Shown piece by piece: positions 1 through 32,117 of a stretch of 32,117 nucleotides of DNA (positions within the stretch are counted from its first letter, which is position 1; the number at the start of each line of letters is the position of its first letter). The notes under the pieces are model-generated. The model ran no database searches and was not told the DNA's origin. It was given only the letters and a program-made list of their open reading frames with translations. Made by a program: the position numbers and the translations under genes. Source of the DNA: Flavobacteriales bacterium (GTDB lineage Bacteria; Bacteroidota; Bacteroidia; Flavobacteriales_D; Sanyastnellaceae); assembly GCA_027488055.1 (NCBI GenBank), contig JAIYCK010000268.1, forward strand, positions 1 through 32,117. Reading direction: 5' to 3'.

Positions 1-470
1 ATGACCACATCTTGATTGCGATAAAAGAATCCATCGCACACAGCGCATGCACTGACGCCACCACCCAACTCACGTAGACGGGTTTCGTTGGCCAATCCCA
101 ACCACTTGGCGCTTGCTCCTGTGGAAATGATCACGGAATCAGCAGTCAATGTGTGCTTGCCGCCATCGATTTCAACCCAGTGTTTTGGGCCTGTAAAATC
201 CACTTTGGTTACCCAACTGCTGCGAATATCTGTTTCAAAACGGAGGGCTTGATTCTTGAGATCCTCCATCATTTCAGGGCCCTTAATTCCTTTTGCATAC
301 CCCGGGAAATTGTCCACCTCCGTGGTATCCATCAACTGACCGCCTGGTTGCATACCTTCATACATCACAGGTTTCATATCAGCTCTTGCGGCATAAATAG
401 CTGCGGTATAACCGGCAGGACCGCTGCCTATGATCAAACACTTTACATGTTCTTTTGCTTCATTCATCAT
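1..470 (-). CDS. trxB: Thioredoxin reductase, N-terminal part (cut by window edge)
   Basis: This gene is absent from the ORF track because it runs off the left edge. Reading the minus strand from the ATG at 470 gives about 156 residues. An N-terminal FAD-binding Rossmann motif (LIIGSGPAGYTAAIYAAR) is followed by GGQLMDTTEVDNFPGY, and the redox-active disulfide motif CAVCDG appears near residue 143. This order and spacing are those of low-Mr thioredoxin reductases, which use NADPH and FAD to reduce thioredoxin in the cytoplasm. A second ATG directly follows the first (MMNE), so the start could be 467. The NADPH-domain remainder lies outside the window. A TAnnTTTG box lies 27 bp upstream. The identification is very secure; only the 3' end is missing. 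Confidence 0.96.
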   Translation of the reverse strand, partial: MMNEAKEHVKCLIIGSGPAGYTAAIYAARADMKPVMYEGMQPGGQLMDTTEVDNFPGYAKGIKGPEMMEDLKNQALRFETDIRSSWVTKVDFTGPKHWVEIDGGKHTLTADSVIISTGASAKWLGLANETRLRELGGGVSACAVCDGFFYRNQDVV

Positions 471-496
471 TCAAAATCGATTTTTGTTTTCGTGGG

Positions 497-504
497 CAAA
501 TATA
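497..504 (-). promoter_or_regulatory. Candidate -7 box for trxB
   Basis: On the minus strand this reads TATATTTG, an exact match to the Bacteroidota -7 consensus TAnnTTTG, 26 bp upstream of the trxB start. I could not find a well-spaced -33 TTG element, so this is a motif-based candidate only. Confidence 0.35.
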
Positions 505-562
505 GCCCTTCAGAAAACCAAAAGACACTGACATTGTTCAATCTTTTTCCACTTAAAATGAG

Positions 563-585
563 CACAGTTTGTAAGTACAAATGTG
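563..585. repeat. Imperfect inverted repeat between yiiX-like gene and trxB
   Basis: The sequence CACA(G)TTTGTA-AG-TACAAATGTG forms about ten base pairs with one bulged G and a 2-nt centre. It lies between the stop of the YiiX-like gene (604) and the trxB promoter box. On the minus strand it is followed a few bases later by only four T residues, so it is a poor Rho-independent terminator. It could be an operator or a weak terminator; the sequence does not decide. Confidence 0.3.
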
Positions 586-603
586 TCTCCGAGATCCAAC
601 GAT

Positions 604-1263
604 TCAAATCGGAATTTCCATCAGAACGGGTGAATCGAACATGGCTCCGGGCGATATCATCCATTCATCATACGGAATGGAGCCGCCATATCGTTGCTTC
701 ATGATTTTCTTTACAATGGGCGATGACAAATCATACTCCTTGAGTTGTTTTCTTTCGCCAATGGCCAGGCCCAGCTCGCGCTCGTATAATTTGTAAACCA
801 ATTCAGAACAATACATCTCCTCATCGCTCCATGCAAAACCGATGTCATAATGCCGGTTGAGCCAAGAGGAACCCAAAGCCCACATGTCGCTGATTGCTTC
901 TTTGGTGAGCACCTTATCCCCTTCGCGCAGTCGTTTCACTGTATTTCGGGCACTCCGATTGGTCCACTCTTCAAATGGAGTTATACAAACCGGCTCAATG
1001 GCCTCCAATACCACCCATTGGTTGTTGCGATAAAAAACAATTCCCACGTGTGTCCATGGACTGCCCGTGGCGGCGCGGATGGCTTTGCATTGCGAGGATT
1101 GGCTTTGTTGAAAGACGATATCTCCCTCTTTGAGCGCATCGATGTTCGAAACGATTGGAAGGTTTTGAGCATTGGGCATCCCTTTCGACTGGCATCCGCT
1201 GTGCGATGACAACAAGAGACCCAATCCGACTAAAAAGCATAGCAAAGTGAGTTTCATTTTCAT
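604..1263 (-). CDS. YiiX/YebB-like permuted papain-fold amidase (NlpC/P60-related)
   Basis: This 219-residue protein belongs to the circularly permuted NlpC/P60 group typified by YiiX and YaeF. Visible signatures are EGDIVFQQSQSSQ near residues 46-58, SPWTHVGIVF with the presumed catalytic His72, and MYCSELVYKLYE with the presumed catalytic Cys152. A hydrophobic N-terminus (residues 5-20) ends in SHSGC at Cys24. This could be a non-standard lipobox (His at -3) or simply a Sec signal, so the protein should act outside the inner membrane. Family members are predicted amidases or lipid/peptide hydrolases, and the exact substrate is unknown. The gene follows the RluA-family gene by 27 nt and may be co-transcribed with it. 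The start at 1263 is MKMK; the second Met two codons in is an alternative. Confidence 0.85.
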   Translation of the reverse strand: MKMKLTLLCFLVGLGLLLSSHSGCQSKGMPNAQNLPIVSNIDALKEGDIVFQQSQSSQCKAIRAATGSPWTHVGIVFYRNNQWVVLEAIEPVCITPFEEWTNRSARNTVKRLREGDKVLTKEAISDMWALGSSWLNRHYDIGFAWSDEEMYCSELVYKLYERELGLAIGERKQLKEYDLSSPIVKKIMKQRYGGSIPYDEWMISPGAMFDSPVLMEIPI

Positions 1264-1290
1264 AGTGCCTACTACGAAAAAAGAAAGTGA

Positions 1291-2073
1291 TTATTGCGGG
1301 TTCATTTCCTGCGCCAATGAAATACGCAAAAACTCATCCCATAGCGGATCTTCAGGAGGTGTGGCTACGATGGTCAATGGAGTTTTGCGGACAGGATGCA
1401 AAAATTCAATTTTGCGGGCATGCAAATGAATGCTGGCGTTGTCATTGGTGCGTTTGCTACCGTACTTGATATCGCCCTTGATAGGACAACCCAGCGATGC
1501 AAGTGTAGCGCGAATTTGATGATGGCGACCTGTTTTGGGGTATACTTCAATGAAGTGATAATTATCGCCACTGCCAATGACCTTGTAACTCAATTCCGAT
1601 TCCTTGCGGTTGTCAGCAGGTTTATCAAAAGCGAAGGTCTTATTTAATTTTTCATCCTTCCACAAATAATTGATCACAGTGCCCTCGTGTTCAGCAGGTA
1701 AATCCTTGATGACCGCCCAATAGGTCTTTTGCACTTCTCGAAATTTGAACATATTCGACAAGCGATTGAGGGCCTTGGTGGTACGTGCATACAATACAAT
1801 CCCGCTTACGGGGCGGTCCAAACGATGCACCGTGCCAATAAAAGCCAATCCCGGCTTGTTGAATTTGACCTTGACGTAGTTCTTGACAATGTCGCACAAG
1901 GTGCGATCACCGCTGATATCGCTTTGGATGATATCGCTGTTGCGCTTGTTCACGGCAATGACGTGGTTGTCTTCGTATAAAACCCGAAGATTTTCAACCG
2001 TGCTCATGATAATTGGAACTTTTGGAGCTTGTTTCCACTCCTTGGCTTGGCCTTTTTGATAATTGCTCATCAC
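1291..2073 (-). CDS. RluA-family pseudouridine synthase (no S4 domain)
   Basis: The protein (260 residues from the 2073 start) has the RluA catalytic motif TVHRLDRPVSG with the nucleophile Asp86, the upstream VLYEDNHVIAVNKR segment, and the C-terminal GRHHQIRATLASLGCPIKGDIKYG block. It would isomerise uridine to pseudouridine in rRNA or tRNA. The S4 RNA-binding domain found in RluB, RluC and RluD is absent, as in many short Bacteroidota paralogues, so the target site cannot be assigned. The first 22 residues are hydrophilic and not conserved in type; Met23 (2007), giving MSTVENLRVLYED, is an equally good start. A promoter-like sequence and a small hairpin lie just upstream. Confidence 0.92.
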   Translation of the reverse strand: MMSNYQKGQAKEWKQAPKVPIIMSTVENLRVLYEDNHVIAVNKRNSDIIQSDISGDRTLCDIVKNYVKVKFNKPGLAFIGTVHRLDRPVSGIVLYARTTKALNRLSNMFKFREVQKTYWAVIKDLPAEHEGTVINYLWKDEKLNKTFAFDKPADNRKESELSYKVIGSGDNYHFIEVYPKTGRHHQIRATLASLGCPIKGDIKYGSKRTNDNASIHLHARKIEFLHPVRKTPLTIVATPPEDPLWDEFLRISLAQEMNPQ

Positions 2074-2086
2074 TAGTCTGTGTTAT

Positions 2087-2103
2087 GCGATGCAAGGCAT
2101 CGC
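2087..2103. repeat. Perfect 7-bp hairpin in the leader of the RluA-family gene
   Basis: GCGATGC-AAG-GCATCGC is a perfect 7-bp inverted repeat with a 3-nt loop, 13 nt upstream of the 2073 start. It is not followed by a T-run on either strand, so it is not an intrinsic terminator. If the promoter at 2139-2170 is real, this hairpin lies in the 5' untranslated region, next to the ribosome-binding region. Confidence 0.5.
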
Positions 2104-2138
2104 TGCTTAATAAAAATTGGTCCACTTTGAGGACTGTG

Positions 2139-2170
2139 CAAAGTTAATCAATTCAACAATCGAAAACCAA
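2139..2170 (-). promoter_or_regulatory. Promoter of the RluA-family gene
   Basis: On the minus strand, TTG (2170-2168) is separated by 21 bp from TAACTTTG (2146-2139). This matches the Bacteroidota sigma-ABfr pattern TTTG/TTG-N19-21-TAnnTTTG. It lies 66 bp upstream of the 2073 start, in the space between panB and the RluA-family gene. Confidence 0.5.
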
Positions 2171-2189
2171 TGCACGCTCCTTTAGATGA

Positions 2190-3005
2190 TCAATATTGTT
2201 CTTTATCGTTGGGGAAATCCTTGCTCTTTACATCACTCACATATTGAGCGACCGCATTGTGCATGATCTCGCCAATATTGGCATATCGGCGCAAAAACCG
2301 AGGACTAAAGTCTTGTGTGATGCCCAACATATCATGCAATACAAGCACCTGCCCGTCGCATGCAACGCCCGCTCCAATGCCAATGGTGGGCACCTTTACT
2401 GAAGCAGTGACCCGTGCAGCTAGCTTGGCTGGGATTTTTTCCAATACCAATGCAAAACAACCGCATTCATCCAGCAACTGCGCATCGCTGAGCAAACGAT
2501 CAGCTTCTTCTTCTTCTTTCGCTCGCACTTGGTAGGTACCAAATTTATAAATGCTTTGTGGGGTGAGACCCAAATGCCCCATTACAGGAATACCTGCTGT
2601 GAGAATACGTTGTATGCTTTCCTTGATTTCCGCACCACCTTCCAATTTCACCGCATGCGCTCCGCTTTCCTTCATGATACGAATGGCCGAATTGAGCGCC
2701 TCTTTGCTGTTGCCTTGATAGGATCCAAAAGGCAAATCAACCACTACCAATGCCCTGGCTGCCGCGCGCACAACGGATTGCGCATGATAAATCATCTGAT
2801 CCAAGGTGATGGGCAGAGTTGTTTCATGACCCGCCATCACATTGCTAGCGCTATCGCCTACCAAAATCACTTCACAGCCTGCTGCATCAACGATTTTAGC
2901 CATGCTATAATCATAAGAAGTAAGCATGGAAAATGGTTCTCCTTTGGCCTTCAACTCCGCTAATGTATGCGTGGTGATGCGTTTGATTTCTTTGTTCACT
3001 GACAT
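2190..3005 (-). CDS. panB: 3-methyl-2-oxobutanoate hydroxymethyltransferase (PanB)
   Basis: PanB transfers a hydroxymethyl group from 5,10-methylene-tetrahydrofolate to 2-oxoisovalerate, giving ketopantoate for pantothenate and CoA synthesis. The 271 residues fit the family length. All hallmark blocks are present in order: [36 protein letters not shown] (metal and substrate site), [36 protein letters not shown] with the catalytic Glu, and [20 protein letters not shown]. The start [10 protein letters not shown] is the only good Met at the right distance. panC and panD are not next to it in this window. Confidence 0.97.
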
Positions 3006-3062
3006 GCGGCCAAATTAGGGGAAATAATCGTGCTTCTCAAAAATTATATCGGACTAAAACAC

Positions 3063-3088
3063 CAATAGCCGCGCAAAAGCGGCTATTG
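3063..3088 (-). terminator. Probable terminator of the CotH gene
   Basis: CAATAGCCGC-GCAAAA-GCGGCTATTG is a perfect 10-bp stem with a 6-nt loop, 29 bp beyond the stop of the CotH gene in its direction of transcription. On the minus strand the stem is followed by GTGTTTTAG, which is a short, imperfect T-run. Position and stem strength favour termination before panB. Confidence 0.6.
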
Positions 3089-3117
3089 ATGAAATCTTAT
3101 GAATCCGCGTCACATCC

Positions 3118-5475
3118 TCAATGACGCACAATCAAACGTTCGGTGCGGGTTTGTTGATTGCTATCTACAGTGAGCAAATAACTGCCATTGGCCATGTGGG
3201 CTATATCCATCGTGATGTATTTGCGTCCGTTGGTGACCTCAGTGCGAATCACACGGCCACTGATATCGCGAATTGTAATCACAGCGTTACTCATCGACTC
3301 ATCAAGAATGATCTGTAGGTAATGATCAGCTGGATTGGGAAACATCCGAAGATTATTTTCTTCAGCCAACTCTTGCACAGCGATATCGTTGTTGTTGTAT
3401 GCAAAAGTGGTTTGTTGAATCACATACCCCCCTGTGCCGTTTGGAGAACGAGCATACCCTTGGTTAGTCACTTGCGCACCAAATATCAACTCATCGGCAA
3501 TCTGGCCGGATGCATTGATCAAACTCAGAGTTTCTCCATTGACGGACAATTTAAAATTGGCATGCAAAGGACCTTGAGCAGAATCTTCATCCGCCCAAAC
3601 GATAAGATATTCATTGGGAGCCAAAAGGGTGCCAGAAGGCAATTCCCATTTGGTCAAGTTCCATTGATTATCGGTCAAATGATATCCTGTGAGATCAACT
3701 GTTTGAATCCCTTTATTGTACAACTCAATCCAGTCCTCGTGTTCACTTTGCTCATCGATCGCATCCGTATCGTTGTCCGCCAAAATCTCATTGATCACCA
3801 CGTCAGTTGAGGCCGCATAGGACGATGCAATAGAGATATAGTACACATCATGCTCCGCTCCGACAGGTTGATAGGTTTGGGTTTTGGCTGTATTGTTTTC
3901 GATGGCTTGGACATAAAATTTAATGAACTCACCTGCTGTTAGAGAAGGCAATAGGGCCGAGAAAACACCGTCGCCTGAGGTTGCATCACCATTGCTGCCA
4001 TCGTCATGCATAGTGAGTACCGCAAAATTACCCACCAATGTTGTCGCATAAAATAAGTTGACGCCAAATAAACCATCGGGTGATGATACTGCTGCTGTCA
4101 CCAGCCCTTGTTCTCCCTCAATTGGATTCATCCATTCGCCTTGAGCGCTAGTCATCAATACATTTTGTATAGACGCTCCCACTGTATTCACTTCGGTATT
4201 GGACATGATAATATTGCGACGCGTATTGATGGCATCAATCAAATCACCCACACCAGATGTAAACTGACTATAACTATATAACTTTTTATCGTCATCTTGC
4301 ACTTCTTGATCAATCAAAGCGCTGTAGGTATTGATGATATCAGCGGCCGTTGATTCATTCAAAAAATCTTCAACGACTGTTCGCATATGCGCCAAATAAC
4401 GCTGACGCCAAATGGGCACATTCAATAATTTATTCAGCAAGGGATAATCGACATCATCGGCGTGGTAGAAGGGACTCCAATTGAGATGCGCATCTGCCAA
4501 AATACTGTTTCCGTCATACTCCTGTGGGGTCAAACGTCCCGTTTCCAATTCCCAATAACAGTAATAATCCATTTTACCCTTGTAGATGTAGCTGTCATCA
4601 TCGGCAAAAGCATTCTCGATGGCCAAAAACCAAAGTGCCCGATCAATGTCCATGACTTCAGGCAATGTGGTAGGCAATTCTGTCCCGCTGTCGTTGTTCA
4701 AAACGTCACAAGCATGGATCAATGTTTGCCATGGATCCAACGCATTCGTCGATTTCAATGTATAATATGAATCATAATCGGACTGCGCATCGCCGTTATA
4801 ATTGAGCGCTGCAGTTCCATCACCCCACTGCGGACCACCGCCGCCGCCACCCCCCATAGTTCCTGAGGGTGCATCAGCCCGCCAATTGGTGCCGTCATTG
4901 CTTAGATACCATTCTTCCAAAAAATCCTTGTTTAACTGCTGCACAGATGGATACAAGCCCCATGATTCGCCATTGATGTAGAGCTTCACAAAAGAACAGC
5001 GAGCCGCAGGGATGTGTTTGTCAATCATGTAATAAAACATAAACTCCTTCATGAATGAAGGATCATCAAAACAATTGTTCAAATTAAAATTGTTGTAGCC
5101 TTCTATGTCTTGGCCACTAATAAAGGCATCGGTGAGAATACTGAAACTCTTTTTTTCTTCCCCTTGGGTCATCAGATATGAGGTTTGGCCTTTGAAGCCA
5201 ACTCCCACTTGAAGATACGTCACACCATCTACAGTCAAAGTTGCTTCAATATTGGTTTCCGAACCGTACGCATTAGTCAGCAAGGTCCAATAATTGGATT
5301 GACTAAACTCCAAATAAAATTCTTTGATCACATTCGGGTTGTATAGACCATTGTCGGGTTGTCCCCCCATGGTGATGCGGTGGTTGACTTCGTCGAGGTT
5401 CCATTGATTGGGGAGTGATTGCGCATGGCAAGCAACGGCAAAAAGGAATAAAACTCCAAATAGTAAATTCTTCAT
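3118..5475 (-). CDS. Secreted CotH-kinase family protein with lamin-tail domain and T9SS type A sorting domain
   Basis: This is a 785-residue secreted protein. Residues 1-18 form a Sec signal peptide (hydrophobic run ending ACHAQ). Roughly residues 45-430 are a CotH-like kinase domain: FYLEFSQSNYWTLL, GVGFKGQTSY, FNLNNCFDDPSFMKEFMFYY, KLYINGESWGLYPSVQQLN and the LTPQEYDGNS motif. CotH proteins are atypical protein kinases, known from spore coats and secreted proteins. A Gly-rich stretch (MGGGGGGGPQ) sits inside the kinase region. A beta-sandwich segment follows, then a lamin-tail (LTD) domain around 555-670 (VVINEILADN, DWIELYNKG, LTGYHLTDN). A C-terminal type A sorting domain (LRMFPNPADHYLQI to ERLIVRH) marks export to the cell surface by type IX secretion. 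The gene is monocistronic and divergent from the sigma-factor operon. Confidence 0.9.
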   Translation of the reverse strand: MKNLLFGVLFLFAVACHAQSLPNQWNLDEVNHRITMGGQPDNGLYNPNVIKEFYLEFSQSNYWTLLTNAYGSETNIEATLTVDGVTYLQVGVGFKGQTSYLMTQGEEKKSFSILTDAFISGQDIEGYNNFNLNNCFDDPSFMKEFMFYYMIDKHIPAARCSFVKLYINGESWGLYPSVQQLNKDFLEEWYLSNDGTNWRADAPSGTMGGGGGGGPQWGDGTAALNYNGDAQSDYDSYYTLKSTNALDPWQTLIHACDVLNNDSGTELPTTLPEVMDIDRALWFLAIENAFADDDSYIYKGKMDYYCYWELETGRLTPQEYDGNSILADAHLNWSPFYHADDVDYPLLNKLLNVPIWRQRYLAHMRTVVEDFLNESTAADIINTYSALIDQEVQDDDKKLYSYSQFTSGVGDLIDAINTRRNIIMSNTEVNTVGASIQNVLMTSAQGEWMNPIEGEQGLVTAAVSSPDGLFGVNLFYATTLVGNFAVLTMHDDGSNGDATSGDGVFSALLPSLTAGEFIKFYVQAIENNTAKTQTYQPVGAEHDVYYISIASSYAASTDVVINEILADNDTDAIDEQSEHEDWIELYNKGIQTVDLTGYHLTDNQWNLTKWELPSGTLLAPNEYLIVWADEDSAQGPLHANFKLSVNGETLSLINASGQIADELIFGAQVTNQGYARSPNGTGGYVIQQTTFAYNNNDIAVQELAEENNLRMFPNPADHYLQIILDESMSNAVITIRDISGRVIRTEVTNGRKYITMDIAHMANGSYLLTVDSNQQTRTERLIVRH

Positions 5476-5584
5476 TGGTGGAAATATATTGAATGTGAGC
5501 GGCCGATAGACAATAGAGACGTACTTTCTGCTTGCAGTTCGTTATTAATCAAATCCAACCTCAAAGGACTTTACACCGTTCGAA

Positions 5585-5614
5585 AAAAAAATCTTGGCCA
5601 CCCAAGATTTTTTT
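5585..5614. terminator. Bidirectional intrinsic-terminator-like hairpin
   Basis: A 13-bp perfect stem, AAAAAAATCTTGG / CCAAGATTTTTTT, encloses the 4-nt loop CCAC. Runs of T follow the GC-containing core on either strand (seven on plus, nine on minus), which is the form of a bidirectional Rho-independent terminator. It lies between divergent genes, where no annotated transcript should end. Confidence 0.6.
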
Positions 5615-5678
5615 ATGTGCGAATGTATTAATAAGTGCCGTGTGAGCGCATAAAACGGAATTTACAACCCATATGATT

Positions 5679-5704
5679 AAAGTGCGGCCTGAATCCGGCA
5701 CTTT
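5679..5704. repeat. Hairpin with one bulged base
   Basis: AAAGTGCGG and CC(G)GCACTTT pair over nine base pairs with one bulged G and a 7-nt loop. The motif AAGTGCCG also appears at 5633-5640. It is A/T-flanked on both sides, so it could be a second weak terminator or part of a small structured RNA. Confidence 0.4.
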
Positions 5705-5787
5705 TAAAGAGGCATCAAAAGTGAGAGGAACTCAAGGAAATGAAGTAAAATCTGAATTGAAGGCACGCGCAATCGATCTTTGGTGTA

Positions 5788-5817
5788 TTGAGTATCGGAT
5801 TTTGATTCATTAATTTG
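5788..5817 (+). promoter_or_regulatory. Candidate promoter of the sigma-factor operon
   Basis: TTG (5788-5790), a 19-bp spacer and TTAATTTG (5810-5817) match the Bacteroidota -33/-7 pattern with one mismatch in the -7 box. The expected transcription start falls about at the GTG start codon at 5822, which would make the mRNA leaderless. Confidence 0.35.
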
Positions 5818-5821
5818 CACG

Positions 5822-6382
5822 GTGCAAGTATCAACACAACTTATCGAAAAGTGTCTACAAGGCGACCAAAGGGCTTACAGCGAGCTCTATCGCACTTGTT
5901 ATCCCTTTATGATATCAGTGACAGCCAGGTACATCCGTCAACGCGAGCAGGCCATTGAAGTGGTGAATACCGCTTTTATCAGCATGGTCAATGGCTTGCA
6001 TCAGTATAACGCAGCATACCCCTTTGGAGCTTGGCTGCGGCGTATTGTCATCAATACTGTGTTGAACGAATACCGTAAAAACAATCGACTTAAATCGAAA
6101 GTAACATTCATCGATCAAGATGAATTGGCTCGCATTAAAGTCGGCGATGATGCTGATCTCAGTGAATTTGACATTGATCGAATTACCCTGGTAAAAGACT
6201 GCTTGGTACTTCTACCCCGCGTAACAGCACAAGTATTTAATCTTTTTATGATTGATGGCTATTCACACAAAGAAATATCCGCTATGCTCAATATGAGTGA
6301 AGGCACATCCGCTTGGCATGTCAATGAAGGCAAACAGCGGATCAAAACCATAATCGAAAAACGTCGCTCCGAAAAAAAATGA
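5822..6382 (+). CDS. ECF-type RNA polymerase sigma factor
   Basis: The 186 residues have the two-domain ECF layout. Sigma region 2 spans about residues 8-85 (CLQGDQRAYSELYRTCYPFM, FGAWLRRIVINTVLNEYRK). Region 4 spans about 125-180, with the helix-turn-helix YSHKEISAMLNMSEGTSAWH. It should direct RNA polymerase to a small regulon, probably including its own operon. The start is a GTG at 5822. The next in-frame ATG (codon 30) would remove the first conserved helix, and no good Met lies upstream. The stop overlaps the ATG of the next gene by 4 nt (ATGA), so translation is probably coupled to the membrane protein, which sits where an anti-sigma factor usually does. Confidence 0.93.
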   Translation: MQVSTQLIEKCLQGDQRAYSELYRTCYPFMISVTARYIRQREQAIEVVNTAFISMVNGLHQYNAAYPFGAWLRRIVINTVLNEYRKNNRLKSKVTFIDQDELARIKVGDDADLSEFDIDRITLVKDCLVLLPRVTAQVFNLFMIDGYSHKEISAMLNMSEGTSAWHVNEGKQRIKTIIEKRRSEKK

Positions 6383-7716
6383 GTACAGAAAAAAAACATA
6401 ACATCGATGACCTCATTCCTGAAGGATGGGAATTCCGCGAGGAATACATGGAGCAAGCTCTGACCTGCCTCCATCGACAGCGCGTCTGGATGAAATGGCG
6501 AAAAACCATGTTGTGGATGTCCGCGGCCTCAATCATTGTATTGATTGGAGCATCGCTTTTGCATGTTTGCTCCAATCCAACTGTACTTTCTGCGTCCGAA
6601 GCGAAATTGAGTCATTCGAATTTGGACACCTCTGCAATTCAGTCAAATGCTCTTCAAAGCAAAGACGAACCAAAACTTTCAAACGCTCCGAGTGCTGCTT
6701 CGAATGTCCATGAGGCTGTGGAACAGTTCGTTGATGACAAACTATCTAACCATACCGATATCCATGCGCATGCATCAACGAAAATGGTGAACACATCAAA
6801 AACGAAGTCAAATCAAAACAGTACCAAGCACCATCCTATACCGTCAAATCACCTTGACGAAATAGAAACGGACTCCAACGATCAAATTGCAGATGAACGC
6901 CATCGAGTGAATGAAACCCCGCAGGAGGACTTCTCGAAAAAAGTCCAAATTCCATCACCAAGGTATTCCAATGTTTTGATGAATGCTCAAGCTGAATCCG
7001 GAAAAACTGGCGATGAAACAATAATGATGCGGAGAGATGCTTTTGCCCCGCTCCAATCACTGAATACACAATTACCCATTCCAGCATCATTGCGTCCCAA
7101 TGGAAATTCGATTGGTCTCGGTTCATCGCATCAAATTTGGGCATTCGCAGGCAATGCCATGTGGGCAGACTATGGCCGCCCATTGAACTCACTAAATTTC
7201 CAGCCCATTGTTGGTATTGGTTATGGCTACCGAGTTCACCCCAAATGGTATCTTCGCGCTCAATTGGCATATTCGTCTATACAGAATCCAGGGGCCATAT
7301 TCCAACAAACTCAAAACTATTATGACTATCAAAAATGGCAATCCAACACCAAAATAACGACCAATCGATTGCATTATGGGTCTGTTCAATTCGCCGTCAA
7401 TTGTGCGATCAATAAGCAATGGAATGCCGCCTTCGGCCTAATGAGTAGCATTAAATTAACAGGCAGCAATACAATACTTGATACTGATATCTACGAACAG
7501 GTTCAAGAACGCAAAGAGACGGGTTATGTAAGCGGATTCAAACGTTTCAATTACGGAGCAACAGCCGCCTTGGATCGTCGAATCAATCAAAGGGTCTCAC
7601 TTGGATTTCAATATATACTTGGGCTAACCGATGTTTCGGACGACGCTGTATTCGGAGAGAAAACGAAGCAGTCCAATTCGCAACTTAATCTCATCATAAG
7701 CTATAGATTCAAATGA
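6379..7716 (+). CDS. Membrane-anchored protein with C-terminal outer-membrane-barrel-like domain; putative sigma regulator
   Basis: The 445 residues have three parts. Residues 1-42 are hydrophilic and presumably cytoplasmic. Residues 44-64 (MLWMSAASIIVLIGASLLHV) form one transmembrane helix. Residues 65-250 are a low-complexity, Ser/Asn/Lys-rich linker. Residues 251-445 consist of alternating beta strands of porin type (IWAFAGNAMWADYG, VGIGYGYRVHPKWYLRAQLAYS, VSLGFQYILGL) ending in LNLIISYRF-K, close to the aromatic end of an outer-membrane barrel. It overlaps the sigma gene and the next gene by 4 nt each. Its position suggests an anti-sigma-like role, but I recognise no canonical anti-sigma domain. 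A helix plus a barrel in one chain is unusual and could physically link both membranes; this is inference. Confidence 0.8.
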   Translation: MSTEKKHNIDDLIPEGWEFREEYMEQALTCLHRQRVWMKWRKTMLWMSAASIIVLIGASLLHVCSNPTVLSASEAKLSHSNLDTSAIQSNALQSKDEPKLSNAPSAASNVHEAVEQFVDDKLSNHTDIHAHASTKMVNTSKTKSNQNSTKHHPIPSNHLDEIETDSNDQIADERHRVNETPQEDFSKKVQIPSPRYSNVLMNAQAESGKTGDETIMMRRDAFAPLQSLNTQLPIPASLRPNGNSIGLGSSHQIWAFAGNAMWADYGRPLNSLNFQPIVGIGYGYRVHPKWYLRAQLAYSSIQNPGAIFQQTQNYYDYQKWQSNTKITTNRLHYGSVQFAVNCAINKQWNAAFGLMSSIKLTGSNTILDTDIYEQVQERKETGYVSGFKRFNYGATAALDRRINQRVSLGFQYILGLTDVSDDAVFGEKTKQSNSQLNLIISYRFK

Positions 7717-8840
7717 AAAATATTTTCTATTTCTTCTCATTGATGCTTGGTCTTGTTTCTTGCAAAGACAAGACCATCGAAGATATTGTCGCAACGCAAC
7801 CTGTTTTCACCTTTAGCGGCAACATCAATGGTTCTCCGCTGCATATAGCCGCAGGTGTGGATACCTATGAATCGCATTTTGTTACGGAACAAGACTTTTT
7901 TGGAATCTACAATTACAACAGTATGCTAAGTCCCGGCGGATGCAACCAATGCGGACCTTCGATCAAAATAAAATTATTTGGACTTGAAGAGAAAGGCCCA
8001 AACGACTTGCCCAACTCTGCCATTGACCTTGCGGTGGATTCAAGGGAATACCTGACGCTTCTTTCGACTACCAACAATTTGTCCTTCCATTTTTTCGCCA
8101 ATCAAAACGACAATGATTTGGATCATTATTGGAGCTTTGGCGATGGCGGAATTTCTACTCAAAACGATCCCGAACACACCTATGACTTACCGGGAACTTA
8201 CACGGTAACACACACCATCGAAAATGCAGAAAATGTAAGTTCGACTGTTTCATTCATCATCGAAGCAGGAGTACCCAACTCTTTCTGCAGTTTGCCTTTT
8301 CAAGTGAATGAGAATGGACCCAACAATTTTCATTTCCATCACCCCTTCAACTTACCACCGTTCTTGGACAATGTCATTTGGACCATATCCGATGACGACG
8401 GCGCAGTGATTTATTCTACGAATCAAGACAATTTCGCATATAACCTTCCAGCAGATGAGGAGTTTGAAATATGTTTGATTTTTGTCAATGAAATAACCGG
8501 ATGCGAAGGATCTTACTGCCTAACTATCGACAATAATGAAGGTCCGTTTATTGATCCAGGATTTCAAATTGCTCCAGATCCTGTAATGCCCACGATCGGC
8601 AAAGTGGTAGTGGAATACCGAGATATCAATGGACAACTTTATCATAGTGCCATTGAAGAAAACAACATCAATGGTTTCGAAATTATTGAAAGCTCATTAT
8701 ACACTCCATTGTATGCCGGATCTCCAATCACGCGGAAGCTAAGTATCCTCCTGAACTGCACACTTGAAAATACAAATGATGCAAACGATCATATAACTCT
8801 TGAAAATGCACAAGCCATATTCGCTTTTGGCATAGAATAA
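7713..8840 (+). CDS. PKD-domain lipoprotein
   Basis: A lipoprotein signal peptide (residues 1-16, lipobox LVSC with Cys17) is followed by 358 residues. About residues 123-187 form a PKD fold, recognisable from HYWSFGDGGISTQNDPEHTY and the following strand LPGTYTVTHTI. PKD domains are beta-sandwich modules of surface proteins. A CNQCG pair lies at residues 77-81. The C-terminal half (residues 190-375) is not recognised, but its YRDINGQLYHSAIEE segment repeats the style of small secreted Bacteroidota domains. The ATG overlaps the previous stop by 4 nt, and the next gene starts 1 nt after its stop. It is therefore the third member of the sigma operon and probably sits on the outer membrane. Confidence 0.85.
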   Translation: MKNIFYFFSLMLGLVSCKDKTIEDIVATQPVFTFSGNINGSPLHIAAGVDTYESHFVTEQDFFGIYNYNSMLSPGGCNQCGPSIKIKLFGLEEKGPNDLPNSAIDLAVDSREYLTLLSTTNNLSFHFFANQNDNDLDHYWSFGDGGISTQNDPEHTYDLPGTYTVTHTIENAENVSSTVSFIIEAGVPNSFCSLPFQVNENGPNNFHFHHPFNLPPFLDNVIWTISDDDGAVIYSTNQDNFAYNLPADEEFEICLIFVNEITGCEGSYCLTIDNNEGPFIDPGFQIAPDPVMPTIGKVVVEYRDINGQLYHSAIEENNINGFEIIESSLYTPLYAGSPITRKLSILLNCTLENTNDANDHITLENAQAIFAFGIE

Positions 8841-8841
8841 A

Positions 8842-11800
8842 ATGCCCCACCTTGTGAAACAATTCAAGTATCTCCTTTGCGTTATGGTCTCTCTTTGGAT
8901 TCTTCTGAATTCCAATGAGATCCTTGCTCAAGATTTTCCACCTGTGGCAGCCAATGTCATGAATTTTCCGACGGGCTCATACATCATCCCAATGGATAAT
9001 GCGCACCAGGCGCTGAACGGCGAACCATTTAATCTTCAAGCCTACGGCCTTTTATACCAATTGCTCGAAGCTGGTGTACCCGTGCATTGGGCCATTGCAA
9101 GCGGCAAACAAAAAGACGCGATCGATTTTTCCATTATGTGTTCTCGCTTATATCCATCTGTTACGGCGTCATCGCTGCAAGATTTTCGCGCAGGCGCATT
9201 TATCATTGACGCGAACGATATTGGAAACATCCCCAATTGTGCAGGGAGCACCAATCTTTTGATTGATAACCTCATAATCAACTATGGCAATCAAGTAGCA
9301 GTATATCAATCCCAACAAACATTTGATGCGGATATTCGGTATATTCTTACCAATGCCCCTGTCCTCGCTATTCTTGATGATGGCGGATTCAGTGAAACAG
9401 GCTATGAATTGCTCGACTATGTGGACATCCCCTATACACTTATCGGCTACAATGCTTTTGCTCAAAACAATGCCTGCTACACCATGATTGCGCAACCCCA
9501 TTTAAGTGCAGCGGATGTGGATGCCGCCTATGCAGGAATTGTTACCGCATTCATCAACAACGGCGGCAACTTTTTCGCACAATGTGCCGCCGTTCAAGCC
9601 TTTGAGGAGAATGCCAATTATTTGACCACAACTGGTTTTACATACTTCAGCCAGAATCAAATGAACACCAATTTCATTTATGAAAGCAACGATATGCCCG
9701 TGATGCAATTCGAAGGTCCCGTGCTGGGTTTCGGTGTTGGTTCTACAAGTAATTTCGCCCTAGAAGCACAATGGATGCCTTATGCCTATCCGTGCATTTC
9801 TGGTAACAACGAAGACAATGTGCAATCTTTTCTTGTTGCAGCAGGTGATTACAATGGTGCAACCATTGGAGGCAATATTTTTTATCTCGGTGGTCATAAC
9901 TACACACCCCAACAAACCATACAAAGTGGCGGTGGGGGTGGGGGTGGCAATTCGTTTGATTCGGATGTCATCGAAAGCTACAATCTCAATCGTGTATTTC
10001 TCAACGCCGCATTTGTTCCCGCATCTTGGGCTACGCCCTGCGCCGCGCCCAACCAATGCATCTGCCCTGGTCAATCGGGGAATATCGGATGTGGATTTGA
10101 TCTCAATATCGGTTATGCGTGGACCCCATCGGCAACATTGAGCTGCAGCGACTGTCCCAATCCCACAGCTACTCCCACTCAAACGACAGTCTATACCGTG
10201 GAATCTGGCAATGGATGCTCCAGTGTATCAATGACGGTATTTGTAGACTGTCCCATAAGCAATACCATCTCGGCCTCTGGTGATACTATTTGTCCTAATA
10301 ATTGTGCGACAATTCATCTTGCAACTGATCTCATGGAAGGAATTGCCACGGTAATGATCAACGGTACCGAATATCCATTCGGTCCAACGTACGAATTTTG
10401 TCCAACCCAAACTACCTTATACGAAATCATTGTGACCGACTCCATCGGCACTTCGTTTAGCACTGAAGCAACGATAGACGTTTTGGAAGTACCCACGGCA
10501 GGAATTACGGGCGGAACGCCATGCATGGAAACCAATGTCTCCTATACGGCCAACAATATGACCAATCCAACTTGGATGAGCAATGCCACCCTGTCATGCA
10601 CCATTTGTGACGCCACTTCGGTCGCAGTTCTAAACAATTTTACATTGGTCGCCATCGATGTCTCCGTCGATGGATGCACATATACCGATACACTGGAGGT
10701 GGTGGCCATTCCTAGCCCTGCAATAACAGTCAATAACGGATCCATTTGCATGGGCGAATTTATTACCCTTACCGCCAATGGCGCTGACAATTATTTCTGG
10801 CCCCTGCAAAATTTGGTGGGCCCGCAGATAGCTGCCAATCCCACCGCAAGCGGTCCCATTATGGTCATAGGAACCAATCAAGGTCTTTGTTCGGACACCT
10901 CCTATGCGCAGGTTACCGTTTTGCCTATCCAATCCGTTGTGATCGAAGAATATGTTAACATCTGCGAGAACGACAGTTGCGCTATACTCTCCACCGCAGC
11001 GCTTGCCGATATCGCTTGGTATGATATCGATGGCAACTTTGTCAGCACTTCGCATTCCATCCAAGTCTGTCCCGATGAAGAAACTTTTTACGTGGCCACA
11101 ACTACCGATCAAGGTTGCTTTTTGCCGGATACGGTCTCGGTCTATCTGGTTCCTTTACCCGATGTTTCCACCACCAACGATACGATCGTGTGCCCTGGTG
11201 AGATTATACAACTCCAAGCTTATGGGGCCGATACATATCTATGGCAAAACAGCAATGGCTCATTGGAAGTGATCGAAGATCTATTACAAGTCTTTTATCC
11301 TTATGAATTGGTCGTTGCAGGAACCGATACTGCCGGATGCATCAGTTATGACACGTTAATAATTGAGACGTTTCCGCAACCCATAGCTGCATTCAACACC
11401 AATCCAACGGAGTTGTTTTTTGCCGCAGCACCCATCCAATTCATCAATATCAGTCTCGATGCGGATTGTTATTCATGGAGTTTGGGTGATGGATATCATA
11501 CCAATACCGATAACCTCACTTATTCCTATGAACTACCTGGATTTTACGTTGCCGAATTGGCTGCTTGCAATGAGTTTGGGTGTTATGATACTACCTTGAA
11601 AGGAATATTAATCAATCATGAATTTCACTATTATTTACCCACCGCTTTTACCCCCAACAACAATGATTTGATCAACAATGTATTTCAAATCGAAGGTATG
11701 AGTATTAGCGACGAGAATTTCGAACTTACCATTTTCAATCGATGGGGTGAAATGATCTATCAAATGCACGATCCCCATGATGTTTGGTTGGGTAACCATT

Positions 11801-11916
11801 ACAAGAACGAAAACTATTATGTACCTGACGGTGTATACAATTGGCGACTTAAAGTGATGGATGAATATAGTAAAATAAAATACGAGGATGCCGGACATGT
11901 GGTCATCTTAAGATAG
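8842..11916 (+). CDS. Large secreted protein with T9SS type B (gliding-motility-type, CHU_C) sorting domain
   Basis: The 1024 residues begin with a signal peptide (about 1-30, ending EILAQ). An N-terminal domain of about 350 residues carries blocks SYIIPMDNAHQ, QLLEAGVPVHWAIASGK, APVLAILDDGGFSETG and NNACYTMIAQPHLSA. I believe this is a conserved domain of Bacteroidota surface proteins but cannot name its function. A glycine run (GGGGGGGNSF) leads into Ig-like segments full of paired cysteines (CICPGQ, LSCSDCPNPTATPTQTTVYTV, CICDAT-like repeats). A PKD-like segment (CYSWSLGDGYHTNTDNLTYSY) and a CHU_C domain (residues 930-1024: LPTAFTPNNND, LTIFNRWGEMIYQ, DGVYNWRLKVMD) close the protein. The type B domain marks T9SS export. 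It is the last gene of the sigma operon and could be its main effector or adhesin. Confidence 0.92.
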   Translation: MPHLVKQFKYLLCVMVSLWILLNSNEILAQDFPPVAANVMNFPTGSYIIPMDNAHQALNGEPFNLQAYGLLYQLLEAGVPVHWAIASGKQKDAIDFSIMCSRLYPSVTASSLQDFRAGAFIIDANDIGNIPNCAGSTNLLIDNLIINYGNQVAVYQSQQTFDADIRYILTNAPVLAILDDGGFSETGYELLDYVDIPYTLIGYNAFAQNNACYTMIAQPHLSAADVDAAYAGIVTAFINNGGNFFAQCAAVQAFEENANYLTTTGFTYFSQNQMNTNFIYESNDMPVMQFEGPVLGFGVGSTSNFALEAQWMPYAYPCISGNNEDNVQSFLVAAGDYNGATIGGNIFYLGGHNYTPQQTIQSGGGGGGGNSFDSDVIESYNLNRVFLNAAFVPASWATPCAAPNQCICPGQSGNIGCGFDLNIGYAWTPSATLSCSDCPNPTATPTQTTVYTVESGNGCSSVSMTVFVDCPISNTISASGDTICPNNCATIHLATDLMEGIATVMINGTEYPFGPTYEFCPTQTTLYEIIVTDSIGTSFSTEATIDVLEVPTAGITGGTPCMETNVSYTANNMTNPTWMSNATLSCTICDATSVAVLNNFTLVAIDVSVDGCTYTDTLEVVAIPSPAITVNNGSICMGEFITLTANGADNYFWPLQNLVGPQIAANPTASGPIMVIGTNQGLCSDTSYAQVTVLPIQSVVIEEYVNICENDSCAILSTAALADIAWYDIDGNFVSTSHSIQVCPDEETFYVATTTDQGCFLPDTVSVYLVPLPDVSTTNDTIVCPGEIIQLQAYGADTYLWQNSNGSLEVIEDLLQVFYPYELVVAGTDTAGCISYDTLIIETFPQPIAAFNTNPTELFFAAAPIQFINISLDADCYSWSLGDGYHTNTDNLTYSYELPGFYVAELAACNEFGCYDTTLKGILINHEFHYYLPTAFTPNNNDLINNVFQIEGMSISDENFELTIFNRWGEMIYQMHDPHDVWLGNHYKNENYYVPDGVYNWRLKVMDEYSKIKYEDAGHVVILR

Positions 11917-11950
11917 CCATTCACCGAATGAAATCAGCCTCTCACCGATT
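11915..11950. promoter_or_regulatory. 21-bp-period direct repeat, candidate LytTR operator
   Basis: AGCCATTCACCGAAT (11915-11929) and AGCCTCTCACCGATT (11936-11950) match at 12 of 15 positions, with an exact period of 21 bp. LytTR regulators bind two imperfect direct repeats about 21-22 bp apart. The operon downstream encodes a LytTR regulator, so autoregulation is a natural reading. The first copy overlaps the stop codon of the preceding gene. Confidence 0.5.
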
Positions 11951-11977
11951 CATCAGATAATTACTTGGTATGGTACT

Positions 11978-11985
11978 TAGTTTTG
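11978..11985 (+). promoter_or_regulatory. Candidate -7 box of the ABC/LytTR operon
   Basis: TAGTTTTG exactly matches TAnnTTTG and lies 20 bp upstream of the ATP-binding gene start. No TTG is present at the expected -33 position (about 11955). That would fit a promoter needing an activator bound at the direct repeat just upstream. Confidence 0.45.
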
Positions 11986-12005
11986 GAGACAACTAATACA
12001 TACCC

Positions 12006-12920
12006 ATGTATACCCTACAAACAAAACAGCTCTCCCACCGCTTTGGGAATGGTCAAATGGCCGTTGATCATATCAACCTTCAGGTCCCTGACCAATCCAT
12101 CTATTGCTTCTTAGGCCCGAATGGTGCGGGGAAAACCACCACACTGAGACTGCTTCTCGGTCTAATCAAGCCAACGGCAGGTACAATCAACTTCTTTCCC
12201 AATCACCCTTCACCGAATCGAGTAGCGCTCATGCAACGCATTGGAGCATGCATTGAAGTCCCCTCCTTATTTCATCATCTCACGGCCGTTCAAAACGTAG
12301 CCATCTGCGCCAACGCATATCGGACTCCGAAATCCAGAATGGACGAAGTATTGCAACTTTTGGGACTGGCAGATGCCAAAAACAAAAAGGTATCACAATT
12401 TTCTCTTGGGATGAAACAGCGACTCAGCATTGCCATCGCCTTGCTGCATCAACCCGAGTTAGTGATCTTAGATGAACCCACCAACGGGCTCGATCCGCAA
12501 GGCATTGCTGAGATACGCTCCACCATTATCGAGCTCAATAAAAATGAAAAGATCACATTTTTGATTTCAAGCCACCTGTTGAGTGAGGTTGAAAAGCTGG
12601 CCACCCATGTCGGCATCATTCACAAAGGCCAGATGAAGTTTCAAGGGACGATGACCGAACTCTATCAGGCATCCTCCAAAGCAGCTAAACTCATTCTCTC
12701 TACAGACAACGACGAGGCCGCTATGCAACTCATTGCCACACATTTTGATATGCAACCAATCGCTTCGGGCGCACTCATCTATTCATCAATCGATCAATCA
12801 CTCAGTCTAAAAATCAATCGCATGTTACACGACCACCGAATAGGCGTGTCGCAGTTGCAATGGCAAGACAACGATTTAGAAACTCACTTTTTACGTCTCA
12901 TTCAAAACCCTACCCTATGA
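12006..12920 (+). CDS. ABC transporter ATP-binding protein (BcrA/CcmA-type)
   Basis: The 304-residue ATPase has Walker A GPNGAGKTT (residues 37-45), signature FSLGMKQRLSIAIALL, Walker B LVILDEPTNGLDPQG and the switch His in LISSHLLSEVEKLATHVGIIHKG. The C-terminal 80 residues are the usual tail of the BcrA/drug-export group. It would power an ABC-2 exporter with the permease encoded next (4-nt overlap ATGA). Together with the kinase and regulator downstream, the most likely role is sensing and exporting, or shielding against, a membrane-active compound. The substrate cannot be read from the sequence. Confidence 0.95.
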   Translation: MYTLQTKQLSHRFGNGQMAVDHINLQVPDQSIYCFLGPNGAGKTTTLRLLLGLIKPTAGTINFFPNHPSPNRVALMQRIGACIEVPSLFHHLTAVQNVAICANAYRTPKSRMDEVLQLLGLADAKNKKVSQFSLGMKQRLSIAIALLHQPELVILDEPTNGLDPQGIAEIRSTIIELNKNEKITFLISSHLLSEVEKLATHVGIIHKGQMKFQGTMTELYQASSKAAKLILSTDNDEAAMQLIATHFDMQPIASGALIYSSIDQSLSLKINRMLHDHRIGVSQLQWQDNDLETHFLRLIQNPTL

Positions 12921-13699
12921 ACACTACTTTTGGCCGAAGCCTTCAATGCGAATGGATGAAAACGCGCCATACACCAGCCGTGCGCATTGCCCTCGTGGGT
13001 GCTTTGTTGATTCCATTGATCATGACCATCGCTCAACTGCGCATGCCCAAGACGATGTCCTACAATGCCAATCCCGCAGAATACTGGATCAAACTTTACA
13101 TTCACAGTTGGGAATTCATGGCGGTCCTATTGCTTCCATTCGGGATCATCCTTATCACGAGTATGCTTGTCCAAATTGAATTCAAGAATAACACCTGGAA
13201 ACAGACCCTCATCACTCCGCAAAGTCTTACGTCCATCTACTTTGCCAAATTCGTGATCATCTCAATGCTTTTGTTGTTGTTCTTTGTCAGCTTCAACTTG
13301 TTCATTGTCCTGTCGGGAATCATTCCAGGTTTGTTGCACAGTGACATCGACGTGCCGGCACATTGGCCTCCGCTTTTGAAAATCACCAAAGACATGGCGG
13401 CCATGTGGCTCACATGCCTGCCTTTGCTCGGCCTGCAATACACACTTAGTTTGCGATTCTCCAACTTCATCGTGCCCATCGCCATCGGCCTGGCATGCAT
13501 CATCGCTGGAATATTTGCCCTTCAATGGAGCCAAGGCTATCTCATTCCATTTGCCTACAGCAGTTTCCATTTTATGATCATGTCAGGCCAAGAGAAATTT
13601 CAATTTCCCTACAATATTTATTGGCTTTCCCTCATTTCGTTTGTGGTGTTTGCTGGCGTTGGCTACCTTTCATTCCTATTTAGAAAATACAAAGGTTGA
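12917..13699 (+). CDS. ABC-2 type permease subunit
   Basis: The track ORF begins at 12860 inside the ATPase gene. The better start is the ATG at 12917, which overlaps the previous stop as ATGA and gives 260 residues starting MNTTFGRSLQCEWMKTRHT. Six hydrophobic segments are visible (about residues 22-42, 65-85, 105-130, 155-175, 183-203 and 232-254), the usual count for an ABC-2 permease. The N-terminal EWMKTRHTPAVRIALVGALLI resembles lantibiotic/bacitracin-type permeases (BcrB/MutE group), where a Glu-Trp-x-Lys motif precedes the first helix. Its stop overlaps the next start by 4 nt. Confidence 0.9.
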   Translation: MNTTFGRSLQCEWMKTRHTPAVRIALVGALLIPLIMTIAQLRMPKTMSYNANPAEYWIKLYIHSWEFMAVLLLPFGIILITSMLVQIEFKNNTWKQTLITPQSLTSIYFAKFVIISMLLLLFFVSFNLFIVLSGIIPGLLHSDIDVPAHWPPLLKITKDMAAMWLTCLPLLGLQYTLSLRFSNFIVPIAIGLACIIAGIFALQWSQGYLIPFAYSSFHFMIMSGQEKFQFPYNIYWLSLISFVVFAGVGYLSFLFRKYKG

Positions 13700-14745
13700 T
13701 ACGAAAATTCTCAATACCTCTATTGCACGTGGGCTACTGGTTGATGTACAGCCTGCTTTTCTTGGTATTGTATGTATTTCTGGCGCTTAGCGGCCTCCAG
13801 CACAATCAAGACCCCAAGACCATTCTTGTGTCGTGGATGAAAATAATTGTCGGATTCGCTTATGTGCCTGCCATCATCGGTTTCTATTATGGCTATTGCA
13901 TTGCCTTTCCCAAATATCTTGCTCAAAGGAAGATCAAGGTTTTGATTGGAAAAAGCATCATAGCTTCCATCGTTTCTGCGCTTTTTGGTGGCCTCGCATT
14001 GTCGTTCATTTTTCGATATAATATTATGTGGAATGATGGACTTCAATCGGCGATTCCCCAACTTATGTTGATGTCATTCATTGGCGCGATCAATTTGGTG
14101 CTTGGGAGTGTCATTCGAGGATTTGTGCAGTCCACCATAGACATTTCGATCAAAGAATCTCTTGAACGCGAGCGCTTGCAACTTGAAATGCATCTCCTTC
14201 GCATACAAGTCAATCCGCATTTCTTATTCAACACACTCAACAATATAGACGCATTGATCAAAATCAATCCAGTCAAGGCTTCCGAATACCTCCATAAGCT
14301 AAGTCAATTTATGAGGCAGTTGGTGTATCAAACCGAAGATGCTTGGCAGCCCTTGGATCGCGAAATCTTACTCATCGAAGACTATGTTGAATTGCAGCAA
14401 CTTCGATCCAATGATCCCATTCAGATCAATTGGTCCATCCAGGGACCTACAGAAGATGCACTTGTCCCACCGATGTTACTGCTGCCTCTTATCGAAAACT
14501 GTTTTAAGCATGGACTCATACAGCTTCCACATCCATTGACCATTCGCATCAACGCAGATGTGCATGGCATCCAAATAACATTTATCAATACGATCGATGC
14601 CTCTAACTCTAGTATAGCTGGTGGATTGGGCCTTGAACTCACGCGAAAGAGACTATTGGCCATGTATGGAAATTCGGCTGAACTCAAAGCCGGTTCAACA
14701 GTGGATGGCTATATCCAAACCATATCCATTACAAACACCATATGA
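13696..14745 (+). CDS. LytS/YehU-type sensor histidine kinase
   Basis: The start is a TTG overlapping the permease stop as TTGA; the next Met (codon 17) would cut the first membrane helix. Four transmembrane segments occupy roughly residues 13-33, 48-70, 85-106 and 119-145. The His_kinase domain follows, with phospho-acceptor His175 in RIQVNPHFLFNTLNNID. An ATP-binding domain carries the N-box LLLPLIENCFKHGL and the G-box GGLGLELTRKRLLAMYG. At 349 residues there is no large extracellular sensor, as in the intramembrane-sensing kinases that work with ABC exporters. The signal is therefore probably relayed through the adjacent transporter or the membrane itself. It is paired with the LytTR regulator encoded next. 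Confidence 0.95.
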   Translation: MIRKFSIPLLHVGYWLMYSLLFLVLYVFLALSGLQHNQDPKTILVSWMKIIVGFAYVPAIIGFYYGYCIAFPKYLAQRKIKVLIGKSIIASIVSALFGGLALSFIFRYNIMWNDGLQSAIPQLMLMSFIGAINLVLGSVIRGFVQSTIDISIKESLERERLQLEMHLLRIQVNPHFLFNTLNNIDALIKINPVKASEYLHKLSQFMRQLVYQTEDAWQPLDREILLIEDYVELQQLRSNDPIQINWSIQGPTEDALVPPMLLLPLIENCFKHGLIQLPHPLTIRINADVHGIQITFINTIDASNSSIAGGLGLELTRKRLLAMYGNSAELKAGSTVDGYIQTISITNTI

Positions 14746-15455
14746 TCCAGTGCATCATTATCGAAGACGAACCGATGGCGGTTCAGAATTTGCGCAGAGC
14801 GCTCATGGAGCATGGTGATATACGTATCGCTGCTGTGTTTGAGCATGCCTCAGCGGGACTTTTGTATGCTTCAGAAAATGACATTGATCTCATTTTCTTG
14901 GATGTGCATTTGGGCCGACAAAACGGATTGCAAGAACTAAAAATATCGAAAAAAACTCCCCCTGTGATTGTGATATCGGCCAATAGTCAATATGCACTTC
15001 AAGGATTTGAATTGGATGTATGTGATTATTTACTCAAACCATTTACCACCGAACGACTTCACCGCGCCTTGGAGAAATTCAAAGCCACGCAGCATCAAAC
15101 CAACGAGGCCCCAGCTTGCTTTATCATAAAATGCGATTCACGATTTGAAAGCATCGCTTACCGCGATCTCATTTGTATTGAAGGCATGGGTGACTACAGA
15201 CGTGTCATCACCCTGCAACGCAAAATAATGACGCTTCAAACTTTTCGGGAATTGGAAGAAAAATTAGATCCACACTATGTCATGCGCATCCATAAAAGTT
15301 ATATGATTCACCTGAATGCCTTGATGGAGTTCAAAAGCAGCAGAGTGACACTCACCAACAACATGCAGCTTCCAGTATCTGAAACCTATCGCAAGGCACT
15401 GAAAGAACGTTTGCAAAGTGGCTCTTTTACTATATCAAATAAAGACGCTGGCTAG
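14742..15455 (+). CDS. LytTR-family response regulator
   Basis: The 237 residues consist of a receiver domain and a LytTR DNA-binding domain. The receiver has acidic residues E8-D9, phospho-acceptor Asp54 in LIFLDVHLG and conserved Lys99 in YLLKPF. The LytTR domain spans about residues 125-232 (LICIEGMGDYRRVI, LQTFRELEEKL, MRIHKSYMIHLNAL). The ATG overlaps the kinase stop by 4 nt, so the pair is translationally coupled. The likely target is the 21-bp-period repeat before the operon. The gene is last in its operon and converges on the DUF5777 gene across a 100-bp gap, in which I see no clear terminator. Confidence 0.95.
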   Translation: MIQCIIIEDEPMAVQNLRRALMEHGDIRIAAVFEHASAGLLYASENDIDLIFLDVHLGRQNGLQELKISKKTPPVIVISANSQYALQGFELDVCDYLLKPFTTERLHRALEKFKATQHQTNEAPACFIIKCDSRFESIAYRDLICIEGMGDYRRVITLQRKIMTLQTFRELEEKLDPHYVMRIHKSYMIHLNALMEFKSSRVTLTNNMQLPVSETYRKALKERLQSGSFTISNKDAG

Positions 15456-15555
15456 CTTGACTAGAACTTCAAAAAGCGTTCACTCCACTCAAAAAAGAAA
15501 AGCGAAACCATATTCAGCAAGTACATCTAAATCTAAGACTTGCCAAATCAATACA

Positions 15556-16479
15556 TCATTCTTCCTTGCGCTTTTTGGGTTTGACCACACCAAACATACG
15601 GCTCACGTTGAAGCCGAACATGATATCGCCTTCTTCCCATTGGCCGGTAGTTTCAGTGATGAAGCCCTTCTCATTCATGGGCTTGCTATTGGTGAAGTGT
15701 AATTGGAATACGTGGCCGCCAGTTTCAATATCAAAACCCAATGACAATGAATTGGTATATACGGCATCCAATTGATTGGGTAAATTATAGAAATACTCCG
15801 CATTGAAAGAACTCCGTTTGGTCAATTTGAAACGACCACCAGCACCCATCGAGAAGACATCGTGCTTCACCGAAGGATCCGCAATGATATTGCGATGCAC
15901 CAACGTTGGAGCAATTTGAATAGATAGTCGATCATTGAATTTACGCGCCACCAAAATTTGATGGCAATAAAACAAACGCGACGTAAAATAATTTTTACGA
16001 TCCGGATTCTCCCACTGAGTGGCTCTTACCACCATGGAAGTGAAAACCGATAGACTGATAGGCATGTTGCGTTTGCCTGTGCTTTGTCGAAGTATTTTGT
16101 ACTTCAAAAAGCCATCTATTTCCTTGTTCACGTTGCTTCGGCCGAATCCTGCCATCAACTTATCTGTGACTCCGTATTCGAATCCCAAACGCATGGATGC
16201 TACATCCAAGCCCCACAGGTTATCGGCTCCAGTATTGACGGCTCCAAAGCGGTGACTGATCCGAAAATCCAGCACCCCTGCCGCTGGATTCTCATTGCTG
16301 TGCATATTGATGACCCTTGTGCTTTTGAAGGTGGCAAACACATAATTCGTTGTTTCCTCCTCAGGACCTAATAAGGACAATAAATCAGTGGTATCTGCCT
16401 GCGCGCTGACCTGTTGGAAAGCAAAAAGGGCTGAACAAATCAGCCCTATTTTGAAGAAGTTCATCAAACGTATTTGCAT
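15556..16479 (-). CDS. DUF5777 family beta-barrel protein
   Basis: A signal peptide (about residues 8-27, ending QVSAQ) precedes about 280 residues of alternating amphipathic strands. The segments NYVFATFKSTRVINMHS and GVLDFRISHRFG are the typical opening of DUF5777 proteins. GFNVSRMFGVV lies near the C-terminus, followed by a short basic tail (KPKKRKEE). The family is predicted to form outer-membrane barrels and is regularly found beside YceI-like and cytochrome-like genes. Its start codon overlaps the YceI stop by 1 nt (TAATG), so it is the last gene of the redox cluster. No transport substrate is known to me. Confidence 0.88.
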   Translation of the reverse strand: MQIRLMNFFKIGLICSALFAFQQVSAQADTTDLLSLLGPEEETTNYVFATFKSTRVINMHSNENPAAGVLDFRISHRFGAVNTGADNLWGLDVASMRLGFEYGVTDKLMAGFGRSNVNKEIDGFLKYKILRQSTGKRNMPISLSVFTSMVVRATQWENPDRKNYFTSRLFYCHQILVARKFNDRLSIQIAPTLVHRNIIADPSVKHDVFSMGAGGRFKLTKRSSFNAEYFYNLPNQLDAVYTNSLSLGFDIETGGHVFQLHFTNSKPMNEKGFITETTGQWEEGDIMFGFNVSRMFGVVKPKKRKEE

Positions 16480-17030
16480 TATTTCTTTAGTTCTTGTAAA
16501 TTACCTTTTACTGTAATCTCGATGTTGTTTGAAATCGTATCTGCTTTGTCACCTGGGATTTGAATGCCATACTCGGATGGTTTGACAAAGAATTTGGAAT
16601 CACATGAAATGGCGCCACCTTTCACGATGAAAGTGGCATCTGTCGAAATCTTCTTGGTCACGCCGTGCATCGTCAATTCACCTGATACTTTCGCTTTGTA
16701 TGTCCCATCCGCCTTAAAATTAACAGCACTGATATTTTCAACCTTGCCTTTGAAAGTCGCTTTGTCAAACTTGTCACTTTCCATGTAGGTTTCATTGAAA
16801 TGCTCGCCCATAAATGCATTTTCAAACACGAAACCCTTGATCAATACTGACCATTGAATGTCACCTGTGGCGGCATCGACCACACAAGTGGCTTTGTTAT
16901 TGGTGGCTTGAATTTTCTCCATTTTGGCATCAGAGAAAAATTTGATGCTACCGTCTTTGGTAAAATACTTTTGAGCTTGTGAGAAGTACGATACTGCGCT
17001 CAAGATGGCGATAAAAAGGAATTTTTTCAT
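16479..17030 (-). CDS. YceI-family periplasmic protein
   Basis: The 183 residues start with a signal peptide (MKKFLFIAILSAVSYFSQAQ) and then form one YceI-like lipocalin-type barrel. Visible blocks are GSIKFFSDAKMEKIQATN, FVFENAFMGEHFNETYMESDKF, GELTMHGVTKKI and the C-terminal NNIEITVKGNL. YceI proteins bind isoprenoid chains such as polyprenyl or quinone-like lipids in the periplasm. Beside cytochrome-like lipoproteins, a quinone-related or lipid-carrier role is plausible but inferred. The gene lies 4 nt after the OB-fold gene. Confidence 0.93.
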   Translation of the reverse strand: MKKFLFIAILSAVSYFSQAQKYFTKDGSIKFFSDAKMEKIQATNNKATCVVDAATGDIQWSVLIKGFVFENAFMGEHFNETYMESDKFDKATFKGKVENISAVNFKADGTYKAKVSGELTMHGVTKKISTDATFIVKGGAISCDSKFFVKPSEYGIQIPGDKADTISNNIEITVKGNLQELKK

Positions 17031-17034
17031 TGGT

Positions 17035-17481
17035 TTATTTTTCTTTGGTTTTTTCTACTAATACGCCTTGGTTTAAGAGTACATCACTTTGTTCAAGCAA
17101 CTCCTCGTACATGAAACCATTGCAGATGCCCTTGATTTCAATAGTTGTGCCAACTTGTGCATTGACAGCCATATCACCTTTTTTCAATGTGACAATGACG
17201 TGAGCTGATTCATCTTCTGTGTTCATCACCAACTCTGTATCTCCTGATGCATCTTGTTTTACCTCTTGGAGCAAACCGCTCACTTGGATTACTTTGTCTT
17301 TGTATTTACCGAATGCAACACTGTCATCGGCAGCAAACTCCAAGAACAATGCATGTGCGGTGACCTTTGCAAAAGCAGCTTCATCGGCTGCAGTACGGTG
17401 TGCTTTATTCCACACAAAAAACCAGATATATCCTACAACGAGGAGGGCAACTGCCAATGCAATGAGAATGTACTTTTTCAT
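17035..17481 (-). CDS. Membrane-anchored OB-fold protein (tRNA_anti-like)
   Basis: The 148 residues have an N-terminal membrane anchor (residues 4-23, ILIALAVALLVVGYIWFFVW). A soluble domain follows with the OB-fold pattern of the tRNA_anti-like family: KYKDKVIQVSGLLQEVKQD, TELVMNTEDESAHVIVTLKK, VGTTIEIKGICNGFM. Despite the family name, such exported OB domains are not expected to bind tRNA. In Bacteroidota they recur next to YceI, DUF5777 and cytochrome-like genes. The function is unknown. The flanking genes are 4 and 5 nt away, so it lies inside an operon. Confidence 0.85.
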   Translation of the reverse strand: MKKYILIALAVALLVVGYIWFFVWNKAHRTAADEAAFAKVTAHALFLEFAADDSVAFGKYKDKVIQVSGLLQEVKQDASGDTELVMNTEDESAHVIVTLKKGDMAVNAQVGTTIEIKGICNGFMYEELLEQSDVLLNQGVLVEKTKEK

Positions 17482-17486
17482 TATTA

Positions 17487-17864
17487 TTAATTTTCTGGAA
17501 AGTTATTTTGACTCCACAAGATCCATGCATCAATCGAGCACTGGTTCATCTTGGGTTCATTTTTGGGCATTGGACTGCAACCGCTGGTGTGTTCAATGGT
17601 GCAGAGGAGGCCATTCTCTGTCGCAGCCTTGACTTGCGCATAGGTTTCTAGCGACAAGGAAGCCGACGGTGATGCTCCAGCATGGCAGCTCGAAGTGGCA
17701 CAATTCGCATCGCATATGGCTTTGATTCTGCCATTGTACGAAAAGACCGTGTTGTCGCAAACCACATCGTTCGCGTATAGCTCGGATTCTACATCGTAGT
17801 AGCAAGCGCCTAGACTAGCAAAGCAAATTATTCCACATATCCAATACCAATTCGAACGTTTCAT
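17487..17864 (-). CDS. Small lipoprotein with a CX4CH cytochrome-c-like module
   Basis: The track start (17927) is too early. The Met at 17864 gives MKRSNWYWICGIICF and a lipobox LGAC at Cys21, for a 125-residue lipoprotein. The mature part has the motif CATSSCH (C-x4-C-H) followed by GASPSASLSLETYAQVKAA, and a downstream SPMPKNEPKM that could supply a distal Met ligand. This layout copies the two modules of the upstream 17905 protein. Whether heme is attached is unproven, because classical c-type motifs are CXXCH. Further cysteines flank the motif. It is in a tight operon (40 nt and 5 nt gaps). Confidence 0.75.
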   Translation of the reverse strand: MKRSNWYWICGIICFASLGACYYDVESELYANDVVCDNTVFSYNGRIKAICDANCATSSCHAGASPSASLSLETYAQVKAATENGLLCTIEHTSGCSPMPKNEPKMNQCSIDAWILWSQNNFPEN

Positions 17865-17904
17865 TAATATTTTAATTTTTACGAAAATAGGTAGAAAATG
17901 ACGA

Positions 17905-18627
17905 TTAATTGTTGGGTGCACCTGCATTTACCCACAACTGAAATTGTGCAATGTTGCAAGCTGGCAAACCTAAAGTATTGTCAGGCATGATAAGATAACC
18001 ACCCGTGCCTTGCAACGAATGCATCAACCTGCCGTCAAGGGCTACAGCCTGAATTTGAGCAAAGGTCTCAAGGGCTACGCCGCCATCTGGTGAAGAACCA
18101 CTGTGACAACCTACACAAGCCAACTCAATAGTGGGCTGAAGATTGGCGGCAAAGGAAAACTGTGTTGGATCACAATCCGGCGTGCAACTATTGTTCTGAG
18201 CGCCTTGGTTGACCCACTGGGTGAGTATACCAATTTGTTCTGCCGACAACGGCCCACCCATCTCCGAAGGCGGCATTAAATTGTTGCCTGTCTCTGTGAG
18301 CACCTCAATCATATCGCTATCCCCTGCATCACCCGGTGTGACAATATCACTTCCCATAAGTGCGGCATAGCTATATAGACGAATATCGTCTTCTGCCGTG
18401 ATGGCATCATGACAATCCGTCATTGCACAATTACTGACAAGGATGGGAAGCACCTGCGAATTAAAGTAAACTGAATCGGGATCACATGGATGTGGGTTGA
18501 CTATCAGCGTATCTGGATTACCGCCGTTGCCAGGATCCTCCACAATTACCAATTCAGGTTCATGCTTACAGGCAGCGACAGCGCTAAGTAGCAGTATGAC
18601 CAAAAACGACCACACATACTTTCCCAT
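17905..18627 (-). CDS. Lipoprotein with two cytochrome-c-like modules (CX4CH and CXXCH)
   Basis: The start at 18627 (MGKYVWSF) gives 240 residues; it follows AAGGA by 6 nt and leads directly to the lipobox AVAAC. The track start, seven codons upstream (18648), is possible. Module 1 has FNSQVLPILVSNCAMTDCHD (C-x4-C-H) and a distal LMPPSEMGGPLS. Module 2 has LQPTIELACVGCHSGSSPDGG (classical CXXCH) and GGYLIMPDNTLGL. Both end in the same helix type (ILTQWVNQGAQ, QFQLWVNAGAP). The fold resembles the planctomycete-type cytochrome c domains of secreted Bacteroidota proteins. It is probably an outer-membrane or periplasmic electron-transfer lipoprotein and the first gene of the redox cluster. Confidence 0.83.
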   Translation of the reverse strand: MGKYVWSFLVILLLSAVAACKHEPELVIVEDPGNGGNPDTLIVNPHPCDPDSVYFNSQVLPILVSNCAMTDCHDAITAEDDIRLYSYAALMGSDIVTPGDAGDSDMIEVLTETGNNLMPPSEMGGPLSAEQIGILTQWVNQGAQNNSCTPDCDPTQFSFAANLQPTIELACVGCHSGSSPDGGVALETFAQIQAVALDGRLMHSLQGTGGYLIMPDNTLGLPACNIAQFQLWVNAGAPNN

Positions 18628-18705
18628 TTTGTTTCCTTTTTCTTGCATTGACTAACTAAAAATACATCTTAATAACTGGCATATTGGTATTCAAGACCCT
18701 CATGA

Positions 18706-18713
18706 CAAACTTA
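18706..18713 (-). promoter_or_regulatory. Candidate -7 box of the redox cluster
   Basis: On the minus strand this reads TAAGTTTG, an exact TAnnTTTG match, 78 bp upstream of the cytochrome-like gene. No TTG is found at standard -33 spacing. A direct repeat of CATGATC (18735-18741 and 18747-18753, 12-bp period) lies just upstream and might be an operator. Confidence 0.3.
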
Positions 18714-18762
18714 TGATGATCTCAATGAACCGAACATGATCCAAGTCATGATCTCAACGCAT

Positions 18763-19038
18763 TTAATCCCACGAAATTGTGACCTCTTCCGATGTGGGAT
18801 GCGCCTGACAACATAATGTCTTGCCTCCTTGTACTTCTTTATCCGTGAGGGCAAAATTCTTGTCCATGACGACATCACCACTCACCACTTTGGCCATGCA
18901 CGTGGTGCACACACCGCCCTTGCAGCTATATGGCGCATCAACACCTGCATCTAGCGCGGCATCTAATATGGTGCTGCCTTCTCGGCCCAGCTCGAAGGTA
19001 GTCTGAATGCCATCGATGATTACAGTAACTTTTGCCAT
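18763..19038 (-). CDS. Plant-type 2Fe-2S ferredoxin
   Basis: The 91 residues form a complete chloroplast-type ferredoxin. The cluster ligands are in YSCKGGVCTTCMAKV (C-x4-C-x2-C) and in TLCCQAHPTSEE, which gives the fourth Cys. The segment VVMDKNFALTDKEVQGGKTL resembles the C-terminal ferredoxin domain of PaaE-type oxidoreductases. It would carry single electrons in the cytoplasm, but no reductase partner lies next to it. Its ATG begins 1 nt after the stop of the TlpA-like gene, so the two are co-transcribed. Confidence 0.95.
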   Translation of the reverse strand: MAKVTVIIDGIQTTFELGREGSTILDAALDAGVDAPYSCKGGVCTTCMAKVVSGDVVMDKNFALTDKEVQGGKTLCCQAHPTSEEVTISWD

Positions 19039-19039
19039 G

Positions 19040-19537
19040 TTATTTGGATTCTAATAATTGATTAATTTCCTGCAAAAATACAGCATCTTCCCAATTGCAA
19101 GCATCTACCTTTTGGAATACTATTTCATTGCGCGGATTAATGACATAAGTGGTTGGTATGGTTCGCACACCTATCTCGTTCAAACTAGCTATCTTCAGTA
19201 TTTTGATATCGGAAGGCAATAACATGCGCATCTGATTGATCTCCTCCCATGTATCATCGGTTAAGAAAACAAAGTTCAATCCACGCGCTTGCAATGCCTC
19301 GTACTGCTTGGTAATTTGTCTGATCTCTCGGATACAGGGCCCACACCAATGTGCATAAAAATGGACAATTTCAGCACCTTTTCGTTCCGCACCCAAATTG
19401 GAGAATTGACCGGGAGCCACCTCGACCTGGATGGCGTCTTGCTCCAAATCCGATGGTATTTTGTACATCCAATAATATATTCCATAGATCGTACAAAAGG
19501 CTGCCAGAATCAGCAGCAGGTTTTTATTATTTTTCAT
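19040..19537 (-). CDS. TlpA/ResA-like membrane-anchored thioredoxin
   Basis: I place the start at 19537 (MKNNKNLLLILAAFC). The longer track start overlaps the preceding gene by 31 nt and adds a hydrophilic stretch before the signal anchor. The 165 residues have an N-terminal membrane segment (about 7-24). A thioredoxin fold follows, with the active site HWCGPC (Cys65 and Cys68) and the cis-Pro loop RTIPTTYVINP. The protein should act on thiols in the periplasm, for example in cytochrome maturation or disulfide reduction. The cytochrome-like cluster starts about 400 bp downstream, which makes a link to heme-protein maturation attractive but unproven. Confidence 0.9.
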   Translation of the reverse strand: MKNNKNLLLILAAFCTIYGIYYWMYKIPSDLEQDAIQVEVAPGQFSNLGAERKGAEIVHFYAHWCGPCIREIRQITKQYEALQARGLNFVFLTDDTWEEINQMRMLLPSDIKILKIASLNEIGVRTIPTTYVINPRNEIVFQKVDACNWEDAVFLQEINQLLESK

Positions 19538-19572
19538 TTCTATTTCGTTGTTTTGAGGGGTGCCCAACCAAA

Positions 19573-20226
19573 TCAATCCGTTGGTGCAGACTCGTCCATC
19601 CATTCGTGGTCAGGCAATGGATCAAAGTAGGAGGGATCGGGTGCCTCATCGCTCACTTGCGTTATCTCATAACGAACGGTCAGGTGGTCTTGATAAAATA
19701 CAAAATACATTGGCATGCCCGGTAAATTGATGTAGCGCTCTTTCAACGCACATGGAACATTCACAGCATACCAAACAGATAAGGTATTGTTTGGCATTTC
19801 ATTCTCTCGCCAAATGGCCTTTTTGCAGGGGTGTTGGGCAATGATCGTATCGCCTTCGGCCAATTCAAATCGACCTCTTTCAAATGCAAATTGGGCTGAA
19901 CTTTCTACAGCAGATGCGCCTTTCTTTGGCTTTGATCGCATCGCTATTTTTTTACCCATCGCCTCAAAGTAACTCACCTCCTCGTTTTTCAAACTGTCCG
20001 TTTGGACTATGACATACCCCATTGAAGGAACGATGAAATTGCATCTTGAAAAATATGGTTTATTGAAGATGGTAAATTGCATGTTCAATGCCTGCTCTTG
20101 ACCGCCAAGATCGATGTCGGTGCCAATGACTTTGAGTCCGCCAGCATACGATCCTGTGCGATGTTGGGACCAACTAGCTATTGCGAGTCCACAGATCAAT
20201 ACAACGGAGCAGAGCACAGATTTCAT
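19573..20226 (-). CDS. Secreted protein of unknown function (GLPGLI/DUF4412-like pattern)
   Basis: Met19 of the track ORF (20226) starts a clean signal peptide, MKSVLCSVVLICGLAIASWSQ, so I use it; the protein is 217 residues long. I do not recognise it with certainty. The stretch GDTIIAQHPCKKAIWRE, then VWYAVNVPC, then RYINLPGMPMYFVFY and YEITQV follows the pattern of exported GLPGLI/DUF4412 proteins. These share a central 'CKKA' strand, a 'VWYT' strand and a 'LPGLP' turn. The C-terminus is very acidic. It lies between the fused E1 gene (50-nt gap) and the TlpA-like gene (35-nt gap). Confidence 0.75.
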   Translation of the reverse strand: MKSVLCSVVLICGLAIASWSQHRTGSYAGGLKVIGTDIDLGGQEQALNMQFTIFNKPYFSRCNFIVPSMGYVIVQTDSLKNEEVSYFEAMGKKIAMRSKPKKGASAVESSAQFAFERGRFELAEGDTIIAQHPCKKAIWRENEMPNNTLSVWYAVNVPCALKERYINLPGMPMYFVFYQDHLTVRYEITQVSDEAPDPSYFDPLPDHEWMDESAPTD

Positions 20227-20276
20227 ATCACAAAGATACACTTTGATGACATTGAAAGTGATTCGTTTTGGCTGAT

Positions 20277-22343
20277 TCAATAGGCCAATAAATCAGCGAT
20301 CTCGACACTCACTTTATCCGCATTGGGCAGAAGAGCCGCTTCCAATTGACTATTCAAGGGAATGGCCGGAGTAGCTACCGAACCCATTGTGCGAACTGGT
20401 GCATCCAAATACTCAAAACAACGTTCTGAGATGAATCCTGCGATATTGCGGGCGAAACTATTCTCCGGTGCCTCTTCCGTAAGCACCAAGCAACGACCAC
20501 ACTTTCGAACAGCAGCGAGAATAGCATCCTCATCTACAGGTGATAGTGTGCGCAAATCCAAAAGTTCGATTTGGCCAGGAAATTGGGCTGCCGCTGATTT
20601 GGCCCAGTAGACCCCCATTCCATAGGTAATGATGGCCAAAGCCTTATCTTCGGTAGCTTGCAAAACCGTGCGCGCCTTCCCAAAAGGAATCACATAGTCT
20701 TCCGATGGCTCAATGGTGCGGGCATCTTCAGTCCCTTTCACTTTACTCCAATACAAGCCTTTGTGTTCCAACATGACAACTGGATTGGGGTCGTAATAGG
20801 CCGACTTGAGCAATCCCTTGAGATCAGCACCAGTGCTTGGATAGGCCACCTTGATGCCCTTGATATTACACAATACGCTTTCAACGCTGCTACTATGATA
20901 AGGGCCACCGCTGCCGTACGCTCCGATGGGCACACGTATCACGCACGACACAGGCCACTTGCCATTGCTCAAATAATAACTTCTGCTTACTTCTGTAAAC
21001 AACTGGTTGAGTCCAGGCCAGATATAATCAGCAAACTGCACTTCCACTATGGGTTTCAACCCTACAGCGCTCATGCCCACTGTGCTTCCAATAATAAAAG
21101 CTTCTTGGATGGGTGTATTGAACACGCGTTGATCGCCAAATTTTTCGGCCAAGGTTGCTGCTTCACGAAACACCCCTCCCAACCGCTTGCCGACATCTTG
21201 ACCGTATAAAAGCGACTCCGGATGGTTCCCCAAAATTTCTTGCATAGCAAACAAAGCACAATCGACCATGACCGTGGCTTCTTTACCCGCTGGACTGCGG
21301 TCGCCTTTCTCCTCCATCACAGGTGAGGGCGCCATCATGAAATTCAATAGATCAGCTGATGTGGGATCAGGTGCTTGCAAGGCTTGTTCATAAGCCTCTT
21401 CTACCTCTGAGCGGGTGCGATTGGAAATAGCTTGCAGGTCTTGATCACCAAAGCCAAATCCTTTGAGATCCTTGATAAATCGAGGAAGTGGATCACGGCG
21501 TTGCGCTGCTTCTAAATCATCGCGGTACCATTCTTTGCGCACTCCGCTGGTATGATGGCCGAGCAAAGGCACTTTGCAATGGATCAACCAAGGACGACGT
21601 TTGGTGCGCATATCGTCGATGACTTCGCGTATAACGTTGTAACAATTGACGAAATCCGTTCCATCGAGCGACTTTAGCTTCAGGCCGGGGAACGCACGCG
21701 AGTAAGTTGCCGCATCACCAAACCGAATTTCAGAAGAATGTGCACTAATGTCCCATTCATTGTCTTGTACAAAAAACAGGATCGGCAATTGCTTCAAGGT
21801 AGCCATGTGCAGGGCTTCTGCGACCTCGCCTTCCGTCATAGCGGCATCTCCGATACTGCACACTGCAATGCCACCCAATTCATGATCTTCCATCAATCCT
21901 TGTTGCTCTTTGTATTGCAGTCCCATCGCTACGCCTGTGGTAGGTATCGCTTGCATACCGGTGGCAGAACTCTGATGGGGTATTTTGGGCATGTCATCCC
22001 TGCGCAATGAAGGATGGCAGTAATAGGTGCGGCCTCCTGAAAATGGATCGTCGCGTTTGGCCATCAATTGGAGCATGAGTTCGTATGGCTTCATGCCAAT
22101 ACCCAATAAAATACTATCGTCTCTGTAGTAGGCACTCAAATAGTCTCTTGGCTCGAGCTGCATGCCCAACGCCAATTGGCAGGCCTCATGGCCGCGGGAA
22201 GTCGCATGTACATATTTCGCTGTGACCTTAGCGTTTTCTTCATACAAATCAGAAAGATGGCGCGCAGTGGTCATCAGTTCATACGCTTTCAGCAAGCGAT
22301 CACTTGTTAGCTGGTGGTCGCCTTTGGTCAATTGATTCTCCAT
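20277..22343 (-). CDS. 2-oxoacid dehydrogenase E1, fused alpha and beta subunits (2-oxoisovalerate type)
   Basis: The 688 residues join both E1 subunits in one chain. The alpha part (about 1-330) has RGHEACQLALGMQLEPRDYLSAYYRDD and the thiamine-diphosphate motif region CSIGDAAMTEGEVAEALHMA with DNEWDIS. The beta part (about 355-688) has VMVDCALFAMQEILGN, the GQDVGKRLGGVF motif, PIQEAFIIGSTVGMSAVGLKPIVEVQFADY, GAYGSGGPYHSSSVE and the C-terminal LVLTEEAPENSFARNIAGF. It decarboxylates branched-chain or similar 2-oxoacids and passes the acyl group to an E2 lipoyl protein. E2 and E3 are not in this window. Fused E1 proteins of this length are common in Bacteroidota. Confidence 0.95.
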   Translation of the reverse strand: MENQLTKGDHQLTSDRLLKAYELMTTARHLSDLYEENAKVTAKYVHATSRGHEACQLALGMQLEPRDYLSAYYRDDSILLGIGMKPYELMLQLMAKRDDPFSGGRTYYCHPSLRRDDMPKIPHQSSATGMQAIPTTGVAMGLQYKEQQGLMEDHELGGIAVCSIGDAAMTEGEVAEALHMATLKQLPILFFVQDNEWDISAHSSEIRFGDAATYSRAFPGLKLKSLDGTDFVNCYNVIREVIDDMRTKRRPWLIHCKVPLLGHHTSGVRKEWYRDDLEAAQRRDPLPRFIKDLKGFGFGDQDLQAISNRTRSEVEEAYEQALQAPDPTSADLLNFMMAPSPVMEEKGDRSPAGKEATVMVDCALFAMQEILGNHPESLLYGQDVGKRLGGVFREAATLAEKFGDQRVFNTPIQEAFIIGSTVGMSAVGLKPIVEVQFADYIWPGLNQLFTEVSRSYYLSNGKWPVSCVIRVPIGAYGSGGPYHSSSVESVLCNIKGIKVAYPSTGADLKGLLKSAYYDPNPVVMLEHKGLYWSKVKGTEDARTIEPSEDYVIPFGKARTVLQATEDKALAIITYGMGVYWAKSAAAQFPGQIELLDLRTLSPVDEDAILAAVRKCGRCLVLTEEAPENSFARNIAGFISERCFEYLDAPVRTMGSVATPAIPLNSQLEAALLPNADKVSVEIADLLAY

Positions 22344-22606
22344 GGAAATAGGTCTTGGTCTCTGTTGTTAAACGGCGTGCAAGTTAATTCAAATCCACCA
22401 CGATTTATGCGCTCCGCAATCAATCCACTGGTTGTTTTTGCAAGCCCCGTCCGATCTTCAAACCCTTTACCTATGAGGCTTTTACGGATCCACAGGTTAC
22501 ACTAGAGCACCCCAATGTTGAAAACAACTTGCAGGTAAATGCATTGGATCTTTTTCATTTCACATCTGATAACTTTCATTGGAAATACGCTATTTTAGCG
22601 GCTTCT
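22344..22606. other. Divergent intergenic region between the E1 gene and dapF
   Basis: These 263 bp should hold both promoters. TAACTTTC at 22570-22577 on the plus strand is one mismatch from TAnnTTTG, 29 bp before dapF, with a TTG 23 bp further upstream. The dapF frame stays open upstream to about 22387 but offers only a TTG at 22529. I see no hairpin or RNA gene. Confidence 0.5.
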
Positions 22607-23377
22607 ATGCTCATTCGCTTTAGTAAATACCAAGGTACAGGCAACGATTTTATCATGATCGACAATCGTGCGGGAGATATCCATTTGACTGCACCTCAGA
22701 TTGTCCAGATGTGTGATCGCAAATTCGGTATAGGAGCCGATGGGATCATTTTGATCGAGGAAACTGGTTTTTCAGACTTTTACATGAATTTTTATAATCC
22801 CGATGGCTCCCAAAGTTTTTGTGGAAATGGCAGCAGATGCGCAGTGCGTTTTGCACAACAATTGGGAATTTGCCGGGACAGTGGCGAATTCAAAGCCATT
22901 GACACGAAACACGACTTTGAATCCAATGAACAAGAAGTCACTATCCAGATGAAAAACGTGTTGGGTTTAGAACACCAAAACAACCATTTTGTCATTCATA
23001 CCGGTTCACCGCATTACATCGAATATCGCACACACATCGATCAAATGGACTTGATTGCCGAAGCCCGCACTATCCGTTATGCTGCTCGCTTCGAGGAAGA
23101 AGGCATCAATGTCAATTTTGTAGAAATAAAAAACAACGAAGTGCACATGCGAACCTATGAGCGCGGTGTTGAAAATGAAACTTTGAGCTGTGGCACCGGA
23201 GTTACCGCAGTCGCCCTGAGTTATGGTTTCCTGCATGCTGGCACCTCTGAAGTAGCAGTACACACCAAAGGAGGCGCGCTCCGGGTGAGTTTTGAGACCG
23301 TTGGTCAGGGCGAATTTGAAGAAGTTAAACTAACTGGACCTGCACAATGGGTCTTTGATGGCACTTACCAACTATGA
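22607..23377 (+). CDS. dapF: Diaminopimelate epimerase
   Basis: The start at 22607 (MLIRFSKYQGTGNDF) is the family's conserved N-terminus; the track start at 22529 is a TTG 26 codons too early. The 256 residues contain both catalytic cysteines: Cys72 in FCGNGSRCAV and Cys195 in LSCGTGVTAVALS. ADGIILIE, YNPDGSQS and the IEYRTHID segment are also as in the family. The enzyme converts LL- to meso-diaminopimelate for peptidoglycan and lysine. Its stop overlaps the next start by 4 nt (ATGA), linking it to an envelope operon. Confidence 0.96.
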   Translation: MLIRFSKYQGTGNDFIMIDNRAGDIHLTAPQIVQMCDRKFGIGADGIILIEETGFSDFYMNFYNPDGSQSFCGNGSRCAVRFAQQLGICRDSGEFKAIDTKHDFESNEQEVTIQMKNVLGLEHQNNHFVIHTGSPHYIEYRTHIDQMDLIAEARTIRYAARFEEEGINVNFVEIKNNEVHMRTYERGVENETLSCGTGVTAVALSYGFLHAGTSEVAVHTKGGALRVSFETVGQGEFEEVKLTGPAQWVFDGTYQL

Positions 23378-24711
23378 TGCAATCCAAAACCATTCTTCGC
23401 TTGTTGCACTCGCTTTGCCTGGTCGCAGTGATGGCTGTCAGCAATCCTCTTTTTAGTCAAGTTGAGCTCAGTCCAAACGCACAATTCTCTATACTCACTT
23501 GCAGTCCTGGAAATGATTTGTATAGTCTGTTTGGCCATACCGCCATTCGGGTGCAAGACATGCGCAATGGCAAAATCATGGACCTCGTGTTCAACTATGG
23601 CACTTTCGATTTCACTGACGATTTCTATATGAAATTCGCCATGGGCAAGCTGGATTACAAACTCAGTATTAGTCATTTTGGCGACTTTCAAAAAAGCTAC
23701 ATCGACGAATTGCGAGGTATTGAAGAACAACCTTTGCTCCTGAACCATGCGCAGCGCAGCCATTTATGGGAATTACTACAGGCCAACTACAAGCCCGAAA
23801 ATCAGGCCTATCGATACGACTTTTTTTATGACAATTGCGCTACACGGGTGCGCGATATCATCTTGCTCGCCTGCCAATTGAGTCATGATCATCCATTGGC
23901 GGACTCTATCTCCACACATCCTGAGATTGACTACAGCCAAGAACTAAATCGGGTGTTCCCAATGGGCGATGATCCCTCCACGCGTGCCTCCTTGTCGAAT
24001 GATCATTCGGCTCTATTTACGTATAACTATCCGCAAGCCTTTAGCTTCAGGGAGGCCATCGATCAATACCTCATGTACCAACCCTGGAGTGACTTTGGAA
24101 TCGATGTTGCATTGGGGATGCCATGTGACCGTAAAGTACTACCCACACAAGCTATGTTTCTTCCCGATTCATTGAAGCTCGAATTCATGCATGCTCGCGC
24201 AGAAAACAAACCACTTGTGGGGCGAACTGAAGATCTCCTTTTCAACGAAAATGAGTGGGTAGCACCCCGCTTTTTCACACCCTTTTGGATCTTTTCATTG
24301 ATTTTGATCGCATTGATCGCTGCAGCATGTGCACGACGTGCACATTGGACCCACTATTCTGTTTTTGATCGACTCATTTTGATTACATGTGGGTTGGTTG
24401 GTGTTTTGGTGACCTTCCTATGGTTCGTAACCGACCACCACGGCACAGTGAACAATCTCAATATCCTGTGGGCGCATCCGCTCTGGCTTCTGCTGGCCAT
24501 GGTGCGAGCCAAAAGCAAAATTGCTTATCGCTTGGCGTTGGTATGTGGAAGTTTCGTGGTGCTTACCATCCTTGCTTTTGCTTGGTTGCCACAAGCGCTG
24601 CATATCGCCACTTTGCCGCTCATGTTGGGTTGTTTACTCATTTGTGCAAAAATCATTTTCGCACACCGCAAAGCAGGGTACCATTCGCAGCAACTTGTAT
24701 CATCCCTATGA
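23374..24711 (+). CDS. lnb: Lnb/DUF4105 family protein, probable lipoprotein N-acyltransferase
   Basis: The 445 residues start with a signal peptide (about 8-29). A periplasmic DUF4105 domain (PF13387) follows, with LYSLFGHTAIRVQD (His55) and YDFFYDNCATRVRDI (Cys155), the presumed catalytic His and Cys. The C-terminal third has five membrane helices, with the conserved TDHHGTVNNLNILWAHPLWL segment between the second and third. Lnb of Bacteroides is a lipoprotein N-acyltransferase with this layout, functionally replacing Lnt. That assignment comes from family knowledge, not from this sequence. The gene overlaps dapF and the next lipoprotein gene by 4 nt each. ATGATG gives two possible starts. 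Confidence 0.85.
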   Translation: MMQSKTILRLLHSLCLVAVMAVSNPLFSQVELSPNAQFSILTCSPGNDLYSLFGHTAIRVQDMRNGKIMDLVFNYGTFDFTDDFYMKFAMGKLDYKLSISHFGDFQKSYIDELRGIEEQPLLLNHAQRSHLWELLQANYKPENQAYRYDFFYDNCATRVRDIILLACQLSHDHPLADSISTHPEIDYSQELNRVFPMGDDPSTRASLSNDHSALFTYNYPQAFSFREAIDQYLMYQPWSDFGIDVALGMPCDRKVLPTQAMFLPDSLKLEFMHARAENKPLVGRTEDLLFNENEWVAPRFFTPFWIFSLILIALIAAACARRAHWTHYSVFDRLILITCGLVGVLVTFLWFVTDHHGTVNNLNILWAHPLWLLLAMVRAKSKIAYRLALVCGSFVVLTILAFAWLPQALHIATLPLMLGCLLICAKIIFAHRKAGYHSQQLVSSL

Positions 24712-26276
24712 GAGAGCGTTCCTATATCTGCTTGATGGTGGCGATCGCCATGCTTTTGGCATGCAAGCGAGAGGAAGCTACATCCTGGATGACCGGCGTC
24801 AAAGGTCCGATAGCGAAGGGTTCCTTGAGTCTTTCCGATCTACTACCTGAAGAGTATCTTTATGTCGATTCGGATCAAAGATGGCATTTTTTTATTGAGA
24901 AAAACCTCACCGATTTTCGCATTGATTCGCTGGTAGAAATCCCCGACACGACCATTCACAAGGCACTCACATTGCCCTTTCTTGGTGGACCTTTCAATAT
25001 TCCTGCTGGCACTGAACTTTACAGTCAGGTTCAAAACAACTATTTGCAGACCCAAGGAGCACAGCTGAAAGAAGTGGATGTCAAAGAAGGTTTTTTGTAC
25101 TACTCATTTGTCAGTCATGTGAATGGTGAACTCGATTGTACCTGCACACTGCCAGGCGTCACGTTGAATGGAAGTCCCATTGTACTTGCCGCGACGACAG
25201 CTGCCACTGCAAACGATTTGTATCCTTCGAGCGCCACGGGCGCAATTGACCTCTCGCAATATCATATCGACTTTTCAGGTAGCTCTGCCAATGGCTACAA
25301 CCAAATCGAAAGTTTGATTCAAGTGCGTGTGGCCGCTGATGCGTCCTCACCCGCTCAGGTCTATGGGAACGACAGCATCATCATCGATTTGCAATTTGTA
25401 GATACCAAAATCAAATTCGGAAGAGGGTACTTTGGTCAGCATCACTTTGACATCAACGAAACCATTGCATTCGGGGAAAACATCAATTTACCACAAGGAC
25501 AATTCTTGCTCAATGAAGCAAGTCTTGGCTTGACATTTCGGAATTTTGTGGGTGTGGATTTCCAAATGCATCTTGACGCGCTCAATGGAATTCAGAATGA
25601 TGTATCCACGTCGCTCATCCATCCACCTCTATTCAATTGGCTCAACTTCACACGTGCTGAGTTAATCGGCAACACGGCAACAGCTTCGACCATCCAATTT
25701 ATGTTGGATGAAAACAACAGCAACTTAACGGAATTCATCGGGAATTTGCCAAATCAAATCAATTTGCAAGGTGACATCGAAATCAATCCGCTGGGCAACA
25801 TCAGTCTGAACAATGATTTTATTTTTACCGATCAAACAGTAGAGGCCATTGCTTCGCTGGATATACCACTGCAATTGGCCACCAACGGCATCACCCTGAG
25901 CGACACCATATTCCTAACCAACGAAGCCATCGACCTCCTTGCGCGTGGTAAACTCCTTCTTGTCATGGACAATTACTATCCCTTGCAAGTCACGGTGAAT
26001 GCGCAATTGAATCAAGAAAATCAACTCTTTGCATTGTTGGATGACGCCACGCTCGCAGCATCCGGCAGTTCATCGCCCGACCAGCAATCTGTGCGTTCCA
26101 TTTTTGAGATACCGATAACCGAAGCGCTGATTCGATCCATCCGCTCTGGTGCTTTCATTACCTTGTCGCTCACACTGAGCACCGAAGATTATCCAAACAC
26201 TCAAGCGCTTTTGGAAACGTATAAAGTCGACTATCAACTCATTGGTGATGGCGAAATTGAAGTGCATTATGAATAA
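24708..26276 (+). CDS. Lipoprotein of unknown function
   Basis: The track start (24387) lies deep inside the previous gene. The ATG at 24708 overlaps its stop as ATGA and gives MRERSYICLMVAIAMLLAC, a perfect lipobox with Cys19, for a 522-residue protein. The mature part looks all-beta, with many alternating polar and hydrophobic strands (LPFLGGPFNIPAGTELYSQ, LFNWLNFTRAELIGNTA, FIGNLPNQINLQGDIEINP), like other large exported Bacteroidota proteins. I cannot name a domain. It precedes a DUF5723-type barrel with an 8-nt overlap, so the two may form an outer-membrane lipoprotein-barrel pair. Confidence 0.8.
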   Translation: MRERSYICLMVAIAMLLACKREEATSWMTGVKGPIAKGSLSLSDLLPEEYLYVDSDQRWHFFIEKNLTDFRIDSLVEIPDTTIHKALTLPFLGGPFNIPAGTELYSQVQNNYLQTQGAQLKEVDVKEGFLYYSFVSHVNGELDCTCTLPGVTLNGSPIVLAATTAATANDLYPSSATGAIDLSQYHIDFSGSSANGYNQIESLIQVRVAADASSPAQVYGNDSIIIDLQFVDTKIKFGRGYFGQHHFDINETIAFGENINLPQGQFLLNEASLGLTFRNFVGVDFQMHLDALNGIQNDVSTSLIHPPLFNWLNFTRAELIGNTATASTIQFMLDENNSNLTEFIGNLPNQINLQGDIEINPLGNISLNNDFIFTDQTVEAIASLDIPLQLATNGITLSDTIFLTNEAIDLLARGKLLLVMDNYYPLQVTVNAQLNQENQLFALLDDATLAASGSSSPDQQSVRSIFEIPITEALIRSIRSGAFITLSLTLSTEDYPNTQALLETYKVDYQLIGDGEIEVHYE

Positions 26277-27543
26277 GGATTCGCAATGGACATATCGGAC
26301 GGAATGGCTGCGCATTGTGTGCCTCTGCTGGACGTGGATGGCCTTTGGATCTTCGAATCATGTGCATGCGCAAACCGAAGCCTTGTTGCTTTTTCAAGAC
26401 AGCATCAAACCATGGAACTCCATGATTGGGCTGCATTCAGACAATGTCATAGGCAGCAATAGCATCGATATGGGATTTTTGAAAGAGAATATTTTTGGTG
26501 GAGAATTAAGTGCGAATCAAATTCAAAGCCAAATCGATCGAATGAAGCAAGTGAATCGCGCTGGTGGTTACTCGTCCAGTCAATTGCTTTTTACCAACTT
26601 CAGAGATAGCCTCTTCGGTCGCCCCCATTGGGGACTTCAAGCTGGAATGCATGCCAACTATACAGCGAGTGCCAATTTCCAAAAAGATCTTTTCACACTC
26701 GCCTATCAAGGCAACCGATCCAATGACAGCTTGCAGATTGGTCCGATGCGAGGTGTTTTTTATGCGTATCAAAAATTCAGTGTTGGAGTCGTCAACAAAA
26801 AAAATTGGAACAGTGTGTCCTTGGGTATTGTCTTTGGGCAATCCATGCGCGACCTCAGTGTGTATGGATCCGCTCTCCAGACTTCAGCTTTGGGCGATAC
26901 ACTTAGCCTATCCTACAACGGCACCTTTCAGCGCAGTGACACGACGATGTCAGGCATCGCCAATGGTTCTGGAATTGGTCTAGCATTGGATGCCCAATAC
27001 CATTTGCCCATGGCCAATGAAAAAGGCCTTATCAGCATTGCATTGTATGATGTGGGATTTGCGGTGTGGAACAGTCGTTCCGAAACCTATGAATTCAACG
27101 GCGACAATCAATGGACGGGGTTGGAAACAAGTCAATACCTTCAGGTACCATTTGACTCCATCGATCTTCCTAATTTTGCGGACAGCATCGAATACAATTA
27201 CAAACGCAAAAGCATTCTAAAGCCGCTGCCCACACGCATACAGTTTCGCTATTTGCACCACCTGAGCTCAAGCTCCTACTATGAATTTGGCATGCAAATC
27301 ATACCGGGCACATCCGCTTTGCCGCGCATTCATATGGGATTGGGACAACAGCCATTTCACAATCTCATTTTCACCCAATCAGTCAGTTACGGTGGATTTG
27401 GTCGTTGGGGCTTAGGAGCCGGCTTACAATACTTGCCCTGTCAATCCTGGTTCATTTCATTGCAAACAAATCATCTTGGAGGCTTCACCATGTCTTCGGC
27501 TCGAAGCCGTCATATACAATTTACAATAGCAAAAATTCTTTGA
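26269..27543 (+). CDS. DUF5723-like outer-membrane beta-barrel protein
   Basis: The start at 26269 overlaps the previous stop by 8 nt (ATGAATAA) and yields 424 residues. The signal peptide is long, with its core in WLRIVCLCWTWMAFGSSNHVHAQ. The mature part opens with MIGLHSDNVIGSNSIDMGFL and continues as strands with aromatic girdles (HWGLQAGMHANYTASANFQKD, GVFYAYQKFSVGVVNKKNWN, FQRSDTT). It ends in SRHIQFTIAKIL. The pattern fits DUF5723, a PorV/FadL-like barrel group of Bacteroidota; I judge this by style and not by a profile search. It is followed 2 nt later by kdsA. Confidence 0.75.
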   Translation: MNKDSQWTYRTEWLRIVCLCWTWMAFGSSNHVHAQTEALLLFQDSIKPWNSMIGLHSDNVIGSNSIDMGFLKENIFGGELSANQIQSQIDRMKQVNRAGGYSSSQLLFTNFRDSLFGRPHWGLQAGMHANYTASANFQKDLFTLAYQGNRSNDSLQIGPMRGVFYAYQKFSVGVVNKKNWNSVSLGIVFGQSMRDLSVYGSALQTSALGDTLSLSYNGTFQRSDTTMSGIANGSGIGLALDAQYHLPMANEKGLISIALYDVGFAVWNSRSETYEFNGDNQWTGLETSQYLQVPFDSIDLPNFADSIEYNYKRKSILKPLPTRIQFRYLHHLSSSSYYEFGMQIIPGTSALPRIHMGLGQQPFHNLIFTQSVSYGGFGRWGLGAGLQYLPCQSWFISLQTNHLGGFTMSSARSRHIQFTIAKIL

Positions 27544-27545
27544 TC

Positions 27546-28352
27546 ATGCATATCCCTAAACTCAAACACACGCAGTCCAACAACTTCATTTTACTTGCGG
27601 GCCCATGTGTCGTTGAAAGCGAAGACCTTTGTTTCGAGGTGGCCGAAAAAGTCAAGGCCATCACCGATCGCCTACAAATACCATATGTTTTCAAGGCATC
27701 CTACCGCAAGGCGAACCGCTCACGATCAGATAGTTTTTCGGGTCTTGGAGATGAAATGGGCTTAGAGATACTGGCCAAAATCGGTCAGCAATTGGATTTA
27801 CCTGTGGTAACCGATATTCACTCCGCACCTGAAGCTGCCATGGCTGCTGCTTATGTGGACATGTTGCAGATACCAGCCTTTTTATGCAGGCAAACCGATC
27901 TTCTGCAAGCGGCAGGAGCAACTGGCAAAGTGGTCAATATCAAAAAAGGTCAATTTCTATCACCAGAAAGCATGCAATTTGCTGTGCAGAAAGTAAAAGA
28001 AATGGGCAATGAAAACATCTTGCTCACTGAACGTGGAACCACTTTCGGCTATCAAGATTTAGTCGTTGACTATCGTGGCTTACCTACGATGCAGCAGTAT
28101 GCACCCGTGATCATGGATTGCACACATAGCCTGCAACAACCCAATCAAATTGCAGGAGTCACAGGAGGCCGACCCGATATGATTGCCACCATTGCCAAAG
28201 CAGCCATTGCTGTTGGTGCAGATGGATTGTTTATCGAAACGCATCCCAATCCGGGTGTGGCTAAAAGCGACGGCGCCAACATGTTGCAGCTCGACCAATT
28301 GGAGTCTATGTTGGAACAACTCGTAAAAATTCGCAAAGCCATTCAATCATAA
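27546..28352 (+). CDS. kdsA: 3-deoxy-8-phosphooctulonate synthase (metal-dependent type)
   Basis: The start at 27546 (MHIPKLKHTQSNNF) replaces the track start, which reads 47 codons into the barrel gene. The 268 residues carry all KdsA blocks: LLAGPCVVESEDLC, YVFKASYRKANRS, VVTDIHSAPEA, QIPAFLCRQTDLL, VNIKKGQFLSPE, LLTERGTTFGYQDLVVDYR, VIMDCTHSLQQPN and LFIETHPNPGVAKSDGAN. The enzyme condenses phosphoenolpyruvate with arabinose-5-phosphate to Kdo-8-phosphate for lipopolysaccharide. Cys21 in AGPC sits where the metal ligand of class II (Aquifex-type) enzymes is, whereas Escherichia coli has Asn, so I predict a metal-dependent enzyme. It sits in the envelope operon. Confidence 0.96.
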   Translation: MHIPKLKHTQSNNFILLAGPCVVESEDLCFEVAEKVKAITDRLQIPYVFKASYRKANRSRSDSFSGLGDEMGLEILAKIGQQLDLPVVTDIHSAPEAAMAAAYVDMLQIPAFLCRQTDLLQAAGATGKVVNIKKGQFLSPESMQFAVQKVKEMGNENILLTERGTTFGYQDLVVDYRGLPTMQQYAPVIMDCTHSLQQPNQIAGVTGGRPDMIATIAKAAIAVGADGLFIETHPNPGVAKSDGANMLQLDQLESMLEQLVKIRKAIQS

Positions 28353-28356
28353 ACAC

Positions 28357-29700
28357 ATGCGCCGCATTCTATTGCTCATTTCCTTTTTCGCTTCAGCAGC
28401 ACTCCAAAGTTTGCTTGGACAGGTATATTCCTTTGGAGGAGATGGCTTGGAAGAAGCGTCGGATATTGTTGTGTGTGCCAATCAGGATATCCTTATGATC
28501 GGCACCACATCGAGCGATGCAAGCAATGGGGCGAATGTATATGTCCTGCGCACTGATACTAATTTTCAGTGTATTTGGTCCCTCAGCCTTGGTGGTGCAG
28601 GCATTGAGGAAGGCGTGACAGTGGTTGAAAATACCGACCAAGAGTTGCTTGTAATAGGCAACACCTCTTCCACCAACAACAATGGATACGGCATGATCGT
28701 GTGGAAGTTGGACTCCAATGGCGAGCTACTTTGGAGCCAAACATATGGTGGTTCGAATTGGGATTTTGCTACCCATGGCGTTGCAGTGAGCGACGGCAGT
28801 TATTGGATCACAGGCCGAACATACTCCTTTGGCAATGGGGCCACTGATGCGATGTTGTTGCACATCGATGCAAATGGAAGTATAATCAACCAATGGACCT
28901 ATGGCACAGCGTTGGAGGATGAATTCGTGGATCTTGATTTTTTAAATGATGGAACGATGTTGCTCACCGGCAATCAACGCACCGATGATACCACTTGCCT
29001 CGGTTGGTTAGCAACCATCAATGCAGATGGTATACTCTCCGACTTCAATTTTTTTGGCAACGATACCCTGTCTGCCTACATCCATCACACACTGGTGCAT
29101 GACGATTACATTGTGCATTGTGGACACACCTATCAAAATGGAATTGAAAGCAGCTACCTCCGACGCTTGTTTCAAAACGGCAGTGTAGATTGGGAACGGT
29201 TGGAGAATCAATCTCAACCAGAAACATATTATAATGTGATCCTGCGCAACAATGATTACTACATTGCCAGTAAGTCAAAAGAAATTGGCGCAGGCGGCTT
29301 TGATGCACTGCTATACAGGCGCAGTCAAGGCGGATGGTTTCAAGACGCTATGTTCTATGGCACAGCAAACGATGATGCTTTTCTAAGCCTTGTTGATCAC
29401 CCAAATGGATGGCTCTATTCCGTCGGGCACTACGCCAATGATGATGGCTCAACCCATTTGATCGCATACAAACAACTGCAAAATATACTTTCCAGTGAGA
29501 ATATTGGAGAACAAAATCCGATTGGATGTTTCACCGTTGACGTGCAAAACATGAAGAAAAATGTGCTCCCGACAGCCACTTTTTATTTCAATTGGTGGGG
29601 CCAAAAACTGGAGGCAGATAAGCTTCCTTGCTGCTATATCAAAAAGGATATCATGGCCGATGGCCGAGTGAATATTGAGAAAGTATGCCGATGCGACTAA
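28357..29700 (+). CDS. Secreted beta-propeller-like repeat protein with degenerate sorting-domain-like tail
   Basis: The 447 residues have a signal peptide (MRRILLLISFFASAALQSLLGQ). About seven repeats follow, built on a 'DILMIGTTSS...VYVLRTD' pattern: IVVCANQDILMIGTTSSDA, VVENTDQELLVIGNTSST and GVAVSDGSYWITGRTYS, each followed by a W/GG-rich strand pair such as ILWSQTYGG. This suggests a beta-propeller. The last 45 residues (YFNWWGQKLEADKLPCCYIKKD, then VNIEKVCRCD) resemble the second half of a type A sorting domain ('GQ..LP.G.Y.I...V.EKV') but have four cysteines and lack the PNP motif. It starts 4 nt after kdsA. Function and ligand are unknown. Confidence 0.8.
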   Translation: MRRILLLISFFASAALQSLLGQVYSFGGDGLEEASDIVVCANQDILMIGTTSSDASNGANVYVLRTDTNFQCIWSLSLGGAGIEEGVTVVENTDQELLVIGNTSSTNNNGYGMIVWKLDSNGELLWSQTYGGSNWDFATHGVAVSDGSYWITGRTYSFGNGATDAMLLHIDANGSIINQWTYGTALEDEFVDLDFLNDGTMLLTGNQRTDDTTCLGWLATINADGILSDFNFFGNDTLSAYIHHTLVHDDYIVHCGHTYQNGIESSYLRRLFQNGSVDWERLENQSQPETYYNVILRNNDYYIASKSKEIGAGGFDALLYRRSQGGWFQDAMFYGTANDDAFLSLVDHPNGWLYSVGHYANDDGSTHLIAYKQLQNILSSENIGEQNPIGCFTVDVQNMKKNVLPTATFYFNWWGQKLEADKLPCCYIKKDIMADGRVNIEKVCRCD

Positions 29701-29724
29701 TCTGAATAGTGAGGCAGCTCCTAG

Positions 29725-31227
29725 TTACCGATTAGCCACTTTTTCAAACAACACCAAATTTCCAAAAACGTGAGGTACTTGCTGAAAGGATTGAGGAACC
29801 CAGCCACCTGAATTCCTTGTTTGTTGTTCCATCAAAAGAAAATCTGCCTCTTCCATTATATGATTAACACCCACATTATGTGGTGTCCAATCTTCCAATT
29901 TTACGGTCCATCCAAATCGATCCAAGGCAACCAAACTCCCATTGTAACTCGGGTCTCCAACCACCGCAAAAGAGCGTCCCACATTGCCTTCCGCAAACAA
30001 TAGCAGATCCTTGTTACTTAGAATTTCCTCAAACATTCGCGCATATTCGGTTTGATGCTGATCAAATCTCCGTTGTACTTTTTGCACGCTATACACCACG
30101 CCGAAAACAATCGCAACCATTGAGCCAATGATATAATACCACTTCAATCGCTGGATGGTAATCAATGCGTCTACTGCCATGATGCCTGCAATAAGTGCAA
30201 AGGGTAACATCACAATGAGATAATAATCGTGGTCGCGCAAATGGTTCGCAAAAAGCACCAAAAAGCAAATCACACCTGCACCCATTCCTAAAGCAAAGAA
30301 GCTCAAAAAACGGTTCTTATTCCAATTCCAAACAACAGCAAAAACCATCATCGCAAAAAGAAGGACCTTGACTTGCCAATGCAAGAAGATATTACCCCAG
30401 TAGGTCCAAGGCCATTTGAGAATCCCCCACCATTCTTGGAATGGCCTTTCCCACAAAGGCCTTGCATGAAGCAGAAAATATTCATCTCCATAGCGCGCTG
30501 AATAGGATGCTGCATAGATATACCAAGAAGATACCAATAACAGGTGCGCGATCAACAAGGCAAGAATGCGAGTATTCGAAATACTACGCGTATTCCTTTT
30601 TAAACCGATCAATGCCGCCAAGGCCAAGGCGATTGGGTAGATCGAATAAGTCACTTTGAACAAGGCGGCCAAACTAAACCACAGCATAGCCCATACGCAC
30701 AACCTTACTGGCATGGCAGATGAAAGCAGATAACGCGTGATCAATGTAAGCCCTGCAATACAACAAGAAAAAGCGACTACCTCGGGCAATAAATTGGCAG
30801 AATAGTAGATCAATATACCGGATGACAAACAAAGGAAAATTGGAAGGAGTGTATAGAGCCCAAGCCGCTTACGCAATACTAGATAGAGATAAAAAACCGA
30901 ACTCAACAAGGAACACAACATGATGGAACGCATCATGAAGGTGGCTGATTTGACTGACTCGGTGCAATGAGCTACGACATAATAGATCAATGGAAATTCG
31001 CATACCGCCTTGCCATCAGGAGTATTCAAGCTCAAGATGCCAGGTTCAAAAATGCCTGCATTCGTCAAACGGAAATGCGATACAAAAGCCAAGGCATCCG
31101 ATTGTCGCACGAAATGTATTCCGCCAGCTTGCGCGAATAGATAGCGATGGAATCCAACCGCAAAGAAATACACGATAAAAACCAACGCACCGGCCCACAA
31201 CAATCTATGTTGTCGCCCAGACATCAT
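29725..31227 (-). CDS. GT-C type membrane glycosyltransferase (GT39/ArnT-like)
   Basis: The 500 residues have about ten to eleven hydrophobic helices. They have the GT-C layout: a first helix, a large loop with the acidic motif HFVRQSDALAFVSHF (Asp44), then alternating helices and short loops, and a C-terminal periplasmic tail of about 100 residues. Such enzymes move sugars from polyprenyl-phosphate donors onto lipids or proteins at the outer face of the inner membrane. The substrate is not readable. The ATG overlaps the FkbM stop by 4 nt (ATGA); a second Met follows directly. It converges on the 28357 gene with a 24-nt gap and no visible terminator. Confidence 0.85.
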   Translation of the reverse strand: MMSGRQHRLLWAGALVFIVYFFAVGFHRYLFAQAGGIHFVRQSDALAFVSHFRLTNAGIFEPGILSLNTPDGKAVCEFPLIYYVVAHCTESVKSATFMMRSIMLCSLLSSVFYLYLVLRKRLGLYTLLPIFLCLSSGILIYYSANLLPEVVAFSCCIAGLTLITRYLLSSAMPVRLCVWAMLWFSLAALFKVTYSIYPIALALAALIGLKRNTRSISNTRILALLIAHLLLVSSWYIYAASYSARYGDEYFLLHARPLWERPFQEWWGILKWPWTYWGNIFLHWQVKVLLFAMMVFAVVWNWNKNRFLSFFALGMGAGVICFLVLFANHLRDHDYYLIVMLPFALIAGIMAVDALITIQRLKWYYIIGSMVAIVFGVVYSVQKVQRRFDQHQTEYARMFEEILSNKDLLLFAEGNVGRSFAVVGDPSYNGSLVALDRFGWTVKLEDWTPHNVGVNHIMEEADFLLMEQQTRNSGGWVPQSFQQVPHVFGNLVLFEKVANR

Positions 31228-31958
31228 CCCTTTGATTGGGCTATGAAATAATATTCCGCCCCGCTATAAAAGGTGTCGATAAACGATGTGCGATGATAGG
31301 CTGGCTCGCCGTTCAAAAATGAACTCAATTTGAATATCTGATAAGACGCATCCGACAGATAATCAAAAACCATCTCAGGCGTATTGTTGTAAAATTCTGA
31401 AGCTCCCTTTCCACATTCAAACACCAGCAAAGGTTGATCGGTCGCCAAAATCTGACGCGCTCCCTTCATGACATCCAATTCGCCTCCTTCTACATCGATC
31501 TTGATCAAATCGATCTTGGATGTGCGTGACTTCAATATCTCATCCATACAACGCACTTGCACTTCAATCAATTCTATTTCCGCATTGGCTTTGGCATAGG
31601 TGCGTCGTTTGATGCCACTGTATGCTGGATCGCTTTTGACAAGATGAAAAGTGGTTGCGCCATCAAAATTGGACAAGGCATAAGGATAGACTTCGACATG
31701 CTCCATTTGACTTTGTTTCAATGCCGCATACAAATTTGGAATGGGTTCGAAGGCATAATGATGCCCTTCCGGTGCATATTTCTTAATGAGCTCCAGCATC
31801 TCTCCTTTGTGCGCACCCACGTCTACACACGATGAACGGCTGTGAAGAACTTTACGCAAGACGCGTCCCGTTAGAATATCGTATTTAATATTCCGTGTTA
31901 TAGGCCATTCCAGCGCAATCAATAGCGTCCGTGCAATATGCTTCACCCTTTCCAACAT
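31224..31958 (-). CDS. FkbM family methyltransferase
   Basis: The 244 residues contain the SAM-binding motif SSCVDVGAHKGEMLELIKKY (residues 42-61), then HYAFEPIPNLYAALKQ, VYPYALSNFDGATTFH and the FkbM signature KIDLIKIDVEGGELDVMKGA. These proteins transfer methyl groups from S-adenosylmethionine to sugar hydroxyls or other small groups, often in polysaccharide gene clusters. The overlap with a GT-C transferase fits modification of a cell-surface glycan. The start at 31958 lies directly after the stop of the acylphosphatase (TAGATG with no gap), and the next start overlaps its stop. Confidence 0.92.
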   Translation of the reverse strand: MLERVKHIARTLLIALEWPITRNIKYDILTGRVLRKVLHSRSSCVDVGAHKGEMLELIKKYAPEGHHYAFEPIPNLYAALKQSQMEHVEVYPYALSNFDGATTFHLVKSDPAYSGIKRRTYAKANAEIELIEVQVRCMDEILKSRTSKIDLIKIDVEGGELDVMKGARQILATDQPLLVFECGKGASEFYNNTPEMVFDYLSDASYQIFKLSSFLNGEPAYHRTSFIDTFYSGAEYYFIAQSKG

Positions 31959-32117
31959 CTACGCTTGCGCTATTTCAAATTGAGTATAACCTTTGGGCAT
32001 ATCCAGGGTGACATCCACTTCCTTTACCATGGCGGCTGCTGGACCAAGGGCCAACTGATCAATGAACATTTGTAATACCCGCTCACCGCCTTCTGCTTCA
32101 CAATATACCGTGCCGTC
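31959..32117 (-). CDS. Acylphosphatase, C-terminal part (cut by window edge)
   Basis: This gene is not in the track because its start is beyond the right edge. The visible 52 residues match the second half of acylphosphatases: DGTVYCEAEGGERVLQMFID, then LGPAAAMVKEVDV and GYTQFEI near the C-terminus. The enzyme hydrolyses acyl phosphates such as 1,3-bisphosphoglycerate in the cytoplasm. The catalytic GRVQGVxYR loop would lie outside the window. Its TAG stop is immediately followed by the ATG of the FkbM gene. Confidence 0.88.
   Translation of the reverse strand, partial: DGTVYCEAEGGERVLQMFIDQLALGPAAAMVKEVDVTLDMPKGYTQFEIAQA

Follow-up and report, generated by a model that had tools for sequence, protein, structure and literature searches.

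Four consecutive open reading frames on the forward strand of the window, by which the whole analysed stretch of 32,117 nt is meant, form an operon that encodes an ECF sigma factor, a protein with an inner-membrane helix and a C-terminal barrel, a lipoprotein and a T9SS type B cargo protein (Table 1). Re-derived ORF coordinates reproduced to the base both the gene list and the junctions of -4, -4 and +1 nt that a sequence-only reading of this DNA had given. The operon proteins were identified with Pfam and NCBIfam profiles, while the script-level ORF calls and the HMMs used below were made for the present analysis. The sigma factor matches TIGR02985 (Sig70_bacteroi1) below cut-off. The earlier claim that neither a TonB-dependent receptor nor a FecR-type protein is present also holds, as the Pfam and NCBIfam scans detected neither of them in the operon genes or in the other window genes scanned. 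The genome from which the window derives has a T9SS, as seen from SprA and 78 Por_Secre_tail matches.

The entire four-gene unit recurs in a sister species (82, 37, 59 and 72% identity in gene order; junctions of -4, -4 and +12 nt) and, thus, the grouping exceeds what chance would produce. An accident of a fragmented metagenome assembly could be suspected from the state of the genome (2.76 Mb in 415 contigs, 83% complete), but the sister species and many other genomes carry the same unit, which refutes this explanation and leaves it a negligible probability. On the same strand, 3' of the operon (12006-15455), genes for an ABC transporter, a membrane protein, a histidine kinase (His_kinase) and a LytTR response regulator are found, and the ABC gene also lies 3' of the operon in the sister species.

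Table 1. Features of the operon region, with window coordinates
Feature	Position	Strand	Evidence or remark
Divergent T9SS type A protein (CotH, LTD, Por_Secre_tail)	3118-5475	-	Adjoins the operon in the window and in the sister species; candidate member only
CCAACC-N16-CGT, predicted promoter of the ECF type, 267 nt before the start of the sigma gene	5555-5579	+	Motif match
Hairpin with T-run just past the predicted -10	5588-5616	+	Sequence; alignment with the sister species
ECF sigma factor, 186 aa, GTG start	5822-6382	+	Pfam Sigma70_r2 and r4_2
Dma-like outer-membrane-spanning predicted anti-sigma protein, 445 aa	6379-7716	+	Pfam OMP_b-brl_2; AlphaFold2
Lipoprotein of 375 aa, third gene product of the conserved triad	7713-8840	+	PKD; lipobox LVSC17
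T9SS type B cargo protein, 1024 aa, PKD and CHU_C	8842-11916	+	CHU_C and TIGR04131

The barrel protein and its pairing with the sigma factor

Dma ("dual membrane-spanning anti-sigma") proteins of Bacteroides, whose anti-sigma role has been shown by experiment, are defined by an N-terminal anti-sigma domain, a TM helix, a disordered tether and a C-terminal barrel (PMC13088901). In the 445-residue protein of the window, OMP_b-brl_2 (PF13568) matches residues 271-420 with 32.1 bits (cut-off 27), and the AlphaFold2 model, built with 27 homologues, consists of a helix (21-65), a disordered stretch (73-246, with pLDDT below 50 except at 236-237) and a barrel of high confidence (251-443), whose best PDB folds are OmpA, OmpX and Ail, with E-values down to 1e-8. 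The topology of the sequence-only reading, with one inner-membrane helix (residues ~43-61) and a C-terminal barrel, is therefore upheld by Pfam and AlphaFold2. The helix is preceded by the cytoplasmic segment of residues 1-42, IPEGWEFREEYMEQAL, with an E-F-R-E-E-Y motif, and the first 40 residues are the best-conserved part of the protein: mean pairwise identity among 12 family members is 0.36 for residues 1-40, 0.27 for the barrel and 0.15 for the tether, and 0.29, 0.18 and 0.12, respectively, in a wider set. The window genome encodes one full-length copy.

The family of the barrel protein is found in Flavobacteriales, Saprospiraceae, Mucilaginibacter, Chitinophaga, Larkinella and Rufibacter. 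In almost every locus of the clade, the barrel gene adjoins the sigma gene, and the -4 nt overlap between both genes recurs in relatives; since the loci are related by kinship, these and all other locus and operon counts given here overstate independence. Among Bacteroidales loci picked by a barrel profile, 18/20 carry a sigma gene directly upstream, together with a comparable N-terminal motif. This comparison suggests that the pair of a sigma factor and an outer-membrane-spanning barrel protein is spread over the Bacteroidota.

Since the published Dma architecture is matched and the pairing with sigma genes extends across the phylum, the 445-residue protein was filed as a structural member of the Dma kind, which would work as Dma proteins do, sigma binding being predicted. 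The proposal that the barrel protein takes the anti-sigma position thus stands, with all published Dma features in place, but the idea is not new, as Dma/Das, EcfO and a Phocaeicola pair precede it. The PF13568 match, taken alone, would suit a mere porin-like outer-membrane protein that is co-transcribed with an unregulated sigma factor. Nevertheless, such a protein would hardly be expected to carry a membrane helix preceded by a conserved, charged 40-residue segment and followed by a disordered tether, nor to be paired with ECF sigma genes throughout the phylum, and the experimental precedents of Dma and of the P. vulgatus pair also speak against this explanation, which is very improbable.

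Other operons of comparable layout were encountered. The window genome contains a second, more distant pair of a sigma factor and a TM/barrel-like protein on contig C128 (L258, 5163-7014), which belongs to another ECF group. Furthermore, a recurrent operon of a sigma factor, a barrel or membrane partner and a T9SS type B protein of ~880-1190 aa is found at L263, L271 and L274 (also L270 and L293); it belongs to a different ECF group and often includes a further secreted protein.

A lipoprotein as third gene and T9SS cargo beside the triad

In the family of the window, a lipoprotein of ~375 residues is encoded 3' of the sigma/barrel pair, usually with a 4-nt overlap. Its members are homologous even where PKD, present as the middle domain in some relatives only, is lacking, and the protein is predicted to fold into consecutive Ig/FnIII-like domains, for which a fold search returned weak FnIII/Ig-like matches, none of them specific. 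A profile of the lipoprotein only, run over 299 genomes of the order, retrieved 20 loci with a barrel gene upstream in the same order and orientation, and the sigma gene precedes the barrel gene in all of them except two loci cut by a contig end or an ORF start. An independent scan led by the sigma factor added 25 loci with the lipoprotein, and many sigma/barrel pairs of other lineages are devoid of it. Judged from these genome comparisons, sigma, barrel and lipoprotein genes are strictly co-conserved as a three-gene unit within the family of the window, and the ~375-residue lipoprotein family is a new, fixed third gene of the operon. Of the four genes whose conserved order had been put forward earlier as a check, sigma, barrel and lipoprotein form the fixed unit, and all four occur as homologues in the sister species only.

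The fourth gene is variable. In the window, the 1024-aa protein carries CHU_C at 932-1008 and TIGR04131, which identify it as T9SS type B, and its homologue at the matching place in the sister species is 72% identical. Elsewhere, the fourth place is taken by non-homologous T9SS cargo, including type A proteins of ~360 aa in one family, and at some loci a T9SS gene leads the operon ahead of sigma. No adjacent PorP-like (PorP/SprF) gene was detected among the window genes scanned with Pfam, which comprise part of the ORFs. T9SS cargo, called with an HMM trained partly on neighbours in these same loci and confirmed with Pfam in key cases, lies beside the triad in 34-35/54 lipoprotein-bearing operons, against 37/727 of the other genes in the loci. 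However, cargo also adjoins 18/40 control ECF operons of the same genomes; the comparison of triads with controls devoid of a barrel partner gave p = 0.05, and an independent set gave 10/25 (p = 1). Enrichment of cargo was therefore dropped as triad-specific evidence, and adjacency alone does not show that the cargo is the signal.

A clade-specific promoter motif

Alignment of upstream regions yielded the motif CCAACC-N16-CGT. Counted at exact spacing, it marks the head of 32/109 operons of the sigma clade, whereas 0/40 other ECF operons from the same genomes and 0/18 Bacteroidales operons carry it, and its 33 sites compare with 3 for all 14 permuted hexamers together. As to placement, 25 sites lie before sigma; where T9SS cargo leads the operon, the motif precedes the cargo gene in 7/25 cases and lies in the stretch from cargo to sigma in 0/25. 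An unbiased hexamer count on the control ECF operons ranked GCAACC first (16 matches), in a set that shows a GGCAACC-type box; its recovery suggests that genuine ECF promoters are picked up in this way, and that the clade is distinct. From the sequence comparison, the motif is a new, clade-specific predicted promoter of the ECF type that moves with the first gene of the operon.

The site of the window itself calls for more caution. The window contains one match to the CGTT form (0.09 expected), and among the seven motif matches of the genome the one at the operon head is the only one outside a long ORF. In the intergenic alignment with the sister species, the CCAACC box is absent at the aligned place, while two other blocks are conserved, and the unbiased count on operon heads of the window's own family returned CCAAGG as the commonest -35 (5 seen, 0.15 expected), along with CCAAGA. 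For these reasons, the promoter site is only suggestive for this strain. The hairpin that follows has its stem preserved in the sister species, where an A-run stands in place of the T-run; it could thus be a terminator or an element of the 5' leader. Given the lack of the promoter site at the aligned place in the sister species and its position just ahead of this hairpin, autoregulation of the window operon is graded as likely.

In two genomes of a related family, intergenic motif sites lie ahead of eight T9SS cargo genes (four identified by HMM and four by coordinates) at distances of 5-120 nt, and the motif also precedes the sigma gene of the triad itself. A further site of this search (L333; G162 C3:262125-262149) lies 71 nt before an apparent rpoD, recognised by its N-terminus only. 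A regulon search with CCAAGG-N16-CGT, the variant of family f1, was unusable due to too many background matches.

Proposed signalling unit and its neighbourhood

Several known systems resemble the operon in part. As in Das/Dma, the sigma gene is followed by an N-terminal anti-sigma segment, one TM helix, a tether and an outer-membrane barrel, the window protein being set alongside Dma1/2 by published description. The Dma pairs of Bacteroides thetaiotaomicron (Dma1 and Dma2, the latter BT_1558 with BT_1557 as its neighbour) are placed in the ECF21 family according to doi 10.1073/pnas.2321910121, as cited in PMC13088901. The dma2 gene belongs to a three-gene operon that it represses, as its deletion raises expression of the operon, and the genes downstream of dma2 are induced, although not needed for the phenotype (PMC13088901). 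Unlike in Das/Dma, the window operon includes a conserved lipoprotein of ~375 aa and a T9SS cargo gene, and the promoter motif points to genes of T9SS cargo, not to PULs or OMVs. The EcfO pair of B. fragilis and M0N98_03760/03761 of Phocaeicola vulgatus likewise combine a sigma factor with a large predicted periplasm-spanning anti-sigma barrel protein encoded directly 3', but their regulons concern stress (oxidative stress, antimicrobial toxins), and neither a lipoprotein triad nor T9SS cargo is described for them (PMC9308784). In Porphyromonas gingivalis, PorA, a T9SS CTD surface protein, also acts upstream of an ECF sigma factor; however, PorA/PorXY-SigP operates via a two-component system, in a model without an outer-membrane-spanning anti-sigma factor (PMC7712824). 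FecR/FecI/FecA also relays the state of the outer surface to an ECF sigma factor, but it does so with three separate proteins that include a TonB-dependent receptor, and neither such a receptor nor a FecR-type protein was detected in the genes of the window operon.

Gene order, domains, topology, co-conservation of the triad and promoter enrichment, as established by sequence and comparison, make it probable that the operon is an autoregulated signalling unit of the Das/Dma kind that connects the envelope with RNA polymerase. The 445-residue protein would span the envelope with its single helix in the inner membrane, a small barrel in the outer membrane and the disordered periplasmic tether between them, and its short cytoplasmic segment would hold the ECF sigma factor. 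We infer that a change at the outer membrane, in the state of the barrel, of the lipoprotein partner or of the surface, would lead to sigma release, probably by degradation or pulling of the tether, and that the lipoprotein may serve as a sensor or gate. Free sigma would then read CCAACC-N16-CGT at the operon head, raising the levels of sigma, anti-sigma, lipoprotein and T9SS surface protein, and in relatives it would also reach other T9SS cargo genes.

The part taken by the last two proteins can be read in different ways. In an ordinary envelope-stress switch of the Das/Dma type, both would be outputs for surface remodelling with no part in sensing, which is nearly an even call. The roles that the known pairs have in BcpT, vesicles (OMV) and oxidative stress agree with this, as do the variation of the cargo among lineages, the occurrence of the same promoter before other T9SS genes and the dispensability for the phenotype of the induced genes downstream of dma2; nevertheless, in several families the lipoprotein gene holds the third place almost invariably, which is more than expected for a mere output. 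Alternatively, the lipoprotein, with or without the T9SS protein, could be a sensor on or in the barrel, so that its occupancy by the secreted protein or a ligand sets sigma activity, along the lines of the sequence-only reading. The tight co-conservation of barrel and lipoprotein genes, their overlap (-4 nt), the stacked Ig/FnIII-like beta domains suited to binding and the presence of cargo as an operon partner in 34/54 lipoprotein-bearing operons favour a sensor, whereas the non-homologous bodies of the cargo, the many pairs of other lineages without a lipoprotein and the T9SS adjacency at control ECF operons count against it, and we consider it rather unlikely. The most novel proposal is a dedicated feedback loop from the surface to RNA polymerase for the type IX secretome, in which an anti-sigma factor across both membranes, with the lipoprotein as its outer-membrane partner, frees a sigma factor that switches on T9SS cargo genes, such that the surface coat reports on and sets its own expression; this can be advanced only tentatively.

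The known anti-sigma factors that cross both membranes are few, and they are Bacteroides proteins with links to vesicles, stress and glycan loci. The signalling unit favoured here suggests that this kind extends over the Bacteroidota as a phylum and adds a conserved third component, while the promoter motif connects it with T9SS surface proteins. With the spread, the third component and the motif at hand, the way in which these bacteria adjust their surface proteins to outer-membrane state becomes open to direct tests in relatives that can be cultured, such as Phaeodactylibacter luteus KCTC 42180, which has the triad (L130).

A further gene cluster lies near the triad. On the reverse strand of the window (15556-18648), it encodes a DUF5777 barrel, YceI, a tRNA_anti-like protein, an unknown protein and a PSCyt1 cytochrome. 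Homologues of this PSCyt1 cluster are located near the sigma/barrel pair in relatives of the family (L018, L020, L091 and L092) and downstream of the pair in Rufibacter, Ferruginibacter, Dawidia and Mucilaginibacter loci, against 0/40 control ECF loci, and the cluster may be an older output of the sigma clade. At L020, L090 and L092, the triad is flanked by E1-dehydrogenase/ferredoxin genes on one side and by the PSCyt1 cluster on the other; the window (17905-22343) has this junction closed, with the triad ~3.6 kb past the cluster.

Follow-up and report, generated by a model that had tools for sequence, protein, structure and literature searches.

A small number of multiheme proteins are known to contain the heme motif CX4CH. 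In the cytochrome c3 of Desulfovibrio, a compact tetraheme bis-His protein, CX4CH heme sites lie beside CXXCH sites, and both thioethers are formed at these CX4CH sites, as they are at the CX15CH site of MccA. In MmcA of Methanosarcina acetivorans, CXXCH, CXXXCH and CXXXXCH motifs are mixed and heme has been proven on all of them, in the case of CXXXCH and CXXXXCH by mass spectrometry (PMC11024163). The Ccm machinery that serves this archaeon has a CcmE with CXXXY and works without CcmH, a variant of System I that has been described in archaea and in Desulfovibrio, and the CcmE of Desulfovibrio is of the same Cys type (PMC9084895). The locus examined here resembles MmcA in its mixture of spacings and in the type of Ccm system present in the genome, but MmcA is an archaeal multiheme bis-His cytochrome, whereas the modules described below are predicted to be single-heme modules with His/Met ligands.

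The window, the whole stretch of 32,117 nucleotides that was analysed, comes from a Flavobacteriales bacterium and carries two adjacent lipoprotein genes on its minus strand. CYT2 (17905..18648 as a translated reading frame of 247 aa, probable start at 18627, lipobox Cys20) has two modules, and CYT1 (17487..17864) has a single one and matures from CYYDVESELYA. The first ATG of the CYT1 reading frame, at 17927, falls within the upstream gene, and 17864 (MKRSN...) is most likely the true start. In CYT2, module M1 has the layout CDPDSVYF...SNCAMTDCHDA...NLMPP...WVNQGA, with its CX4CH motif CAMTDCH at 18409..18429 and the putative axial Met118 at 18274..18276, and M2 has the layout CDPTQFSF...LACVGCHSG...LIMPD...WVNAGA, with the CXXCH motif CVGCH at 18103..18117 and the putative axial Met214 at 17986..17988. 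Module M3 of CYT1 reads CDNTVFSY...DANCATSSCHAG...CSPMPK...WSQNNFPEN, and its CX4CH motif CATSSCH (17682..17702, in the region CATSSCHAG) is followed by the putative axial Met100 at 17568..17570; all of these features are on the minus strand. The preliminary description of this DNA had reported three modules with mixed CX4CH and CXXCH motifs in adjacent lipoproteins, sharing a CD...F stretch, a CH turn and a later MP pair, and the translations confirm both the modules at this place and the way that they were described.

The nearest named domain is PSCyt1 (PF07635), which matches CYT2 with an E value of 1.7e-11 and 45 bits against a curated cut-off of 22, M1 being the best-matching stretch. The order of a helix, CXnCH, MPP and W..GA is common to both. 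However, in the sample of long planctomycete-type PSCyt1 proteins from Bacteroidota almost every motif is CXXCH (CYxCHGPD type), whereas M1 has CX4CH and M2 has CXXCH, and we therefore call CYT2 PSCyt1-like and not a standard PSCyt1 cytochrome. CYT1 had no Pfam match above cut-off. Residues 144-200 of CYT2, which cover M2, also match the LIC11213 family lipoproteins (NF047812; E 8e-7), but at 29 bits CYT2 stays below the cut-off of 100 and is not a member. Class I c-type cytochromes such as cytochrome c6 likewise have the heme site after the first helix and a distal Met before Pro, and in AlphaFold2 models of the two lipoproteins (mean pLDDT 84.9 and 82.3) a helix ends just ahead of each motif. 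They differ in that the modules here include CX4CH motifs and have two extra flanking cysteines each, and the fold similarity is not significant: Foldseek gave weak matches to solved structures, cytochrome c6 among them, with a best E value of 0.12 and none below 0.001, and a sequence search of the PDB gave no match.

The family was recovered from 47 of the 60 related genomes searched, and we aligned 31 CYT2 homologues (alignment A1) and 39 of the small CYT1-type lipoproteins (alignment A2). The invariant residues were C48, C53, H54, M99 and P100 of M1 and C152, C155, H156, M195 and P196 of M2 in A1, and C35, C40, H41, M79 and P80 of M3 in A2. Both motif cysteines and the His of CXnCH are thus conserved as in c-type cytochromes, and the distal Met expected of class I, which is predicted to coordinate the iron, is invariant in all three modules together with its Pro, whatever the spacing of the motif. 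Judged from these alignments, conservation of the module residues is far beyond chance. X2, X3 and X4 forms share a Gly directly ahead of the second motif Cys, which places their CH ends in register. Conserved cysteines outside the motifs flank each module, one on either side (C29/C129 and C133/C205 in A1, C16/C89 in A2), and since these pair up by flank, the two motif cysteines are left as the remaining pair. CYT1 has a further pair at A2 columns 76 and 84, beside the putative axial Met (CTIEHTSGCSPMP; positions 17490-17804 of the window, minus strand), which is present or absent as a unit, both cysteines occurring in 11 homologues and neither in 28, and which is predicted to form a second disulfide. 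M3 of the window has one more nearby cysteine, C52, without an obvious partner, which we count against the heme reading.

The spacing of the heme motif is set by position. We collected 129 nonredundant CYT2 proteins of Bacteroidota from 80 loci and from genome searches; the contig scan that gave the 80 loci rested on a closer subset of the 31-row alignment and used the patterns DxDxxMPP and AEDGVVLNSY and not the heme motif. The terminal pair was CX4CH followed by CXXCH in 122 of the 129, a count with a possible mild bias to X4 since the collecting profiles derive from X4-type M1 modules, although a two-residue gap is cheap in such searches. The seven exceptions were M1 with CX6CH (three proteins), CX9CH together with CX3CH (one), CX3CH in M2 (one), a shifted extra module (one) and a single recognised module (one), and M2 was CXXCH in 126/128 cases. 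Longer relatives retain the last pair, and the modules added on the N-terminal side are nearly all CXXCH. At three loci (L105, L140 and L149), three such extra modules bring the chain to five, ending in CX4CH and then CXXCH. M1-like small single-module lipoproteins from other families of the phylum have CX4CH in 13/14. In contrast, the 89 CYT1 proteins encoded directly downstream of CYT2 vary, with X2 in 58, X4 in 23 and X3 in 8. A CYT1 tree built without the inter-Cys residues implies 10 changes of spacing, although few of its branches are firm and the starred branches alone force far fewer; M3 of the window falls in a group of nine with 93% support in which X4, X3 and X2 occur three times each. 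The suggestion that an alignment of homologues would reveal whether CX4CH is fixed thus has a divided answer, in that M1 is fixed as CX4CH and M2 as CXXCH, whereas M3 varies. The CX4CH module is a real, phylum-wide feature, fixed by position beside a CXXCH module.

The best reading of these features is that M1, M2 and M3 are c-type heme modules, class I-like and distant kin of PSCyt1, and from the sequence record we infer that the CX4CH modules, too, quite probably bind heme. Each module would consist of a helix followed by CXnCH, the His of which would be one ligand of the iron, and of a Met in the MP pair that would be the other. In M1 and M3, CX4CH would attach heme covalently and be equivalent in function to CXXCH, the two extra residues being looped between the thioether cysteines. 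The switching of the M3 orthologue between X2, X3 and X4 among close relatives is what would be expected if all were one kind of site. The heme-type assignment made in the preliminary description is in this way well supported, by the invariant Cys, His and Met-Pro residues, the PSCyt1 match and the changes of spacing in M3. Previously described in multiheme proteins, CX4CH prevails here at one position of a single-heme-type module throughout a phylum, with a CXXCH neighbour in the same chain. The fixed M1 and M2 and the drifting third module offer natural variants for asking whether cytochrome c synthases read both cysteines or the CH end only. It also means that surveys that count only CXXCH (PMC11495043) would miss heme sites in Bacteroidota.

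The genome of the window, an assembly that is 83% complete, has one cluster with CcmE, CcmC, CcmF and a CcmB-like permease. CcmE (G000 contig C295, L242, 3553-3996) reads MLMKCPSKY, with CXXXY in place of HXXXY, and CcmC and CcmF appear as two PF01578 matches that flank it, in frames of 361 and 965 aa. The Cys form (KCPSKY in this genome) was found at all 37 CcmE loci examined. CcmH was found in none of the 60 genomes searched, this 83% complete assembly included, although control genomes gave matches, and no PF05140 match for the ResB/CcsB protein of System II was seen in the window's genome. Judged by its genes, this is a variant System I with a Cys-type CcmE and without CcmH. Since Methanosarcina, with a Ccm of that type, loads MmcA, the genome possesses a type of machinery for which loading of CX4CH has been demonstrated, and the CX4CH motifs of M1 and M3 may be loaded by it. 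The earlier idea that CX4CH may carry heme "with help" has thereby gained a concrete candidate, the predicted variant of the Ccm system that this genome encodes.

Across Bacteroidota, the longer spacings mostly go together with this type of system. In a sample of 297 genomes from the phylum, all listed genomes with a full two-module CYT2 have CcmE, compared to 65% overall (P = 4e-5, kinship ignored). With one query, modules other than CX2CH were found in at least 19 of 45 CcmE-positive genomes and in 2 of 45 that lack CcmE (P = 3e-5, kinship ignored), the 19 being a lower bound while nearly all listed matches were retrieved in the CcmE-lacking set, and CYT1-type proteins with X3 or X4 were found in 17/31 CcmE-positive and 1/31 CcmE-negative cases, again with kinship ignored. 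Both differences are in favor of a maturation effect and against the alternative that common descent alone links long spacing and the variant Ccm, operon and Ccm genes having been inherited together while CcsBA could load CX4CH as well. At the level of families, the association is weak (16/22 CcmE-positive against 2/7 CcmE-negative families, P = 0.07), as shared ancestry would predict, and two genomes with System II only are exceptions, G145 with CX4CH and G051, whose assembly is 7% contaminated, with CX6CH. We regard shared ancestry as a serious possibility that falls a little short of being probable; it competes with the maturation step and not with heme binding. For a dependence of CX4CH on this variant of System I, the data are no more than suggestive. 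More tentatively, spacing in Bacteroidota could be set by the maturation machinery, with the Cys-type, CcmH-less Ccm permitting CX3CH to CX9CH in single-heme His/Met modules, CcsBA lineages having lost or reverted them, and the long spacing of M1 then being kept by selection, perhaps because it tunes the heme. A strict rule that CX4CH occurs only with CcmE is broken by the two exceptions. The CX4CH protein of G145 (L265 / L283) is a lipoprotein, encoded in a genome with ResB and in which no CcmE was detected.

That the CX4CH modules are free of heme, with the Cys pair forming a disulfide or, together with the His, binding another metal, so that M1 would have derived from a cytochrome module and taken on a structural or regulatory role, appears unlikely. 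CX4CH is not the standard site, and the fixed X4 of M1 beside the fixed X2 of M2 would fit a division of labor between heme and non-heme modules. However, the His and the MP Met are invariant in M1 and M2 alike, and the other conserved cysteine pairs already meet the needs for disulfides. It is also hard to explain X4 as a disulfide or other-metal site when the same orthologous site in M3 interconverts between X2, X3 and X4 while the rest is kept, and the other-metal and disulfide options put forward earlier are therefore disfavored. Similarly unlikely is that the heme of CX4CH is held non-covalently or by a single thioether to the second Cys, the first serving otherwise, since, although M1 spacings of up to X6 and X9 go beyond the needs of a simple double-thioether loop, all of the 31 and 39 aligned homologues retain the first Cys, and MccA and cytochrome c3 are examples of long CXnCH sites at which both thioethers are formed.

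The duplication of the modules is old. With the inter-Cys residues left out, M1 forms nearly one group, with 4 label changes against a mean of 110 after shuffling, and M3 matches residues 151-240 of CYT2, that is, M2 better than M1. A recent tandem duplication is ruled out by these two results. As M1, M2 and M3 are distinct lineages throughout the phylum, their divergence did not arise inside this locus, and the CX4CH of M3 came about independently of that of M1. The preliminary description was apt in calling the modules a natural experiment; its picture of one duplication inside the locus does not hold.

The two genes belong to a conserved operon. Downstream on the same strand are a tRNA_anti-like (OB-fold) protein (17035..17481; PF12869, E 1.1e-16), a YceI-like protein (16479..17030; PF04264, E 3.5e-15) and a DUF5777 outer-membrane barrel (15556..16479; PF19089, E 3.4e-98). 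Of the loci, 81 extend far enough to be scored: at least 64 of them have a CYT1-type gene after CYT2, and further downstream 68 have the barrel, 41 have YceI and 37 have the OB-fold protein, the commonest order being the full CYT2-CYT1-OB-YceI-barrel. This conserved company makes a role as envelope electron carriers likely for the modules, in which CYT1 and CYT2 would work with the OB-fold, YceI and barrel proteins, and we infer that the operon is an outer-membrane electron-carrier unit. The acidic CYYDxExELY that follows the lipid Cys of CYT1 is near-invariant and resembles the acidic lipoprotein export signals known in the phylum (PMC5080379), so surface exposure of CYT1 is possible. Upstream, also on the minus strand, lie a 2Fe-2S ferredoxin (18763..19038; PF00111, E 3.2e-19) and a thioredoxin-like protein with CGPC (19040..19603), both of which are upstream neighbours in closer relatives, and a 2-oxoacid dehydrogenase E1 with fused alpha and beta parts (20277-22343), which, in close relatives, is syntenic with these two genes and with those of the cytochromes. 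A histidine kinase and a LytTR response regulator (13696-15455 of the window, opposite strand) adjoin the barrel gene here, and in some relatives an HK/RR pair is the immediate upstream neighbour of CYT2, so the pair may regulate the operon.
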